A DNA stretch of 64,000 nucleotides. Origin: Prescottella defluvii (GTDB lineage Bacteria > Actinomycetota > Actinomycetes > Mycobacteriales > Mycobacteriaceae). Under the pieces are notes generated by a model. That model searched no databases. It saw nothing but the letters and a program-made list of their open reading frames with translations, and was not told the DNA's origin. The stretch lies in the NCBI RefSeq assembly GCF_000738775.1, contig NZ_JPOC01000026.1, positions 1 through 64,000 of the forward strand, given 5' to 3'. Below are positions 1-64,000 of the stretch, one piece after another (positions within the stretch are counted from its first letter, which is position 1; each line of letters starts with the position of its first letter). A program made the translations under genes and the position numbers.

Positions 1-42
1 CCCGAACCACCGCCCCATATGGGCTCGCTCAAGGAGGACACG

Positions 43-1476
43 ATGACTGTCATGGCCCCCGCGACGAACACCGAAGCATCAACCGATCCGCGCGATCCGC
101 TCGCGCGTCTCGCAAAGCTGTTCGATGCCGGTACCGTCGTACCCCTACATACCCGCGACAAGTCCGGAGTGCTCGCCGCCTCCGGTGAGATCGACGGCGT
201 TCGCACCATCGCCTACTGCTCCGACGCCACCGTGATGGGCGGCGCGATGGGCATCGAGGGCTGCAAGCACATCGTTGCGGCCATCGACACCGCCATCGCC
301 GAGGAGGCGCCCGTCATCGGGCTGTGGCATTCCGGCGGCGCGCGACTGGCCGAAGGCGTCGAGGCACTGCATGCCGTCGGCCTGGTCTTCGAGGCCATGG
401 TCCGGGCGTCCGGTCTCGTCCCGCAGATCTCCGTCGTGCTCGGCTTCGCGGCCGGCGGCGCGGCCTACGGCCCCGCCCTCACCGACGTCGTGATCATGGC
501 CCCCGAGGGCCGCGTGTTCGTCACCGGACCGGACGTCGTCAAGAGCGTGACCGGCGAGCAGGTCGACATGGCCACGCTCGGTGGTCCCGACACGCACACC
601 AAGAAGTCCGGCGTCGCGCACATCGCCGCGAACGACGAGGACGACGCCTACCACCGTGCCCGTCGTCTGGTGTCGATGTTCTGCGAGCAGGGCGAGTTCG
701 ATCTCGCCGCCGCCGAGCACGGCGACACCGACCTGCGGGCGCTCATGCCCGAGTCGGCCAAGCGTGCCTACGACGTCCGCCCGATCGTGCACGAGTTCCT
801 CGACAACGTCGAGGGCGAATCGAGCTTCGAAGAGCTGCAGGGCAATTGGGCGCGGAGCATCGTCACCGGCGTGGGCCGCCTCGGTGGCCGCACCGTCGGC
901 GTGATCGCGAACAACCCGCTGCGCCTGGGTGGCTGCCTCAACTCGGAGAGCGCCGAGAAGTCCGCCCGCTTCGTCCGCCTGTGCAACGCATTCGGCATTC
1001 CGCTGGTCGTCATCGTGGACGTCCCCGGATACCTTCCCGGCGTCAGCCAGGAATGGGAGGGCGTCGTGCGCCGTGGCGCGAAGCTGCTGCACGCGTTCGC
1101 CGAGGCCACGGTCCCCCGCGTCACGTTGGTCACCCGGAAGATCTACGGCGGCGCCTACATCGCAATGAACTCGCGCGCCCTCGGCGCCACCGCGGTGTAC
1201 GCGTGGCCCGAGTCCGAGGTTGCGGTCATGGGCGCCAAGGCTGCCGTCGGCATCCTGCACAAGCGTGCCCTGGCCGCCGCACCGGAGGAGGAGCGCGAGG
1301 CCCTGCACGATCGCCTCGCCGCCGAACACGAGGCCATCGCCGGTGGCGTCGGCCGCGCAATCTCCATCGGCGTCGTCGACGAGACGATCGACCCGGCCAA
1401 GACGCGCAGCGTCATCACCGCGGCACTGGCCGCGGCGCCGGCAGCCCGCGGACAGCACAAGAACATCCCGCTGTGA
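43..1476 (+). CDS. accD6: Acyl-CoA carboxylase carboxyltransferase (beta) subunit AccD6
   Basis: A 477-aa carboxyltransferase subunit that, with a biotinylated alpha subunit, would carboxylate acetyl- or propionyl-CoA to supply malonyl- or methylmalonyl-CoA for FAS-II and mycolic acid synthesis. The two crotonase-fold halves are visible: an N-terminal oxyanion motif GFAAGGAAYGPALTD and a C-terminal GGAYIAMNSR. VDVPGYLPG and the ending RGQHKNIPL closely match mycobacterial AccD6. The start at 43 is chosen because AAGGAGGA lies 6 nt upstream and MTVMAP matches the family; an in-frame ATG at 19 lacks such a site. In mycobacteria accD6 ends the fabD-acpM-kasA-kasB operon, so those genes may lie just left of the window (inference). 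A strong hairpin follows the stop. Confidence 0.95.
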   Translation: MTVMAPATNTEASTDPRDPLARLAKLFDAGTVVPLHTRDKSGVLAASGEIDGVRTIAYCSDATVMGGAMGIEGCKHIVAAIDTAIAEEAPVIGLWHSGGARLAEGVEALHAVGLVFEAMVRASGLVPQISVVLGFAAGGAAYGPALTDVVIMAPEGRVFVTGPDVVKSVTGEQVDMATLGGPDTHTKKSGVAHIAANDEDDAYHRARRLVSMFCEQGEFDLAAAEHGDTDLRALMPESAKRAYDVRPIVHEFLDNVEGESSFEELQGNWARSIVTGVGRLGGRTVGVIANNPLRLGGCLNSESAEKSARFVRLCNAFGIPLVVIVDVPGYLPGVSQEWEGVVRRGAKLLHAFAEATVPRVTLVTRKIYGGAYIAMNSRALGATAVYAWPESEVAVMGAKAAVGILHKRALAAAPEEEREALHDRLAAEHEAIAGGVGRAISIGVVDETIDPAKTRSVITAALAAAPAARGQHKNIPL

Positions 1477-1493
1477 CACGTCACCGCTGAGCA

Positions 1494-1521
1494 AAGAGGC
1501 CCCGCACTTGCGGGGCCTCTT
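1494..1521 (+). terminator. Rho-independent terminator after accD6
   Basis: Perfect inverted repeat AAGAGGCCCCGC / GCGGGGCCTCTT with a 4-nt loop, beginning about 17 nt after the accD6 stop and followed by a pyrimidine-rich stretch. It lies between convergent genes and could also stop transcription from the DUF3145 gene. Confidence 0.85.
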
Positions 1522-1572
1522 CGCTTCTGCGCGCCTATGCCGTGGGAGCAGACGAGTACGCAGGGGCTGGGG

Positions 1573-2085
1573 CTAGCCGACGTCGCGGCGCAGCCAGGTC
1601 ACCTCGGCGCCCTCTCCCCCGCTGCGGTACGGCTCGAGCACCTCGTCCCACGGCGTGCCGAGGGCGTGCTCGACGGCGGCGGCGAAGCCGTCGGCGCCTT
1701 TCGCGAGCAGTGCCCGCAGCCGCATCTCGCCGACGACGACGTCCCCGTTCGCGCTCGTCGATCCGCGCCACAGTCCGAGGCCCGGTACGTGGCTGAACCG
1801 TTCACCGTCCACGCCGTCACTCGCGTTCTCGGTGATCTCGAAGTACAGCAGGGGCCAGGCCCGGAGGGCGGCCGCGAGCCGGGATCCGGTGCCGACGGGG
1901 CCGGCCCAGTCGCAGGTAGCCCGCAGTGTGCCGCCGGGGGCGGGCTGCGCCGTCCAGCGCAGGTTGGCACGGGCACCGAGTAACGAGGTGAGCGCCCACT
2001 CGATGTGGGGACAGACGGCGGCGGGCGACGAGTGGACGTAGATCACTCCGGTCGTCGCATCTGCGAACTGGTTCAACGAGCGCAC
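1573..2085 (-). CDS. DUF3145 family protein
   Basis: A 170-aa soluble protein recognised as the actinobacterial DUF3145 family from its N-terminal block NQFADATTGVIYVHSSPAAV and its Trp-rich middle. The biochemical function is unknown. GTG at 2085 is preferred because GGAGG lies 7 nt upstream and the family starts close to this point; an upstream in-frame start at 2157 would add 24 unsupported residues. No signal peptide or membrane segment is visible. It is convergent with accD6 across the terminator hairpin. Confidence 0.85.
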   Translation of the reverse strand: MRSLNQFADATTGVIYVHSSPAAVCPHIEWALTSLLGARANLRWTAQPAPGGTLRATCDWAGPVGTGSRLAAALRAWPLLYFEITENASDGVDGERFSHVPGLGLWRGSTSANGDVVVGEMRLRALLAKGADGFAAAVEHALGTPWDEVLEPYRSGGEGAEVTWLRRDVG

Positions 2086-2239
2086 TGCTACACCTCCAGC
2101 ATCGACGAGGGACGTCTTCCCCAACGACCTCGGCAAGTGGAGCCGGCTGTGTCGCAATCGCGACCTTCACTATGCGACACAACGTCGACCAGTGTGCCCT
2201 GTGATGCCACTGTTACGCCAGTGATAGCAGTAAATTGAT

Positions 2240-3061
2240 CTAGCGAGAGGGCCGCAGTTCGGCGACGACACCGTCGCTCAGTTCCGGCCACAGCGGCTTG
2301 GCCCAGTCCCCGAACGCCCGATCCGTCAGCACGACACACGCCGCGCCGACGGCCGGATCCACCCAGAGGAAGGTCCCGGACTGGCCGAAGTGCCCGTAGG
2401 TGGCCGGGGAGTTGCCCGAGCCGGTCCAGTGCGGGCTCTTACCGTCCCGGATCTCGAAGCCGAGTCCCCAGTCGTTGGGGCGCTGCGAGCCGTAGCCGGG
2501 CAGCAGGCCCGCCAGCCCGGGGAACTGCACGGTGGTGGCCTCGGCATGGGTCTGCGGCGAGATCAGGGTGGGACGCAGCAGTTCGGCGGCGAACCGGGCG
2601 AGGTCGCCGGCACTGGCCTGTCCCCCGTGTCCCGCGGGGCCGACGAGCGCGGAGTCCGCCATCCCGAGCGGCGCGAACACCGCCTCGGCGAGGTAGTCGG
2701 CGAATCCGATGCCGGTCTCGGCTTCGACGAAGTCCGCGAGCACCTCGAATCCGGCGCTGGAGTAGATGCGCTTGGTGCCCGGCTCCGCCTGCACCTTGTG
2801 TTCGCCGAACGCCAGACCCGAGGTGTGCGCGAGCAGGTGCCGCACCGTCGCCCCCGGCGGGCCGGCGGGCTGGTCGAGCTCGATCGCGCCCTCCTCGACG
2901 GCGACGAGAGCGGCATACGCACACAACAGCTTCGTGACGGACGCGAGTGGATACACCCGCTTCTGGTCACCGAAATGCGCAATGCCTCGGCTGCCGTCGT
3001 CGACGACGGCAGCCGAGGCATTGTCCACCGGCCATTGCCCGATCCAATCGAGAGTCTGCAC
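2240..3061 (-). CDS. Serine hydrolase, beta-lactamase/penicillin-binding-like fold
   Basis: A 273-aa class C beta-lactamase-type serine hydrolase (PF00144 style). The nucleophile motif SVTK is at residues 41-44, a YSS (YxN equivalent) lies near residue 104, and HFGQSG near the C-terminus takes the place of the KTG/HTG box. No signal peptide is visible, so it is probably cytoplasmic; such proteins act as esterases or peptidases and the substrate is unknown. The GTG start has no Shine-Dalgarno. A TAGTCT hexamer at 3068-3073 ends 6 nt upstream, which suits a leaderless transcript. Codons 14-27 are written almost entirely within a 44-bp perfect palindrome (separate entry). Confidence 0.82.
   Translation of the reverse strand: MQTLDWIGQWPVDNASAAVVDDGSRGIAHFGDQKRVYPLASVTKLLCAYAALVAVEEGAIELDQPAGPPGATVRHLLAHTSGLAFGEHKVQAEPGTKRIYSSAGFEVLADFVEAETGIGFADYLAEAVFAPLGMADSALVGPAGHGGQASAGDLARFAAELLRPTLISPQTHAEATTVQFPGLAGLLPGYGSQRPNDWGLGFEIRDGKSPHWTGSGNSPATYGHFGQSGTFLWVDPAVGAACVVLTDRAFGDWAKPLWPELSDGVVAELRPSR
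2980..3023. repeat. 44-bp perfect palindrome inside the serine hydrolase gene
   Basis: Two 22-bp arms meet with no spacer between 3001 and 3002. The left arm begins CAATGCCTCGG and the right arm ends CCGAGGCATTG. Both strands therefore encode the same short peptide (MPRLPSSTTAAEA) in one reading frame. It lies in codons 14-27 of the serine hydrolase frame. Confidence 0.95.
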
Positions 3062-3095
3062 CCGATCAGACTACGAGGGGCATCCGATCAGTGAT

Positions 3096-4223
3096 TCACC
3101 AGTCCGCTTCGGTGTAGCGGATGACGCCGCGGATGTTCTTGTTGTCGAGCATGTCCTGGTAGCCCTCGTTGACCTGCTCGAGCGAGTAGGTGTTGGTGAC
3201 CATGTCCTCGAGGTTGAGCAGGCCCGCCCGGTACAGGTTGAGCAGGTTCGGGATGTCGACGCGGGCGTTGCAGCCACCGAAGATGTTGCCCTTGAGGTCC
3301 TTCTGCAGCATCGACATCAGGAACGTGTTGAGCTTGACGTCCATGTCGGCCATGTGGCCCATCGCGGTGACGACGCAGCGGCCGTTCTTCGCGGTGAGCG
3401 TCATGGCGGGATCGATGTACTCGCCCTTCATCTCGCCCACGGTGATGATCGTACTGTGGCACATGCGGCCCCAGGTGATCTCCATGATCGGCACGATCGC
3501 CTCTTCCATCGACGGGAAGGCGTGCGTGGCACCGAACTTGAGCGCCTGCTCCCGCTTGAAGGGCGACGGATCGATCGCGAACACGAAGCGTGCGCCCGAC
3601 GCGACGGCGCCCTGCAGGGCACTCATGCCGACACCGCCGACACCGATGATGGCGACCGACTCGCCCGGCTTGACCTCGGCGATGTTCGTGGCCGAGCCCC
3701 ATCCGGTCGGGACGCCGCAGCCGACGAGCGCCGCGAGCTCGAACGGGATGTCCTTCTCGATCTTCACGACCGAGGACTCGTGCACCGTCATGTAGGGAGC
3801 GAACGTGCCGAGCAGGCACATCGGGATGACGTTCTCGCCGCGTGCCTGGATGCGGTAGGTGCCGTCGGCGATGGCCTGACCGCTCAGCAGCCCCATGCCG
3901 AGGTCACACAGGTTGGAATGCCCCTCCGAACACGACGGACAGCGTCCACACGCCGGGATGAACGACAGCACGACGTGGTCGCCCACCTCGACGCCCGTGA
4001 CACCCTCGCCGACCTTGACGATCACACCGGAGCCCTCGTGACCACCCATCGCGGGGTAGGACGGCATCGGCGTCGCACCGGTGACGATGTGCTGGTCGGA
4101 GTGGCACATACCCGCAGCTTCCATGCGGATCTGCACTTCACCGGCAACCGGGTCACCGAGCTCGATCTCCTCGACCGACCACTTCTCGTTCACGCCCCAC
4201 AGCAGTGCGCCCTTGGTCTTCAT
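3096..4223 (-). CDS. NDMA-dependent zinc alcohol dehydrogenase
   Basis: A 375-aa medium-chain, zinc-dependent alcohol dehydrogenase of the family assayed with the artificial acceptor N,N-dimethyl-4-nitrosoaniline and linked to the redox cofactor mycofactocin. Catalytic zinc ligands are C40 (MCHSDQH) and H62-E63 (GGHEG). The structural zinc set is C92, C95, C98 and C106. The nucleotide-binding loop reads GVGGVGMSALQG. The sequence closely follows M. tuberculosis AdhB. The start at 4223 (MKTKGALLWG) is set by the conserved family N-terminus; the frame runs open to 4292. A KstR-like palindrome 62 bp upstream suggests steroid or lipid-linked control. No mycofactocin genes are in the window. Confidence 0.92.
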   Translation of the reverse strand: MKTKGALLWGVNEKWSVEEIELGDPVAGEVQIRMEAAGMCHSDQHIVTGATPMPSYPAMGGHEGSGVIVKVGEGVTGVEVGDHVVLSFIPACGRCPSCSEGHSNLCDLGMGLLSGQAIADGTYRIQARGENVIPMCLLGTFAPYMTVHESSVVKIEKDIPFELAALVGCGVPTGWGSATNIAEVKPGESVAIIGVGGVGMSALQGAVASGARFVFAIDPSPFKREQALKFGATHAFPSMEEAIVPIMEITWGRMCHSTIITVGEMKGEYIDPAMTLTAKNGRCVVTAMGHMADMDVKLNTFLMSMLQKDLKGNIFGGCNARVDIPNLLNLYRAGLLNLEDMVTNTYSLEQVNEGYQDMLDNKNIRGVIRYTEADW

Positions 4224-4284
4224 TCCAACCGCCTTCCGTACCTGACTACCGATGGCTGTGACGATAGCCACAAATCCTCCAAAT

Positions 4285-4298
4285 TGGAACACGTTCTA
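4285..4298. promoter_or_regulatory. KstR-like operator upstream of the NDMA-dependent ADH
   Basis: TGGAACACGTTCTA matches every fixed position of the published KstR consensus TnnAACnnGTTnnA. It lies 62 bp upstream of the ADH start codon, within the likely promoter region. Binding by KstR is inferred from the motif alone. Confidence 0.55.
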
Positions 4299-4503
4299 GG
4301 TGTCGAGTAGTGAACCGGCCCGCTGAGTGGGAGAAATTCCCAGGTCACCGCTCCCTCGGTCATTCCGAAATCGCACCGCGGACATCGCCGCCCGAACACC
4401 GGAACAGGTATACGAACAGGTAGAAGTGCGGCGTCCTCGACGGCTCCGATCGGCCAAGCTGGATCGAACCCGATCCACCGACGTCACGATGAAGCGAGGA
4501 ACC

Positions 4504-4641
4504 ATGAACAGCGGACTACGGACCTTGATCATCCGCACATGGCGCCTGGCCGGCACGAGACGGTTCCGGCGAGTCGCCGACCCCCTGCCCCCGGATCAGC
4601 CCGGACGGCAGCTGTACGAATACGACAGCCTCGGGCTCTAG
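4504..4641 (+). CDS. Small basic hypothetical protein
   Basis: A possible 45-aa Arg-rich ORF (MNSGLRTLIIRTWRLAG...) ending YEYDSLGL. GAGGA lies 4 nt before its ATG. The frame is open back to 4327, so a longer 104-aa form is conceivable but less likely. No domain is recognised. It sits alone between the ADH promoter region and the tRNA terminator, and may be a real small gene or chance. Confidence 0.35.
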   Translation: MNSGLRTLIIRTWRLAGTRRFRRVADPLPPDQPGRQLYEYDSLGL

Positions 4642-4753
4642 GGACGCCGCGGCACGCACGTCCCCGACGACGGACCCACGGTCACCGGTCGCGCCGATCA
4701 CCCTGAGCGCCAGCACGTGTCGACGTGTCGGGACCAGTGGCGAAGAACAACGA

Positions 4754-4785
4754 ATGCCCCTTCCTCGACCTCGAGTAAGGGGCAT
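4754..4785 (-). terminator. Terminator hairpin downstream of tRNA(CAU)
   Basis: Inverted repeat ATGCCCCTT / AAGGGGCAT with a further inner CTCGA/TCGAG pairing, starting a few bases after the 3' end of the tRNA on the minus strand. Confidence 0.7.
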
Positions 4786-4790
4786 CGACG

Positions 4791-4864
4791 TGGGGCGGGC
4801 GGGGCTCGAACCCGCGACCAATGGATTATGAGTCCACGGCTCTAACCGACTGAGCTACCGCCCC
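4791..4864 (-). tRNA. tRNA with CAU anticodon (elongator Met or Ile2)
   Basis: A 74-nt cloverleaf on the minus strand. Acceptor GGGGCGG pairs with CCGCCCC, the D-arm is GCTCAGTCGGTTAGAGC, the anticodon loop CTCATAA gives CAU, and the T-arm is GCGGG-TTCGAAC-CCCGC. The discriminator is A and no CCA is encoded. The sequence lacks initiator-type features. Whether C34 is left unmodified (Met) or converted to lysidine (Ile2) cannot be settled by eye. Confidence 0.93.
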
Positions 4865-5035
4865 TTGCCGCGGCGATGCGTTGCGGCTCGCCGAATGTTA
4901 CCGCCCACCCCCGACGGTTCTCGTGTGCGGGGTGGCGCATGTCGCGTGCCCGCCAGGGCGTGTCGGTGCCTGCCCGCAGACTGGGCAGCGACACGATCGA
5001 ACGGCACGATCCCGCGACACCCGAAGGACCCCGAA

Positions 5036-5722
5036 TTGAAGAACTGGACCACTCGACCGATCTGCGCGTTCGATCTGGAAACTACTGGCCGGGACCCACT
5101 CTCGGCACGCATCGTCACCGCGTGTGTGGTGACGGTGGAGGACGGGCGGCCCCGCACCCGCAACTGGATCGTCGATCCGGGTGTCGACATCCCCGAGGAT
5201 GCCAGCGCGATCCACGGCATTTCGACGGCCCATGCGCGCGAGCACGGCCTCGATTACGAGTTCGGGTACCGGGAGGTCCGCCGGGCCCTCACCGACGCGT
5301 GGGCGGCCGGCTACGCCGTCGTCGCGTTCAACGCCTCGTACGACCTCACCGTGATGGACGCCGAGGGCCGACGCCTGGGCCTGCCCCCGATGGACGACTA
5401 CGGGCTAGTCGTCGATCCGTACGTGATCGATCGGGAGGTCGATCGCTACCGCCGCGGCAAGCGCACGCTGGGGGCGCTGTGCGAGCACTACGGGGTCGAA
5501 CCGGGGGCGGCGCACGAGGCGGAGTCCGATGCCCTCGCCGCTGCGGAACTGGCGCGGATCCTGCCGCTGCGATTCCCCGAGCTCGCCACGCTCGACGATG
5601 TGATGACGAGCCAGGCCGGTTGGCACGCCGAGCGCCAGCGCGACTTCGCCGAGTACCTGCGCCGCGAAGGTCGCGATGCGTCGGACGTCGACGAGCACTG
5701 GCCGATCCGGATCGCCGCCTGA
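5036..5722 (+). CDS. DnaQ-like 3'-5' exonuclease
   Basis: A 228-aa exonuclease of the RNase-T/DnaQ (DEDD) superfamily. Motif Exo I is FDLETTG with catalytic D and E, Exo II lies around VVAFNASYDLTVMD, and Exo III is HEAESDALAAAEL with the Asp and upstream His expected of DEDDh enzymes. It resembles the proofreading domain of DNA polymerase III epsilon but has no polymerase partner nearby, so it probably acts as a stand-alone repair or trimming nuclease. TTG at 5036 is chosen because GAAGGA lies 7 nt upstream and the fold begins immediately after; the frame extends to 4865 but that part overlaps the tRNA promoter region. Confidence 0.82.
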   Translation: MKNWTTRPICAFDLETTGRDPLSARIVTACVVTVEDGRPRTRNWIVDPGVDIPEDASAIHGISTAHAREHGLDYEFGYREVRRALTDAWAAGYAVVAFNASYDLTVMDAEGRRLGLPPMDDYGLVVDPYVIDREVDRYRRGKRTLGALCEHYGVEPGAAHEAESDALAAAELARILPLRFPELATLDDVMTSQAGWHAERQRDFAEYLRREGRDASDVDEHWPIRIAA

Positions 5723-5793
5723 CGACCCAGGGACCCGCCCTCCCCGGTCTGCGATGATGCCGTGAATCAGCACACACGGACCGGGGAGGGTTC

Positions 5794-5940
5794 ATGGCGC
5801 GACTGTCGTGGCAGGGAATGGGCATCGGTGAACTGGTGCGCGCGTGGTGGGACTACCAGCGGTACCGGATGAGGTGGGGGCTGCCGATCCTCATCGTGGG
5901 CATCACCGCCGCGGCGCTTGTTCTGGCAACGGGGCGCTGA
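5794..5940 (+). CDS. 48-aa single-pass membrane protein
   Basis: A small protein (MARLSWQGMGIGELVRAWW...) with a basic, aromatic N-terminal half containing RYRMRW, then one hydrophobic helix (LPILIVGITAAALVLATG) ending at the C-terminus. A strong GGGGAGGG ribosome site precedes the ATG by about 4 nt. Function unknown. It is followed by a strong shared terminator. Confidence 0.7.
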   Translation: MARLSWQGMGIGELVRAWWDYQRYRMRWGLPILIVGITAAALVLATGR

Positions 5941-5964
5941 GACCGATCGACATCTGCGAAACGC

Positions 5965-6000
5965 AGAAGGTCCCCCACCCGTTAGGGTGAGGGACCTTCT
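5965..6000. terminator. Bidirectional terminator between the small membrane protein and tRNA-Asn
   Basis: Long inverted repeat AGAAGGTCCC..CACCC / GGGTG.GGGACCTTCT around a GTTA loop with one mismatch, placed between the convergent small ORF and tRNA-Asn. Confidence 0.85.
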
Positions 6001-6006
6001 GTTCGG

Positions 6007-6079
6007 CTCCCCCGGCTGGACTCGAACCAGCAACCGTTCGATTAACAGTCGAATGCTCTGCCAATTGAGCTACAGGGGA
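6007..6079 (-). tRNA. tRNA-Asn (GUU)
   Basis: A 73-nt cloverleaf. Acceptor TCCCCTG pairs with CGGGGGA (one G-T pair), the D-arm is GCTCAATTGGCAGAGC, the anticodon stem-loop ATTCGA-CTGTTAA-TCGAAC gives GUU, and the T-arm is GCTGG-TTCGAGT-CCAGC. The discriminator is G; the full CCA is not encoded. Confidence 0.96.
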
Positions 6080-6214
6080 TTACCTTGGCGGCACTGCCGT
6101 TTCCCGCGGTGCCTGGAAAACTGTAGCCCATACCCCCACCCAAGTACCAAATCGCCTGAACAGAGGCGGATCAGGCAGGATGTATCCAGGCAGTTCGACG
6201 GGAGGAATCCGGAA

Positions 6215-6463
6215 ATGTTGCGGTTGTTGGTAGGCGTTGCGGCGGGTTACGTGCTGGGCACCCGAGCGGGGCGCGCCCGATACGAACAGATCAGCAAGGC
6301 CGCGAAGGCCGTGGCAACCAGCCCCGCCACCAAGAAGGTCATCGAGACGGGCCGGCAGAAGCTGTCGGACTCGCTCAGCACGCAGCCCAAGCTCGAACCG
6401 ATGAAGCCGATCGACGAGCGGACCACGATCCTGGTCCCCCACGACCAGCTGAGGAAGAACTAG
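6215..6463 (+). CDS. Small conserved protein, Rv2342 type
   Basis: An 82-aa protein starting MLRLLVGVAAGYVLGTRAGR, a short hydrophobic, Gly-rich N-terminal segment typical of YtxH-like membrane-associated proteins, followed by a basic helical region and an acidic/polar tail. GGAGGA is 8 nt upstream of the ATG. Its place next to dnaG matches M. tuberculosis Rv2342 beside Rv2343c (dnaG). Function unknown; peripheral or single-pass membrane association is inferred. Confidence 0.8.
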   Translation: MLRLLVGVAAGYVLGTRAGRARYEQISKAAKAVATSPATKKVIETGRQKLSDSLSTQPKLEPMKPIDERTTILVPHDQLRKN

Positions 6464-6497
6464 CGGCACCCCGACTCGACGCCGGCGGCACCGACGG

Positions 6498-8417
6498 TCA
6501 GGCGATACCTTCGCCGCTGGTGTCGCCGATCGCCTGATCCAACAGGCTGCGCCGATACTGCTCGAGAGCCACCAGATCGCCGAGCAGCGAATGGAACTCG
6601 TCGGAGTCGGTGGTCGGTGAGACCCGCTGCAGTTTGGATTTGAGCTCCGCGACCTGCTCGCCGACCCAGACCTCCTGCAGACGTGCCAGCACGCCGCGGA
6701 TGTAGCGGGGTGCGGTGTCGTCGTCGGTAGGTAGTGGCTCGACTGCGAGTTCCATCACGATCGACTGCACGACGAGGTCGTCGGCATTGCGTCCGACCGC
6801 GTCCACCCACTCGCCCCCGCCGAGGCCGGCGGAGGTCCCGCCTGCCGCGGCGACCGCCTCCCGCACCGCCGCATAGGCCGGATGGGTGAACGTCTCCCCC
6901 GGCAGCGAATCGAAGACCGTGCCCGCGACGGCCGGGTACTGCAGTGCCGCCTTGAGGGCGTCGCGCTGGGGCCACAGCGCCGGATCGTTGGGCCGCGGTC
7001 GGGGCACCCCGGCCGCCGGAGCGGCCGCCGGGACGTCGGCGACGGGACGCCGCTTGGTCGGTGCGACCCCACCGCCGCGCGCGAACTTGCGCGCCTCGTC
7101 CCGCACCCGACGCCGCACGGCGGGAATGTCGTCCCACCCGACCCAGCCGGACAACTGCACGGCGTACCCGTCACGCAGCGTCGGCTCCTTGATCCGCGCG
7201 ACCACCGGCACGGTGCGGCGCAACGCCTCCACCCGCCCCTCCGCGGTGTCCAGATCATGTTCGGAGAGAAGGGATTTGACGACGAACTCGAACATCGGGG
7301 TACGACGCGCGACCAGATCACGGACCGCCGCGTCGCCCGACTGCTGACGCAACTCGCACGGATCCATCCCGTCCGGCGCGATCGCGACGAACGTCTGCCC
7401 GGCCATCTTCTGGTCGCCCTCGAACGCCTTCATCGCGGCGGCCTGCCCGGCGGCGTCGCCGTCGAACGTGTAGATCACCTCACCGCGGAAATAACTGTCG
7501 TCCATGAGGAGTCGGCGCAGCATCGCGAGATGTTCGTCACCGAACGCGGTGCCGCACGACGCGACCGCGGTCTTCACCCCGGCCAGGTGCATCGCCATCA
7601 CGTCGGTGTAGCCCTCGACGACCACCGCCTGGTGGCCCTTCGCGATGTCCCGCTTGGCCAGGTCCAGACCGAACAGCACGTTCGACTTCTTGTAGAGGAT
7701 CGTCTCGGGGGTGTTGACGTACTTGCCGGGCATGGTGTCGTCGTCGAACAGCTTCCGGGCACCGAACCCGATGACGTCGCCCGCGAGGCTGCGGATCGGC
7801 CACAGCAGTCGGCGATGGAACCGGTCGATCGGTCCGCGGCGCCCCTCCTTGGACAGGCCCGCGGCCTCGAGTTCCTTCGCCTCGAACCCCTTCGCCATCA
7901 GATGCTTCGTCAGGGTGTCCCAGCCGTCCGGGGCGTAGCCGCAGCCGAACTGTGCGGCGGCAGCGGCGTCGAAGTTCCGTTCGGTGAGGTAGTCACGGGC
8001 CGCCTGGGCGTCGGGTCCCTTCAGCCGCTCCGCGTAGAACTCCTGCGCCGCCGCGTTGGCCGCGACCAGGCGCGCCCGGGTCCCCCGGTCGCGCTGCACC
8101 GACGGGCCGCCGCCCTCGTACGAGATCTGGTAGCCGATCCGATCGGCGAGCTGCTCGACGGCCTCCACGAAGCTGACGTGCTCGATCTTCTGCAGGAACG
8201 AGTAGACGTCACCGCCCTCGCCGCAGCCGAAGCAGTGGAAGTGCCCGTGATTGGGCCGGACGTGGAACGACGGGGACTTCTCGTCGTGGAAGGGGCACAG
8301 CCCCTTCATCGAATCGCCGCCCGCGCGCTTCAGCGAGACGAACTCGCCGACGATGTCCTCGATCCGAGTGCGTTCACGAACGGCCGCGATGTCTCTGTCA
8401 GGAATTCGGCCGGCCAC
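6498..8417 (-). CDS. dnaG: DNA primase DnaG
   Basis: A 639-aa primase that makes RNA primers at the replication fork. The N-terminal CHC2 zinc ribbon is complete (C41, H44, C62, C65). The TOPRIM domain shows EGYTDVMAMH with the catalytic Glu near residue 265 and DGDAAG near 318. The C-terminal part, after a Pro/Ala-rich linker near residue 460, is the helicase-binding domain. The length matches actinobacterial primases. It is followed upstream by dgt, 31 bp away and in the same direction, so the two are probably cotranscribed, as in M. tuberculosis. Confidence 0.97.
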   Translation of the reverse strand: MAGRIPDRDIAAVRERTRIEDIVGEFVSLKRAGGDSMKGLCPFHDEKSPSFHVRPNHGHFHCFGCGEGGDVYSFLQKIEHVSFVEAVEQLADRIGYQISYEGGGPSVQRDRGTRARLVAANAAAQEFYAERLKGPDAQAARDYLTERNFDAAAAAQFGCGYAPDGWDTLTKHLMAKGFEAKELEAAGLSKEGRRGPIDRFHRRLLWPIRSLAGDVIGFGARKLFDDDTMPGKYVNTPETILYKKSNVLFGLDLAKRDIAKGHQAVVVEGYTDVMAMHLAGVKTAVASCGTAFGDEHLAMLRRLLMDDSYFRGEVIYTFDGDAAGQAAAMKAFEGDQKMAGQTFVAIAPDGMDPCELRQQSGDAAVRDLVARRTPMFEFVVKSLLSEHDLDTAEGRVEALRRTVPVVARIKEPTLRDGYAVQLSGWVGWDDIPAVRRRVRDEARKFARGGGVAPTKRRPVADVPAAAPAAGVPRPRPNDPALWPQRDALKAALQYPAVAGTVFDSLPGETFTHPAYAAVREAVAAAGGTSAGLGGGEWVDAVGRNADDLVVQSIVMELAVEPLPTDDDTAPRYIRGVLARLQEVWVGEQVAELKSKLQRVSPTTDSDEFHSLLGDLVALEQYRRSLLDQAIGDTSGEGIA

Positions 8418-8448
8418 GAAGGCAGTCTAGGCGCTCCGCGCCCGCTGC

Positions 8449-9738
8449 CTACCCCCAGCTCGCCTGGGCACCCAGGCTCTGCTTGTCGATCCGTTCCAAC
8501 CGGCTCTCGGTGCACGAGGCGATCTGGTCGACGATCACCCGCACCCGCGCGGCGTCGTCGGCGGCGGCGTGCCACGCGGGCAGGAACAACGGATCCAGAC
8601 CGGACGGTGCGGTGCGCAGCAGCCACTCCGCGACCCGGTGCACGCGGTCGCGCTGCCGGTCCTGACGATTCCTGTGACCGGCGTCGGACATCACATAGTG
8701 CAGCGCGACCGTCTTGAGCAGCGCCACCTCGGCCGCCACGACCGGAGGCACCACGAGGTCGGCCCGATACCGTGTGTGCGGGCCGGGGCCGACGGCCGCC
8801 CGGGTGCCGCCGACGGCCGCCGACGCGAACCGACCCACCAGTTCGCTCGTGAGGTTCTTCAGCGCCACCGAACTGGCGAGGGTCCCGTCGTAGTCGCCGA
8901 CCGAGGCCACCACCGGCAGCCGCGACAGCCGTTCGGCCGCCTCCGCCAGCTCGTCGACGACCAGGCCCGGGAACTGCCTGGCCCCCACTTCGGCCAGCGC
9001 GCGCACCTCCACCGCGTCGCCCAGCACCCGCAGGTCGATGCGGCCGGCGATCACCCCGTCCTCGACGTCGTGCACCGAGTAGGCGACGTCGTCGGCCCAG
9101 TCCATCACCTGCGCTTCCATGCACTGCCGGCCCTCGGGCGCGCCCTCGCGCACCCACGCCAGCACCGCCGCGTCGTCGTCGTAGGCACCGAACTTCGCGC
9201 CGGGCCGCGGCCGGGTCCACGGGTACTTGATCGCGGCATCGAGTGACGCCCGGGTGAGGTTGAGCCCGACGCTGCGCCCGTCCGGGTCGAGGATCTTCGG
9301 CTCGAGGCTGGTGAGGATCCGCAGGTTCTGCGCGTTGCCCTCGAAGCCGCCGCAGCTCGCGGCGACCTCGTCGAGGGCCTTCTCGCCGTTGTGCCCGTAC
9401 GGCGGATGCCCGATGTCGTGGGCCAGGCCGGCCAGGTCGACGAGGTCGGGATCGAGCCCCAGCCCGTCGGCGATGCCACGACCGATCTGCGCCACCTCGA
9501 TCGAATGCGTCAGCCGGGTACGCGGGGTGTCGCCGTCCCGCGGACCGACCACCTGGGTCTTGTCCGCGAGTCGGCGCAGTGCCGCCGAATGCTGGACGCG
9601 GGCACGGTCACGGGAGAACGCCGAGCGATGCTGCGACGACTCCACCGTCGGCGCCAGTCCCGCGGTCTTGGGGGCCTCGGCCACGCGCCGGTCCAGATCG
9701 TGCGCGGTGTAGGCCGCGTGCGTTGCGGGATCGGTCAC
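8449..9738 (-). CDS. dgt: Deoxyguanosinetriphosphate triphosphohydrolase-like protein
   Basis: A 429-aa HD-domain dNTP triphosphohydrolase that would cleave dGTP (or other dNTPs) to the nucleoside and tripolyphosphate, tuning nucleotide pools near the primase. The HD motif is visible as [15 protein letters not shown], preceded by [14 protein letters not shown] with the first metal-binding His. GTG at 9738 overlaps the stop of the upstream YdcF-like gene by 4 nt (GTGA) and gives a length like the mycobacterial protein (about 430 aa). The frame extends to 9927 but that part lies inside the neighbour's coding sequence. Confidence 0.93.
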
Positions 9739-10430
9739 TGGCCCGCCGTGTACTGGAAGTCCGCCGAGAAGTGGGTGAGCTGGTACCACAGCAGAGCGCC
9801 TGTCTCCCTCGTGATTCCGTGCAACTGCGATTCCCTGGTGATCACCGCGGGCCCCTGACGGGTGGGTGCGGTCCACGCCTCGAGGCCCGCGTCGCGGGCC
9901 ATGGTGCGGGTGCGCAGCGAATGCCACGGATCGCTCACCAGCACCGCCGAGTGCATGCCCCGTTGCCCCATCTCGCGACTGACCGCCTCGACGCTGAGCA
10001 GGGTGTCGGAGCCTTCCTCGACGGCGAGAATCGCGTCGGCGGGCACGCCCTCGTCGATCAGGAAGTTCTTCCCGGACGCGGCCTCGGTGTACTGGTCACC
10101 CTCCTGCTTTCCGCCGACGGTGACGATGGCCGGGGCCACACCCTGTTCGTAGAGCTTGCGGGCCTGGTCCAGCCGGGCCTCGAACACCGACGACGGGGTG
10201 CCCGCGTACTGCGCGGCGCCGAGCACGACGATCGCATCGGCGGGCGTGGTGTCGGTGATCCGCGCGACCTGCCACACCCGGAAGGCCGTGCCGCCGACCA
10301 GAACGAGGCCGATCAGCACGGTCCCGAGCACGACCCGCCCGGTCCAGCGGGCCACCGCGGCACCGAACGAACGGCGCGGCACGGGCCGGGGCGACAGTCC
10401 CGGGGGGTCGTAACTGGGGGCGGTACTCAC
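9735..10430 (-). CDS. YdcF/ElyC-family (DUF218) membrane protein
   Basis: A 231-aa protein with a short Pro-rich cytoplasmic N-terminus, one membrane helix ([19 protein letters not shown]), and an extracytoplasmic DUF218 domain. That domain begins [13 protein letters not shown] and contains [23 protein letters not shown] and SDPWHSLR, all typical of SanA/ElyC/YdcF proteins linked to cell-envelope integrity. GTG at 10430 (VSTAPSYD) fits the family; the longer frame would run into the divergent neighbour. It is translationally coupled to dgt. It sits between dgt and the Rv2345-like gene, where M. tuberculosis has no such gene as far as I recall. Confidence 0.85.
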
Positions 10431-10498
10431 GCCCCGATTCTGCCAGTCGCCCGCCCGGGTCGCCGATGACGACGCGCAGCACCGGATAGATTCCTCGT

Positions 10499-12559
10499 AT
10501 GGCACACGCACCGTCGCGTTCACTCGCTCGCCAGTTCACGCCGCACCGATCGGTGGCCGCGACGGCCGTCGCCGCGTTGCTCGTCCTGGGCACCCTCCTG
10601 TTCGCGCCCGCAACGGCCACGGCGGAGGCCCCGCTACGGCTACCCGACCACATCACCGACCTGTCGGGGGTGCTCGACTCCGGTCAACGCTCGGACGTCC
10701 AGGACGCACTCGACACGCTCTTCGACGAGCACAAGGTCTCGCTGTGGGTGGTGTACGTCGCCGACTTCGACGGACTCTCCGAGGAGGCGTGGACGGAGCA
10801 GACCGCGAAGCTGAGCAGCCTCGGCAACAAGGACGCACTGCTCGCCGTCGCCACGACGGACCGTTCGTACTACTTCGATGTCCCCGAAGCGCTTTCGGAC
10901 GTCACCAATGCAGAGATCGCGTCGATCCGCACCGACTCCGTGGAACCTGCACTGCGCGAGCGGGACTGGCCCGGTGCCGCGATCGCCGCGGCGGGCGGGC
11001 TCGGGGACGCGATGACCGCCTCGGGCGCGTCGTGGACGATTCTCGGCGTCGGGTTCGGCGTCGTGGCGGTCGCGGGTGGCGGCGTCTACCTCTACTCCCG
11101 CAAGAAGCGGGGCGACCGGCTCGACGCCGCCGTCGCCGCGGCCCGCCAGGTCGATCCCACCGATCCCGAAGCTCTTGCCGCGCTGCCCGTTCCGGCTCTC
11201 GACGCACTCGCGAAGGACGCCCTCGTCGAGATGGACAACGCCCTCCGCACCAGCGAGGAGGAGCTGAACCTGGCCGTCGGCGAGTTCGGCGCCGACGCCA
11301 CCGCACCGTTCACGGCGGCCTTCGAGCAGGCCCGCGGGACACTGGCGGCCGCGTTCACGATCCGCCAGCGGCTCGACGACGACATTCCCGAGACGCCGCA
11401 GCAGCAGCGCGAGATGCTCACCGAACTCATCACCACCTGCGGACGCGCCGACCGCGAACTGAACGCCCGGGTCGCGGAATTCGACGCGATGCGCGACCTG
11501 CTGATCGACGCCCCCTCGCGCCTGGATGCGCTCACCCAGGAGGTCGTCGCGCTCACCGTCCGCGTTCCGTCGGCGGAAACTGCGCTCGCGTCACTGCGAG
11601 GCGAGTTCCCGGCCTCGGTGCTGGCGACCGTCGAGAAGAACCCCGACATGGCGCGTGAACGGATCGCGTTCGCGGAGCAGAACATCGCGGCCGGGCGCGA
11701 GGCGACGACACTGCCGGCCGGCAAGCAGGGTCCGGCGGTGGTCGCGATCCGCGCGGCGGAGGGTGCGCTGAACCAGGCCCGGCAACTACTCGATGCGGTC
11801 GCGCGGGCCGACACCGACATCCGGCACGCCATCGCGACCCTGCCGGCGGCGATGGCCGACGTGCAGGAAGGCATCTCCGCGGCCTCAGCCCTCGCCCAGC
11901 AGGGTGGGCCGAAACTCGCCGAAGCGAAGGCCGCCGCCGAGGCGGCACTGCGGAATGCGCAGGCCGCGAAGGACACCGATCCGCTGGGCAGCTTCACCCA
12001 GGTCGTCGACGCGGACGCGAAGCTCGACGCCGTGCTCGCCGAGGCACAGGAGGCCCGGCAGCAAGCCGATCGCGCCCGGCAGCGCCTCGACCAGGACCTC
12101 ACCGCTGCGGCAGCCCAGGTCAGTGCTGCGGCGGACTTCATCTCCACCCGGCGCGGCGCCGTCGGCGCGGAGGCCCGCACCCGGTTGTCGGAGGCGCAGC
12201 GGCACCTGCAGGCCGCACAGCAGCTCGCCGACACGGATCCGTCGACGGCGCTGCAGCACGCGCAGTCCGCCACCGAACTGGGGTCCCGGGCACTGTGGGC
12301 GGCGCAGGCGGACGTGAACCGGTATCAGGACGATCAGCGCAACCAGCGCCCGCCGAGCGGCGGCGTGTCGGGGGGCGGCGGCAACGCGGCCGGCGCGATC
12401 CTCGGCGGCATCCTCATCGACAGCATGCTGCGCGGGAGCCGCGGCGGCGGCAACTGGGGCGGCCGCGGCAGCGGAGGGTGGGGCGGACCCGGCCCCGGAT
12501 CGTTCGGCGGGCCCAGCAGTTCGGGCCGGATCGGCCGTGGCGGCGGTGGCCGCTTCTAG
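10499..12559 (+). CDS. Secreted/membrane TPM-domain protein, Rv2345 type
   Basis: A 686-aa envelope protein. Residues 1-42 form a signal segment (ATAVAALLVLGTLLFAPATATA). A TPM domain follows (about 48-175), opening LPDHITDLSGVLDSGQR with the Y/F-rich strand DRSYYFDVPEAL. One membrane helix lies near 183-200 (TILGVGFGVVAVAGGGVYL), then a long alanine-rich helical, probably coiled-coil, region to about 610. The tail is Gly-rich (GNWGGRGSGGWGGPGPG). TPM proteins are linked to photosystem repair in plants and to phosphatase or membrane roles in bacteria; the bacterial function is unsettled. The order dnaG-dgt-this gene matches M. tuberculosis Rv2343c-Rv2345. A large hairpin follows the stop. Confidence 0.87.
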   Translation: MAHAPSRSLARQFTPHRSVAATAVAALLVLGTLLFAPATATAEAPLRLPDHITDLSGVLDSGQRSDVQDALDTLFDEHKVSLWVVYVADFDGLSEEAWTEQTAKLSSLGNKDALLAVATTDRSYYFDVPEALSDVTNAEIASIRTDSVEPALRERDWPGAAIAAAGGLGDAMTASGASWTILGVGFGVVAVAGGGVYLYSRKKRGDRLDAAVAAARQVDPTDPEALAALPVPALDALAKDALVEMDNALRTSEEELNLAVGEFGADATAPFTAAFEQARGTLAAAFTIRQRLDDDIPETPQQQREMLTELITTCGRADRELNARVAEFDAMRDLLIDAPSRLDALTQEVVALTVRVPSAETALASLRGEFPASVLATVEKNPDMARERIAFAEQNIAAGREATTLPAGKQGPAVVAIRAAEGALNQARQLLDAVARADTDIRHAIATLPAAMADVQEGISAASALAQQGGPKLAEAKAAAEAALRNAQAAKDTDPLGSFTQVVDADAKLDAVLAEAQEARQQADRARQRLDQDLTAAAAQVSAAADFISTRRGAVGAEARTRLSEAQRHLQAAQQLADTDPSTALQHAQSATELGSRALWAAQADVNRYQDDQRNQRPPSGGVSGGGGNAAGAILGGILIDSMLRGSRGGGNWGGRGSGGWGGPGPGSFGGPSSSGRIGRGGGGRF

Positions 12560-12570
12560 ACCCCGAACGG

Positions 12571-12617
12571 CCGAATGTCACATGCGTTCAGTCGAACTGA
12601 ACGCATGTGACATTCGG
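12571..12617. terminator. Perfect 22-bp-arm hairpin between convergent genes
   Basis: Left arm CCGAATGTCACATGCG... and its exact complement flank a 3-nt CGA loop, 12 bp after the TPM gene stop and 8 bp before the glyS stop. There is no clear U-tract on either side. Position and symmetry suit a bidirectional terminator, but it may also be a member of a dispersed palindromic repeat family. Confidence 0.75.
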
Positions 12618-12625
12618 CAGGGAAA

Positions 12626-14017
12626 TCAGGCGCCGATCAGGCGCTGCGCGAGGTAGCCCTCGACCTGGTCGAGCGAGACGCGCTCCTGCGCCATGGTGTC
12701 GCGCTCACGGACGGTGACCGCGTGGTCGTCGAGCGTGTCGAAGTCGACGGTGATGCAGAACGGCGTGCCGATCTCGTCCTGGCGGCGGTAGCGGCGACCG
12801 ATGGCGCCGGCGTCGTCGAACTCGACGTTCCAGTGCTGACGCAGCGTGGTCGCGAGGTCCTTGGCCTTCGGGGTGAGGTCGGCGTTGCGGCTCAGCGGCA
12901 GCACCGCGGCCTTGACCGGGGCCAGGCGACGGTCCAGACGCAGCACCGTGCGGGTGTCGACGCCGCCCTTGGCGTTGGGTGCCTCGTCCTCGGTGTACGC
13001 GTCGACGAGGAACGCCATGACCGAACGGGTCAGACCCGCTGCCGGCTCGATGACGTACGGCGTGTAGCGCTCACCGCTGGTCTGATCGAAGTAGTTCAGA
13101 TCCGTGCCCGACGCCTTGGAGTGCGTGGCGAGGTCGTAGTCGGTGCGGTTCGCGATGCCCTCGAGCTCGCCCCACTCGCTGCCCTGGAAGTGGAAGCGGT
13201 ACTCGATGTCGACGGTGCGCTTGGAGTAGTGCGACAGCTTCTCCTGCGCGTGCTCGTACAGGCGCAGGTTGTCCTTGTTGATGCCCAGGCCGGTGTACCA
13301 GTCCATGCGGTAGTCGATCCAGTACTGGTGCCACTCTTCGTCCTCGCCGGGCTTGACGAAGAACTCCATCTCCATCTGCTCGAACTCGCGGGTGCGGAAG
13401 ATGAAGTTGCCGGGGGTGATCTCGTTGCGGAAGCTCTTGCCGATCTGGCCGATGCCGAACGGCGGCTTCTTGCGCGACGTGGTGAGCACGTTCGCGAAGT
13501 TCACGAAGATGCCCTGCGCGGTCTCCGGACGCAGGTAGTGCAGGCCGGTCTCGCTGTCGACGGGGCCGAGGTACGTCTTGAGCAGGCCGGAGAACGCCTT
13601 CGGCTCGGTCCACTGACCCTTGGTGCCGCAGTCCGGGCACACGATCTCGGTCATCGCCACGGCGTCCGGATCGTCGAGCTTGTGCTTCTCCGCGTACGCC
13701 TCCTGCAGGTGGTCCTGGCGGTGGCGCTTGTGGCAGTTGAGGCACTCGACGAGCGGGTCGGTGAACACGTCGACGTGGCCGGAGGCCTCCCACACCTGGC
13801 GGGGCAGGATCACCGACGAGTCGAGGCCGACGACGTCCTCACGGCCGGTGACCATGTTGCGCCACCACTGCTTCTTGATGTTCTCCTTGAGCTCGACGCC
13901 GAGCGGACCGTAGTCCCAGGCCGACTTGGTGCCACCGTAGATCTCACCACACGGGTAGACGAGCCCACGGCGCTTGGCGAGGTTGGCGACGGTATCGATC
14001 TTGGACTTGGGTGCCAC
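12626..14017 (-). CDS. glyS: Glycyl-tRNA synthetase (class II, alpha2 type)
   Basis: A 463-aa single-chain GlyRS that charges tRNA-Gly. Class II motifs are clear: motif 2 around [19 protein letters not shown] and motif 3 around [17 protein letters not shown], with RPETAQGIF upstream. A zinc-binding insertion shows CLNCHKRH and CPDC. GTG at 14017 ([10 protein letters not shown]) is preferred because GGAGAG lies 7 nt upstream. An ATG 15 bp further upstream (14032) would add MESTQ but has no ribosome site. The frame extends to 14302 across the smtB regulatory region and is not credible there. It is divergent from smtB-zur, as in M. tuberculosis (Rv2357c/Rv2358-59). Confidence 0.96.
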
Positions 14018-14113
14018 TTGGGTGCTCTCCATCTGGGTAATAGATGCGTGGTTCACGTGCGGTTTTCGCCTGTCCAGCCTATCGGTACCCGCGGCGGCGT
14101 CCACGCACCCCGG

Positions 14114-14151
14114 TTGACATGCACATTCGTGCATATCAAAATGGATATGAT
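14114..14151 (+). promoter_or_regulatory. smtB-zur promoter with two inverted repeats
   Basis: A TTGACA -35 hexamer lies at 14114-14119. Two AT-rich dyads overlap the promoter: ATGCAC-ATTC-GTGCAT (14119-14134) and CATATC-6nt-GATATG (14132-14149). A TATGAT element is at 14146-14151 and a weaker CAAAAT, 17 bp from the -35, at 14137-14142. The AT-rich dyads in GC-rich DNA are typical of ArsR/SmtB operators, so autorepression by the first gene product is inferred. Confidence 0.65.
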
Positions 14152-14205
14152 TTGCAATAAGGTGGCGAGTTCGACCCTGCCCGACCCCAGACGAGGAGTT
14201 GCACC

Positions 14206-14574
14206 GTGAGCGTTGCCGACGCGGGAGACCTGCGAGCCGACGCGCACGACCACGGGCCCTGCGCCGACACCCCGGCGGCACCCGTGCCCTCCAAGGAGAC
14301 ACTCGCCTCGGCGGGCGAGATCCTGCGGGCCCTCGCCGCCCCGGTCCGCATCGCGATCGTGCTCCAACTGCACGAATCGCAGCGCTGCGTTCACGAACTG
14401 GTCGGCGCGCTAGGAGTCACCCAGCCCCTGATCAGCCAGCACCTACGGGTCCTCAAGTCGGCCGGTGTCGTGCACGGCGAACGCAACGGCCGCGAAGTCA
14501 TGTACCGACTGGTGGACGACCACCTCGCCCACATCGTCGTCGACGCCGTGGCCCACGCAGAGGAAGAAGGATGA
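14206..14574 (+). CDS. smtB: ArsR/SmtB-family zinc-responsive repressor
   Basis: A 122-aa winged-helix repressor. The recognition region is [26 protein letters not shown]. The alpha-5 metal site is intact: [18 protein letters not shown] carries D, H, H and E at the relative spacing 1-3-14-17 known from SmtB zinc sensors. The N-terminal 25 residues add extra His/Cys (DAHDHGPC). GTG at 14206 has GAGGAG 7 nt upstream. Its stop overlaps the zur start (ATGA). Known logic in mycobacteria: SmtB represses its own operon when zinc is low and is released by zinc, so that Zur is made. Confidence 0.93.
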
Positions 14575-15008
14575 CCGAGAACGTGACGGACGGAACCGAC
14601 AGCCGCCGACGCCCCACCGTCGGCGTGCGCTCGACCAAGCAGCGCAGCGCGATCTCCGCACTGCTCGACGAGATCACCGAGTTCCGCTCCGCCCAGGAAC
14701 TGCACGACGAACTCCGCAAGCGCGGCGAAGGCATCGGCCTCACCACCGTGTATCGGACGCTGCAGACCCTGGCCGACGCCGGCACCGTCGACGTGCTCCG
14801 CACCGACTCCGGCGAATCGGTGTACCGCCGATGCTCGAGCGGCCATCACCACCACCTCGTCTGCCGCGGCTGCGGATTCACCGTCGAGGTCGACGGACCC
14901 GCCGTCGAGCAGTGGTCACAGACCATCGCCGACAGCAACGGCTTCACCGACGTCAGCCACACCCTCGAGATCTTCGGCACCTGCCGGGACTGCGCCCAGG
15001 CGTCGTAG
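14571..15008 (+). CDS. zur: Zinc uptake regulator Zur (Fur family)
   Basis: A 145-aa Fur-family repressor that, when loaded with zinc, would shut off zinc import and alternative ribosomal protein genes. The DNA-binding part includes TKQRSAISALLDE and GIGLTTVYRTLQTLADAG. The metal-binding C-terminal half contains GHHHHLVCRGCG and a second pair GTCRDC, the expected structural CxxC...CxxC zinc site. ATG at 14571 overlaps the smtB stop, so the two are translationally coupled, matching M. tuberculosis Rv2358-Rv2359 (furB). Confidence 0.95.
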   Translation: MTENVTDGTDSRRRPTVGVRSTKQRSAISALLDEITEFRSAQELHDELRKRGEGIGLTTVYRTLQTLADAGTVDVLRTDSGESVYRRCSSGHHHHLVCRGCGFTVEVDGPAVEQWSQTIADSNGFTDVSHTLEIFGTCRDCAQAS

Positions 15009-15033
15009 TCACGGCGACCACGTGGCTCGCCGG

Positions 15034-15441
15034 CTACGCCAGCAGCCCCTTCCGGGCCTCCTCGGCACCGGACAGCACCAGCAACAGCATCGTGGTGAGC
15101 GGCGCGTCCGCCAGCCCCGTCGCGGGGAACGTGTAGCGCAGCACCACATCCGCGAACTTGCCGCGGGTGATCACGTTGATCGACCCGAACTGCAGTTGCG
15201 CATTCCGCTCGGCCGCCCGCTTGTGCAGCGCCGGTTTGGCGGTCCGGTCCCAGGCCAGCACCCCGGTCAGCGACAGCACGTCCAGGCCGTCGGCGAGAGT
15301 GACCGCCCGCAGCGAGCACAGCGCGCCGCCGTACTCGAACCGCAGCGAACCGTCGTCGTCCGCGTCGACGGTGACGAATCCGCCGAGCGCCTCACGCACC
15401 CGCGCCTGCAGCGCCTCCGCGGAATCGATCCCGCCACTCAC
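15034..15441 (-). CDS. Conserved hypothetical protein, Rv2360c type
   Basis: A 135-aa protein with no signal peptide or membrane helix. Alternating beta/alpha segments ([50 protein letters not shown]) resemble YbjN/secretion-chaperone-like folds, but the assignment is tentative. GTG at 15441 overlaps the uppS stop (GTGA), so it is translated with uppS; the longer frame to 15501 lies within uppS. Position matches Rv2360c in M. tuberculosis. Function unknown. Confidence 0.8.
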
Positions 15442-16250
15442 TGGTACTTCACCCCACCGAACCGTCGGTCCCGCGACGCGTACTCGACGCACGCCGCCCA
15501 CAGGTCGCGGCGGTCGAAATCGGGAAACAGCTTCTCCTGGAACACCAGTTCCGCGTAGGCCGCCTGCCAGATCAGGAAGTTCGACGTCCGCTGCTCGCCC
15601 GACGGGCGCAGGAACAGGTCGACGTCGGGCATGTCCGGCTCGTCGAGGTACTTCGCGAAGGTGGTCTCGGTGATCTTCTCCGGGTCGATCTCACCGGCGG
15701 CGACCCGGCGCGCGATCTCCCGTGCCGCGTCGGCGATCTCGGCGCGGCCGCCGTAGTTGACGCACATCGTCAGCGTCATGACGGTGTTGTCCTTGGTCAG
15801 TTCCTCGGCGATCTCGAGTTCCTTGATCACGCTGCGCCACAGCCGCGGTCGGCGCCCGGCCCAGCGCACCCGGACGCCCATCTCGTGCATCTCGTCGCGG
15901 CGGCGGCGGATGACGTCGCGGTTGAAGCCCATGAGGAACTTGACCTCGTCCGGGCTGCGCTTCCAGTTCTCGGTGGAGAACGCGTACGCGGACAGCCACT
16001 TCACGCCGATCTCGATGCAGCCCTCGAGGGTGTCCATCAGGACCGCCTCGCCGCGCTCGTGGCCCGCGGTCCGCGGCAGCCCCTGATCCTGCGCCCAGCG
16101 GCCGTTGCCGTCCATCACCAGCGCCACATGGTTGGGAATCAACTCGGGCTGCAGAATCGGCGGACGGGCACCCGAGGGGTGCGGAGAGGGCGGGCGGATC
16201 TCGCGGTCAGGCCGAGCTTGCGGTTCGCGTCGTCGAATCACGCTCCCCAT
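15438..16250 (-). CDS. uppS: Z-decaprenyl diphosphate synthase (cis-prenyltransferase)
   Basis: A 270-aa cis-prenyltransferase that elongates prenyl diphosphate with isopentenyl diphosphate to make the C50 (or C55) lipid carrier used for peptidoglycan, arabinogalactan and lipoarabinomannan. The catalytic motif MDGNGRWA is at residues 46-53, AFSTENWKR follows, and [16 protein letters not shown] near residue 215 binds the diphosphate. ATG at 16250 lies inside the 3' end of recO (44-nt overlap). About 40 N-terminal residues are Arg/Pro-rich and outside the fold. The cluster recO-uppS-Rv2360c type matches mycobacteria. Confidence 0.94.
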
Positions 16251-17022
16251 CCTGCCTGACCGGGTCCGGGTCACCGACCGCCGCATGCGGACTCGAACGC
16301 TCGATCAGCGGCAGCGTGCGCAACTGCCGCTCGAGATGCCACTGCAGGTGCGCGGCGACGAGCCCGCTGGCCTGACTGCGCATCGACGCGGTCGCGGCCT
16401 CGGTGTCCTGCCACTGACCGTGCACCAGGGCGTCCATGAAGTCCAGGACACCCGGTGACGGCGTGGCCGCACCGGGCGGGCGGCAGTGCACACACACCGC
16501 GCCACCGGCCGCGACGTGGAAGGCGCGGTGCGGTCCCGGGGCCGCGCACCGCGCGCACTCGTTCAGTGCCGGCGCCCACCCGGCGTAGCCCATCGCCCGC
16601 AGCAGATAGGCGTCGAGAACCAGTTCGACGGGCCGCGCCTGCTCGCCGATCGCCCGCAACGCCCCGACGGTGAGACTGTGCAGCCGCGGGGCCGGCGCCC
16701 GCTCCTCACCGGCCAGCCGTTCGGCGGTCTCGAGGATCGCGCAGGCCGTGGTGTAGCGACCGTAGTCGTCGACGATGTCCGCGCCGAACGCGTCGACCGT
16801 GTGGACCTGGGTGACGACGTCCAGGCTGCGGCCGGGATACAACTGCACGTCGATGTGCGCGAACGGCTCGAGCCGGGCACCGAACTTGGACTTGGTACGA
16901 CGCACGCCCTTGGCGACCGCCCGGACCAGACCGTGCTGCCGGGTCAACAGGGTCACGATGCGATCGGCCTCGCCCAGCTTGTGCTGGCGCAACACCACCG
17001 CGTAGTCCCGGTACAACCTCAC
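16207..17022 (-). CDS. recO: DNA repair protein RecO
   Basis: A 271-aa recombination mediator that with RecR loads RecA on SSB-coated DNA. An N-terminal OB-fold opens [23 protein letters not shown]-terminal helical domain contains a four-Cys zinc site (CARC ... CVHC, about residues 155-180). GTG at 17022 is chosen because GAGG is 6 nt upstream and the OB-fold starts at once; the frame to 17085 would enter the divergent promoter. Its 3' end overlaps uppS in another frame. Confidence 0.93.
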
Positions 17023-17102
17023 GACAACCTCACACGGCCAGTCTCCCACGCCGCACCGACGAGTCCCGACAAGCGCGTACGGCAAAGCCCCACGGCGAAA
17101 AC

Positions 17103-17116
17103 TGGAACACGTTACT
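17103..17116. promoter_or_regulatory. Possible weak KstR-like site upstream of the amidase gene
   Basis: TGGAACACGTTACT fits seven of the eight fixed positions of TnnAACnnGTTnnA; the last base is T rather than A. It lies in the recO/amidase divergent intergenic region, about 40 bp before the amidase ATG. One mismatch and no other support make this speculative. Confidence 0.25.
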
Positions 17117-17153
17117 GTTCGCCGGGATCAACAGTCGGCACGACGGGGCGAAA

Positions 17154-18584
17154 ATGAGTACTGAACTGCACGAACACGATGTCGAACAGCAGGCTCCGGG
17201 CCTCGAGGAGCAGGTCGCGGCCCTGGCGGCCGGACGCACCTCGGCCGTCGCGGCCACCACCGCGGCCCTCGATCGGATCGACGCCACCCAGGGCACGCTC
17301 AACGCGTTCCGCATCGTCCGCCGGGCCGCCGCGATGGAGGAGGCCGCCGACGCCGATCGTCGTCTCGCGGCCGGCGAGCGCCTGCCCCTGCTCGGCGTCC
17401 CGATCGCCGTCAAGGACGACGTCGACGTCACCGGCGAACCCACCGCGTTCGGATGTCCGGGTACCTTCCCCGCGAAGACCGCCGACTCCGAGGTGGTCCG
17501 GCGCCTGCGCGCCGCGGGTGCCGTGATCGTCGGCAAGACCAACAGCCCCGAACTCGGGCAGTGGCCGTTCACCGGGGGCAGCGCGTTCGGCTACACCCGC
17601 AACCCCTGGGGCCGCGGACACACGCCGGGCGGGTCCTCGGGGGGCAGCGCCGCTGCGGTGGCGGCGGGCCTGGTGGCGGCCGCGATCGGCTCCGACGGCG
17701 CCGGTTCGGTCCGCATCCCCGCCGCGTGGACCCACCTGGTCGGGATCAAACCGCAACGCGGCCGGATCTCGACGTGGCCCGAGCCCGAGGCGTTCCACGG
17801 CATCACCGTCAACGGTCCGCTCGCACGCACCGTCGCCGACGCCGCCCTGCTGTTCGACGTCGTCGCCGGCAACCACGACGGAGATCTGCACAAGCCGCCG
17901 CCGGTGACGGTCCGTGACGCCGTCGGCCGCGAGCCCGGACGACTGAAGATCGCCCTGTCGCTGCGCATTCCGTTCACCGCGACACCCACCGCGCTGCACC
18001 CCGAGATCCGGGCCGCGGTCGGCCGGACGGCGCATGCGCTGCGCCGGCTCGGACACGACGTCACCGTCGACGACCCGGAGTACGGCATCCTGTTGGGCCT
18101 CAACTTCCTGCCCCGGTCCCTCGCCGGCGTGGACGCGTGGCTCGCCCAACTCCCGGACCCGTCGCTGGTCGACGCACGCACCCGCGCCAACGCCCGCACC
18201 GGACGTCTGCTGTCCGGGTTGCCGCTGCGCGCGGCGCGGGCCGCCGAGCCCCGGATGCGACGTCGGCTCGGCGAGATCTTCGACGACTACGACGTGGTCC
18301 TGGCCCCCACCACCGCGACTCCCCCGCCGCGGGTGGAGGGGCTGGATGCGATCGGTGGCGTCGAGACCGACAAGGTGATCACCGCGGCGTGCCCGTACAC
18401 CTGGCCGTGGAACATCCTGGGCTGGCCCAGTGTGAACGTCCCCGCGGGCTTCACCACCACCGGGCTCCCGATCGGCGTCCAGCTGATGGGTCACGACAAC
18501 ACCGAACCACTACTGGTTTCCCTTGCGGCACAACTCGAGTCGGTCCAGCGCTGGCAGGAGGCCCGCCCCGCCCGCTGGTGGTGA
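17154..18584 (+). CDS. Amidase (amidase-signature family), AmiA2-like
   Basis: A 476-aa amidase-signature enzyme hydrolysing a C-N amide bond. The Ser-cisSer-Lys triad is readable: K87 in PIAVKDD, cis-Ser S162 in GGSSGGS, and nucleophile S185 in SDGAGSVRIP. The length is usual for the family. The substrate cannot be deduced; AmiA2 of M. tuberculosis (Rv2363) sits at the same place between recO and era. No signal peptide, so cytoplasmic. The ribosome site before ATG 17154 is weak. It is convergent with era. Confidence 0.92.
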   Translation: MSTELHEHDVEQQAPGLEEQVAALAAGRTSAVAATTAALDRIDATQGTLNAFRIVRRAAAMEEAADADRRLAAGERLPLLGVPIAVKDDVDVTGEPTAFGCPGTFPAKTADSEVVRRLRAAGAVIVGKTNSPELGQWPFTGGSAFGYTRNPWGRGHTPGGSSGGSAAAVAAGLVAAAIGSDGAGSVRIPAAWTHLVGIKPQRGRISTWPEPEAFHGITVNGPLARTVADAALLFDVVAGNHDGDLHKPPPVTVRDAVGREPGRLKIALSLRIPFTATPTALHPEIRAAVGRTAHALRRLGHDVTVDDPEYGILLGLNFLPRSLAGVDAWLAQLPDPSLVDARTRANARTGRLLSGLPLRAARAAEPRMRRRLGEIFDDYDVVLAPTTATPPPRVEGLDAIGGVETDKVITAACPYTWPWNILGWPSVNVPAGFTTTGLPIGVQLMGHDNTEPLLVSLAAQLESVQRWQEARPARWW

Positions 18585-18609
18585 CCGGGAAGGGCCGCCG
18601 GCCGTTCGC

Positions 18610-19527
18610 TTAGAAGCCCAGACGGCCCAACTGCTTGGGGTCGCGCTGCCAGTCCTTGGCGACCTTCACGTGCAGTTCCAGGAAGATCTTCGTGCCGAGC
18701 AGCTTCTCGATCTGCTTGCGGGCGTTGGTGCCGACCTCACGCAGCCGCGCGCCGCCCTTGCCGATGACGATGCCCTTCTGGCTGGGCCGCTCGACGTACA
18801 GCAGCGCGTGCACGTCCAGCAGTTCGCCCTGCTTCTCGGTGCGACCCTCGCGCGGGATGACCTCTTCGATGACCACCGCCAGCGAGTGCGGCAGTTCGTC
18901 GCCGAGACCCTCGAGAGCCGCCTCGCGGATCAGCTCCGCCATCAGGGTTTCCTCGGGCTCGTCGGTGATCTCGCCGTCCGGGTAGAACGCGGGGCCCGGC
19001 TCCATCTGCTCGGCGAGAACCTTGACGAGCAGCTCCACCTGCTCACCGGACTGCGCCGACACCGGGATCACCTCGGTCTGCGGTCCGAGGATCTTCGACA
19101 GCGCCAGCAACTGCGCGGCGACGGCGTCCTTGCTCACCTTGTCGATCTTGGTGACGATGCCGACCAGCTTGGTCTTCGGCGCCATCTGCCGGACCTGGTC
19201 GAGGATCCACCGGTCACCGGGACCGATCTTCTCGTCCGCCGGGATGCACAGGCAGATGACGTCGACCTCGGAGTACGTGTCGCGCACCAGGTCGTTGAGG
19301 CGCTGCCCCAGCAGCGTCCGCGGCCGGTGCAGACCCGGGGTGTCGACCAGGATCAACTGGGCGAAATCGCGGTGCACGATGCCGCGGATCGTGTGCCGGG
19401 TGGTCTGCGGCCGCGAAGAGGTGATCGCGATCTTGCTGCCCACCAGCGCGTTCGTCAGCGTCGACTTGCCCGTGTTGGGCCGTCCGACGAAACAGACGAA
19501 GCCGGAACGGAATTCGTTATCGGTCAT
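18610..19527 (-). CDS. era: GTPase Era
   Basis: A 305-aa GTPase for 16S rRNA maturation and 30S assembly. The G1 motif GRPNTGKST is at residues 15-23; G3 is DTPGL and G4 is TKID (T in place of the usual N). The C-terminal KH domain carries VIGKGGARLREVG. It begins only 3 bp after the stop of the CNNM/CorC gene, and forms the last gene of the phoH-ybeY-cnnM-era run, whose members act together in rRNA processing in other bacteria. Confidence 0.97.
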   Translation of the reverse strand: MTDNEFRSGFVCFVGRPNTGKSTLTNALVGSKIAITSSRPQTTRHTIRGIVHRDFAQLILVDTPGLHRPRTLLGQRLNDLVRDTYSEVDVICLCIPADEKIGPGDRWILDQVRQMAPKTKLVGIVTKIDKVSKDAVAAQLLALSKILGPQTEVIPVSAQSGEQVELLVKVLAEQMEPGPAFYPDGEITDEPEETLMAELIREAALEGLGDELPHSLAVVIEEVIPREGRTEKQGELLDVHALLYVERPSQKGIVIGKGGARLREVGTNARKQIEKLLGTKIFLELHVKVAKDWQRDPKQLGRLGF

Positions 19528-19530
19528 GTG

Positions 19531-20856
19531 TCACTCCTGGCTCACGTGTCCGTCGCCGTCCACGTGGTCGTTCTCGGTATGTTCGTCGGACGCCACGCGC
19601 TCGACGTAGATGGTGCTGATCCGCACCCGTCCGCGCACGTCGGCCCCGCCCTCGCCGCGCAGTCGCAGGCCCGCGGTCACGACCTGGGAACCCGGCAGGG
19701 GCACCCGGCCGAGTTCGTAGCCGAGCAGTCCACCGACCGTCTCGACCTCGTCGTTCTCGATCTCGATGCCGAACAGCTCGCCCAGGTCCTCCACCGGCAG
19801 CCGCGCCGACACCCGGTAGGTGCCGTCGCCGAGGTCCTCGACGGGCGGGGTCTCGTCGGTGTCGTACTCGTCGGCGATCTCACCGACGATCTCCTCGATC
19901 ACGTCCTCGATGGTGACCAGGCCCGCGATGCCGCCGTACTCGTCGACGAGGATCGCCATGTGGTTGCGGTCGCGCTGCATCTCGGCGAGCAGACTGTCCA
20001 GCGCCTTCGAGTCCGGCACGAACACCGCCGGACGCATCACCTGCGCGACCGTGACGCTGCGGCCACCGTCGGACGAGTAGTAGGTCTGCTGCACCAGATC
20101 CTTGAGATACACCACACCGAGCACGTCGTCGACGTTCTCGCCGATGACGGGGATCCGCGAGTGCCCGGAGCGCACCGCGAGCGACGTCGCCTGCCCGGCG
20201 GTCTTGTCCGCCTCGATCCACACCATCTCGGTCCTCGGCACCATCACCTCACGGGCGGAGGTGTCCCCGAGTTCGAAAACGGACTGGATCATCCGGCGTT
20301 CCTCGTCGGCCACCACGCCGCGTTCCTGCGCCAGATCGACCAGCTCACGCAGTTCGATCTCCGACGCGAACGGGCCCGCACGGAAACCCTTGCCTGGGGT
20401 GAGCGCGTTGCCGACGAGGATCAGCAGCCTGCTGACCGGGCTGAGCAAGGCGCCCAACGCGACCAGCGGAACCGCCGATGCCAGGGCCAGCGGGTACGCG
20501 CGCTGCCGGCCCAGGGTGCGGGGGCCGACGCCGATGGCCACGTAGTCGACGAGCACCATCACCACGATCGTGACGACCATGCCCCACACCGCGCCGAGGA
20601 GATCGATCAGCGCACCCGCGAGGAGGACCGCGGCCGCGATCTCGCAGAGGATCCGCAGCAGGACCATGAGATTGACGTAGCGGGGCCGGTCCGAGACGAT
20701 CCGCACCAGACGCGCGGCGCCGGGGCGGTCGTCCTTGGCCAACTCGTCGACCCGCGCCGGGGACAGCGTGTTCAGTGCCGCATCGACAGCCGCGAACAGC
20801 CCACCGAGCGGCACCAGGACGACCGCGAGAACGATCAGGACGACGGCGTCACTCAC
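19531..20856 (-). CDS. CNNM/CorC-type transporter-associated membrane protein (HlyC/CorC family)
   Basis: A 441-aa integral membrane protein. Residues 1-160 form the DUF21/CNNM membrane domain with four hydrophobic segments. Two CBS domains follow (about 205-325; [43 protein letters not shown]). The C-terminus is a CorC/HlyC domain ([28 protein letters not shown]). Relatives act in Mg2+/Co2+ homeostasis. The position between ybeY and era matches Rv2366c of M. tuberculosis. The last 25 residues are acidic. Confidence 0.9.
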
Positions 20857-20880
20857 CGGCCGATCACCGCCGGCCGGACA

Positions 20881-21423
20881 TCACTGCTCGGGGCCATCGA
20901 AGAACCCGGCCTTGCCCAGCAACCGCTGGTCGCGGGCCGCGAGCTCGGCCTCGCGTTCGGCCCGGCGCAGATCCTCGTACCATTCGGCCAGCAGCTGGTT
21001 CTGCAGCCCGAACATCTCCTTCTCCTCCTCCGGCTCGGCATGGTCGTAGCCGAGGAGGTGCAGGACGCCGTGGACGGTCAGCAGCGCCAGCTCGTGATCG
21101 AGCGAGTGGCCCGCCGTCTGCGCCTGGTCGGCGGCGAAAGACGGGCACAGCACGATGTCACCGAGCATCGACGGACCCGGCTCCGGCGCGTCGGGGCGAC
21201 CGCCGGGCTCGAGCTCGTCCATCGGGAACGACATCACGTCGGTGGGACCGGGCAGGTCCATCCAGCGCATGTGCAGATCGGCCATCGTGTCCGAATCCAC
21301 GAGCACCATCGACAGCTCCGCCGCGGGATGGACGTCCATCCGGGCGATCACGAAACGCGCGACGCTGATCAGGTCCTCGTCGGAGACTTCCATCCCCGAT
21401 TCGTTGGAGATCTCGATACTCAT
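20881..21423 (-). CDS. ybeY: Endoribonuclease YbeY
   Basis: A 180-aa single-strand-specific metallo-endoribonuclease for 16S rRNA 3'-end maturation and ribosome quality control. The three-His zinc motif is intact in [15 protein letters not shown] (about residues 115-129). The upstream half shows [21 protein letters not shown]. It is preceded by phoH and followed by the CNNM gene in the same direction, a conserved arrangement. Confidence 0.95.
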
Positions 21424-21482
21424 TTACGTCGCTCTTTCGTCGTCCGCGGGCGCGCGGTGGCCGTGCTGGGGCGGGAACAACC

Positions 21483-22574
21483 CTACCGCCGCTGCGAACG
21501 CGACTGGACCGCTCGTCGGTGCGCGCGGTTTCCCAGCGGCAGGTCCTCCGCGCGGGACGACTCGAAGCGGTCGTACGCGTCGACGATGTCGGAGACCAGA
21601 CGGTGCCGGACCACGTCGCTGCTGTCGAGGATCGCGAAATGGATTCCGTCGATGTCGTCGAGGATCTCGGTGGCCGCACGCAGGCCCGAACGCGCCCCAC
21701 CGGGCAGGTCGACCTGGGTGATGTCGCCGGTGACGACGATCTTGGAGCCGAACCCGAGCCTGGTGAGGAACATCTTCATCTGCTCGGCCGTGGTGTTCTG
21801 CGCCTCGTCGAGAATGATGAACGCGTCGTTGAGAGTCCGGCCACGCATGTACGCCAGCGGCGCGACCTCGATGACGCCGGCCTGCATCAGCTTCGGGATC
21901 GCCTCGGGGTCCATCATGTCGTGCAGCGCGTCGTGCAACGGCCGCAGGTACGGGTCGATCTTCTCGTGCAGCGTGCCCGGCAGGAAGCCCAGTCGCTCAC
22001 CGGCTTCGACGGCCGGACGGGTCAGGATGATCCGCGTCACCTGCTTGCTCTGCAGCGCCTGCACGGCCTTCGCCATCGCGAGGTACGTCTTGCCGGTTCC
22101 GGCCGGGCCGACGCCGAACACGATGGTGTTCTCGTCGATCGCGTCGACGTAGCGCTTCTGGTTGAGCGTCTTGGGACGGATGGTCTTGCCGCGCCGCGAC
22201 AGGATGTCCAGGCTCAGCACGTCGGCCGGCGACTCGGACAGGCCCTGCGTGAGCATGCCGACGGTCCGACGGACCGCGTCGGGCGTGATGGCCTGACCGC
22301 GACGGACGATGGCCGCGAGCTGTTCGAGCACCCGCTCCGCGAGCGCGACGTCCGCGGGGGTCCCGGTGAGTGTGACCGCGTTGCCACGGACGTGGATGTC
22401 GGCGTCGAGGACCTGCTCGAGAGCGGTCAGGTTCTCATCGGACGACCCGAGCAGAGGCGGCACCACCTCGGGCGGGAGTTCCATGCTCGAACGCACGGTG
22501 CGCTCGGCCGGCTGCGTGGGATCCTGCGGGGAGCCGCTGTACCGCGACCTGCCGTTCTCGACTTGTTCACTCAC
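21483..22574 (-). CDS. phoH: PhoH-like ATPase
   Basis: A 363-aa P-loop ATPase of the PhoH/PhoL group, often encoded beside ybeY and thought to act as an RNA helicase-like factor. An N-terminal KH-like segment ([21 protein letters not shown]) precedes Walker A GPAGTGKT and Walker [10 protein letters not shown]. The GTG start at 22574 ([10 protein letters not shown]) gives a length near that of mycobacterial PhoH1; an ATG at 22613 is possible but neither has a strong ribosome site. Confidence 0.92.
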
Positions 22575-22670
22575 GTGAGGTCTATGGCCTTCTTCCAGGT
22601 CCGATCCGTCCACGACGGATTGTCGTGCGTGCCCAAAGTCTAGCGCCCGACGGTGGTAGCGCCCACCGGG

Positions 22671-23345
22671 TCAGCCCTCCGCCGTACCGTCCGGTTCGCC
22701 CTGATCCCGCAACCAGGACGACGCCTCCTCCACGACGGCGGCCGCCCGCTCGGGAGGCAACCCGAGCAGCACCAGGCTCGCGGTCGCGAACGTCTCCCCC
22801 CGGTCGTCGATCGCCCCCTGATTGGCGCGTTCGAGCAGCGTCAACGTCATGCCCTCGTCCATCGCCACCAGAAGCTCGGCGGGCAGGTAGGACGAGAACA
22901 GGCCCTCCCGCTGGCCGCGTTCGACGGTGCCGACCGTGATCGCCCGCAGCGGATCGAGCAGGTCGTGGATCCGCTCCTCCCCCAGTTCGCGCCGGGCGAA
23001 GGAGAGCAGCACCCGGAACCGGTCACCGATCGGCCACGTGCGCAGCGCCAGCACCGAGAGAGCCAGATCGGGCCGCCCGGGCAACGGCGGGCCGGTGACC
23101 AGACTCACCGCGATCGCCGCGGACGCCTCGGCAACCAGACCCTCGATCAACGCTTCCCGGTTCGGGAAGTGGGAGTACACCGTCCGGCGCACCACCCCCG
23201 CCGCGCGGGCCACGTCGTCCATGCTCGAGTCGGGGTCGGCCGCGAACGCCGAGATCGCCGCCTCGAGGATGCGGGCACGGTTCGCCCGCGCCTGCGGCCG
23301 CTGCTGCAACGGGGGCACGCGGGGTGTCGGGGACTCGGAACTCAC
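22671..23345 (-). CDS. TetR-family repressor of the adjacent MFS exporter
   Basis: A 224-aa TetR regulator. The N-terminal helix-turn-helix reads RILEAAISAFAADPDSSMDDVARAAGVVRRTVYSHF (split here by eye into A-helix and recognition helix); the C-terminal ligand domain is helical. GTG at 23345 has GGAGG 8 nt upstream; the longer frame to 23438 would read through the operator. It is divergent from a DHA2-type exporter, with two palindromes in the intergenic DNA. By family logic it represses both genes until a drug-like ligand binds. Confidence 0.92.
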   Translation of the reverse strand: MSSESPTPRVPPLQQRPQARANRARILEAAISAFAADPDSSMDDVARAAGVVRRTVYSHFPNREALIEGLVAEASAAIAVSLVTGPPLPGRPDLALSVLALRTWPIGDRFRVLLSFARRELGEERIHDLLDPLRAITVGTVERGQREGLFSSYLPAELLVAMDEGMTLTLLERANQGAIDDRGETFATASLVLLGLPPERAAAVVEEASSWLRDQGEPDGTAEG

Positions 23346-23420
23346 GTACACATCCTCCCCCACCCGCCGGTCCGTCCATCGAATCCCGGATACCGGCGAG
23401 TGTCCATCATCACACCCTTC

Positions 23421-23438
23421 TTGCACACCGGTGTGCAA
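23421..23438. promoter_or_regulatory. Operator 1 of the TetR/MFS pair (perfect palindrome)
   Basis: TTGCACACC-GGTGTGCAA is an 18-bp perfect palindrome in the divergent intergenic region, 76 bp upstream of the tetR start. It is the expected kind of TetR dimer site. Confidence 0.75.
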
Positions 23439-23447
23439 CTAGATAAC

Positions 23448-23465
23448 TTGCACATCAGTGTGCAA
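23448..23465. promoter_or_regulatory. Operator 2 of the TetR/MFS pair
   Basis: TTGCACA-TCAG-TGTGCAA repeats the outer seven bases of operator 1 exactly. Its centre is 27 bp from that of operator 1 and it ends 43 bp before the MFS start codon. Confidence 0.72.
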
Positions 23466-23508
23466 TGTTCCCGGAGCGGAGGACGCCCGGGGTAGGGAGG
23501 GAACGACG

Positions 23509-25116
23509 ATGACCCTGTTGTCGGCACGATTGCCAGGGCTGGCCAGCACCCCGGTGGACCGCATGACGGAGCCGTATCGACGGCGATGGGCTGCCCTCGG
23601 CGTGCTCTGCCTGAGCCTGCTGATCGTGGTGATGGCCAACACCGCCCTCATCGTCGCGGCGCCGGACATGACGCGCGACCTGCAGCTGTCGAGTTCGGAC
23701 CTGCAGTGGGTCATCGACGGGTACACCGTCCCCTACGCGGCGCTGATGCTGCTGTTCGGCGTCCTCGGTGACAAGTACAGCCGCCGCGGCGCGCTGTTCG
23801 CCGGCCTGCTCGTCTTCGGCGGCGGCGCCGTGTTCGGCAGCCTCGCCGACAGCACGACGTCGGTGATCGCGGCCCGCATGATCATGGGCGTGGGCGCGGC
23901 GATCATCATGCCGGCGACCCTGTCGCTGCTGGTCGCGACCTTCCCCGCCGCCGAGCGCACCCGGGCGATCGCCGCGTGGGCCGCGACGTCGGGGCTGGCG
24001 ATCGCGCTCGGCCCGCTGCTCGCGGGTTGGCTGCTCGAAAGCCACTCGTGGCACTCCACGTTCCTCATCAACGTGCCGATCGCCGCCGTCGCGATCGTCG
24101 CCGCACTCGTGCTGGTGCCGCCGTCGAAGGCTCACGGCCTGGGCCGGATCGACTGGATCGGTGGATTGCTCTCGGTCGTCACGATCGGCGCGCTCGTGTT
24201 CTCGATCATCGACGGGTTCCACTTCGGCTGGACCTCGCGGGCGGTGGCCGCCGCGGTCGCCGCCGCCGTCGGACTCGGCGCGTTCGTGTTCTGGGAACTG
24301 CGCCACGAACAGCCCCTCCTCAACGTGCGCAAACTCGGCGAGCGCACCGTCGGCGGCGCGGCGCTCGCGGTGATGCTGGTGTTCCTCGCCGCATTCGGCG
24401 CGATGTTCTTCGTCGCCCAGCAGTTCCAGTTCGTGCTGGGCTTCGGTCCGCTCGAGACCGGTGTCCGGTTGCTGCCGCTCGCCGTGGCGGTGTCGGTCGG
24501 TGCCGCGGCCAGCGCCCGCCTGGCCCCTCGGCTCGGCACCCGCACCGCCGTCGCCGGCGGCATGGCGATCGCCGCGGTCGGCGTCCTTCTGCTCGTCCGC
24601 GTCGACGCCGCCTCCGGGTACGCCGACTTCGTCCCGACGCTGGTGCTGCTCGGTATCGGCATCGGGCTGGCGGTCTCGCCCGCCACCGACGCGCTCATGG
24701 GCAGCTTCCCCGACAACGACCTCGGGGCGGCCGGCGGACTCAACGACACCGCGATCGAACTCGGCGGCTCGCTCGGCATCGCGATCCTCGGCTCGGTCCT
24801 GGCCTCCGCCTACAAGGACGGCATCTCCGGGTTCCTCGCGGCGCTTCCGATCCCGAAACTCACGGGGCCGCAGGCCGATCTGGTGGCACAGGGGTTGGCA
24901 GCCTCCGGCGAGTCGGTGGGCGGAGCCGCGATCGTGGCCGAGGAGATGTCACAGAACATGCTCGCTCGAGCGCAGGCCCAACCGCTGATGGACGCCGCCA
25001 CCGCAGCGTTCGCCGAGGCCATCTCCCAGGCCAGTCTCGTGGGCGGGCTCGCACTCGCGCTCGGCGCGGTGGTGGTCGCGGCCGTCCTGCCCGGCCGCTC
25101 GGCCGCTCAGTCCTGA
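23509..25116 (+). CDS. DHA2-family (14-TM) MFS drug exporter
   Basis: A 535-aa proton-driven multidrug exporter. About fourteen hydrophobic helices are visible. The early helices carry DLQWVIDGYTVPYAALMLLFG, typical of DHA2 transporters, followed by the MFS loop motif GDKYSRR and the motif-C-like SGLAIALGPLLAGWL. Substrates are unknown; quaternary amines, dyes or antibiotics are usual for the group. GGGAGG lies 8 nt before ATG 23509. Expression is presumably controlled by the divergent TetR gene. The stop overlaps the 3' end of the convergent hydrolase gene by 10 bp. Confidence 0.92.
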   Translation: MTLLSARLPGLASTPVDRMTEPYRRRWAALGVLCLSLLIVVMANTALIVAAPDMTRDLQLSSSDLQWVIDGYTVPYAALMLLFGVLGDKYSRRGALFAGLLVFGGGAVFGSLADSTTSVIAARMIMGVGAAIIMPATLSLLVATFPAAERTRAIAAWAATSGLAIALGPLLAGWLLESHSWHSTFLINVPIAAVAIVAALVLVPPSKAHGLGRIDWIGGLLSVVTIGALVFSIIDGFHFGWTSRAVAAAVAAAVGLGAFVFWELRHEQPLLNVRKLGERTVGGAALAVMLVFLAAFGAMFFVAQQFQFVLGFGPLETGVRLLPLAVAVSVGAAASARLAPRLGTRTAVAGGMAIAAVGVLLLVRVDAASGYADFVPTLVLLGIGIGLAVSPATDALMGSFPDNDLGAAGGLNDTAIELGGSLGIAILGSVLASAYKDGISGFLAALPIPKLTGPQADLVAQGLAASGESVGGAAIVAEEMSQNMLARAQAQPLMDAATAAFAEAISQASLVGGLALALGAVVVAAVLPGRSAAQS

Positions 25117-25865
25117 GCGGCGGCCAGCAGCACTTCGCGGGACAGCTTCCAGCACCGCATATTCGGATCGAGGAAGGCGAAGTGGTCCTCGCCCTCGATC
25201 AGGTGCAGTTCCACGGGATCGCCGGCCGCGCGGGCCGCGTCGTGGTAGCGGGCGGCAACCTTCGCGGGTACCTGCGCGTCCTCCGTGCCGTGGATGCACA
25301 CCACCGGCACCCCGGTCGGCACCCGGTGCTGCGGCGACGCCGACCGGTAGAGATCCGGATCGTCCTCGAACGGGACACCGAACAGGTCCTCGATGAAGGA
25401 GACCCGACGACCCCGCTCCGCGGCGGACGCCAGGTCGAGCGCACCGGCCTGCGACACCACCAGCTCCGGGCGGACGCTCGTATCGCGTTGCCCGGCCAGC
25501 CATACCGCCAGCTGCCCGCCGGCCGAGTGCCCGACGACCCGAACCCTGCTCAGGTCCAACGGCACCGGCGACGCGTCCGCCACCGGACCGGCGATCGCCT
25601 CGAGGGCCGCGACCACGTCCGCCGACATCTCCGGCCACCGGCCGCCGGCGCCGATCCGCCGGTACTCGATGTTCCAGACCGCGACGCCACTACGGGCCAG
25701 CTCGACCGAGAACGACGTGCCCAGGTTGAGCTGGTACTTGCCGCTCCAGTAGCCGCCGTGGATCACCATGACCACCGGAACCGGTTCTGCGGCAGCGCCT
25801 TCCGGGGCATAGAAGTGGCCGAACTGCTGCGAATCCGGTCCGTACGCGATACGCGTCCTGGGCAT
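25107..25865 (-). CDS. Alpha/beta hydrolase (BD-FAE/kynurenine formamidase-like)
   Basis: A 252-aa serine hydrolase. The oxyanion motif is VIHGGYW, the nucleophile elbow is VGHSAGGQ, the acid is probably in IHGTEDAQVP, and the catalytic His is in GEDHFAFL. HGGYW and the overall layout resemble bacterial feruloyl esterase or kynurenine formamidase relatives, but no tryptophan-pathway genes lie nearby. It is the last gene of the hrcA-dnaJ2-rsmE run, 51 bp after rsmE. Its 3' end overlaps the convergent MFS gene. Confidence 0.85.
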   Translation of the reverse strand: MPRTRIAYGPDSQQFGHFYAPEGAAAEPVPVVMVIHGGYWSGKYQLNLGTSFSVELARSGVAVWNIEYRRIGAGGRWPEMSADVVAALEAIAGPVADASPVPLDLSRVRVVGHSAGGQLAVWLAGQRDTSVRPELVVSQAGALDLASAAERGRRVSFIEDLFGVPFEDDPDLYRSASPQHRVPTGVPVVCIHGTEDAQVPAKVAARYHDAARAAGDPVELHLIEGEDHFAFLDPNMRCWKLSREVLLAAAQD

Positions 25866-25916
25866 GTCCGTACTCCTGTGTAAATGGGCGGCTGCACCAC
25901 CGAGGCGCGGGGCGCC

Positions 25917-26678
25917 TCAGTCGAGCGGGGCTCCGCCCCAGCGATCCGTCAGCACACCGATCGCGCCCAGCGCGACGGCCGCGGCGGTCGATGTCCGCAA
26001 CACCGTCGGGCCGAGCAGGACCGCGGTCGCCCCGGCGTCGGTGAGGGCGGCGATCTCTTCGTCGGAGAGCCCGCCCTCCGGCCCGACCACCAGCACCACC
26101 TCGGAGGCGTCCCGCAGCGGCAGCGACGCGAGCGGCGACTGCGCGGACTCGTGCAGCACCGCCACCACACCACCACGGCTCACGACGTCCCGCACGAGCC
26201 CCAGCACCTGCTGGGTGTGATGCAGTTCGGCGACCTCGGGCACGAACGACCGTCGGGCCTGCTTGGCCGCCGCCACGGCGGCGTTGCGCCAGCGCACCAC
26301 GCCCTTCTGCGTCTTGGCGCCCTCCCAGCGGGCCACGCACCGCGACGACTGCCACGGCACCACCGCGTCGATCCCGGCCTCGGTGGCCAGTTCGACGGCC
26401 AGCTCGGAGCGTTCCGCCTTGGGCAGCGCCTGCACCAGCGTCACCGCCGGGGACGGCGGCCGCTGATCGCGGCGCGCCGTCACCTCGAGGTCGAGGCGGT
26501 CCTTCCCGGCGGCGGTGACCGTCGCGTCGGCGATCCCGCCGCGACCGTCCGCGAGGAGCAGACGTTCCCCCGGCTTGATGCGCCGCACCGTCGCGGCGTG
26601 ACGGCCCTCGGGTCCGTCGAGCACGGCCGGCTGCCCGACGTCGGGCAGAGGATCGAGATAGAAGACGGTGGCGGCCAT
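25917..26678 (-). CDS. rsmE: 16S rRNA m3U1498 methyltransferase RsmE
   Basis: A 253-aa SPOUT methyltransferase that methylates U1498 of 16S rRNA. An N-terminal PUA-like part (HAATVRRIKPGERLLLADGRG) precedes the knotted SAM-binding domain with VVLVVGPEGGLSDEEIAAL and LGPTVLRTSTAAAVALGAIG, both hallmarks of RsmE. It starts 18 bp after dnaJ2, the same order as in M. tuberculosis (Rv2372c-Rv2374c). Confidence 0.95.
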   Translation of the reverse strand: MAATVFYLDPLPDVGQPAVLDGPEGRHAATVRRIKPGERLLLADGRGGIADATVTAAGKDRLDLEVTARRDQRPPSPAVTLVQALPKAERSELAVELATEAGIDAVVPWQSSRCVARWEGAKTQKGVVRWRNAAVAAAKQARRSFVPEVAELHHTQQVLGLVRDVVSRGGVVAVLHESAQSPLASLPLRDASEVVLVVGPEGGLSDEEIAALTDAGATAVLLGPTVLRTSTAAAVALGAIGVLTDRWGGAPLD

Positions 26679-26696
26679 CAGCGGATCCCGCGCCGA

Positions 26697-27851
26697 TCAG
26701 CGTCCACTGAACGCGTCCCGCAGGCGGGAGAACAGGCCCCCACTGTTCTGCGAACCGGTGGACACGACCTCGGCCTGGTCGCGGTCGCGGTGGTTCTTGA
26801 AATCCTGCAGCAGCTTGGTCTGCTTGCCGTCGAGGCGCGACGGGACCACCACCTCGAGGTGGGCGTGCACGTCGCCACGGACGCCCGAGCGCAGCTTCGG
26901 CATGCCGTGGCCGCGCAGGACCGACACCGATCCGGGCTGAGTGCCGGGTTCGACGGTGATCTCGGTGGGGCCGTCGATGATGGTGTCGAGGGTGACCGTG
27001 GTGCCCAGGGCCGCGTCGACCATGGGGACACGGATGGTGCAGTGCAGGTCGTCGCCGTCGCGGACGAAGACGTCGTGCGGCTGCTCGATCACCTCGACGT
27101 AGAGGTCACCGGCGTGACCGCCGCCGGGGCCGACCTCGCCCTGCGCGGCGAGCCGGATCCGCATGCCGTTGCTGACACCGGCGGGCACCTTGACGGAGAT
27201 GTCGCGGCGGGCGCGCACACGACCGTCGCCACCGCACTTGTGGCAGGGGTCCGGGATGGTCTCGCCGGCGCCGCGGCACGTCGGGCACGGACGCGACGTC
27301 ATGACCTGGCCGAGGAACGACCGCTGCACGGACTGGACCTCGCCGGCGCCGCCGCACGTCTCACAGCGGATCGGCTGCGAGTCGCCGTGCGTGCCGGAGC
27401 CGGTGCAGCCGTCGCACAGGATCGCGGTGTCGACGGTGATGTGCTTGGTGACTCCGGTGGCGCACTCGTCCAGCGTCAGCTTGGTGCGCAGCAGCGAGTC
27501 GGCGCCCGGCTGGACACGGCCCTTGGGCCCGCGACCGCCGCCGGCCCCGCCACCGAAGAACGCCTCGAAGACGTCACCGAGACCACCGAAACCGGCGCCG
27601 CCGAATCCGCCGGCACCGCCACCGCCGCCACCGGACTCCATCGGATCGCCGCCGAGGTCGACGATGCGCCGCTTCTCCGGGTCCGTGAGCACCTCGTACG
27701 CGGTGGAGACCTCACGGAACCGCGCCTGCGCCGACTCGTCGGGGTTGACGTCCGGGTGCAGCTCGCGGGCGAGCTTGCGGTATGCGCGCTTGATTTCCTG
27801 ATCGGTCGCGTTCGGCCCGACGCCGAGCGTGCCGTAGTAATCCCGTGCCAC
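26697..27851 (-). CDS. dnaJ2: Chaperone DnaJ2 (type I Hsp40)
   Basis: A 384-aa co-chaperone stimulating DnaK. The J-domain starts [20 protein letters not shown] and contains HPD ([10 protein letters not shown]). A Gly-rich linker follows (about 73-105). Four CxxCxGxG-type zinc repeats are present: [24 protein letters not shown] and CHKCGGDG. The C-terminal substrate-binding domains are complete. It lies directly downstream of hrcA, so it is probably under HrcA-linked heat-shock control. Confidence 0.97.
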
Positions 27852-27941
27852 TTTGGGTATCTCGTCCTTCTCTACTTCGTTCGCATCACACGGTGAGCAG
27901 CGCCGGCGCCGGAGGATCCGGCGCGGGTGCCCGGCCGCACG

Positions 27942-28985
27942 CTATCGCTCGGCGAGTACCTCACCGATGTACCTGGCAACGGCAGCCACCGAGGCAATTG
28001 TTCCCGGATAGTCCATCCGGGTGGGCCCGAGGACCCCCACACCGCCGAGGACGGTGCCGGCGGCCCCGTAGCCGGTGGAGACCACCGACGTGCCGCGCAT
28101 CTCCGCGACCTGGGTCTCCTCGCCGATCCGCACGGTCACGCGACCGGCGTCCTGGGTGGCGGCCAACAGCTTGAGAACCACCACCTGCTCTTCGAGCGCC
28201 TCGAGCACGGAGCGCAGCGACCCCGGCAATCCTGCCTGCATCGTGAAGTCGGCGGCGTTGCGGGTGAGGTTCGCGGTGCCACCGAGCACCAACCGTTCCT
28301 CCGGATGCTCGACCAGCGTCTCCACGAGCACGGTCGCCGATCGGACCACCGCGTCACGCAGGTTCTCCGGTGCGTCCTCCGCGAGTTCGGCCACCGCGAT
28401 GGATGCCGCCGCGAGCCGTTTGCCCTCGAGCGCCCCGCCGAGCAGGGCCCGCAGCCGCGACAGATCCTCCTCGTCGATCACGTCGCCGAGTTCGACGATC
28501 CGCTGGTCGACCCGACCGGAGTCGGTGATCAGCACCAGCAGCAGGCGCGCCGGCGTGAGTGCCACCACCTCGAGGTGCCGCACCGACGACGCCGACAGCG
28601 TCGGGTACTGCACGACGGCAACCTGGCGGGTGAGCTGCGCGAGCAGGCGGACACCGCGCCGCAGCACGTCGTCCAGGTCCACACCGGATTCGAGGAACTC
28701 GAGGATGGCACGCCGCTCGGCCGACGACAGCGGCTTCACCTGGGCGATGCGGTCGACGAACTGCCGGTACCCCTTGTCGGTGGGCACCCGGCCCGAACTG
28801 GTGTGCGGCTGGGCGATGTAGCCCTCCGCCTCGAGCACCGCCATGTCGTTGCGGATCGTGGCACTGGAAACGCCGAGGTTGTGACGCTCCACCAGCGCCT
28901 TCGACCCGATGGGCTCCTGCGTGGCGACATAGTCGGCGACGATCGCCCGGAGTACCTCGAATCTCCGTTCATCGGTACTCGACAC
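27942..28985 (-). CDS. hrcA: Heat-inducible repressor HrcA
   Basis: A 347-aa repressor of class I heat-shock genes. The N-terminal winged helix includes [24 protein letters not shown] and [16 protein letters not shown]; the C-terminal GAF-like domain ends [22 protein letters not shown] at 28985 has GGAGG 8-9 nt upstream and gives the usual family length; the frame to 29201 is spurious. I saw no CIRCE element (TTAGCACTC-9nt-GAGTGCTAA) in the DNA just upstream, so its targets probably lie elsewhere (groEL loci). Confidence 0.96.
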
Positions 28986-29226
28986 CGCTGTCCACCTCCA
29001 CTTCGCCACGAGAACGGGGCCCGACAGGGTGGCCCCCGATGCGCGGACACCAGCGTGCTTCGTGTCCACCTCGGTACCCAGTCTAATGGCCGCGCGGATT
29101 CCGAACGCCGCAGGCCGCGCCGGGCATTCGGTACGAACCGAACAGCCGCCGCAGGCCGTAGGGTGACCGTCGGGGTGACCGGCGCTGGTGATCCGGTCCA
29201 CACGAGGAACTCAGGCGGCAAGAGCG

Positions 29227-29538
29227 ATGATCTTCAAGGGTGTCAGGGACGGCAAGCCGTATCCGGAGCATGGGCTGACGCTGCGGGACTGGGCGCAGAT
29301 CCCCCCGCGTCAGGTGCGCTTGGACGAGATCGTCACCACCACCAGAGTCCTGGAACTCGACCGCCTGCTGTCGGAGGATTCCACGTTCTACGGCGACCTG
29401 TTCCCGCACGCGGTGCTGTGGGAGGGCAACATCTACCTCGAGGACGGCGTCCACCACGCGGTCCGGTCCGCCCTCCGCAATCGCGTCGTGCTGCACGCCC
29501 GGGTGTACGACTACGACGCCGCGCTCGCCGACGACTGA
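29227..29538 (+). CDS. Conserved hypothetical protein, Rv2375 type
   Basis: A 103-aa soluble protein with strongly conserved IPPRQVRLDEIVTTTRVLEL and STFYGDLFPHAVLWEGN. The C-terminal YLEDGVHHAVRSALRN has a G.H.A.R pattern reminiscent of ParB-like/sulfiredoxin folds, though no nuclease motif can be claimed. It appears to be the counterpart of M. tuberculosis Rv2375, also next to hrcA. Function unknown. It is convergent with hemW and separated from it by 16 bp. Confidence 0.82.
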   Translation: MIFKGVRDGKPYPEHGLTLRDWAQIPPRQVRLDEIVTTTRVLELDRLLSEDSTFYGDLFPHAVLWEGNIYLEDGVHHAVRSALRNRVVLHARVYDYDAALADD

Positions 29539-29554
29539 TCCGGCGCCCGCCCGG

Positions 29555-30763
29555 TCAGTCGAGGACGTCGCGGACGACGGCGTCGGCGAGTAGACGACCG
29601 CGGTCGGTGAGGACCAGGTGGTCGCCGGTGATCGTCGCGAGGCCGTCGGCGACGACCCGTTCGGCCGCGGCACGCTCGCCGGCGGACAGGTCCGCCAACG
29701 GCAGTCCGCTCCGCAACCGCACCGTGAGCATCACCCGCTCGACGTGCACGTCTTCGGCGCTGAGGGTCTCGCTGCCGCCGACCGGCAACTCGCCCGCCGC
29801 CAGACGGTCCGCGTACCGGGCGGGATGCTTCACGTTCCACCACCGCACCCCACCGATGTGGCTGTGCGCGCCCGGGCCGGCGCCCCACCAGTCGCCACCG
29901 TCCCAGTAGCCGAGGTTGTGGAAGCAGCGGGCATCGTCACCGGACGCCCAGTTCGACACCTCGTACCAGTGCAGGCCCGCCTCCGCCAGACGTGCATCGA
30001 TGCGCTCGTAGCGGGATGCGAGGACGTCGTCGTCGGGGGCCGGAAGTTCCCCGCGCCGAACCTTGCGGGCCAGCGCGGTGCCGTCCTCGACGATGAGCGC
30101 GTACGCGGACACGTGGTCGACTCCCGCGCTGAGCACCGCGTCGAGCGAGGCGTCCAGGTCGGCGTCCGTCTCGCCCGGGGTGCCGTAGATGAGGTCGAGA
30201 TTGACGTGATCGAACCCGGCTGCACGCGCCTCCCGGGCGGCCGCCACGGCCCGTCCCGGCGTGTGGGTGCGGTCGAGCACCTTCAGCACGTGCGGCGCGG
30301 CGGACTGCATCCCGAGCGAGATCCGGGTGTAGCCGGCGCCGCGCAGCACGCCGAAGAACTCGGGGGACGTGGACTCCGGATTGGACTCGGTGGTGACCTC
30401 GGCGCCCGGAGCCAGACCGAAGCTGCCGCGGACGGCCCCCAGCACCTCCGCCAGACCGTCGCCACCGAGCAGTGAGGGCGTACCGCCGCCCACGAAGACG
30501 GTGTCGACGGCGGGCCCACCGGTGATCTCGGCGGCGAGGGCCAGCTCCCGCTTCAACGCCTCGAGCCACGACTGCGGCGACGCGGACGTGCCCAGCTCTC
30601 CTGCGGTGTAGGTGTTGAAATCGCAGTAGCCACAGCGCGTGGCGCAGAACGGCACGTGGACGTAGATCCCGAACGGACGCGTTCCCACTCCCGCCAGGGC
30701 CGAGTCGGGAAGTTCGAAGGGTATCGAGGCGACGGCAGGGGTCGAGGCAGCAGATCCACTCAC
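29555..30763 (-). CDS. hemW: Heme chaperone HemW (radical SAM)
   Basis: A 402-aa radical-SAM protein of the HemN-like family. The cluster motif CATRCGYCDF has C40, C44 and C47; GGGTPSLLGG follows. The C-terminal HemN-like domain has GLHWYEVSNWASG and ends in a winged-helix segment (RGRLLADAVVRDVLD). The absence of the extra fourth Cys after the motif (F instead) fits HemW, which delivers heme, rather than coproporphyrinogen dehydrogenase. The GTG start at 30763 is uncertain because GGAGG sits only 1 nt before it. Confidence 0.92.
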   Translation of the reverse strand: MSGSAASTPAVASIPFELPDSALAGVGTRPFGIYVHVPFCATRCGYCDFNTYTAGELGTSASPQSWLEALKRELALAAEITGGPAVDTVFVGGGTPSLLGGDGLAEVLGAVRGSFGLAPGAEVTTESNPESTSPEFFGVLRGAGYTRISLGMQSAAPHVLKVLDRTHTPGRAVAAAREARAAGFDHVNLDLIYGTPGETDADLDASLDAVLSAGVDHVSAYALIVEDGTALARKVRRGELPAPDDDVLASRYERIDARLAEAGLHWYEVSNWASGDDARCFHNLGYWDGGDWWGAGPGAHSHIGGVRWWNVKHPARYADRLAAGELPVGGSETLSAEDVHVERVMLTVRLRSGLPLADLSAGERAAAERVVADGLATITGDHLVLTDRGRLLADAVVRDVLD

Positions 30764-30819
30764 CCCTCCAGTGTCCCAGCCGCCTCGGTCGGCGCCACGT
30801 TCCCCCAGGAGATCGGGCT

Positions 30820-30843
30820 ATTTCCCGGAAATTCGGGGGAAAT
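30820..30843. promoter_or_regulatory. Inverted repeat upstream of the sulfite-reductase leader promoter
   Basis: ATTTCCC and GGGAAAT flank a 10-nt AT-rich centre containing GAAATTC. It lies roughly 15 bp above the expected -35 position. The -35 itself is poor, so an activator site is possible (inference). Confidence 0.4.
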
Positions 30844-30879
30844 ATCTCCCCAGTGGTCGGCAGACGGCAAATCCCATGG

Positions 30880-30885
30880 CACAAT
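30880..30885 (+). promoter_or_regulatory. -10 element for leaderless transcription of the Cys-rich leader
   Basis: CACAAT ends 7 nt before the leader ATG at 30893. That spacing would place transcript start at or one base from the A of the ATG, giving a leaderless mRNA. Confidence 0.5.
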
Positions 30886-30892
30886 GGCCGCC

Positions 30893-30982
30893 ATGACAGA
30901 TACCGGGGTGCGATTGGTGGCCAGGCGCCACGTCGACCTCAAGCGTGTCTGTAGCTGTTGTTGTCTGCCTTGCGGCGTGTAA
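30893..30982 (+). CDS. Cysteine-rich leader peptide (attenuator uORF) of the sir-cysHDN operon
   Basis: A 29-aa ORF with the body TGVRLVARRHVDLKRV followed by CSCCCLPCGV, five cysteines within seven residues. The RRHVDL block is the known signature of actinobacterial sulfur leader peptides. It lies 169 bp upstream of sir and probably starts with the first nucleotide of the mRNA. Leaderless poly-Cys ORFs are established in mycobacteria as cysteine-responsive attenuators: ribosomes stall on Cys codons when charged tRNA-Cys is scarce and downstream expression rises. No clear rho-independent hairpin was seen in 30983-31151, so the mechanism may differ (for example Rho or translational coupling). 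Confidence 0.8.
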   Translation: MTDTGVRLVARRHVDLKRVCSCCCLPCGV

Positions 30983-31151
30983 AGCAGCCCAGCGTCCCCC
31001 TGCCCTGAAAGCAGTCCGCGCTCGCCTGCGTTCGTCTCCCCGTTTCAGCCCGCTTATCCCGGCCGGCCGAGGACGATCCCCGCGAGGAAGCAGCCCTCCT
31101 CCCCTGTCTTCGACCGGTGCACCGTGAGATTCACGAAATTCAGGAGCACCC

Positions 31152-32867
31152 ATGACGTCGACCACCGACGCCGAATCCGCCGTGAGCCCGCCCGCGCAGG
31201 CTCGCACCCCCCGCCCGAAGAAGCGGGTCTCCGAAGGCCAGTGGGCCCTCGGCTACCGCGAACCGCTCAACGCGAACGAGCAGATCAAGAAGGACGACAA
31301 CCCGCTCAACGTCCGTGCCCGGATCGAGAACATCTACGCGAAGCAGGGTTTCGCCAGCATCGACAAGGCCGACCTCCGCGGCCGGATGCGCTGGTGGGGC
31401 CTGTACACACAGCGCGAGGAGGGCTACGACGGCACCTTCACCGGCGACGAGAACATCGACCTGCTCGAGGCCGAGTACTTCATGATGCGGGTGCGCTGCG
31501 ACGCCGGCGCACTGAACGTCGCGCAACTGCGGACGATCGGCGAACTCTCCACCGAATTCGGCCGTGACACCGCCGACCTCTCCGACCGGGAGAACGTCCA
31601 GTACCACTGGATCGAGATCGAGAACGTCCCCGAGATCTGGCAGCGGCTCGAGGCCGTCGGGCTGAAGACCACCGAGGCGTGCGGCGACTGCCCCCGCGTC
31701 GTGCTCGGTTCGCCCCTGGCCGGTGAGTCGTTCGACGAAATCCTCGACCCGACACCGGCGATCGACGAGATCGTCCGCCGCTACATCGGCGATCCGCAGT
31801 ACTCGAACCTGCCGCGCAAGTTCAAGACCGCGATCTCGGGGCAGCAGGACGTGGTGCACGAGATCAACGACGTCGCGTTCGTGGGTGTGAACCATCCCGA
31901 GCACGGCCCGGGCCTGGACCTGTGGGTGGGCGGCGGACTGTCGACGAATCCGATGCTCGCGCAACGGGTCGGCGTGTGGGTGCCGCTCGACGAGGTCCCG
32001 GACGTGTGGGAGGCCGTGGTCTCGATCTTCCGCGACTACGGCTACCGCCGCCTGCGTGCCAAGGCGCGGCTGAAGTTCCTGATCAAGGACTGGGGCATCG
32101 ACAAGTTCAGGGAAGTTCTCGAACAGGAGTACCTGAAGCGCAAGCTCATCGACGGCCCCGCGCCGGCGAAGCCGGAACGCCCGATCGACCACATCGGCGT
32201 CCAGAAGCTGCGCAACGGCCTCAACGCGATCGGGTTCTCCCCCATCGCAGGCCGCGTGTCGGGCACCATCCTGACCAAGGTCGCGGCCGCGGCCGAGGCG
32301 GTCGGCTCCGACCGCATCCGCTTCACCCCATACCAGAAGCTGATCGTGCTCGACGTCGCCGACGACAAGGTCGAGGAACTGATCGCCGAACTCGAGCCAC
32401 TGGGCCTGCATGCGCGGCCGTCGCACTGGCGACGGAACCTTCTGGCGTGCAGCGGCATCGAGTTCTGCAAGCTGTCGTTCGTGGAGACCCGCAAGCGCTC
32501 CCAGGTGCTCGCGCCGGAACTCGAGGAGCGGCTCGCGGACATCAACGCGCAGCTCGACGTCCCGATCACGATCAACATCAACGGCTGCCCCAACTCGTGC
32601 GGCCGGTCGCAGATCGCGGACATCGGCTTCAAGGGCCAGCTGGTCGACGACGGCGACGGCAAGCAGGTCGAGGGCTTCCAGGTGCACCTGGGCGGCAGCC
32701 TCGGCCTCGACAGTGCCTTCGGCCGGAAGCTGCGCCAGCACAAGGTGACCAGCGACGAGCTCGGTGACTACATCGACCGCGTGGTACGCAATTTCGTGAA
32801 GCACCGTACCGACGGTGAACGCTTCGCGCAGTGGGCAGTTCGGGCAGACGAGGGGGATTTGCGATGA
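31152..32867 (+). CDS. sir: Ferredoxin-dependent sulfite reductase (SirA/NirA type)
   Basis: A 571-aa enzyme reducing sulfite to sulfide by six electrons. The siroheme/4Fe-4S motif is CSGIEFCKL (about residue 434) and NGCPNSCGR (about 478). The WWGLYTQR and EACGDCPRVVLG segments correspond to the Tyr and Cys that form the active-site cross-link in M. tuberculosis NirA. RNA between the leader peptide and ATG 31152 is 169 nt; AGGAG lies just upstream. The stop overlaps the cysH start (ATGA). It is the first structural gene of the assimilatory sulfate-reduction operon. Confidence 0.95.
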   Translation: MTSTTDAESAVSPPAQARTPRPKKRVSEGQWALGYREPLNANEQIKKDDNPLNVRARIENIYAKQGFASIDKADLRGRMRWWGLYTQREEGYDGTFTGDENIDLLEAEYFMMRVRCDAGALNVAQLRTIGELSTEFGRDTADLSDRENVQYHWIEIENVPEIWQRLEAVGLKTTEACGDCPRVVLGSPLAGESFDEILDPTPAIDEIVRRYIGDPQYSNLPRKFKTAISGQQDVVHEINDVAFVGVNHPEHGPGLDLWVGGGLSTNPMLAQRVGVWVPLDEVPDVWEAVVSIFRDYGYRRLRAKARLKFLIKDWGIDKFREVLEQEYLKRKLIDGPAPAKPERPIDHIGVQKLRNGLNAIGFSPIAGRVSGTILTKVAAAAEAVGSDRIRFTPYQKLIVLDVADDKVEELIAELEPLGLHARPSHWRRNLLACSGIEFCKLSFVETRKRSQVLAPELEERLADINAQLDVPITININGCPNSCGRSQIADIGFKGQLVDDGDGKQVEGFQVHLGGSLGLDSAFGRKLRQHKVTSDELGDYIDRVVRNFVKHRTDGERFAQWAVRADEGDLR

Positions 32868-33613
32868 CGGTGGATCTGACGACGGCGACCGAGGACGACC
32901 TGCGCGCGCTGGCCGCACGTGGTGCGGCCGAACTCGACGGAGCGTCGGCCGGGGAACTGCTGCAGTGGACCGAGGACACCTTCGGGGCCGGGGCGAGCGA
33001 AGCGACGGGGCATCGCAACGGCTACATCGTGGCGTCGAACATGCAGGACGGTGTCCTGGTTCACCTTGCGGCACAGGTTCATAAATCAGGCGTGCTGCCG
33101 GTTCTTTTCCTGGAAACCGGTTACCACTTCCCGGAGACCATCGGCACCCGGGACGCGGTGGAGCAGGTGTACGGCGTCAACGTCATCAACGCGCAGGCCG
33201 AGGCCTCCGTCGCCGAGCAGGATGCAGCCGAGGGCAAGGATCTGTTCGCCCGCGAGCCCAACCGCTGCTGCGCGCTGCGCAAGGTCGCCCCGCTGACGGC
33301 GACGCTGAAGAACTACCGGGCGTGGGTCACCGGCATCCGCCGGGTCGAGGCCCCCACCCGGGCGAACGCGCCGCTCGTCTCGTTCGACGACGCGTTCGGA
33401 CTGGTGAAGATCAATCCCATCGCCGCGTGGTCGGACGACGACATGCAGGCGTACATCGACGCGCATTCGATCCTCGTGAATCCGCTCGTCGACGAGGGGT
33501 ATCCGTCCATCGGTTGCGCTCCATGCACCGTCAAACCACTCCCCGGCGCCGATCCGCGTAGCGGTCGGTGGGCCGGTTCGGCCAAGACAGAATGCGGGTT
33601 GCACGCGTCATGA
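32864..33613 (+). CDS. cysH: Adenylyl-sulfate (APS) reductase, 4Fe-4S type
   Basis: A 249-aa reductase converting APS to sulfite and AMP with thioredoxin. The 4Fe-4S ligands characteristic of APS-specific enzymes are present: the CC pair near residue 134 and CAPC near 218. The catalytic Cys is in KTECGLHAS at the C-terminus. Substrate recognition shows LFLETGYHFPET and VTGIRR. APS rather than PAPS use follows from the cluster motif. Both ends overlap neighbours by 4 nt (ATGA), so translation is coupled with sir and cysD. Confidence 0.95.
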   Translation: MTVDLTTATEDDLRALAARGAAELDGASAGELLQWTEDTFGAGASEATGHRNGYIVASNMQDGVLVHLAAQVHKSGVLPVLFLETGYHFPETIGTRDAVEQVYGVNVINAQAEASVAEQDAAEGKDLFAREPNRCCALRKVAPLTATLKNYRAWVTGIRRVEAPTRANAPLVSFDDAFGLVKINPIAAWSDDDMQAYIDAHSILVNPLVDEGYPSIGCAPCTVKPLPGADPRSGRWAGSAKTECGLHAS

Positions 33614-34551
33614 CAATCGACATCTCACTCCCCGAGCCGCGGCTTGCGCTGGACGGCAACAAGTTCGACACCCTCGATGCGCTCGAGTCCGAAGCCATCC
33701 ACATCTTCCGTGAGGTGGCCGGCGAGTTCGAGCGCCCCGTGATCCTGTTCTCGGGCGGCAAGGACTCGACGGTGCTGCTGCACCTGGCGATCAAGGCCTT
33801 CTGGCCGGCGCCGCTGCCGTTCGCGTTGCTGCACGTGGACACGGGCCACAACCTGCAGGAGGTGCTGGACTTCCGTGACCACGTGGTCGCGAAGTACAAC
33901 CTGCGCCTGCATGTCGCCAAGGTCGAGGACTATCTCGCCGACGGTCGGCTCACCGAGCGGCCCGACGGCATCCGCAATCCGCTGCAGACCGTGCCCCTGC
34001 TCGACGCGATCGCCGAGAACCGTTTCGACGCCGTGTTCGGCGGTGCGCGCCGCGACGAGGAGCGGGCCCGCGCCAAGGAGCGGATCTTCTCGCTGCGCAA
34101 CGCGTTCGGCCAGTGGGATCCCAAGCGTCAGCGTCCCGAGCTGTGGAACCTGTACAACGGCCGGCACTCCCCCGGCGAGCAGGTCCGGGTGTTCCCGCTC
34201 AGCAACTTCACCGAGCTCGACATCTGGCGCTACATCGCGCGCGACGACGTCGAGTTGGCAAGCATCTACTACGCCCATCAGCGCCCGGTGTACCAGCGGG
34301 ACGGCATGTGGATGACCCCGGGCGTGTGGGGCGGGCCGACCGAGGGCGAGGAGTTGCAGACGCTCTCGGTGCGGTACCGCACCGTCGGCGACGGCTCCAC
34401 CACGGGCGCGGTGCTGTCCGAGGCCGCCGACAACGAGGCGATCCTCGCCGAGGTCGCGGCGTCCCGACTGACCGAACGCGGCGCCACCCGCGGCGACGAC
34501 CGAGTTTCCGAAGCGGCCATGGAAGACCGCAAGCGAGAGGGCTACTTCTGA
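33610..34551 (+). CDS. cysD: Sulfate adenylyltransferase subunit 2 (CysD)
   Basis: A 313-aa PP-loop ATP pyrophosphatase, the catalytic half of ATP sulfurylase, making APS from ATP and sulfate. The PP-loop FSGGKDS begins near residue 48. Downstream blocks include HVDTGHNLQEV, GGARRDEERARAKER and the C-terminal GATRGDDR..EDRKREGYF typical of CysD. ATG at 33610 overlaps the cysH stop; cysN begins 2 bp after the stop. Confidence 0.96.
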   Translation: MTIDISLPEPRLALDGNKFDTLDALESEAIHIFREVAGEFERPVILFSGGKDSTVLLHLAIKAFWPAPLPFALLHVDTGHNLQEVLDFRDHVVAKYNLRLHVAKVEDYLADGRLTERPDGIRNPLQTVPLLDAIAENRFDAVFGGARRDEERARAKERIFSLRNAFGQWDPKRQRPELWNLYNGRHSPGEQVRVFPLSNFTELDIWRYIARDDVELASIYYAHQRPVYQRDGMWMTPGVWGGPTEGEELQTLSVRYRTVGDGSTTGAVLSEAADNEAILAEVAASRLTERGATRGDDRVSEAAMEDRKREGYF

Positions 34552-34553
34552 TC

Positions 34554-35849
34554 ATGAGCGACCTGCTGAGACTCGCTACCGCGGGCAGCGTCGACGACGG
34601 TAAGTCCACCCTCGTGGGCCGCCTGTTGTACGACACCAAATCCGTTCTGGCCGATCAGATCGACGCCGTCACCCGGGCGTCGGTCGACCGGGGCCTGTCC
34701 ACCCCGGACCTGTCGCTGCTCGTCGACGGCCTGCGTGCCGAGCGCGAACAGGGCATCACGATCGACGTCGCGTACCGCTACTTCGCGACCCCGCGGCGCT
34801 CGTTCGTCCTCGCCGACACTCCGGGCCACGTGCAGTACACCCGCAACACGGTCTCCGGCGCGTCCACCGCACAGTTGGTGATCCTGCTGGTGGACGCACG
34901 CAAGGGCGTCATCTCGCAGACCCGCAAGCACGCCGCGGTCCTGGCGCTGCTCGGGGTGCCGCGTCTGGTGCTGGCGGTCAACAAGATCGACCTCGTCGAG
35001 GATCCGGCGCAGGTGTTCGCCGACATCTCCGCCGAGTTCCGGTCGCTGACCACCTCGCTCGGCTGGGCCGCCGAGGACGTGCACGCGATCCCGGTGTCGG
35101 CGCTGCACGGCGACAACGTCGCGGTGGCGTCGGAGAACACGCCCTACTACGAGGGCCCGACGCTGATCGAGCATCTCGAGTCGGTTCCCGTGGACAGCGA
35201 CAATGAGGGCAAGCACGCTGTGGGCCTGCGGTTCCCGGTGCAGTACGTGATCCGTCCGCGGACCGCCGAGTTCCCGGACTACCGCGGCTACGCCGGTCAG
35301 GTGGCGGCCGGTTCCGTGGTGCCCGGCGACGAGGTGGTGATCCTGCCGTCCGGCACCCGGACCACAGTTGCCCGCATCGACACGGCCGACGGCGAACTCG
35401 ACATCGCCCACGCGGGCCGCAGCGTGACTCTGGTGCTCGCCGACGACGTCGACGTCTCCCGCGGTGACACCATCGCGGCGCCGTCGGGCGCGCCGGAGCC
35501 GATCGGCCAGTTCGACGCCACCGTGTGCTGGCTGGCGGAGAAGCCGCTGCGTCCCGGTGCGCGTCTGCTGCTCAAGCACGGCACGCGGACCACGCAGGCC
35601 ATCGTCGGCGCGCTCGTCGAGCGCCTCGACGAGCAGGAGCTGACGTCCGAGTTGAGCCCGGAGACCCTCGAGCTCAACGAGATCGGCAAGATCTCGGTGC
35701 GCGTCGCGGAGCCGATCGTGGCCGACGACTACACCGTCAACCGCCACACCGGGTGCTTCCTGCTGATCGATCCGGCCGGCGGCAACACCCTCGCGGCCGG
35801 ACTGGTCGGCGACGCGATCGCGGCCGTCGAACTCGGTGAGCGGGTCTAG
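34554..35849 (+). CDS. cysN: Sulfate adenylyltransferase subunit 1 (CysN GTPase), no CysC domain
   Basis: A 431-aa EF-Tu-like GTPase that drives APS formation with CysD. G1 is AGSVDDGKST (near residue 10), G3 is DTPGH (near 88), and G4 is NKID (near 142); two beta-barrel domains follow. The protein ends at YTVNRHTGCFLLIDPAGG... AAVELGERV without the APS-kinase (CysC) extension that is fused in M. tuberculosis CysNC. Consistent with this, CysH here looks APS-specific, so PAPS is not needed for reduction. The ORF frame is open upstream into cysD, but ATG 34554 matches the family N-terminus. Confidence 0.95.
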   Translation: MSDLLRLATAGSVDDGKSTLVGRLLYDTKSVLADQIDAVTRASVDRGLSTPDLSLLVDGLRAEREQGITIDVAYRYFATPRRSFVLADTPGHVQYTRNTVSGASTAQLVILLVDARKGVISQTRKHAAVLALLGVPRLVLAVNKIDLVEDPAQVFADISAEFRSLTTSLGWAAEDVHAIPVSALHGDNVAVASENTPYYEGPTLIEHLESVPVDSDNEGKHAVGLRFPVQYVIRPRTAEFPDYRGYAGQVAAGSVVPGDEVVILPSGTRTTVARIDTADGELDIAHAGRSVTLVLADDVDVSRGDTIAAPSGAPEPIGQFDATVCWLAEKPLRPGARLLLKHGTRTTQAIVGALVERLDEQELTSELSPETLELNEIGKISVRVAEPIVADDYTVNRHTGCFLLIDPAGGNTLAAGLVGDAIAAVELGERV

Positions 35850-35853
35850 CACT

Positions 35854-36609
35854 GTGACTGCGCCGCTGATCGCCGTCGCGCACGGCAGCCGTGATCCCCG
35901 ATCCGCTCGGGTGGTCGCGGCTGCCGTGGCGGCGATCCGTGCACGACGGCCGGATCTCGACGTGCGGCTGTGCTTCCTGGACCTGAACGCGCCGTCCGTG
36001 GACCAGGTCGTCGACGCTGTTGCCGCGGAGGGTCATTCCACGGCAATCGTGGTCCCGCTGCTGCTCGGCAGCGCCTTCCACGCGCGCGTGGATCTGCCGG
36101 GCATTCTCGCCGGCGCCCGTGCGCGGCATCCTCGGCTGACGCTCGTCCAGTCGGACGTGCTGGGCCACGACCACCGGCTCGTCGGCGCCGTGCGGGACCG
36201 GATCGCGCAGTCCGGTGTGGCTGTCGACGACACCTGCACCGGTGTCGTCCTCGCCGCGGTCGGCTCGTCCGACCCGCGGGCGAACGATCGCACCCGCACC
36301 CTCGCACCCGCACTCGCCGCGGGCACCCGCTGGGCGGGAACCGCCGTCTGCTTCGCTACATCCGCCGAACCGACCGTCGCACAGGCGGTCTCAATGCTGC
36401 GCTCGCGAGGGGCCGAGCGCATCGTGATCGCCCCCTGGTTCCTGGCACCCGGACGTCTGACCGACCGACTCGGCACGGCCGCCCTCGAGGCGGCCCCCGA
36501 CGCGATCTTCGCCGACACCATCGGCGCACACAGCCGCCTCGTCGACGTCACACTCGACCGGTACCGGTCCGCTCTGCCCGCACTCGCGCGGGCAGAGCGG
36601 TCCGCCTGA
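35854..36609 (+). CDS. Sirohydrochlorin ferrochelatase-like protein (CbiX/SirB family)
   Basis: A 251-aa protein with two related chelatase halves. The first begins LIAVAHGSRDPRSARVVAA with the metal-binding His in HGSRD; the second has GVVLAAVGSSDPRAN and RIVIAPWFLAPGRLTDRL. It would insert iron into sirohydrochlorin to make the siroheme needed by the upstream sulfite reductase, which explains its position as last gene of the operon (same place as Rv2393 in M. tuberculosis). GTG at 35854 is preferred; GTG at 35836 overlaps cysN and is possible. A perfect hairpin lies within its last codons. Confidence 0.9.
   Translation: MTAPLIAVAHGSRDPRSARVVAAAVAAIRARRPDLDVRLCFLDLNAPSVDQVVDAVAAEGHSTAIVVPLLLGSAFHARVDLPGILAGARARHPRLTLVQSDVLGHDHRLVGAVRDRIAQSGVAVDDTCTGVVLAAVGSSDPRANDRTRTLAPALAAGTRWAGTAVCFATSAEPTVAQAVSMLRSRGAERIVIAPWFLAPGRLTDRLGTAALEAAPDAIFADTIGAHSRLVDVTLDRYRSALPALARAERSA
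36569..36600. terminator. Terminator-like hairpin embedded in the end of the chelatase gene
   Basis: Perfect 13-bp arms CCGCTCTGCCCGC / GCGGGCAGAGCGG around a 6-nt loop. The hairpin ends 9 bp before the stop codon of the chelatase gene, and the convergent ddh stop is 20 bp further. It probably terminates both transcripts while being part of the coding sequence. Confidence 0.7.
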
Positions 36610-36619
36610 CCCGTCCGCG

Positions 36620-37609
36620 TTACAGCAACTCTGCGCGCAACTGCTCCGGGGACTTCGGCGACAGCAGGCCCGGGGCCACGTCGTAGACGGTGTGGGCGCC
36701 GATCCGGCCGTCGGCGTTCAACCGGTGCACCGCCCGCGCGTATGCCACCAGGACGCTCGCGGTGAACTCGGGATTGCTGCCCAGCGCGAGGCTGTACTCG
36801 ACGGTCTGCACGTTCCCGGTGCCGGTGGATCCGCTGCGGATCACGAAGCCACCGTGCGGCATTCCCGCGTGGTCACGCGCGAGGGTGTCCGCGTCGACGA
36901 AGTGGACGACCGTGTCGTACTGGTCGAAGTAGTCGGGCATCGTGACGATCGCCTGCCGCACGGTCTCCGCGTCGGCGCCGTCGGCGAGCACCACGAAGCA
37001 TTCGCGGGTGTGCTTCTCACGGGTCGCCAGTTCGGGCCGGCTGCCGCCACGCACCTTCGCGATCGCCACCTCCGACGGCAGCGTGTACTGCACGGCACCC
37101 GCGACACCGGGCACCCGGCGCACCGCGTCGGAGTGCCCCTGGCTGACCCCGCGCCCCCAGAAGGTGTAGGTCTCGCCCACCGGCAGGATCGCCTCACCGT
37201 AGACACGGTTGATCGAGAACAACCCCGGATCCCAGCCGGTCGAGATCAGCGCCGTGCGCCCCGCAGCGCGGGCCGGGGCATCCACCGCGGCGAAGTACTC
37301 CGGGATGCGGGCGTGCGTGTCGAAACTGTCGACGGTGTTGAATCGCGCCGCCAACTCCGGGCCCTGCTCCGGCAGATCCGACTTCGAACCACCGCACAGG
37401 ATCAGTACGTCGATGTCGTTCTCGTGCCCGGCCAGTGCGTCCCACCCGAACACCGCCGTGTCCGGACGCTGCGGGGTGAGCGTCGCCGGGTCACGCCGGG
37501 TGAACACCCCCACCAGCGTCATGTCCGAGTTCGCCGCGACCGCGGACTCCACTCCTCGACCCAGATTGCCGTATCCGGCAATCCCGATTCGGATCCGACC
37601 GCTCTCCAC
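36620..37609 (-). CDS. ddh: meso-Diaminopimelate D-dehydrogenase
   Basis: A 329-aa NADPH-dependent enzyme that reductively aminates L-2-amino-6-oxopimelate to meso-diaminopimelate in one step, bypassing the succinylase branch of lysine and peptidoglycan precursor synthesis. The Rossmann motif is IRIGIAGYGNLGRG. STGWDPGLFSINR, SQGHSDAVRR, QYTLPSE and MPDYF closely match the Corynebacterium enzyme, with GMPHGG near the C-terminus. GTG at 37609 has GGAGG 5 nt upstream. It stands alone, convergent with the sulfur operon. Confidence 0.94.
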   Translation of the reverse strand: MESGRIRIGIAGYGNLGRGVESAVAANSDMTLVGVFTRRDPATLTPQRPDTAVFGWDALAGHENDIDVLILCGGSKSDLPEQGPELAARFNTVDSFDTHARIPEYFAAVDAPARAAGRTALISTGWDPGLFSINRVYGEAILPVGETYTFWGRGVSQGHSDAVRRVPGVAGAVQYTLPSEVAIAKVRGGSRPELATREKHTRECFVVLADGADAETVRQAIVTMPDYFDQYDTVVHFVDADTLARDHAGMPHGGFVIRSGSTGTGNVQTVEYSLALGSNPEFTASVLVAYARAVHRLNADGRIGAHTVYDVAPGLLSPKSPEQLRAELL

Positions 37610-37720
37610 TACGCCTCCTAGCAGGGCAGACGTCCGTCGGCTGCCCAACCGCCCACCGTACCTGGGCCCGTGACGCCGCCTGCCACCTACAGTGGGTCGG
37701 TGACGAGGGAGAAGCGCACC

Positions 37721-38491
37721 ATGGTGAGTGCCGCATCACTGCGCGGCAGATGGAGCCCCGAGGACGTAGCCCTGATCGCACGCCGGTTCGTCGACCAGGC
37801 CCGGTTCGTCGGCCGCATCCACGAGATCGCATCCCCACACGGGACGACCGACGAAGGTCGCGTCGACCTGCGTGGGGCGAAAGTAGCCCGCGGACATTCG
37901 CTCTCGATCAAGTACCTCACCCTGGAGCGACTCGACCTGAGCCACGCGCAGGGCGCGCTCCACCTGTTCGAGACCGAAGTGAGCGACAGCCTGTTCGACA
38001 AGATCTCCGCGTCGGGCAGCGTGCTCGACCGTCTCTTCGTTCGGTGCAGCTTCAGATCGGCGCGCCTGACGCGGACACGGATCGGACGGACATTGATCGA
38101 CTGCGACTTCACGAATGCCTCGATGCGCAAGCTCGCGCTCGGGGAGAACACCGTGTTCGAGCGGTGCACGTTCCACGGGACCGATCTGGCCGACGCGAAG
38201 CTCGTGGGCGGCCGTTTCGCCGAGTGCACATTCGCCGACACCACGTTCTCCGCGCTCACGACGTTCGACAGGTGCGACTTCAGGGGCACCCTGCCCGAGT
38301 TCGGATCCGCACGCCGCATCCGCTGCACCCATGACGGCACTCCCCTGCCCGACAGCTGGCCGGGACAGGCCGACGCCGAGGAGCTCGAACGCGACTATCT
38401 CGACCGCTACGCGCGCGCGGTGTTGGCGGAGACCGCCGAGACTGTGGAGACCGCCGAGACTGTGGACACAATGCCACTCGACCCCGAGTGA
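37721..38491 (+). CDS. Pentapeptide-repeat protein
   Basis: A 256-aa protein whose central part (about 50-205) is built of degenerate pentapeptide repeats: VDLRGAKVA, LERLDLSHAQGALHLFE, LIDCDFTNASMRKL, RCTFHGTDLADAKLVGGRFAECTFADTTF. These form a right-handed quadrilateral beta-helix; relatives can mimic DNA and protect gyrase, but most have unknown roles. The C-terminal tail is acidic and includes an ETAETV-ETAETV duplication coded by an 18-bp tandem repeat. ATG at 37721 is chosen (AGGGAG upstream); GTG at 37700 is an alternative. Confidence 0.85.
   Translation: MVSAASLRGRWSPEDVALIARRFVDQARFVGRIHEIASPHGTTDEGRVDLRGAKVARGHSLSIKYLTLERLDLSHAQGALHLFETEVSDSLFDKISASGSVLDRLFVRCSFRSARLTRTRIGRTLIDCDFTNASMRKLALGENTVFERCTFHGTDLADAKLVGGRFAECTFADTTFSALTTFDRCDFRGTLPEFGSARRIRCTHDGTPLPDSWPGQADAEELERDYLDRYARAVLAETAETVETAETVDTMPLDPE
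38429..38464 (+). repeat. 18-bp tandem repeat, two exact copies
   Basis: GAGACCGCCGAGACTGTG occurs twice in direct succession near the 3' end of the pentapeptide-repeat gene, adding two ETAETV units to the protein tail. Confidence 0.95.
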
Positions 38492-38510
38492 CGGCGTCGA
38501 GTGTGGCGTT
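38470..38510 (+). terminator. Imperfect hairpin spanning the stop of the pentapeptide-repeat gene
   Basis: AATGCCACTCGAC pairs with GTCGAGTGTGGCGTT (a two-base bulge and one G-T pair), with an alternative inner stem CACTCG-ACCC-CGAGTG. The TGA stop lies within it. A terminator role is inferred. Confidence 0.5.
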
Positions 38511-38573
38511 CCCGGCCTGCTGCAGCACCCGGGTGGCGGGCCTGCCGATCGCCGTGGCGTTCGGCACAGTCGC

Positions 38574-38604
38574 TTTACCTCGAGTGAACTTCAGGTTCTA
38601 GCGT
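38574..38604 (+). promoter_or_regulatory. MerR/SoxR-type promoter of the flavin reductase gene
   Basis: A -35 TTTACC (38574-38579) and a -10 TAGCGT (38599-38604) are separated by 19 bp instead of 17. The spacer holds the dyad ACCTCGAGTG/AACTTCAGGT (7 of 10 pairs). Long-spacer promoters with a central dyad starting ACCT are the hallmark of activation by MerR-family regulators, including SoxR. Confidence 0.6.
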
Positions 38605-38643
38605 TGTAGCCGACACCCCGATGCACCTGACGGAGGATCCCCG

Positions 38644-39159
38644 TTGACGACCGCCACCCCGATATCCCAGCTCAGCGGCGACTTTCGTCGAGCATTTCGC
38701 GGTCATCCCGCCGGTGTCGCCATCATCACCGCCCGGGGCAGCGAGGGCCCCGTCGGCCTCACGTCGTCGTCGGTGGTGTCGATCGCGGCGGACCCGCCGA
38801 TCCTCGGGTTCTCGCTGCAATCCGATCGGGGCTCGGCCGCCGTCATCGGATCCGCCACCAGCTTCCTCGTGCACCTGCTCACCGCCGAGAACGCATCCCT
38901 GGCAAGACTGTTCGCCACGCCCGGTACCCGACGCTTCGGACCGGACATGGCCTGGTCGACTCTGGCGACCGGCGAACCCCTGATCCACGGAACCGGGCAC
39001 GTGCTGCGCTGCACGCCCCTGTCGGGGGTCCAGGCCGGGCCGGCGACCGTCCTGACCGCCGCGGTCGAGGACGTCCTCGAACCCGAGAACCTCGGGGCGC
39101 CGCTCGTCTACCAGGACCGGAAATACCACTGCGTGAGCCCGTGGACGGTCCTCACCTGA
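38644..39159 (+). CDS. Flavin reductase (HpaC-like, FMN-binding split barrel)
   Basis: A 171-aa NAD(P)H:flavin oxidoreductase. The split-barrel signature includes FRRAFRGHPAGVAIITARGSEGPVGLTSSSVVSIAADPP (here read as two adjacent blocks), FLVHLLTAEN, and the C-terminal PLVYQDRKYH. Such enzymes provide free reduced FMN/FAD to two-component monooxygenases; no oxygenase partner is adjacent. TTG at 38644 has GGAGG 7 nt upstream, a good context. A MerR-type promoter lies about 40 bp upstream, hinting at redox- or ligand-induced expression. Confidence 0.88.
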   Translation: MTTATPISQLSGDFRRAFRGHPAGVAIITARGSEGPVGLTSSSVVSIAADPPILGFSLQSDRGSAAVIGSATSFLVHLLTAENASLARLFATPGTRRFGPDMAWSTLATGEPLIHGTGHVLRCTPLSGVQAGPATVLTAAVEDVLEPENLGAPLVYQDRKYHCVSPWTVLT

Positions 39160-39229
39160 TCGGTCGTTCGTTCGGTCGGCCCGACGATTGTCGCCCGACA
39201 ACCTCTACCGCAGATTTATTCTCGTGGGC

Positions 39230-40540
39230 ATGCAGCCAACTGTCCGCCGAACCCGCCGAACCCGTCGGCGGGTCGGTGCCACGGCGCTCACCCTCGCCAC
39301 TACGGCATCGCTCGCACTCACGGCTGCCACCACGCCGGCACCCGCCGCGATTCTGCAGCTGCCGAATCCGGGATCCGCGATCGGCGATGGCTGGGAACTC
39401 CAGACCGTCATGCGCACCGCGGCGACGGTCGTCGGCCACAGCGCACCGGGTATGTCCATCGCGATAGTCAAGCCCGACCCAGACGAGCCCGGCGAGTCGA
39501 TCACCACGACCTACCATTTCGGTCTGGCGGACAAGGAGAACCAACGCAAGGTCGGCCCGCAGACGCAGTTCGAGATCGCCTCGGAGACCAAGACGTTCAC
39601 CGCGGCACTGCTCGCGAAGAGGATCCGTGCCGGGCAGTCCGACTTGGCCGATCTCGCGCAGGACTACGAGCAGGACGTCACGTTCCCCACGATGGGCGGA
39701 GCAGCCATCACGCTCGGAGACCTCGTCACTCACCGGTCCGGATTGACCGACGATCCCGGCAACCTGCATGCGGGCTGCCCGGGCAGCGACCCCGGCTGCC
39801 CGGACGCAATGGCTCGGTACAACCGGACACTCCTGAGGGAGGGGATCGAGGCACCGGGCGCACTCGCGAACGCCCCGGGATCGACCTGGCTCTACTCGGA
39901 TTTCGGTTTCGGCACGGTCGGCACCCTCATGGCGGACGCCTTCGCACCGGGTAGTCCCGAACCGCAGTTCGCCGACGTCGTCGAGGCGGAACTGACCGGG
40001 CCCCTCGGCATGACATCGACCGTCCTCGAGACGCGAACACCGGAGTTGGCTCAGCCGTACAGGAACGGAGCCGAAGCCGATCTCTGGAACAACACCGGAG
40101 CCCTCGCGGGAGGGGGTGGACTGATCAGCACAGTGTCCGACATGGCGAGATGGGTCGCCGGCACCCTCGGCTACGGCGACAGCCCGCTGGTACCCGTGCT
40201 GCAGTCGATGCTCGAACCCATCGCGGGCGTGGCGCCGACGAATCAGCCCGACATGACGATGGGCATGGCATGGCAGCTGTATCCCGCACAGAACGGGATC
40301 ACCCGCCCCTACGCCTTCAAGAACGGCGCCTCGAACGGCAGCACCAGCGCCACCTACCTCCTGCCGTCGGAAGGCTGGGGAGTCACCGTCCTGGCCAACG
40401 GCCTGCACACCCGCGACGACGGCCAGGCCGATCCGACGACCGATCAGGCAGCTTTCGCCCTGATGCGGGAACTCGCTCCGCTGTTCCCGACCCCCGAAAC
40501 GGGCAGCGGTTCGTCCCCGTTCGGTTCCGTCGGGTCCTGA
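39230..40540 (+). CDS. Secreted serine hydrolase (class C beta-lactamase fold)
   Basis: A 436-aa protein with an Arg-rich N-terminus and Sec-type signal segment (ALTLATTASLALTAATTPAPA). The twin RR pairs near residues 6-13 hint at, but do not establish, Tat export. The nucleophile motif SETK is S118-K121, YSDFGFG supplies the second-motif Tyr, and VTHRSGLTDD precedes it. Relatives are D-aminopeptidases, esterases and beta-lactamase-like proteins; the substrate is unknown. It is unrelated in position to the serine hydrolase at 2240-3061. It is convergent with cysA across a strong terminator. Confidence 0.85.
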   Translation: MQPTVRRTRRTRRRVGATALTLATTASLALTAATTPAPAAILQLPNPGSAIGDGWELQTVMRTAATVVGHSAPGMSIAIVKPDPDEPGESITTTYHFGLADKENQRKVGPQTQFEIASETKTFTAALLAKRIRAGQSDLADLAQDYEQDVTFPTMGGAAITLGDLVTHRSGLTDDPGNLHAGCPGSDPGCPDAMARYNRTLLREGIEAPGALANAPGSTWLYSDFGFGTVGTLMADAFAPGSPEPQFADVVEAELTGPLGMTSTVLETRTPELAQPYRNGAEADLWNNTGALAGGGGLISTVSDMARWVAGTLGYGDSPLVPVLQSMLEPIAGVAPTNQPDMTMGMAWQLYPAQNGITRPYAFKNGASNGSTSATYLLPSEGWGVTVLANGLHTRDDGQADPTTDQAAFALMRELAPLFPTPETGSGSSPFGSVGS

Positions 40541-40550
40541 ACCGCAGCGG

Positions 40551-40592
40551 ACGAGGAGGGCCCGGCCCCGAGAGGAACCGGGCCCGCCTCGT
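40551..40592. terminator. Bidirectional terminator between the serine hydrolase and cysA
   Basis: Long stem ACGAGG-a-GGGCCCGG / CCGGGCCC-g-CCTCGT around a 12-nt loop, directly between the two convergent stops. Confidence 0.85.
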
Positions 40593-40600
40593 GCGCGGTG

Positions 40601-41548
40601 TCAGGCGATGATGTGACTCGGTCGCACGTACACCGTCTCGCCCTCGCGCAGACCCAGGGTCTCGGCGTCGCGGCGGGTGATCTGCGCCGACAGTTCCTGT
40701 GCGCCGGTCTTGGGCTGCAACTCCACACGGACCTCGAAACCGAGGTGCACCACGCGCGAGACCGTCGCTGCGAACGACTGCGGGATCTGGGTGCGCTCGA
40801 GCCGCAGATCGTGCGGGCGCACCAACTGTCCGTTGAGCCGCGCAACCGGCCCGAGGAACGACATCACGAAGTCGTTGGCCGGGGTGTCGTACAACTCCTG
40901 CGGCGTCCCGACCTGCTCGATCCGCCCCTTGTTGAGCACCGCGATCCGGTCGGCGACGTCGAGCGCCTCCTCCTGGTCGTGGGTGACCAGCACCGTGGTC
41001 ACGTGCACCTCGTCGTGCAACCGCCGCAACCACGTCCGCAGATCGTCGCGCACCTTCGCGTCGAGCGCACCGAACGGCTCGTCCAGCAGCAGTACCTGTG
41101 GATCCACGGCCAGGGCGCGGGCCAGGGCCATGCGCTGTCGCTGCCCACCCGACAGCTGGGCCGGGTAGCGGTGCTGGAAGCCGTCGAGTCCGACGATCGC
41201 GAGCAGGTCGTCGACCTTCCTGGCGATCTCGGCCTTGGGGCGCTTGCGGATCGTGAGGCCGAACGCGACGTTGTCGCGCACCGTCATGTGCTTGAACGCC
41301 GCGTAGTGCTGGAACACGAAACCGATGTCGCGCTTCTGCGGCGGGACCCCGGTGACGTCCTTCCCCGCGATCGTGATGGTGCCCGAGTCCGGCTGCTCGA
41401 GACCGGCGATCGACCGCAGCAGCGTCGACTTGCCCGAGCCACTGGGCCCGAGCAGTGCGGTGAGCGAGCCCGACGGGATGTCGAGGGTGACGTCGTCGAG
41501 CGCGACGAAGTCGCCGTAGTTCTTGCGTGCCCCGGTCACAGTGATCAT
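40601..41548 (-). CDS. cysA: Sulfate/thiosulfate ABC transporter ATP-binding protein CysA
   Basis: A 315-aa ATPase of the sulfate importer. Walker [10 protein letters not shown] is at residues 34-42, the signature is [15 protein letters not shown], Walker B is [11 protein letters not shown], and the H-loop is VTHD. A C-terminal TOBE-like regulatory part follows ([19 protein letters not shown]). ATG 41548 overlaps the cysW stop (ATGA). It is the last gene of the subI-cysT-cysW-cysA operon. Confidence 0.96.
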
Positions 41549-42351
41549 GTCGTGCTCCTCTTACGGTCGAGCAGGGTCATCAGCAGGAGTGTCACCACGG
41601 CGATCGACATCAGCAGTGTCGCCGCGGCGTAGGCCCCGAAGGTGTTGTGGTCGTCGATGTAGCGGGAGTGCACGAGCAGGGTCAGCGTCTGCGACTGGCC
41701 GGGAATGCCCGACGAGACCATGATGACGGCACCGAACTCGCCGAGAGCGCGGGCGACGGTGAGGACGATGCCGTACGTCAGGCCCCAGCGGATCGCCGGA
41801 AGCGTGATCCGGGTGAACGTCTGCCACTTGGACGCCCCGAGCGTGGCCGCGGCCTGCTCCTGCTCGTCCCCGATCTCGTGCAGCACCGGTTCCACCTCGC
41901 GCACCACGAACGGCAGCGTCACGAAGATCGTGGCGATCACCATGCCCGGCAACCCGAAGATCACCTTGAAGCCGAGAGATTCGACGCCGCCGAACCACCC
42001 GCCCGCACCCCACAGCAGGATCAGCGAGACGCCGACGACGATGGGTGACACCGCGAACGGGAGATCCACGACGGACTGCAGCAGCCCGCGGCCGGGAAAA
42101 CGACCCCGCACCAAGGCGAGTGCGGTGATGATGCCGAAGGCGACGTTGATCGGCACGACGATCGCGACGATCAGTAGCGACAAGTTCAGCGCCGAGATCG
42201 CGGCCGGGGTGCTGATCGCGTGGTAGAACGCGACGAACCCGTGTTCGAAGGTGCGGTAGAGGATCACGCCGATCGGCACGATCAGGAGCACGAACAGGTA
42301 GCCGAGGACGATGGTGCGGAGACTGATCCGCGCCCAGGGGGAGATCTTCAC
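41545..42351 (-). CDS. cysW: Sulfate ABC transporter permease CysW
   Basis: A 268-aa inner-membrane permease with about six helices. The EAA loop that contacts the ATPase reads [25 protein letters not shown]. The N-terminus and [14 protein letters not shown] are typical of CysW. GTG 42351 overlaps the cysT stop (GTGA), and its own stop overlaps cysA. Confidence 0.95.
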
Positions 42352-43232
42352 TGTGCCTGCTCCTCTCGGCGCAGATTGCGCGCGGCGAAGATGCGCAGCA
42401 CGAACAACGTCGCGAACGCGATCGCCAGCAACGCCACCGACACCGCGGCCGCGCTGACGGGACGGTCGATCTCGATCTGCTGCTGGATGTACTGCGAGGC
42501 CACCTGGGTCTCGCGCGGGATGTTGCCACCGATCAGCACCACCGAGCCGTACTCACCGATCGCCCGGGCGAACGCGAGTCCGGCACCGCTGATGATCGCC
42601 GGCGTGAGTATCGGCAGCACCACCCGACGGAAGATCGTCCAGTTGCTCGCACCCAGTGACGCCGCGGCCTGCTCCACCTCACGGTCGGCCTCCATCAGCA
42701 CCGGCTGCACCGACCGGACCACGAACGGCAACGTGACGAACGCGAGCGCCATGATCAGCCCCGGCTGAGTCGCGTTGAGGTGCACGTCGATCGGACTCTG
42801 CGGCCCGTACAGCGACAGCAACACGATGCTGGCGACGATCGTCGGCAACGCGAACGGAAGGTCGATGAGGGAGCCGACGATCCGCTTGCCCGGGAACTCG
42901 TCCCGCACCAGCACCCACGCGATCATCGTGCCCATCACCACGTTGATCAGGGCGACGATCACCGACACCCCGATCGTCACGCGCAACGCTGCCAGCGCGC
43001 CGGGCGCGGTGACCGCGTCCCAGAACCCGGACCATCCGTCCTCGAACGACGTCACCGTCAGCGCCGCCAGCGGCAGCAACACGATGACGCTGAGCCACAA
43101 CGCCGCGATACCGATCCCCAACGGGCCGACGGCGCCGGTGACGGCGAACCGGCGCCGGAAGCGCCCCTTCGGTTTCCGTGGTGGCGGCGTCTGCGCGGTC
43201 GGTTGCGGCGCCTGAGTCGTCTCTGTGGTCAT
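42348..43232 (-). CDS. cysT: Sulfate ABC transporter permease CysT
   Basis: A 294-aa permease, partner of CysW in the membrane pore. A Pro/Gln-rich cytoplasmic N-terminus of about 35 residues precedes the helices. The EAA loop is EVEQAAASLGASNWTIFRRVVLPIL, and FARAIGEYGSVVLIGGNIP is a family hallmark. ATG 43232 shares one base with the subI stop (TGATG), so the genes are tightly coupled; the frame open to 43415 is inside subI. Confidence 0.95.
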   Translation of the reverse strand: MTTETTQAPQPTAQTPPPRKPKGRFRRRFAVTGAVGPLGIGIAALWLSVIVLLPLAALTVTSFEDGWSGFWDAVTAPGALAALRVTIGVSVIVALINVVMGTMIAWVLVRDEFPGKRIVGSLIDLPFALPTIVASIVLLSLYGPQSPIDVHLNATQPGLIMALAFVTLPFVVRSVQPVLMEADREVEQAAASLGASNWTIFRRVVLPILTPAIISGAGLAFARAIGEYGSVVLIGGNIPRETQVASQYIQQQIEIDRPVSAAAVSVALLAIAFATLFVLRIFAARNLRREEQAQ

Positions 43233-44263
43233 CACTTGGTCGCGTTCTCGTAGATGGCGGCGATCCGGCCCGAGTCCTGCTCGAACAGATCCTTGTCGAC
43301 GGTGTCCCAGCCCCCGAGGTCGGCGACGGTCCACAGCTTCTGCGGCTCCGGGAAATCGGCGGCGTACTCGGCCAGGACGGTCGGGTCGACGGGCCGGAAG
43401 CCTGCCTCCGCCCACTGCCGCTGCGCTTCGAGGGTGTAGAGGAATTCACGGAACGTGACCGCGGTGGACGCGTTCGGTCCGGTCGAGACCACCGCCACCG
43501 GATTCTCGACCTTGAGAGTCTCCGGCGGGGTCACGTGCTCCACCGGATCCCCCTTGCGTTCGATGAACAGAGCCTCGTTCTCGTAGCTCAGCAACACGTC
43601 ACCGGTGCCCTGCAGGAACATCTCGGTGGCCTCGCGGCCCGACTTCGGTTGCACCGTCACATGCTCACCGATCAGCTTGCCGAGGTAATCGAGACCGGCC
43701 TGCGGATTCTCCCCGCCGTCACTCGCGGCCGCGTAGGGCGCCAACAGGTTCCACTTGGCCGAACCGGAACTGAACGGGTTGGGGGTCACCACCTCGACGC
43801 CGGGCCGGAGCAGGTCGTCCCAGTCGCGAATGTCCTTCGGATTGCCCTCCCGGACCACGAGCGTGACCACCGAACCGAACGGAATACCGTTGTAGGCGTT
43901 GCTGTTCCAGCTACTGTCGACCAGACCGGCGTCGACGAGCCGGGTGATCTCCGGCTCGACGGAGAAGCTGACCAGGTCCGCCTGGGCCCCGTCTTTGACC
44001 TTCCGCGACTGGTCACCCGAGGCCCCGTACGACGGGTTGAATCTCACACCTTCGCCCTCGCCGGTCAGGGCGAACGCCGCAGTCACCTTGTCGTAGCCGG
44101 GCTTCGGGACCCCGTACGCGAACAGATTGATCGTGCCGCCACTGCCGTCCGCACCGATGTCGCCTCCGCCCATCACATCGCTCGAGCCGCCGGCGCACCC
44201 GGCGAGAACGACAGCTCCGACCGCGACGAGCGCAGCCAGGACCGGGCGGGACCGATGCTTCAT
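43232..44263 (-). CDS. subI: Sulfate-binding lipoprotein SubI, copy 1
   Basis: A 343-aa periplasmic-type binding protein. Residues 1-22 form a lipoprotein signal with lipobox LAGC (C23), so it would be membrane-anchored. The binding domain begins TINLFAYGVPKPGYDK, a typical sulfate-binding start, with SYGASGDQSRKV and TPNPFSSGSAKWNLLAPYA for the anion pocket. AGGAAGG lies upstream of the ATG. It is the first gene of the importer operon. Upstream are a hairpin and a 29-codon leader ORF. It is highly similar along its whole length to copy 2 at 45023-46054. Confidence 0.95.
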   Translation of the reverse strand: MKHRSRPVLAALVAVGAVVLAGCAGGSSDVMGGGDIGADGSGGTINLFAYGVPKPGYDKVTAAFALTGEGEGVRFNPSYGASGDQSRKVKDGAQADLVSFSVEPEITRLVDAGLVDSSWNSNAYNGIPFGSVVTLVVREGNPKDIRDWDDLLRPGVEVVTPNPFSSGSAKWNLLAPYAAASDGGENPQAGLDYLGKLIGEHVTVQPKSGREATEMFLQGTGDVLLSYENEALFIERKGDPVEHVTPPETLKVENPVAVVSTGPNASTAVTFREFLYTLEAQRQWAEAGFRPVDPTVLAEYAADFPEPQKLWTVADLGGWDTVDKDLFEQDSGRIAAIYENATK

Positions 44264-44414
44264 ACGGATCTACCTTCCTACAGCGGCGGCGGATGCAGAA
44301 GAGCCCGCGCGCCGGAAAAACCCCGACCGGACGGTCGGTCGGTTCAAATGGGACCTGAATGCGGGGAGGGGTGTTCGCGGCGCACGTCGCCCCCGAGCGG
44401 GGCGGAAGGAAAGA

Positions 44415-44435
44415 GCGCGTTCGGACCGAACGCGC
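44415..44435 (-). terminator. Attenuator-type hairpin between leader ORF 1 and subI copy 1
   Basis: Perfect 10-bp arms GCGCGTTCGG / CCGAACGCGC around one base. On the minus strand it is followed by TCTTTCCTTCC, a partial U-tract. It lies 33 bp after the leader stop and about 150 bp before subI, the position expected of a transcription attenuator. Confidence 0.65.
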
Positions 44436-44467
44436 GTGTCACGACAGAGCGAACACCGAGACTGAGA

Positions 44468-44557
44468 TCAACAACAGTCGATGTCGGCGACTGCGAGGCG
44501 GCCGACAGCGATCAACGCCAGTTCATGGCGGACCTGGTGCGCGGCGACTACAGACAC
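44468..44557 (-). CDS. Leaderless leader peptide 1 upstream of subI copy 1
   Basis: A 29-aa ORF starting GTG, with body VRHELALIAVGRLAVAD and ending IDCC-stop (two tandem TGT codons). A -10 hexamer TAAAGT (44565-44570) lies exactly 7 nt before the GTG, implying a leaderless transcript. The same length, start codon, -10 spacing and central sequence recur upstream of the second subI copy, which strongly supports that it is translated. The terminal Cys-Cys and the hairpin downstream suggest cysteine-dependent attenuation of the importer (inference). Confidence 0.7.
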   Translation of the reverse strand: MSVVAAHQVRHELALIAVGRLAVADIDCC

Positions 44558-44564
44558 GCGGCAG

Positions 44565-44570
44565 ACTTTA
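44565..44570 (-). promoter_or_regulatory. -10 element of leader 1 / subI-cysTWA transcript
   Basis: TAAAGT on the minus strand within TCTGCTAAAGTCTGC, 7 nt before the leader GTG. The equivalent DNA upstream of leader 2 reads TCTGCTACGTTCTGC, so the element and its flanks are conserved. Confidence 0.55.
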
Positions 44571-44627
44571 GCAGAGCACGGAACCGACGTCCGAATGACG
44601 CGATTCGCGCACGAACGTCAGCGGGGG

Positions 44628-44705
44628 TCAGCGGGTGAAGTACCAGGCGATGACGACCAGGACGAGCAGCGCGATCAGCGCCAGGGTCACGCGTGAGCGC
44701 GGCAT
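44628..44705 (-). CDS. 25-aa single-helix membrane peptide
   Basis: MPRSRVTLALIALLVLVV followed by IAWYFTR: one hydrophobic helix with basic ends. Its ATG shares a base with the stop of the upstream 74-aa membrane gene (TGATG), so translation is coupled. M. tuberculosis also has small membrane genes beside subI (Rv2401/Rv2401A). Function unknown. Confidence 0.65.
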   Translation of the reverse strand: MPRSRVTLALIALLVLVVIAWYFTR

Positions 44706-44929
44706 CAGGAACCCTCCACCTTCGTGTGTGCGTCCACGCGGACGTCGGAATCAGCCGGCTCGGCCCGACCGAACGCGGCGAACAGCGCGGACAACACGCG
44801 GTCGAGCACCCAGGCGATCCCGAAACAGGCAGGAATCATCACCACGATCACCAGGACGACCTGGGGAATGAACGGCAGGCCGGCGACCCACAGTTCTGCA
44901 CCGTCCCACCAGCTCGCGAGTTGATCCAC
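44705..44929 (-). CDS. 74-aa membrane protein
   Basis: A small protein with a Trp-rich N-terminus (DQLASWWDGAELWVAG), one long or re-entrant hydrophobic region (PFIPQVVLVIVVMIPACFGIAWVL) and an acidic tail. GTG at 44929 has GGGTGG just upstream. Coupled to the 25-aa peptide gene. It lies between the two subI copies in the same orientation. Not recognised; a transporter-accessory role is only a guess from location. Confidence 0.65.
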   Translation of the reverse strand: MDQLASWWDGAELWVAGLPFIPQVVLVIVVMIPACFGIAWVLDRVLSALFAAFGRAEPADSDVRVDAHTKVEGS

Positions 44930-45022
44930 GCGACCACCCTAGCCGCTGACGAAACGGGGACCGAACACGGCGCAGCCGTCGCCATGTCCGGTCCCCGTGG
45001 CCGCGCGGTGTCCGCGCGACCC

Positions 45023-46054
45023 CTACTGCGTCGCGTTCTCGTAGATGACGGCGATGCTGCCCGTCCCCTGCTTGAACAGTTCCGCGTCGACGGCCGGCCA
45101 GCCACCGAGATCGGCGACGGTCCACAACTGCTGCGGCTGCGGGAAGTCTGCCGCGAACTCCGCTGCGACAGCCGGATCGACGGGCCGGAAGCCGGCCTCC
45201 GCCCACAGTCTCTGCGCCTCGGAGGTGTACAGGTAGTCGCGGAATGCGATGGCCTGGGGGGCGTTCGGGCTGTTCGAGATCACCGCCACCGGATTCTCGA
45301 TCTTGAAGGTGGTCGGCGGCGTCACGTGCTCCACCGGATCGCCGTTCCGTTCGGTGAACAGTGCCTCGTTCTCGTAGCTCAGCAACACGTCGCCGGTGCC
45401 CTGCAGGAACATCTCGGTGGCCTCGCGGCCCGACTTCGGCTGCACCTTCACGTGCTCACCGATCAGCCTGCCGAGGTAGTCGAGACCGGCCTGTGGATTC
45501 TTGCCGCCGTCACTCTTGGCGGCATAGGGGGCCAACAGGTTCCACTTCGCCGAGCCGGAACTGAACGGGTTGGGGGTCACCACCTCGACACCAGGCCGGA
45601 GCAGGTCGTCCCAGTCCCGGATGTTCTCCGGATTGCCCTCCCGGACCACGAGCGTGACCACCGAACCGAACGGAATCCCGTTGTAGGCGTCGTTGTTCCA
45701 GTTCTCGTCGACCAGGCCGGCATCGACGAGCCGGGTGATGTCCGGCTCGACCGAGAAGTTCACGAAGTCGGCCTGCGCGCCGTCCTTGACCTTCCGCGAC
45801 TGGTCCCCCGAGGCCCCGTAGGACGCGTTGAATCTCACACCCTTGCCCTCCTCGGTCTCGGAGAAGGCGGCGGTGACCTTGTCGAATCCCGGCTTGGGGA
45901 CCGCGTAGGCGAACAGATTGATCGTGCCGCCGCTGCCGTCGGCGCCGGCGTCGGCGCCGCCGACGACGTCACTCGAGCCGCCGCTGCACGCGGTCAGCGC
46001 GACGGCGCCGATCACGGCGAAGGCGGTCAGGAACGAACGGGAACGATGCTTCAT
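45023..46054 (-). CDS. Sulfate-binding lipoprotein SubI, copy 2
   Basis: A 343-aa paralog of the neighbouring SubI, of identical length and with long identical blocks (DAGLVD, YNGIPFGSVVTLVVREGNP, VEVVTPNPFSSGSAKW, REATEMFLQGTGDVLLSYE). The lipobox is LTAC with C23. AGGAAG precedes ATG 46054; the frame open to 46702 is spurious. It has its own leader ORF and hairpin but no permease genes, so it probably feeds the same CysTWA permease, perhaps with different affinity or oxyanion preference. A local duplication that included the leader is the simplest origin. Confidence 0.93.
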   Translation of the reverse strand: MKHRSRSFLTAFAVIGAVALTACSGGSSDVVGGADAGADGSGGTINLFAYAVPKPGFDKVTAAFSETEEGKGVRFNASYGASGDQSRKVKDGAQADFVNFSVEPDITRLVDAGLVDENWNNDAYNGIPFGSVVTLVVREGNPENIRDWDDLLRPGVEVVTPNPFSSGSAKWNLLAPYAAKSDGGKNPQAGLDYLGRLIGEHVKVQPKSGREATEMFLQGTGDVLLSYENEALFTERNGDPVEHVTPPTTFKIENPVAVISNSPNAPQAIAFRDYLYTSEAQRLWAEAGFRPVDPAVAAEFAADFPQPQQLWTVADLGGWPAVDAELFKQGTGSIAVIYENATQ

Positions 46055-46105
46055 GGGATGACTTCCTATCGGGCTCACGGGTGCTGCGGATGACGGACGA
46101 AACCG

Positions 46106-46123
46106 GCCCGGCGCAGGCCGGGC
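46106..46123 (-). terminator. Attenuator-type hairpin between leader ORF 2 and subI copy 2
   Basis: Seven-bp arms GCCCGGC / GCCGGGC with a 4-nt loop, 11 bp after the leader 2 stop and about 50 bp before the subI copy 2 start; followed on the minus strand by a short TTT. Weaker than the hairpin of copy 1. Confidence 0.5.
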
Positions 46124-46134
46124 GGAGGATCGCG

Positions 46135-46224
46135 TCAGCGACAGTGAACGTCCGCAACTGCAAGCCCGCCGACGGCAATCAACGCCAGTTCGTGGCGGAC
46201 GCGATGAGGGGTGGCAACAGGCAC
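46135..46224 (-). CDS. Leaderless leader peptide 2 upstream of subI copy 2
   Basis: A 29-aa ORF starting GTG with the body VRHELALIAVGGLAVAD and ending VHCR-stop. It aligns without gaps to leader 1 (identical VRHELALIAVG core, identical length). A TACGTT hexamer at 46232-46237 lies 7 nt before the GTG, the same spacing as in leader 1. Only one Cys codon is left at the end, so sensing may differ from leader 1. Confidence 0.65.
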   Translation of the reverse strand: MPVATPHRVRHELALIAVGGLAVADVHCR

Positions 46225-46231
46225 GTCGCAG

Positions 46232-46237
46232 AACGTA
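46232..46237 (-). promoter_or_regulatory. -10 element of leader 2 / subI copy 2 transcript
   Basis: TACGTT on the minus strand, 7 nt before the leader GTG, in the conserved frame TCTGCTA...TTCTGC shared with the leader 1 promoter. Confidence 0.5.
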
Positions 46238-46327
46238 GCAGACGTCGGCGCGGATGCCGAGGGATGAAATCAGGGCAGCTCTCGCGAACGGTGGACGCGG
46301 ACGGACGGCCGGGTCGATGATGAGGTG

Positions 46328-48298
46328 ATGACGTCTCAGGCCGAACAGCCCGTCACCACGCCCATCGCGGATTCCGACGAGGTGGCACCGAGGCGCCGCA
46401 GCGCCTTCCCCCCGATCGACGACTACGCCTTCCTGTCCGATTGCGAGACGAACTGCCTGGTCGCACGCAACGGCGCCGTCGAGTGGATGTGCGTCCCGCG
46501 CCCCGATTCCCCCAGCGTGTTCGGCGCGATACTCGACCGCAGCGCCGGCCACTTCCGGATCGGACCGTACGGCCAGAACGTGCCGTCCGCGCGCCGCTAC
46601 CTTCCGGGCGGGCTGATCCTGGAGACCACGTGGCAGACCCAGACCGGGTGGCTGATCGTGCGCGACGCACTCGTGATGGGCCCGTGGCACGCCAACGAAC
46701 AACGCTCACCCACGCGCCGGCGGACACCGTCCGACTGGGACGCCGAACACATCCTGCTGCGGACCGTCAAGTGCGTCAGCGGCACCGTCGAGGTGGAGAT
46801 GAGTTGCGAGCCGGCGTTCGACTACCACCGCGCCCCGGCGCACTGGGAGTACACCGGCAAGGTCTACGAGGAGGCCACCGCGACGTGCCGCGGCGCCTCC
46901 CACGGCGAGCATCCGACACTCCGGCTGACGTCGAACCTGCGTCTCGGGGTCGAGGGCCGCGAGGCCCGGGCCCGCTCCCGCATGGTGGAGGGCGACAACG
47001 CTTTCGTCGCACTGTCCTGGTCGGAGATGCAGGCCCCCAAGAGCTTCGCCGAAGCGGCCGACAAGATGTGGCAGACCACTGAGTGCTGGCGGCAGTGGGT
47101 GACGATCGGACGCTTCCCCGACCATCCGTGGCGGAGCCACCTGCAGAGCAGTGCACTGACCCTCAAGGGGCTGACCTACGCACCGACCGGCGCGCTGCTC
47201 GCCGCACCCACCACGTCACTTCCGGAAACACCTGGCGGCGAACGTAACTGGGACTACCGGTACGCCTGGGTGCGGGACTCGACCTTCGCGCTCTGGGGTC
47301 TGTACACCCTCGGCCTCGACCGCGAGGCCAACGACTTCTTCTCGTTCATCTTCGACTCGGCCCAGTCCGACAACGGCGACCCGGCGCCGCTGCAGGTGAT
47401 GTACGGCGTCGGCGGCGAGCACACCCTCGTCGAGGAGGAACTGGGGCACCTGAAGGGCTACGACGGGGCCCTGCCCGTGCGGATCGGCAACGGCGCCTAC
47501 AACCAGAACCAGCACGACATCTGGGGCACCCTGCTCGACTCGGTGTACCTGCACGTCCGGTCCCGCGACCAGGTCCCCGAGACGTTGTGGCCGCTGCTCC
47601 TACGGCAGATCGAGGAGGTCGTCGAGCACTGGCGCGAACCGGACCGCGGGATCTGGGAGGTGCGCGGCGAACCGCAGCACTTCACGTCGTCGAAGATCAT
47701 GTGCTGGGTGGCGCTCGACCGCGGCGCCAAACTCGCCACCCTGCACGGCGAGAAGGCCTTCGCGGCGCAGTGGACCGAGATCGCCGACGAGGTCAAGGCC
47801 GACATCCTCGAGCACGGTGTCGACGACCGCGGGGTGTTCACCCAGCGCTACGGTCATCCGTCCCTGGACGCCTCCCTGCTGCTGGCGCCGCTGTTGCGGT
47901 TCCTGCCCGCCGACGACCACCGGGTCAAGGCGACCGTGCTGGCGATCGCCGACGAACTCACCGAGGACGGACTCGTGCTCCGCTATCGGGTCGAATCCAC
48001 CGACGACGGGCTGTCCGGGAAGGAGGGTACGTTCACGATCTGCTCGTTCTGGCTGGTGTCCGCGCTCGTCGAGATCGGGGAGGTGAAGCGCGCCCAGGAC
48101 CTGTGCGAACGACTCCTCGCGTTCGCGAGCCCCCTCAAGCTCTACGGCGAGGAGATCGACCCTCGGACGGGCCGGCACCTGGGCAACTTCCCCCAGGCCT
48201 TCACCCACCTGGCACTGATCAACGCCGTCGTGCACGTCATCCGCGCCGAGGAGTCCGGCCACACCGGAACGTTCCAGCCGGCACACGGGCACTCCTGA
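46328..48298 (+). CDS. Glycoside hydrolase family 15 enzyme (trehalase/glucoamylase type), Rv2402-like
   Basis: A 656-aa cytoplasmic GH15 protein. The N-terminal beta-sandwich starts YAFLSDCETNCLVARNGAVEWMCVPRPDSPSVFG, read here as adjacent blocks. The catalytic (alpha/alpha)6 barrel includes NWDYRYAWVRDSTFALWGLY, the hallmark of this group, and later EVRGEPQHFTSSKIMCWVALDRG with the acid Glu. Mycobacterial relatives at this locus (Rv2402) are trehalases, hydrolysing trehalose to glucose, so that is the best guess. ATG 46328 or GTG 46325 may be used. It is divergent from subI copy 2. Confidence 0.9.
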   Translation: MTSQAEQPVTTPIADSDEVAPRRRSAFPPIDDYAFLSDCETNCLVARNGAVEWMCVPRPDSPSVFGAILDRSAGHFRIGPYGQNVPSARRYLPGGLILETTWQTQTGWLIVRDALVMGPWHANEQRSPTRRRTPSDWDAEHILLRTVKCVSGTVEVEMSCEPAFDYHRAPAHWEYTGKVYEEATATCRGASHGEHPTLRLTSNLRLGVEGREARARSRMVEGDNAFVALSWSEMQAPKSFAEAADKMWQTTECWRQWVTIGRFPDHPWRSHLQSSALTLKGLTYAPTGALLAAPTTSLPETPGGERNWDYRYAWVRDSTFALWGLYTLGLDREANDFFSFIFDSAQSDNGDPAPLQVMYGVGGEHTLVEEELGHLKGYDGALPVRIGNGAYNQNQHDIWGTLLDSVYLHVRSRDQVPETLWPLLLRQIEEVVEHWREPDRGIWEVRGEPQHFTSSKIMCWVALDRGAKLATLHGEKAFAAQWTEIADEVKADILEHGVDDRGVFTQRYGHPSLDASLLLAPLLRFLPADDHRVKATVLAIADELTEDGLVLRYRVESTDDGLSGKEGTFTICSFWLVSALVEIGEVKRAQDLCERLLAFASPLKLYGEEIDPRTGRHLGNFPQAFTHLALINAVVHVIRAEESGHTGTFQPAHGHS

Positions 48299-48358
48299 CG
48301 GTCGCGCGGACCGCCGCGAATCGCCGCGAACTCACGTGGCCTGTGCCACGATCGACAC

Positions 48359-48733
48359 ATGTTGGATCACTTGGGAATTCAATGTGCCGACCCCGCGGCG
48401 AGCGCGGCGTTCTACGACAGAGCGCTCGCCCCGCTCGGCGGGGTCCGGATCATGGAGTACGGGCAGGTCATCGGTTACGGTGTGCCACCGCACCCCGACT
48501 TCTGGATCAGCCCGCTGGTGCCCGCCGACGCCGGCTTCCGGGAGAATCACATCGCGTTCGTCGCCGACACCCGAGCCGCGGTCGACGCGTTCTTCGCCGC
48601 CGCAGTCGAGGCCGGCGCCGAGGTGCTGCACGCGCCGCGCGAGTGGCCGGAGTACCACCCCGGCTACTACGGCGCATTCGTCCGCGACCCCGACGGCAAC
48701 AACGTCGAGGCGGTCTGTCACCACCCCGAGTAG
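48359..48733 (+). CDS. VOC-superfamily (glyoxalase/dioxygenase-like) protein
   Basis: A 124-aa vicinal-oxygen-chelate protein, start MLDHLGIQCADPAASAAFYDRAL and end FVRDPDGNNVEAVCHHPE. Possible metal ligands are H4, H64 (ENHIAFVA) and E117 (NNVEAV), the usual two His and one Glu. One VOC domain, so it would work as a dimer. Substrate unknown. Confidence 0.88.
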   Translation: MLDHLGIQCADPAASAAFYDRALAPLGGVRIMEYGQVIGYGVPPHPDFWISPLVPADAGFRENHIAFVADTRAAVDAFFAAAVEAGAEVLHAPREWPEYHPGYYGAFVRDPDGNNVEAVCHHPE

Positions 48734-48741
48734 TTCGGTCG

Positions 48742-49674
48742 TCAGTAGGTCCGGCGGAGCAACCGCTCCGCGTCGGCCGCGATGGTGCGCACGACGTCGC
48801 CGGCCGGACGCTCCGACGTGACGAGACCCGCGGCCTCGCCGGCATACACCACGCCGACGCCGGTGTCCGCGGGATCGTATGCAGCCGAGAGGGTTTCGTT
48901 GTCCGCGCCGCGTCCGTGCCACTTCGCGGTGTAGTCGTTGGCGAGGGCGCGACCGCCCCAGCGGGCCGGCCACGGCTGATCGCGGGCCTGATCGAAGATC
49001 GACGTGTAGACGGTGTCGGCGCTGCCGGCCTCGATCAGCTTCTGCCGCGCGTACTCCGGGCCGATCGTCTCGGGGCTCGCGAGCAGGGCGGTCCCGATCA
49101 TGGCACCCTCCGCTCCCGCGGCGATGACGGCCGCCAGTCCGCGACCGGTGCCGATGCCACCCGCTGCCAGCACCGGCAGGCTCGTCGCGTCGAGCACCTC
49201 CTGCAGCAGCGGCAGCGTGCCGATCCGTCCGGTGTGCCCGCCGGCCTCGCCGCCCTGCGCAATCACGAAGTCGACACCCGCCCGCTCGACGACGCGAAGA
49301 TCCTCGACGGTGTTGACCTGTGAGACGGCCAGCGCGCCGGCCGCGTGCACCCGTTCGACGTACGGCGCCGGATCGCCGAACGACAGCGACACCACCCGGG
49401 GCCTCTCGGCGAGCGCCGCGTCGAGCAACGAGTCGTCGACGTCGAGCGACCACGTCATCAGGCCGATGCCGAGCAGCCCACCGCCGATCTCGCGGGCGAT
49501 CGCCGACTCCGCCGCGATCCATTCCGGTGTCGCGTAGCGCGCCGCGCCGAGCAGACCGAGTCCGCCCGCCCGAGTGACCTCACCGGCCAGTTCGCCGCCG
49601 GCGCGGCCACCCATCGGGGCGCCGAAGATCGGCACCTCCAACCCGAGTTCGCGGGTCAACCAGGTGCCGATCAT
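48742..49674 (-). CDS. Nitronate monooxygenase / FMN-dependent dioxygenase family
   Basis: A 310-aa FMN-dependent TIM barrel of the 2-nitropropane dioxygenase group. It opens PIFGAPMGGRAGGELAGEV, with the conserved catalytic-His region AQGGEAGGHTGR and phosphate-binding AAGGIGTGRGLAAVIAAGAEG. Such enzymes detoxify nitronates such as propionate 3-nitronate; a related enoyl reductase function cannot be excluded. It starts 12 bp after the lepA stop, so cotranscription with lepA is likely. Confidence 0.9.
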   Translation of the reverse strand: MIGTWLTRELGLEVPIFGAPMGGRAGGELAGEVTRAGGLGLLGAARYATPEWIAAESAIAREIGGGLLGIGLMTWSLDVDDSLLDAALAERPRVVSLSFGDPAPYVERVHAAGALAVSQVNTVEDLRVVERAGVDFVIAQGGEAGGHTGRIGTLPLLQEVLDATSLPVLAAGGIGTGRGLAAVIAAGAEGAMIGTALLASPETIGPEYARQKLIEAGSADTVYTSIFDQARDQPWPARWGGRALANDYTAKWHGRGADNETLSAAYDPADTGVGVVYAGEAAGLVTSERPAGDVVRTIAADAERLLRRTY

Positions 49675-49686
49675 CGTGTGAACCTC

Positions 49687-51549
<1,863 letters not shown>

Positions 51550-51629
51550 GCCCTATTCCCTCGTCTCACTCGCGCACCTGTACCGGCCCGGTCCGGCATC
51601 GACTGCCTCCCGCGCCCTCCCATCATCCC

Positions 51630-51647
51630 TTGAACACCGGTGTGCGT
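51630..51647. promoter_or_regulatory. Dyad resembling the TetR operator, lepA/SGNH intergenic region
   Basis: TTGAACACCGGTGTGCGT matches 15 of 18 bases of the perfect operator at 23421-23438, including the central ACACCGGTGT. It lies about 80 bp upstream of lepA. Functional meaning uncertain. Confidence 0.25.
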
Positions 51648-51673
51648 ACACATCCAGGGTCGCCGGGGCCGCT

Positions 51674-52594
51674 CTATCGGGCGCCGATCGGGTCCGCGAC
51701 GATGTCCGCGACCACCCGATCGGCCACCGCGGACATCCCGGCGTGGGTGAAGTGCAGTCGCTGCGCGTCAGATTCGGAGAACATGCCCTCGAACCAGCGG
51801 TCCGCGGGGGCGGCGCACGCGTCGTGCCCGCCGGCGAGCGCCGGGGTCGCGATGTCGACGACGCGGGCCCCGTGCCGGGCGGCCACCTCCGCGAACGCCC
51901 GGTTGTAGTCGGCGAAGTAGCTCGCGTACCAGGCCGCGTCGGCGTCCGAGAACGGGATGTTGGGCCAGCAGCCTCGCGGGCCGATGGTGCCGCCCTGCCC
52001 GATCACGTAGATCCGGGCCTGCGGGGCGCGCGCGGTCAGGGCCACCAGCACCCGGTCCAGCCCGACGGCCGCCCGCTCGATGCCCGAGCCGGCGACGTAC
52101 CGGGTGAGCGGATCGTTGCGGCAACCGCGGTCGATGCCCGGCGCCGGCGCCACGCACAGGATCCCGAGCGGCAGGTTGTTCGAATCGTTGCCGCCCACCG
52201 ACAGCGTGACGAGGTCGGTGTCGGGGCGGACCGAGTCGACCTGCACCGGATTCCGGCCCGGGAGGATCTGCGGGGTGTCGAGAATGTTCTCGACCCGGGC
52301 CGCACTGCAGGAGACGTCGGTGAACTCGGCCACCTCGAGCGCCGCGGCGATCTTGCCGGCGTAGTTGACGTACGACCGCGAGCAGTCGTCCGGGTACGAG
52401 GGCTGCAGCCGCGGCCCGGACGCGCGCGAGTCGCCGAGCGCGACGAACACCAGGTCCTCACCGGGGGCCGGTGCCGATTCCGCCGCCGGTGCCGGCACGA
52501 CCGGCGTGCCCGCGTGGGCGGCGCCTCCACCGGCCAGCGAAACCGCCAGAACCGCCGTCGTCAGCCACACGGCCCCGCGTAGTGCTGCGCCCAC
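51674..52594 (-). CDS. Secreted SGNH/GDSL-family esterase
   Basis: A 306-aa exported hydrolase. The signal peptide runs to about residue 30 (LTTAVLAVSLAGGGAAHA, cleavage before GTP). Block I is FVALGDSRASG with the nucleophile Ser, block III is VGGNDSNN, and block V LHFTHAG supplies the catalytic His. Several Cys pairs (DDCSRSY, DVSCSAA, ILCVAP, DRGCRND) suggest disulfides outside the cell. GTG 52594 has GGGGGAGGG 7 nt upstream; the frame extends to 52648. Likely a lipase or carbohydrate esterase; substrate unknown. Confidence 0.88.
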   Translation of the reverse strand: MGAALRGAVWLTTAVLAVSLAGGGAAHAGTPVVPAPAAESAPAPGEDLVFVALGDSRASGPRLQPSYPDDCSRSYVNYAGKIAAALEVAEFTDVSCSAARVENILDTPQILPGRNPVQVDSVRPDTDLVTLSVGGNDSNNLPLGILCVAPAPGIDRGCRNDPLTRYVAGSGIERAAVGLDRVLVALTARAPQARIYVIGQGGTIGPRGCWPNIPFSDADAAWYASYFADYNRAFAEVAARHGARVVDIATPALAGGHDACAAPADRWFEGMFSESDAQRLHFTHAGMSAVADRVVADIVADPIGAR

Positions 52595-52700
52595 AGAAAC
52601 GCCCTCCCCCAGTGTTCGGGCCGACGCCGTCCGCCGGACCGTGCGCACGGATTATTCACGACGATCGGTGCGCCGCGAACGCCGCCGTTAGTTTGATGAC

Positions 52701-53258
52701 ATGGCTTCGAGATGGGCAGAGATCGGTCGACAACTCGGCGGCATCGCACGACGCGAGGGTCCGAAGCTGCTGAAGCAGCTACAGAACAGTGCGCCTGTCA
52801 AACGTGCGACCGACGCGATCAGCGGATCCCCGCACCGGGCGGCCGAACCCGGCCGCCCCGCCGCACGCACCTCGGCGCCCACCGCGCACCGGGCCCGCCG
52901 GGTCGAGTACGCCCCGGACCTCGACGGCCGGGCCGATCCGGGCGAGGTCGTCTGGACGTGGGTCGCGTACGAGGACGACCCGAGCCAGGGCAAGGACCGT
53001 CCGGTCCTCGTCGTGGGGCGCGACCACCACACCCTGCTGGGTCTGATGCTGTCGTCGAACAGCGGGCGCGACGACGACCGCAACTGGCTGGCGCTCGGCG
53101 CCGGCACCTGGGATTCGGAGCACCGCCCCAGCTGGGTGCGGCTCGATCGCGTCCTCGACGTCCCGGAAGCGGGCATCCGGCGCGAGGGCGCCGTCCTCGA
53201 CCGGACCCGGTTCGAGACCGTCGCCGCGCGACTGCGCGCGGAATACAGCTGGAGCTGA
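52701..53258 (+). CDS. PemK/MazF-family protein with N-terminal extension, no visible antitoxin
   Basis: A 185-aa protein. Residues about 75-185 resemble the PemK/MazF fold: DPGEVVWTWVAYED, the QGKDRPVLVVGRD strand-turn typical of MazF, then LLGLMLSSN and SWVRLDRVLDV. MazF proteins cleave mRNA, and PemK relatives are toxins of type II systems. Here a 70-residue basic, Pro/Ala-rich N-terminal extension precedes the domain and no small antitoxin ORF lies immediately up- or downstream. It may therefore be a housekeeping relative rather than a toxin (inference). It is divergent from the SGNH gene. Confidence 0.78.
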   Translation: MASRWAEIGRQLGGIARREGPKLLKQLQNSAPVKRATDAISGSPHRAAEPGRPAARTSAPTAHRARRVEYAPDLDGRADPGEVVWTWVAYEDDPSQGKDRPVLVVGRDHHTLLGLMLSSNSGRDDDRNWLALGAGTWDSEHRPSWVRLDRVLDVPEAGIRREGAVLDRTRFETVAARLRAEYSWS

Positions 53259-53275
53259 TCCACCCTCGACACGAC

Positions 53276-53312
53276 GCGGGGCCCGGCGCACGAAACGTGC
53301 ACCGGGCCCCGC
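53276..53312. terminator. Bidirectional terminator between the PemK-like and aquaporin genes
   Basis: Eleven-bp arms GCGGGGCCCGG / CCGGGCCCCGC enclosing a second small stem GCACG-AAA-CGTGC. It lies between convergent stops. Confidence 0.88.
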
Positions 53313-53331
53313 GCCTGTCCGTGTCAGTCTG

Positions 53332-54102
53332 TCAGTCGTTGAGCCGGTCGAAACGACCGAACAGGGCGCGGTAGATGACCGCACCGAGCGCACCACCGAT
53401 CAGCGGGAAGACGATGAACAACCACACCTGCCCCATCGCCCCGTCCTGGAAGGGCGCGACGGCGAAGCTGCGGGCCGGATTGACCGACGTGTTGTCGATC
53501 GGAATCGAGATCAGGTGGATCACCGCCAACGTGAAGCCGATCGAGACACCCGCCAGCGGAACGTCGGACAGCTGGTCGGTCGACGCCAGCACCACGAAGA
53601 CCAGCAGCGCGGTCAGCAGGATCTCCACCGTCATGGCGGCGCCGATGCCGTAGCCCGACACCACCAGCTGGCCCAGCGGGCCGGACTCCGCCGAAGGACT
53701 GTGCACACCCCAGCCGTTGGCGGCGAGGCCGTCCTCGGCACGGCTGTAGGTGGGCAGGCTCTGGGCGATCGTGTAGACCGCCAGGCCCGCGGCAAGACCG
53801 CCGACCACCTGCGCACACACGTAGATGCCGGCCTTGGCACCCGAGATGCGCCCGAGAATGAAATGGCCCAGCGTCACCGCCGGGTTCACATGGCAGCCCG
53901 AGATCGGGCCGATCGAGTAGACCAGGAACATCAGTGTGAGACCGAACGCGAGCGCGATCCCGAGCTGGCCGACCCTGGCCCCGGCGAAGACCGCCGTGCC
54001 GATCGCCGAGAAGACCAGAACGAAAGTGCCGATACCTTCCGCCAAGTACTTCTTTAGATCGGAAATCTCTTCCTTTTCCGCAATTTCCTGTGCTGTCGAC
54101 AT
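53332..54102 (-). CDS. aqpZ: Aquaporin (MIP family), AqpZ-like
   Basis: A 256-aa six-helix channel. The two half-helix motifs are NPAVT (in GCHVNPAVTLGHF) and NPARS (in NTSVNPARSF). The His in the second transmembrane-linked region and the Arg after the second NPA fit a water-selective filter, so water rather than glycerol transport is favoured. An acidic/basic cytoplasmic N-terminus of about 20 residues (STAQEIAEKEEISDLKKY) precedes helix 1. ATG 54102 is chosen by family length; the frame runs to 54336. The region 54103-54390 between this gene and rpsT holds only promoter-type DNA as far as I can see. Confidence 0.92.
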   Translation of the reverse strand: MSTAQEIAEKEEISDLKKYLAEGIGTFVLVFSAIGTAVFAGARVGQLGIALAFGLTLMFLVYSIGPISGCHVNPAVTLGHFILGRISGAKAGIYVCAQVVGGLAAGLAVYTIAQSLPTYSRAEDGLAANGWGVHSPSAESGPLGQLVVSGYGIGAAMTVEILLTALLVFVVLASTDQLSDVPLAGVSIGFTLAVIHLISIPIDNTSVNPARSFAVAPFQDGAMGQVWLFIVFPLIGGALGAVIYRALFGRFDRLND

Positions 54103-54390
54103 ACCCACCCACCTCTCGAACCCGATGTTGAATTTCGCTGTCGGGCGGGACTTTACGTACAAGTTGGTCTGTTTGCGCGATCTGGAGCGTGTCGCCGTCC
54201 GAATCGATATGTCCGAGTGATGCCCGAGCGCCCGAGGACCGCCCACCCGGCCGTCGGCGCCGTCGATCCGCCGGGGCGGACGGCCGCCGGGTTGAGATCG
54301 CGGCGCGGATGCTGGTAGTGTCGTGCGTCGGTACATTCAAGTGCCCAGAGCTTTTCGACAGTAACCAGCAAAGACGACAGGATTTTACGC

Positions 54391-54651
54391 GTGGCCAACA
54401 TCAAGTCCCAGGTGAAGCGGATCCGCACCAACGAGCGCAACCGACTCCGCAACCAGTCGGTCAAGTCCTCGCTGCGCACGGCGATCCGTTCCTTCCGCGA
54501 GGCCGCGGCAGCCGGTGACAAGGACAAGGCCAACGAGCTCCTCGTCGCCACCAGCCGCAAGCTCGACAAGGCAGCCAGCAACGGCGTCATCCACGCCAAC
54601 CAGGCAGCCAACAAGAAGTCGGCGCTCGCGCAGGTCGCCAACTCTCTCTGA
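54391..54651 (+). CDS. rpsT: 30S ribosomal protein S20
   Basis: An 86-aa Lys/Arg/Ala-rich helical protein ([20 protein letters not shown] ... [20 protein letters not shown]) that binds 16S rRNA early in 30S assembly. Length and sequence are typical. The GTG start follows AGGA by about 9 nt. A strong terminator follows, and holA is convergent, as in M. tuberculosis (Rv2412/Rv2413c). Confidence 0.97.
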
Positions 54652-54690
54652 CAAGTTTCTGACGGTTCCGCCGTCGCAAGCTCTGTAGAG

Positions 54691-54721
54691 AAAAGCCCCC
54701 GATCATCGATCGGGGGCTTTT
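54691..54721 (+). terminator. Rho-independent terminator after rpsT
   Basis: AAAAGCCCCCGAT / ATCGGGGGCTTTT stem with a short central loop and flanking A/T tracts, 40 bp after the rpsT stop. Confidence 0.93.
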
Positions 54722-54805
54722 CTTCGTGTGCGGACGGCGGTCGACGCCACGCCGGTGCCGCCGAGTCCCGCTAGCTGGGCGCCTTCGGTGCCTGTCAGTC
54801 CACGT

Positions 54806-55783
54806 TCAGTGGCCGCCGTGGAGCGCCACGACCCGCTGCACCGCCCACTCGACGGCGAAGTCGGCGTCCGCGGCCTGGCCCTTGACGTCCGCATTGAGCT
54901 GGGCGACCACCCGCAACGCCTCGCCGATCGACGCCGGGTCCCACCCCCGCGCCTGCCCCTGCGCCTTCTTGATCTTCCACGGCGGCATGCCCAGCTCCGA
55001 CGCCATCCGGAACGGATCGCCGCGGCCGGCCGAACCGACCCGCGCGATGGTGTGCACGGCATCGGCGAGGGCATCGGCGAGCAGGACGTGCGGGACACCG
55101 CGATGCATCGCCCACCGCAGGGCCTCCATCGCGCCACGCCGGTCGCCGGCCACGGCCTTGTCGGCGACGTCGAAGCCGGACACCTCGGCCTTACCGGAGT
55201 AGTACCGCTGGACGGCGCCGGCGTCGATCTTGCCGCCGGTGTCGGCCACCAACTGCGAACAGGCGGCGGCCAGTTCCCGCAGATCGGAGCCGACCGATTC
55301 CACGACCAGCTCGATCACCTCGGGCGAGACGCGGACACCCAGCGCCTGGAACTCGCCGCGCACGAAGCCGGCCCGCTCCCCCTGCTTGAGTTTGGCGCAC
55401 TGGTGCACGGTGGCACCCGACTTCTGGAGCACCCCGGCCATGGCCTTCGCCCGGCCGGCGCCGGAGTGGAGCACGATCAGCACCACCCCCTCGGGGAGGT
55501 CCGCGGCGGCGTCCTGCACGAGGGCCACCGCGTCCTTGCCGGCCTCGGCTGCCGCCTCGAGCACGATCACCCGGTCCTCCGCGAACAGCGACGGGCTGAG
55601 CAGCTCCGCCAACTCGGGCGCACTGGCGTCCCCCGCGCGCAACCGGGACACCGGAATGTCCTCGGCGGCCGAACCGGCCGCGGCCCGGACGGCGGCGATG
55701 ACCGCGGCGACCGCCCGCTCCACCAACAACTCCTCGTCACCGAGAACGAGGTGAAGTGATTCGGGCCGCGTAGAGGTGCTCAC
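54806..55783 (-). CDS. holA: DNA polymerase III delta subunit (HolA)
   Basis: A 325-aa clamp-loader subunit that opens the beta sliding clamp. It starts [18 protein letters not shown], with [16 protein letters not shown] and the helical C-terminal domain ([14 protein letters not shown]) seen in actinobacterial HolA. GTG 55783 overlaps the comEC stop (GTGA), so translation is coupled to comEC, the usual order comEA-comEC-holA. Confidence 0.94.
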
Positions 55784-58167
55784 CGGACGATGGTGCCATG
55801 AGAGCGCGCCACCACCGCAAGGGCCCCGGACCCGGACCGGACCACCGCGATGTCGCCGTCGCGGTCGGTGCGCTGCGTCACCGCGCCGAGCGCTGCGACC
55901 TTCGCGACGATGCCCGGATTCGGATGCCCGAATGAGTTGTCCGCGCCCACGCTGGCGATCGCCACCCGGGGCCGGACCGCGGCAAGGAATTCCGGCGTGG
56001 TGGTGCGGGATCCGTGGTGCGGGAGTTTCAGGACGTCCGCCCGCAGCGACATCCCCGACCGGAGCAGCGCCTGTTGGCCGGGCACCTCCACGTCACCGGT
56101 CAGCAGGATCCTGCCGGCACGGGTCTCGGCCATGATCACCAGCGAGCCGTCGTTGGCGGCATCCTCGGCGGCAGCGGGGGCACGGGGCGTCGGAATCAGC
56201 GGCCCGAGCACCGTCAGGCGCAGATCCCCCACCACCACCTCTCGCCCCGGTTCCAGCCGCACCAGACCGACTCCCGACCGTGCTGCGGCGGCGGAGACGA
56301 AACGGAAGCCGCCCGCCGGCAGGTCGGCCGGACCGATCGCGACCGCACCCACCGCCCGGTCGTCGAGGACGCCGTCGAGTCCGCCGTAGTGGTCGGCATG
56401 CAGGTGGGTGATGATCACGAGCGCGATCTCGTCGACACCGAGACGCCGCAGGCACTGGTCCATCGCCCGCGGATCGGGTCCCGCGTCGACCACGACGGCC
56501 CGGCCGTCCCCCGCCGACAGGACCAGACCGTCCCCCTGACCGACATCGCACGCGACGAACTGCCACCCGGCCGCCGGCCATCCCGGCGGGGACAGCCGCG
56601 TCGGCACCCAGACCGCGGCGACACCGACGGACAGTGCCAGCAGCATGCGGCGCGAGGCCCGATGCCGCGCCGCCAGCCCGGCCAGCACGACGGCGGCCGA
56701 GACGACCAGCGCTCCGGTGAGCCCGCCGGCGACGATCACGGTGCCGCCCGGCACGGCGGCCGCGCGGTCCGCCACCTCGAGCAGCCACCACAGCGGCGGG
56801 CCCGCGATCCGGACGACGAGGGTCGCCGCGGGGAGCCACACGGACGCCAGGATCGCGGTGACCGCCCCGACGATCGTGATCGGCGCGACCACCGGTGCGA
56901 CGAGGATGTTCGCGGCGATCGACACCACGCTGACGGTGCCCGACATCGCGGCCACGATCGGTGCGGTCACGACGAACGCCGCCACCGCCACCGCGCACAT
57001 CTCGGCCACCCAGCGGGGCCACCCGCGCGCCCGGAGTCGGTCCACCAGCACCGGTGACACCAGCACCAGCCCGGCGGTCGCCGCCACCGACAGCGCGAAC
57101 CCGAAATCGACGGCGAGCGCCGGGAACACTGCGAGCAGCACGACGACCGAGCCCGCGAGGGCGGGGATCGCCTGTTTCCGTCGTCCGGTCGTCAACGCCA
57201 GCAGTGCGACCGAGCCCATCGCCGCCGCGCGCAGCACGCTCGGCGACGGCCGGGCGACGACGACGAACGCGGCCAGCGCCACACCGGCCACCAGCGCCCC
57301 CGCCCGTGGGCCGACCCCGATCCCCCGCACCACCAGCAGGACGGCACCGAGCACGATCGAGATGTTCGCGCCGGACACGGCGGTGAGGTGCGAGAGTCCG
57401 GCCGCGGTGAACTCGTCCTTCACCTCCTGCGGCAGCGCGGAGACGTCGCCGACGACGAGCCCGGGTAGCAGCCCCGCCTGATCGGCCGGTAGCGCCGCGG
57501 CGGTCGCCGACGCCAAGCGGTCCCGGATCGTCCCCGCCCACCGCTGGACCACCGGTGGCGGGTCGATGGACGACGGCGGACCGCTGGCCCGCACCACCGC
57601 GACGGTGAGGTCGCTGCGCTGCGGGGTGTCGAGACGACCCTGCAGCGTCACCCGCTGTCCGGGCAGCAGGGTCGCCCATTCGGTGCCCTCCGCGAACACC
57701 AGCACCGCGCCGCCCGCACGCGTCGGCGTTCCCCGATCGGTGACCTCCCGCAGCGACGCCCGGATCAGCAGCTGGCGCCCACCGCCGAATCCGTTGCTCC
57801 GCAGTGGCTTCGGGTCGTCGTCGAGCACCACCGACAGCGTGACGGACCCGCCGGCCTCGGCGCGGGCCGCGAGGGGATGGACGTCCACGGCGTGGGTGCG
57901 CACCGCGATCGCCGCCGCGAACCCGGAGCCGATCAGCGCGGCCGCCATCAGCCCCGCCCCGACCGTCGTCCAGCGCGATCCGCTGTCGGCGCCGGCCGGA
58001 CGGCGGAGCAGCACCGGAACGGCCGCCGCCGCTCCCACCAACGCGAGCACACCCGCCGCCACCGCCGCATTGCGCCATCCGCCGTGCAGGCCGAGGAGCG
58101 TGACACCCCAGCTCACCAGCGCGGCCGGAACCAACCGGAGATCGAGCAGGTGCTCCCGCTCGGTCAC
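55780..58167 (-). CDS. comEC: ComEC/Rec2-family DNA internalisation membrane protein
   Basis: A 795-aa protein with about ten membrane helices. The N-terminal part has three helices and a DUF4131/OB-like segment. The Competence domain contains [10 protein letters not shown] and [18 protein letters not shown]. The C-terminal metallo-beta-lactamase domain has [13 protein letters not shown] and [11 protein letters not shown]. In competent bacteria ComEC passes single-stranded DNA through the membrane and the MBL part may degrade the other strand. No pilus genes are in view, so natural competence is not shown. GTG 58167 overlaps the comEA stop. Confidence 0.93.
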
Positions 58168-59096
58168 AGCACCACCAGATCGCGCAGCTTCGCCAGCCGC
58201 GCCGGCCCGATGCCGTCCACCTCCCCCAGCTGCGCGATGTCGGTGAACTTGCCGTTGGTCCGCCGCCACGCCACGATCGCGGCGGCGGTGACCGGACCCA
58301 CCCCCGGCAGCGCGTCCAGCTCCGCCTCCCCCGCGGTGTTGAGGTCGACCCTGCCGACCGGCTTCGCGGCCGCACCTCCGGTACCGCCGCCACCGCCCGC
58401 CCCCGAACTCACCCGGGCGCTGCCGACCGTGACCGGGGCGCCCTCGGGCGGCGCCACCCCGACCAGGATCTGGTCGCCGTCGTCGACACGCTCGGCCATG
58501 TTGAGCCCCAACACGTCCGCGCCCGGTCGTGCGCCTCCGGCCGCGGCGAGCGCGTCCGCGACCCTCGACCCCGGTGGCAGCAGCACCAGCCCCGCCTGGT
58601 TGACGAGGCCGACGACACTGACGACCACCTGCGTGTCGGGTCCCGGTGCAGCCGAGGACGGCGCGGTACTCGCGCTCTCGGTGCTCTCGGTGCTCTCGAC
58701 GTCTCGGCCCACGGCGGCCCCGCCGTCCGCATCCCGCACCTCCACGACAGGAAGCGGGGGCACCGCCTGCGCGGTGGGACGGTCCCGCCACACCGTCACC
58801 GCCGCGATCCCGGCCGCGACGAGCGCGACCACGATCAGTGCCGCGGCGCCACGACGACCCGGATTCAGCCGGGCGGCGGACCGTCGGGCCGACGGACGCT
58901 CGTACTCGGGGGCGGCGGCGGAGCCGTCCGCCTCGGCGAGCCACTCGGGCGCCCAAGCGCGCGAGTGATCCTGCCCCACCACGTCATCGGAAGTGCCGTC
59001 GTCGCGGCCGGTCGGCCCGGCACCATCCGACGGCTGCAACACGGAAGCCGAGGCGAGCCGTCGCCGCACCCGAGCACGATCCTGATCGGTACCCAT
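58164..59096 (-). CDS. comEA: ComEA-family helix-hairpin-helix DNA-binding protein
   Basis: A 310-aa membrane-anchored DNA receptor. An Arg-rich cytoplasmic N-terminus precedes one helix (RGAAALIVVALVAAGIAAVTVW). A SLBB-type domain follows (TQVVVSVVGLVNQAGLVLLPPGSRV), and the C-terminus has two HhH motifs in VDLNTAGEAELDALPGVGPVTAAAIVAWR. A low-complexity stretch of short ESTEST repeats lies between helix and SLBB. The start at 59096 is placed by family similarity; no good ribosome site is seen. Confidence 0.9.
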   Translation of the reverse strand: MGTDQDRARVRRRLASASVLQPSDGAGPTGRDDGTSDDVVGQDHSRAWAPEWLAEADGSAAAPEYERPSARRSAARLNPGRRGAAALIVVALVAAGIAAVTVWRDRPTAQAVPPLPVVEVRDADGGAAVGRDVESTESTESASTAPSSAAPGPDTQVVVSVVGLVNQAGLVLLPPGSRVADALAAAGGARPGADVLGLNMAERVDDGDQILVGVAPPEGAPVTVGSARVSSGAGGGGGTGGAAAKPVGRVDLNTAGEAELDALPGVGPVTAAAIVAWRRTNGKFTDIAQLGEVDGIGPARLAKLRDLVVL

Positions 59097-59165
59097 GGCG
59101 ACGACCGTAGGGCCGAGCCTCGACCGCGACACCCCGCAGAACCCGCCGGAAAGAAAACCTGTGGA

Positions 59166-60044
59166 TCAACGATCGGCTGTGGATGAAGGACCACAGTCGT
59201 GTTCCGGCAGCGGCGCATCGGCGCCCCCGGGGCACACGACGACGCCGATCGCGCCCGGCCCCACGTGCGCGCCGAGCACGGCCCCGATCTCGGTGACGAT
59301 CAACTCGCTGACGTCCGGGATCCGGTCCCGCAGCTGCGCGGCGACCTCCTCGGCGCGCTCGGGTGCCTGCGAGTGGTGGACCGCGATCGCGGACCGCTCC
59401 GCACCCGCCTGCTCCACGGCCGCGTCGACCAGCTTCGCGAGCGCCTTGGTCGAGGTCCGGGTCTTCTCGCGCAGCACCAGCTTGCCGTCCACCAGGTGCA
59501 GCACCGGTTTCATCGCCAGCGCGGTGCCCAGCAGCGCCGCGGCGGTTCCGATCCGGCCACCGCGTCGCAGGTGGTCCAGACGGTCGACGACGATCGACGT
59601 CCGTCCGCGCGCCGCGACCTCGACCGCCTTCTGGTACACCGCTTTGAGGCTGCCGCCCGCCCGCGCGGCGCGGGCCGCGGCCAGCGCCGGATAGCCCAGG
59701 CCCATCCCCGTCGACTCCGAGTCGACGATGCGGACCGTCTCCCCCAGCCGCTGCGCGGCCTGCCGGCCGGCCTCCCACGTCCCCGACAGCTGCCGCGAGA
59801 TGTGGACGGCGACCACCCCGTCGCCGCCGCTGTCGGCCAACGCCGCCGCGTAGGCGTCGCCGAGTTCGCCGGGTGAGGCGCCCGAAGTGGTCACGCCCGT
59901 CAGATCGGCGGGGATGTCGTCGATGCCGTCCAGCAGGTCCCTGCCACCGCTGAGCAGATGCAGGGGCACGACCCGAATGCCGTACCGGTCCGCCAGTTCC
60001 GGCGACAGGCTGGCGGACGAGTCGGTGACCACGACGACAGGCAC
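59166..60044 (-). CDS. degV: DegV-family fatty-acid-binding protein
   Basis: A 292-aa two-domain DegV protein that binds a fatty acid for phosphorylation by a FakA-type kinase. The N-terminal domain begins VVVVTDSSASLSPELADRYGI, with TSGASPGEL for the ligand-binding Thr/Ser; ISRQLSGTWEA and VDSESTGMGLGYP follow. GTG 60044 starts 4 bp after the octT stop. No fakA gene is in the window. The order matches M. tuberculosis Rv2417c-Rv2418c. Confidence 0.92.
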   Translation of the reverse strand: MPVVVVTDSSASLSPELADRYGIRVVPLHLLSGGRDLLDGIDDIPADLTGVTTSGASPGELGDAYAAALADSGGDGVVAVHISRQLSGTWEAGRQAAQRLGETVRIVDSESTGMGLGYPALAAARAARAGGSLKAVYQKAVEVAARGRTSIVVDRLDHLRRGGRIGTAAALLGTALAMKPVLHLVDGKLVLREKTRTSTKALAKLVDAAVEQAGAERSAIAVHHSQAPERAEEVAAQLRDRIPDVSELIVTEIGAVLGAHVGPGAIGVVVCPGGADAPLPEHDCGPSSTADR

Positions 60045-60048
60045 GCCG

Positions 60049-60816
60049 CTACCCGATTTCGATCTCGGCGGAGGTGGTCGATCGACGGACGTTCTTGATC
60101 GCGTCGATCATCGCGGCCGCCACTTCCTCGTGTGCGTCCCAGCCCCAGTGGATGCCGTCGGGATTCGCACGGTCGGAGAAGACGTTCTCGCGCACCGCGG
60201 CCGCGAGGTCGACCATCGGCACGCCCTTCTCCGACGACCAGGTCTCGAGGGCACGGACGGCGGGCGCGCGTCCGGTGTGGACCCGGCCGTAGGCGTCGCA
60301 GCGGTGCACGGACGGGTAGGTGCCGATCACCGGTAGGTCCGGGCGGATCGCCGCGAGGGCGTCGCGGCAACTCTCCAGGTATTCGACCGACAGCCTGGGC
60401 GGCAACGCGACCGGCCGGCCCAGCTTGGACAGCCGCGGCTGCAGCCACTGGTAGCCGGATCGGACGACCCGGCGCAGCGCCGGCGGCCGGATGTAGCGCA
60501 GCTGTTCGCGCAGTGCGGTCGGCAACGGTGACGGCAGCGAATCCATGCCGCCGACCGCGAAGACGACGGCGCCGGCCTGCGGCACCGCGGCCCACACCCG
60601 CGGGTCCTGGGTGATCGCCCACCACGCGTCACGGCTGGTCCAGCCGATGCGCGCGACGAGTTCCACCCGCCAGCCCAGTTCCTTCGCGACCAGGCTCGGC
60701 CAGATCCGCGGATGGTCGGCGGGAAGCCCGCCCTTGGGCCCGTAGTACGCCAGCGAATCCGCTACGACCAGCAGAACGGGCTGTGCCTCGACGGCGGGGC
60801 CGTCAGAGGACGTCAC
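60049..60816 (-). CDS. octT: SGNH-fold acyltransferase, OctT-like (diglucosylglycerate octanoyltransferase)
   Basis: A 255-aa SGNH protein without a signal peptide. Block I is [13 protein letters not shown] (VADS in place of GDS), a later block is [11 protein letters not shown], and the catalytic Asp-His is in [12 protein letters not shown]. Position and sequence correspond to M. tuberculosis Rv2418c, shown to octanoylate diglucosylglycerate, an early step of methylglucose lipopolysaccharide synthesis. GTG 60816 overlaps the 3' end of gpgP by 14 nt; the frame open to 61137 is spurious. Confidence 0.87.
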
Positions 60817-61468
60817 TGGCCACGCTCGCCGACGCGTTCCACACATCCAATCGCCATACCGGATCTGTCCCCTCCCCGTGTCCGCTGAGCTGCACCCAGC
60901 TGGTGTTTCCGAGTCCACCGAGCACCGGCCACCGATCCACCGGCAGGTCGAGCAGTCGCGCCGTGAGCGCGGCGATGAGGCCGCCGTGCGCGACCAGCAC
61001 CAACGGATCCGCACCCCAGGATTCGTGGCGTTCGAGCAGTTCCCGCACGACGGGCACGCTACGTGCCGCGACGTCGATGCGGCTCTCACCGGCGGGCGGC
61101 GCCCAGGCCGCGTCGGTGCGCCACCGGGCGCGCGCACCGGGCGCGACGCCGTCGACGTCGGTGTGGGTCAGCCCCTGCCAGTCTCCGAGATGCGTCTCCC
61201 GGAGCCGGGCGTCGGTCTCGACCGGCATCCCGATGTGGTCACCGAGCGCGAGCGCCGTGTCGTGTGCACGACGCAGATCCGACGACACGATCGCGAACGG
61301 CCGCTTGTCGGCGAGCGCCTGCGCCGCCGTCTTCGCCTGCGCGCGACCCAGATCGGACAGGTCGGTGTCGAGCTGTCCCTGCATCCGGTCCGACGCGTTG
61401 TATTCCGTCTGCCCGTGCCGGAGCAGGATCAGACGTTTGACCGCGGGCCCGGCCGCGGCCGAGGTCAC
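60803..61468 (-). CDS. gpgP: Glucosyl-3-phosphoglycerate phosphatase (histidine phosphatase)
   Basis: A 221-aa phosphatase of the phosphoglycerate-mutase-like superfamily. The catalytic motif is [10 protein letters not shown] with R17-H18-G19; a second Arg is in [10 protein letters not shown], the acid Glu in LRETHLGDW, and the second His in [10 protein letters not shown]. At this locus the family member (Rv2419c) dephosphorylates glucosyl-3-phosphoglycerate, feeding the methylglucose polysaccharide pathway used also by OctT. GTG 61468 overlaps the rsfS stop (GTGA). Confidence 0.9.
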
Positions 61469-61884
61469 TGCCCCGACTCCCCGGCGTCGTCCGCCGAGTC
61501 GGGCTCGATCGACAGCTGCCGGGGCTCGACGCCCTCGACCGGGATCTCCGGGCAGTCCTTCCAGAGCCGATCGAGCGCATAGAAGTTGCGCTCGTCGACG
61601 TGCTGGACGTGGATGACGATGTCGACGTAGTCGAGCAGGGCCCAGCGGCCCTCACGGGTGCCCTCGCGGCGCACGGGCTTGTGCCCGGCCTCGCGCAGCT
61701 CGTCCTCGATGTTCTCGACGATCGCGTTGACCTGACGCTCGTTGTCGGCGGAGGCGATGACGAAGCAATCCGTGATCACCAACTGCTCCGAGACGTCGAG
61801 CACCACCACGTCCGTGGCCAACTTCTCGTCGGCCGCCAGTGCCGCGATGCGTGCCATTCCGATGGCGTCGTTCGATGCGCTCAC
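61465..61884 (-). CDS. rsfS: Ribosome silencing factor RsfS
   Basis: A 139-aa factor that binds uL14 and blocks subunit joining under starvation. Family blocks are VVLDVSEQLVITDCFVIASADNERQV, GTREGRWALLDYVDIVIHVQ and FYALDRLWKDCPEI, read as separate conserved segments. It starts immediately after the nadD stop and overlaps gpgP, giving the compact nadD-rsfS-gpgP-octT-degV run of actinobacteria. Confidence 0.95.
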   Translation of the reverse strand: MSASNDAIGMARIAALAADEKLATDVVVLDVSEQLVITDCFVIASADNERQVNAIVENIEDELREAGHKPVRREGTREGRWALLDYVDIVIHVQHVDERNFYALDRLWKDCPEIPVEGVEPRQLSIEPDSADDAGESGQ

Positions 61885-62625
61885 TCAGTGTTCTCCCGGT
61901 TCTGCTTGTACTGAAGATTGTGAAGGTTCGGCGGTCGCGTGTCGCGCCGGGACCGGCTCGGACATGGTGACCGCGCCGTCCAGTCGTGCCGCGCCGCTCG
62001 GCTGGTACAGGTTGCGCTTGCTGATGTACTGGACCACGCCGTCCGGTACGAGGTACCAGACCGGCCGGTGCTCGCTCGCGCGCCGTCGGCACTCCGTCGA
62101 CGAGATCGCCAGGGCCGGGATCTCGATCAGGGTCACCGCGTCCTGCGGCAACCGCTCGAGGTGCGACGAAAGGTGTTCGGTGTGCAGTTCGTAGCCGGGC
62201 CGGGACACGCCGACGAACTTGGCGAGCGCGAACAGTTCCTCCCAGTCCTGCCACGACAGGATGCTCTCGAGCGCGTCGGCGCCCGTGATGAAGAACAGTT
62301 CGGCGTCGGGATGCTGCGTCCGCAGGTCCCGAAGCGTGTCCACCGTGTAGGTGACCTTGGCCCGGTCGACGTCGACACGGCTGACCGAGAACCGCGGATT
62401 CGACGCCGTGGCGATCACCGTCATCAGGTAGCGGTCCTCGGCGGGGCTGACCCGGCGATCGTCCTTCTGCCACGGCTGACCGGTCGGCACGAAGATCACT
62501 TCGTCGAGGTCGAATCGATCCGCGACCTCACTGGCCGCCACGAGGTGACCGTGGTGGATCGGATCGAAGGTGCCACCCATGACGCCGAGGCGGCGCCGTC
62601 GGGTGATCGCTGTCGGCTGCTGCAC
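61885..62625 (-). CDS. nadD: Nicotinate-nucleotide adenylyltransferase (NadD)
   Basis: A 246-aa enzyme adenylating nicotinate mononucleotide in NAD synthesis. The nucleotidyltransferase motif [11 protein letters not shown] is at residues 17-27 and the second motif is ISSTECRRR. The fold ends near residue 210; about 35 further Ala/Pro/Glu-rich residues form a tail. Confidence 0.96.
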
Positions 62626-62661
62626 GATGATCCAGCTTACGGGTTGACGCAGCTCACGAAT

Positions 62662-64000
62662 TCACACAGGCAGCAATCCGGCGACCACGGCGGCCAGTTG
62701 CTGTGCGGATCGGCACTCGTGCATGTCGATCACCTCGTTGTAGACCAGCGCCGCCGAGTCCCCGGTACCCCACTGACCACGTGGTTCCGGGTTGAGCCAG
62801 TGCGCGTGCTTGGCCACCGACACCAGGTGCTCGAGCGCGGGCAGACCGGCCGGCCGATAGTTGTTACGCCCGTCACCGAGGACCAGCAGCGAACTGCGAC
62901 TGGTGATGGTGTGCGCGTACCGCTCCGCGAACACCCCGAGCGCGTGGCCGTAGTCGGAGTGGCCGTCGTACGTGATCAGGTCGGCCTCGCGGACCATCCG
63001 CGACATCGCGACGCCCAGGTCGGAGCCCGCGTCGAAGAACCGGGTGACCTCGTCGGTGGTGTCGATGAACGCGAAGATGCGCACCCGCGAGAACTGCTCG
63101 CGCAGCGCATGGACCAGGAGCAGGGTGAAGTGCGAGAACCCGGCCACCGAACCCGAGACGTCACACAGCAGCACCAGTTCGGGCCGGGCCGGGCGCGGCT
63201 TGCGCTGCACCAGGTCGATCGGGACACCGCCCGTCGACATCGACTTGCGCAGCGTGCGGCGCAGGTCGATCGCACCTGCCCGGGCTCGACTGCGACGCAC
63301 CGCCAGGCGGCTCGCCAGCAGCCGCGCCAGCGGCGTGACGCTGCGCCGCAGCGCCGTCAGTTCCGAGTCCGACGCGCGCAGGAAGTCGACCTCCTCGGCG
63401 AGCTTGGGCACGCCGTAGTTCGCGACCCGTTCCTTGCCGATGTGTTCCGCGGACCGTCGGCGGGTCTCCGCCTCGACCATCTTCCGGAAGTCGGTGATCC
63501 GCTGCACCGCGGCGCGCTTGGCGACCTCCGACGCGTAGTCCCCGCCGGGGCGTTCGCCGTCCTGCTGATTGCCGAGCAGCCCGGAGAGGATCTTCTCGAT
63601 CAGCCTGTCGGGGGCGACGTTGCGTAGCGCCTGGTACGCCGAGAACGAGGGACCGTTGGACCATTCGTACCGGCCGAGTTCATCGACCATCTGCGCGACC
63701 AGCACCTCGAGTTGCGCGAGCGCCTCCGGAGAGTCGTCGGAGAGGAGGTCGGCGAGCAGTTCCCGCAGTGCATCGAGGTCGATCTCGCCGTCCGGCGACC
63801 GCGGCAGCGACCGGTCCTGGTCACTGTCGTCGCGCCGGCCGACGCCGACCGGGAACCACAGGTCGAACAGCGCGTCGAAGGTCGCGCGGTGCGTGGGGCG
63901 ACGCAGCAGCGAGCAGGCGAGCCCCTCGCGCAGCGCTTCCCGGTCGAGCAGGTCGAGGACCGCCATCACCCGGCCGGCGTCGACGGTCTCGGACGGGCCG
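62662..64000 (-). CDS. VWA (CoxE-type) domain protein, 5' end cut by window edge
   Basis: The frame stays open to the right edge, and translation upstream of the first in-window ATG (63969) gives GPSETVDAGRV. That is the typical N-terminal block of CoxE/VWA proteins, so the true start lies beyond 64000. At least 445 aa are visible. The VWA domain near the C-terminus has the MIDAS motif LLCDVSGSVAGFS and a later SSLLVLGDGRNNY. Such proteins often pair with MoxR AAA ATPases in metal-enzyme maturation; the partner would be outside the window. It is probably the counterpart of Rv2425c. Confidence 0.88.
   Translation of the reverse strand, partial: GPSETVDAGRVMAVLDLLDREALREGLACSLLRRPTHRATFDALFDLWFPVGVGRRDDSDQDRSLPRSPDGEIDLDALRELLADLLSDDSPEALAQLEVLVAQMVDELGRYEWSNGPSFSAYQALRNVAPDRLIEKILSGLLGNQQDGERPGGDYASEVAKRAAVQRITDFRKMVEAETRRRSAEHIGKERVANYGVPKLAEEVDFLRASDSELTALRRSVTPLARLLASRLAVRRSRARAGAIDLRRTLRKSMSTGGVPIDLVQRKPRPARPELVLLCDVSGSVAGFSHFTLLLVHALREQFSRVRIFAFIDTTDEVTRFFDAGSDLGVAMSRMVREADLITYDGHSDYGHALGVFAERYAHTITSRSSLLVLGDGRNNYRPAGLPALEHLVSVAKHAHWLNPEPRGQWGTGDSAALVYNEVIDMHECRSAQQLAAVVAGLLPV

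Follow-up and report, generated by a model that had tools for sequence, protein, structure and literature searches.

Each of the two consecutive sulfate-binding protein genes (subI) of the window, i.e., the whole 64,000-nucleotide stretch of DNA analysed here, has one 29-codon GTG-started ORF on its 5' side. Both ORFs are very probably leaderless cysteine-sensing leaders of the Ms4533A family, which would act as cysteine-responsive ribosome-stall attenuators. At the sequence level, this reading draws on family membership, promoter geometry, amino-acid selection, an invariant UGU codon and three RNA structures designated P0, P2, and P1. The window genome is a member of the Prescottella (Rhodococcus equi) group, and its copy-B SubI protein is 85–88% identical to the four closest records, from R. 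hoagii, P. equi, Rhodococcus sp. OK519, and P. subtropica. The system is of a known kind, in a tandem arrangement in one genus; what we add are the family-wide constraints on the UGU codon, the VAD motif of the peptide and P0.

Leader ORFs in Front of Tandem subI Genes

The two subI genes follow each other on the minus strand, copy A and then copy B, the latter followed by the transporter genes:

46135..46224, minus strand, leader ORF A, MPVATPHRVRHELALIAVGGLAVADVHCR, 29 codons with a GTG start, ending in HCR (53.6 bits to NF042937)
46062..46067, minus strand, Shine-Dalgarno sequence AGGAAG of subI copy A (AGGAAGT with the next base)
45023..46054, minus strand, subI copy A, sulfate-binding protein
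44468..44557, minus strand, leader ORF B, MSVVAAHQVRHELALIAVGRLAVADIDCC, 29 codons with a GTG start, ending in DCC (44.4 bits to NF042937)
44273..44278, minus strand, Shine-Dalgarno sequence GGAAGG of subI copy B
43232..44263, minus strand, subI copy B, sulfate-binding protein
42348-43232, minus strand, cysT, 3' of subI copy B
41545-42351, minus strand, cysW, after cysT
40601-41548, minus strand, cysA, after cysW

The initial annotation had reported two 29-codon ORFs with GTG starts, a VRHELALIAVG core, DCC and HCR ends and the hexamers TAAAGT and TACGTT ending 7 nt before the GTG, all of which we found to be real. The core is indeed present in both leaders, but the block common to them is longer (VRHELALIAVGxLAVAD); overall, 20 of 29 residues and 68 of 90 bases are identical. 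A back-translated pattern of the core occurs twice genome-wide, at the two leader sites, and not once in the reversed control.

Both peptides match the NCBIfam model NF042937, "Ms4533A family Cys-rich leader peptide", with E-values of 1.4e-11 (B) and 1.8e-14 (A), and both score above its curated cut-off of 31 bits. They resemble the family in their length (29 residues against a 30-position profile) and in the cysteine at the end, and they differ from it in the presence of two copies with two subI genes and in the single terminal cysteine, without a run, of copy A. From the loci read, we derived placement 5' of a sulfate-binding protein gene as a membership criterion of our own; subI comes next after both leaders, at a distance (hereafter UTR) of 204 nt for copy B and 80 nt for copy A. 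The leader family was already described, which the initial annotation did not remark, and the name Ms4533A points to Mycobacterium smegmatis. A known Rfam element as the identity of the leaders was ruled out, with no match at the gathering score in 38000-52000 and four sub-threshold matches in 44200-46300, none of which overlaps the leaders.

The initial annotation had named conservation of the peptide frame in related genomes as a check; within the genus, all 14 genomes searched carry the family, 11 of them in two copies. In the taxonomic family, NF042937 matches were found in 208 of 401 sampled genomes at E<=0.001 (194 over the cut-off), and in the order-level sample in 38 of 298 at E<=0.01 (29 over the cut-off). 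The 14 control genomes and the plasmids searched gave no match. Among at most 19 candidates scored per genome, two matches occurred in the same 11 genomes plus G330, i.e., in at least 12 genomes of the taxonomic family, extra second copies being possible. For the comparisons below we assembled 82 leader loci, 54 from the genus and order profile searches and 28 from named subI-relative loci with our own HMM; 72 of them are distinct in DNA, and nine weak order-sample matches and many taxonomic-family matches were left out.

Another leader type lies elsewhere in the window:

30893-30982, plus strand, Ms4527A leader (NF042936) before a sulfite/nitrite reductase-like gene

It shares with the subI leaders the 29 codons and the Cys-rich end, but has an RRHVDL core, a CSCCC tract and, 7 nt before its ATG, the hexamer CACAAT instead of TANNNT. 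The subI leaders had been distinguished from this RRHVDL type in front of sir, and correctly so, as the latter belongs to the other family.

Promoter Geometry and Selection on the Peptide

Both leaders start immediately downstream of a -10 element:

44565..44570, minus strand, -10 hexamer TAAAGT of leader B, 7 nt before the GTG, with TGC in front
46232..46237, minus strand, -10 hexamer TACGTT of leader A, 7 nt before the GTG, with TGC in front

What the two copies share 5' of the GTG is mainly TCTGCTA (extended -10) and TCTGC. The earlier argument from leaderless promoter geometry and amino-acid-level selection 5' of both subI genes is supported across the family: TGN-TANNNT ends 6-7 nt before the ATG or GTG in 81 of the 82 loci (the exception is L058), the leader starts having been picked partly by this very motif. 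The leader length of 29 or 30 codons in 75 of 82 loci is not forced by such a choice of start. Within the window, TANNNT stands 5-8 nt before the ATG or GTG in two of 849 ORFs of 12-45 codons, namely the two leaders; about 1.9 such ORFs are expected by chance (our own arithmetic from the 72 TANNNT sites in the window), and the promoter alone therefore proves nothing. What carries weight is that it coincides with two homologous leaders and is conserved. Judged from these sequence features, both ORFs most likely represent leaders of the known kind, translated from leaderless mRNAs.

The initial annotation had also proposed testing for synonymous-biased substitution, which we observed. For codons 24-34 of the alignment (IAVGxLAVADI), the 25 distinct leaders of the genus show a pS of 0.508 and a pN of 0.065, a ratio of 0.129, which falls to 0.029 in eight of these codons (24-27 and 30-33) and amounts to 0.798 in the N-terminal part of the leader. 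Codons 16-21 (RHELAL) have in the genus a pN of 0 together with a pS of 0.177, about one-third of the adjoining pS. This pattern points to amino-acid-level constraint on the second half and, in the first half, to constraint on the bases as well. The synonymous constraint on RHELAL is present in the genus and in Nocardia/Rhodococcus and slight in the mycobacterial-type group (pS of 0.436 vs. 0.579). A20, A25, V26, V31, A32, D33, and C36, including the V-A-D-x-x-C stretch, are invariant in all 72 distinct leaders. Chance ORFs were ruled out by the curated-family matches, the unique core pattern and the amino-acid selection.

The Invariant TGT Codon

Both leaders contain the same cysteine codon next to their last codon:

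44474..44476, minus strand, codon 28 of leader B, invariant TGT (Cys)
46141..46143, minus strand, codon 28 of leader A, invariant TGT (Cys), followed by CGC (Arg) as codon 29

TGT encodes the cysteine at alignment column 36, which is codon 28 in the window peptides, without exception, both in the 72 distinct leaders and in 24 further loci (20 of these mutually distinct, with possible overlap with the 72). Together with the 82 loci, these bring the total read to 106. TGT is otherwise rare, accounting for one of 35 Cys codons across 12 window ORFs taken as genes and for 10 of 95 across 80 downstream subI ORFs. The internal leader cysteine at column 28 is the best control, with TGC in 12 and TGT in two of 14 cases. 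Where codon 29 encodes cysteine in the genus, it is TGT 11 times and TGC eight times. Ms4527A-type leaders use TGT for 49 of 70 Cys codons (14 loci); a third leader type shows no such preference (12 of 25, 10 loci), yet its last Cys codon is TGT in 10 of 10. A literature search covering few subscription papers returned nothing relevant on leader Cys codon choice or on Rhodococcus cysteine leaders. The TGT invariance, the invariant residues, the flip of the P0 outer pair between lineages and the recurrent hairpin before subI (see below) are possibly new.

One Versus Several Terminal Cysteines

Two or more consecutive terminal cysteines are present in leader B (DCC) and absent from leader A (HCR). 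The initial annotation took this as the loss of a terminal Cys codon in copy 2, suggestive of a different sensing threshold. Leader A does have arginine instead of cysteine at codon 29, a variable position, but the invariant cysteine of codon 28 is kept. The longest terminal Cys run is one residue in 34 of the 82 loci: within the genus in six of 11 copy-A loci, none of 11 copy-B loci and none of three single-copy loci, and outside it in 26 of 30 loci of the Nocardia/Rhodococcus set and two of the remaining 27. All 23 Nocardia leaders found belong to this class (Nocardia locus L085 gave no leader), and those of N. farcinica and N. higoensis, which have no cysteine besides the terminal one, score 51.0 and 54.4 bits, respectively. 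On a subI tree of 79 rows, from which L061 and L117 (downstream ORF mis-called) and one identical row were excluded, the one- or several-cysteine state changed at least seven times, with three changes falling within the genus (25 rows). A cysteine loss peculiar to copy 2 was rejected for this recurrence, and the proposed difference in threshold is weakened by it: the Arg codon of copy A is a recurrent state and gives no evidence for a separate threshold. The comparison suggests that the count of cysteines is less important than one conserved rare Cys codon and the peptide preceding it.

RNA Structures of the Leader Regions

The leaders and their UTRs contain the following elements:

44516..44530, minus strand, hairpin P0 within leader B, CGCCA-TGAAC-TGGCG
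46183..46197, minus strand, hairpin P0 within leader A, CGCCA-CGAAC-TGGCG
44449..44457, minus strand, 5' arm of stem P1, GGTGTTCGC, 11 nt past the stop of leader B
44370..44378, minus strand, 3' arm of stem P1, GCGAACACC
44323..44338, minus strand, hairpin P2 of copy B, CCGACCG-TC-CGGTCGG, then GGTTTTT, terminator-like
46103..46121, minus strand, GC-rich hairpin of copy A, CCGGCCTG-CGC-CGGGCCGG, 48 nt before the subI ATG

P0 is encoded by RHELAL, and its form in the genus is CGCCA-loop-TGGCG with synonymous variation confined to the loop (CAY, YTG); the base-level constraint on RHELAL fits this hairpin. The outer pair is C-G in 51 of the 72 distinct leaders, G-C in 14, T-A in one and unpaired in six; the inner four pairs are kept in 71 or 72, hardly vary and are thus little informative. 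In the mycobacterial-type leaders, the outer pair is kept in 22 of 27, a value reached by none of 10,000 partner shuffles that ignore kinship. P0 may serve as a pause hairpin synchronising the polymerase with the leaderless ribosome.

RNAalifold analysis of the 22 long-UTR loci of the genus revealed stem P1, with the 5' arm starting about 11 nt past the stop. As drawn with 10 pairs, 85.5% of its cells are paired, compared with 27-51% after shifting by 1-3 columns. The partner-shuffled mean is already 83.6%, so that most of the pairing comes from conserved letters. Four pairs are changed on both sides, which four of 500 shuffles equalled (kinship ignored), and the two end pairs fail in nine and 15 of the 22 loci. 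Tested on single sequences, P1 lacks significance in most of those outside the genus and in several within it (L018, p 0.59; L030, 0.51; L023, 0.44), and it was not found when sought in copy A of the window genome and of G012. Copy A has neither consecutive Cys codons nor P1, two points against the main reading in that copy. A competing stem noticed by eye between GCCGA of the leader and TCGGY after the stop was dropped since an Ala codon breaks it in five of 22 aligned loci.

In 19 of the 22 long-UTR loci, the 3' end of a GC-rich hairpin of the P2 type lies 49-59 nt upstream of the subI ATG; the hairpin is missing in L018, L021, and L026. On the shared alignment, in which a few rows out of register were retained as mismatches, its covariation score of 0.309 was reached by none of 500 shuffles ignoring kinship; two of the five measures, doubly changed pairs (234/500) and pair types (154/500), match the shuffles. 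U-tracts are poor in most P2 tails. In 44200-46400, two terminator-like sites were found, both downstream of leader B, where 1.1 are expected. The folding energies of the whole UTRs are not unusual (z of -1.25 and +0.39).

UTRs measure 184-249 nt in the long loci of the genus, compared with 114-149 nt in mycobacterial loci. Short copy-A UTRs occur in the window genome (80 nt), in G012 (70 nt) and in G010 (about 85 nt), all three with the GC-rich hairpin; in L025 the subI start, about 85 nt 3' of the leader, was placed by eye. The subI tree, a quick one with many weak forks, groups the 11 copy-B proteins in one clade (SH-aLRT 95); copy A was left unresolved by it.

Discussion

From these features we infer the following course of events. 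RNA polymerase would start at or beside the leader GTG, and a ribosome would load on the 5' end of the mRNA without a Shine-Dalgarno sequence, translate the leader peptide and pause at the UGU of codon 28 when charged Cys-tRNA is scarce. A paused ribosome and a departed one would lead to different folding downstream, involving stem P1, hairpin P2 and the subI ribosome-binding site, and control would be exerted either on termination at P2 or on the accessibility of the Shine-Dalgarno sequence. Low cysteine would then raise the output of sulfate-binding protein and, in the case of copy B, that of the entire transporter. Judged by analogy, cysteine as the signal is plausible because related M. 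smegmatis leaders have been reported as cysteine-responsive attenuators. By footprint size, a ribosome at codon 28 would presumably halt a few bases short of P1, which is therefore not an obvious switch.

How the ribosome would control subI can be read in several ways. In a classical polycysteine translation attenuator, the stalled ribosome exposes the subI ribosome-binding site, copy A being a weaker version; this is the mode reported for the M. smegmatis prototype of the family, and we regard it as rather doubtful here. We scored the effect of an in silico ribosome mask in 76 of the 82 loci, six being without an assigned start or Shine-Dalgarno sequence. In this thermodynamic prediction, the mean unpaired fraction of the Shine-Dalgarno sequence went from 0.289 to 0.279 in 10 copy-B loci and from 0.403 to 0.359 in 10 copy-A loci, i.e., without any mean gain in these 20, and mean accessibility went from 0.278 to 0.295 in 56 other loci. 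The mask does free the sequence in single loci (L051, 0.04 to 0.54; L052, 0.10 to 0.44; L060, 0.06 to 0.48; also L074), but the long UTRs of the genus also depart from the mycobacterial lengths. The predicted folding lowers the claim of an identical release mechanism, not that of a cysteine leader. If P2 is instead an intrinsic terminator governed by the position of the ribosome on the leader, its recurrence at a constant distance before the ATG, its covariation score and the GGTTTTT after the copy-B hairpin would follow. Termination at P2 is plausible in Prescottella, but the weak U-tracts of most copies count against it, the terminator-like sites are near their chance number and no antiterminator was identified, which leaves transcription attenuation a reading we would entertain without favouring it. 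A nascent peptide that primes arrest at one UGU, with AV-x4-VAD-x-x as the priming sequence and additional cysteines as lineage embellishments, is a special form of the cysteine-leader explanation that we put forward only tentatively. V31, A32, D33, and C36 never vary among the 72 leaders and synonymous sites do (pS 0.441, pN 0.013 in the genus), and peptides with one terminal cysteine, down to the one-cysteine peptides of N. farcinica and N. higoensis, remain well-scoring members; on the other side, the conserved peptide could serve another role, all 21 mycobacterial leaders read have two to four consecutive cysteines, and such a run is present in copy B in 11 of 11.

Two further explanations concern copy A and the peptide itself. 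Copy A could be a decaying duplicate with relaxed control, given its 80-nt UTR, the absence of P1, the single cysteine, the Shine-Dalgarno sequence AGGAAGT and the fact that both other short-UTR copy-A loci are likewise one-cysteine loci. Its peptide is nevertheless constrained like that of copy B (pN/pS for codons 24-34 of 0.085 vs. 0.131), the -10 element, P0 and the GC-rich hairpin are retained, and a single cysteine is normal in Nocardia too, all of which makes decay unlikely. That the leader peptide works in trans as a small protein would agree with the strong amino-acid constraint on its second half, but the invariant rare codon, the embedded hairpin and the constant position in front of subI indicate action in cis, and we consider this explanation very improbable.

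As for known systems, the regulation of the cysteine-responsive M. smegmatis leaders (Canestrari 2020) is termed translation attenuation in PMC13236596, and PMC9031893 describes it in the same way. Six M. tuberculosis ORFs are predicted to be cysteine-regulated from conservation with M. smegmatis sORFs (PMC9094748), and Cys-rich uORFs 5' of cysA2, Rv0485, and nirA had been shown earlier (PMC4633059). A text search for Ms4533A itself found no paper within the literature covered. In the abstract of the M. smegmatis study, a stalled ribosome is said to free the downstream ribosome-binding site, and we take Ms4533A, from the family name, to be among the loci tested there. The M. smegmatis polycysteine attenuators (Canestrari et al. 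2020, doi 10.1111/mmi.14498) share with the subI leaders a leaderless short ORF with Cys codons at its end, placed 5' of sulfur genes; different are the longer UTRs in most loci of the genus and the release of the ribosome-binding site, which folding does not support here. The amino-acid leader peptides of Streptomyces lividans (PMC8079986) are also leaderless, some with one sensing codon (one Trp in TrpL2) and often with unclear terminators, but respond to other amino acids with unrelated peptides, cysteine being absent from the eight reported. The ilvB1 attenuator of M. tuberculosis (PMC13236596) similarly places regulatory codons in an upstream ORF and hairpins downstream; in the subI leaders, by contrast, the sensing codons come last, so that only a few bases separate a stalled ribosome from a terminating one.

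The family-wide constraints (UGU, VAD, and P0) favour, as the boldest reading, the single-codon, peptide-assisted sensor. Possibly, though we would not lean on it, cysteine codons are not counted at all: the VAD-type peptide would arrest at one UGU, and P0 would keep polymerase and ribosome in step. The tandem Prescottella copies, with one- and two-cysteine versions in the same cell, might on such a single-codon reading amount to a natural experiment, a suggestion we offer with reserve. With the present analysis, the cysteine-sensing leader family described in mycobacteria gains a tandem pair from another genus, and the comparison reveals which parts of the leader evolution keeps fixed. An invariant UGU together with an invariant preceding peptide leads to the testable claim that the nascent chain, not the Cys count, sets the response. 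If this is true, searches for Cys runs would overlook the one-cysteine members of the family.

Leader ORFs and -10-like hexamers

Across window 1-64000, one strand has only 35 instances of the -10-like pattern TANNNT and the other only 37, and such hexamers are therefore rare and conspicuous in this genome. The leader of the Ms4527A type and the gene downstream of it are located as follows.

30893-30982, + strand: 29-codon leader MTDTGVRLVARRHVDLKRVCSCCCLPCGV, NCBIfam NF042936 (Ms4527A family), 50.8 bits against a cut-off of 45
31152-32867: sulfite/nitrite reductase-like gene

Four of the five Cys codons in this leader are TGT, and the hexamer located 7 nt upstream of its ATG reads CACAAT.

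We also observed a third type of Cys leader, with the peptides RRHVDFALVCTCGCR, VCTSGC, and the like (loci L132, L133 at G000:C48:4164-4211, and L134-L141), in 10 of the 14 genomes of the genus. TACAGT precedes its GTG by 6-7 nt. The two leaders of this type scored against the NCBIfam leader families both remained under the cut-offs. Judged by eye, the gene downstream of L133 looks OsmC-like.

Small ORFs separating subI copy A from leader B

Two small membrane-like ORFs reside between the sulfate-binding protein gene subI copy A and leader B, the Cys leader preceding subI copy B.

44628-44929, - strand: two ORFs of 74 and 25 aa

The NCBIfam scan returned no match for either ORF. The spacing between the two subI leaders is approximately 1.8 kb in some genomes and 1.5 kb in others, which suggests that some genomes lack the two small ORFs.
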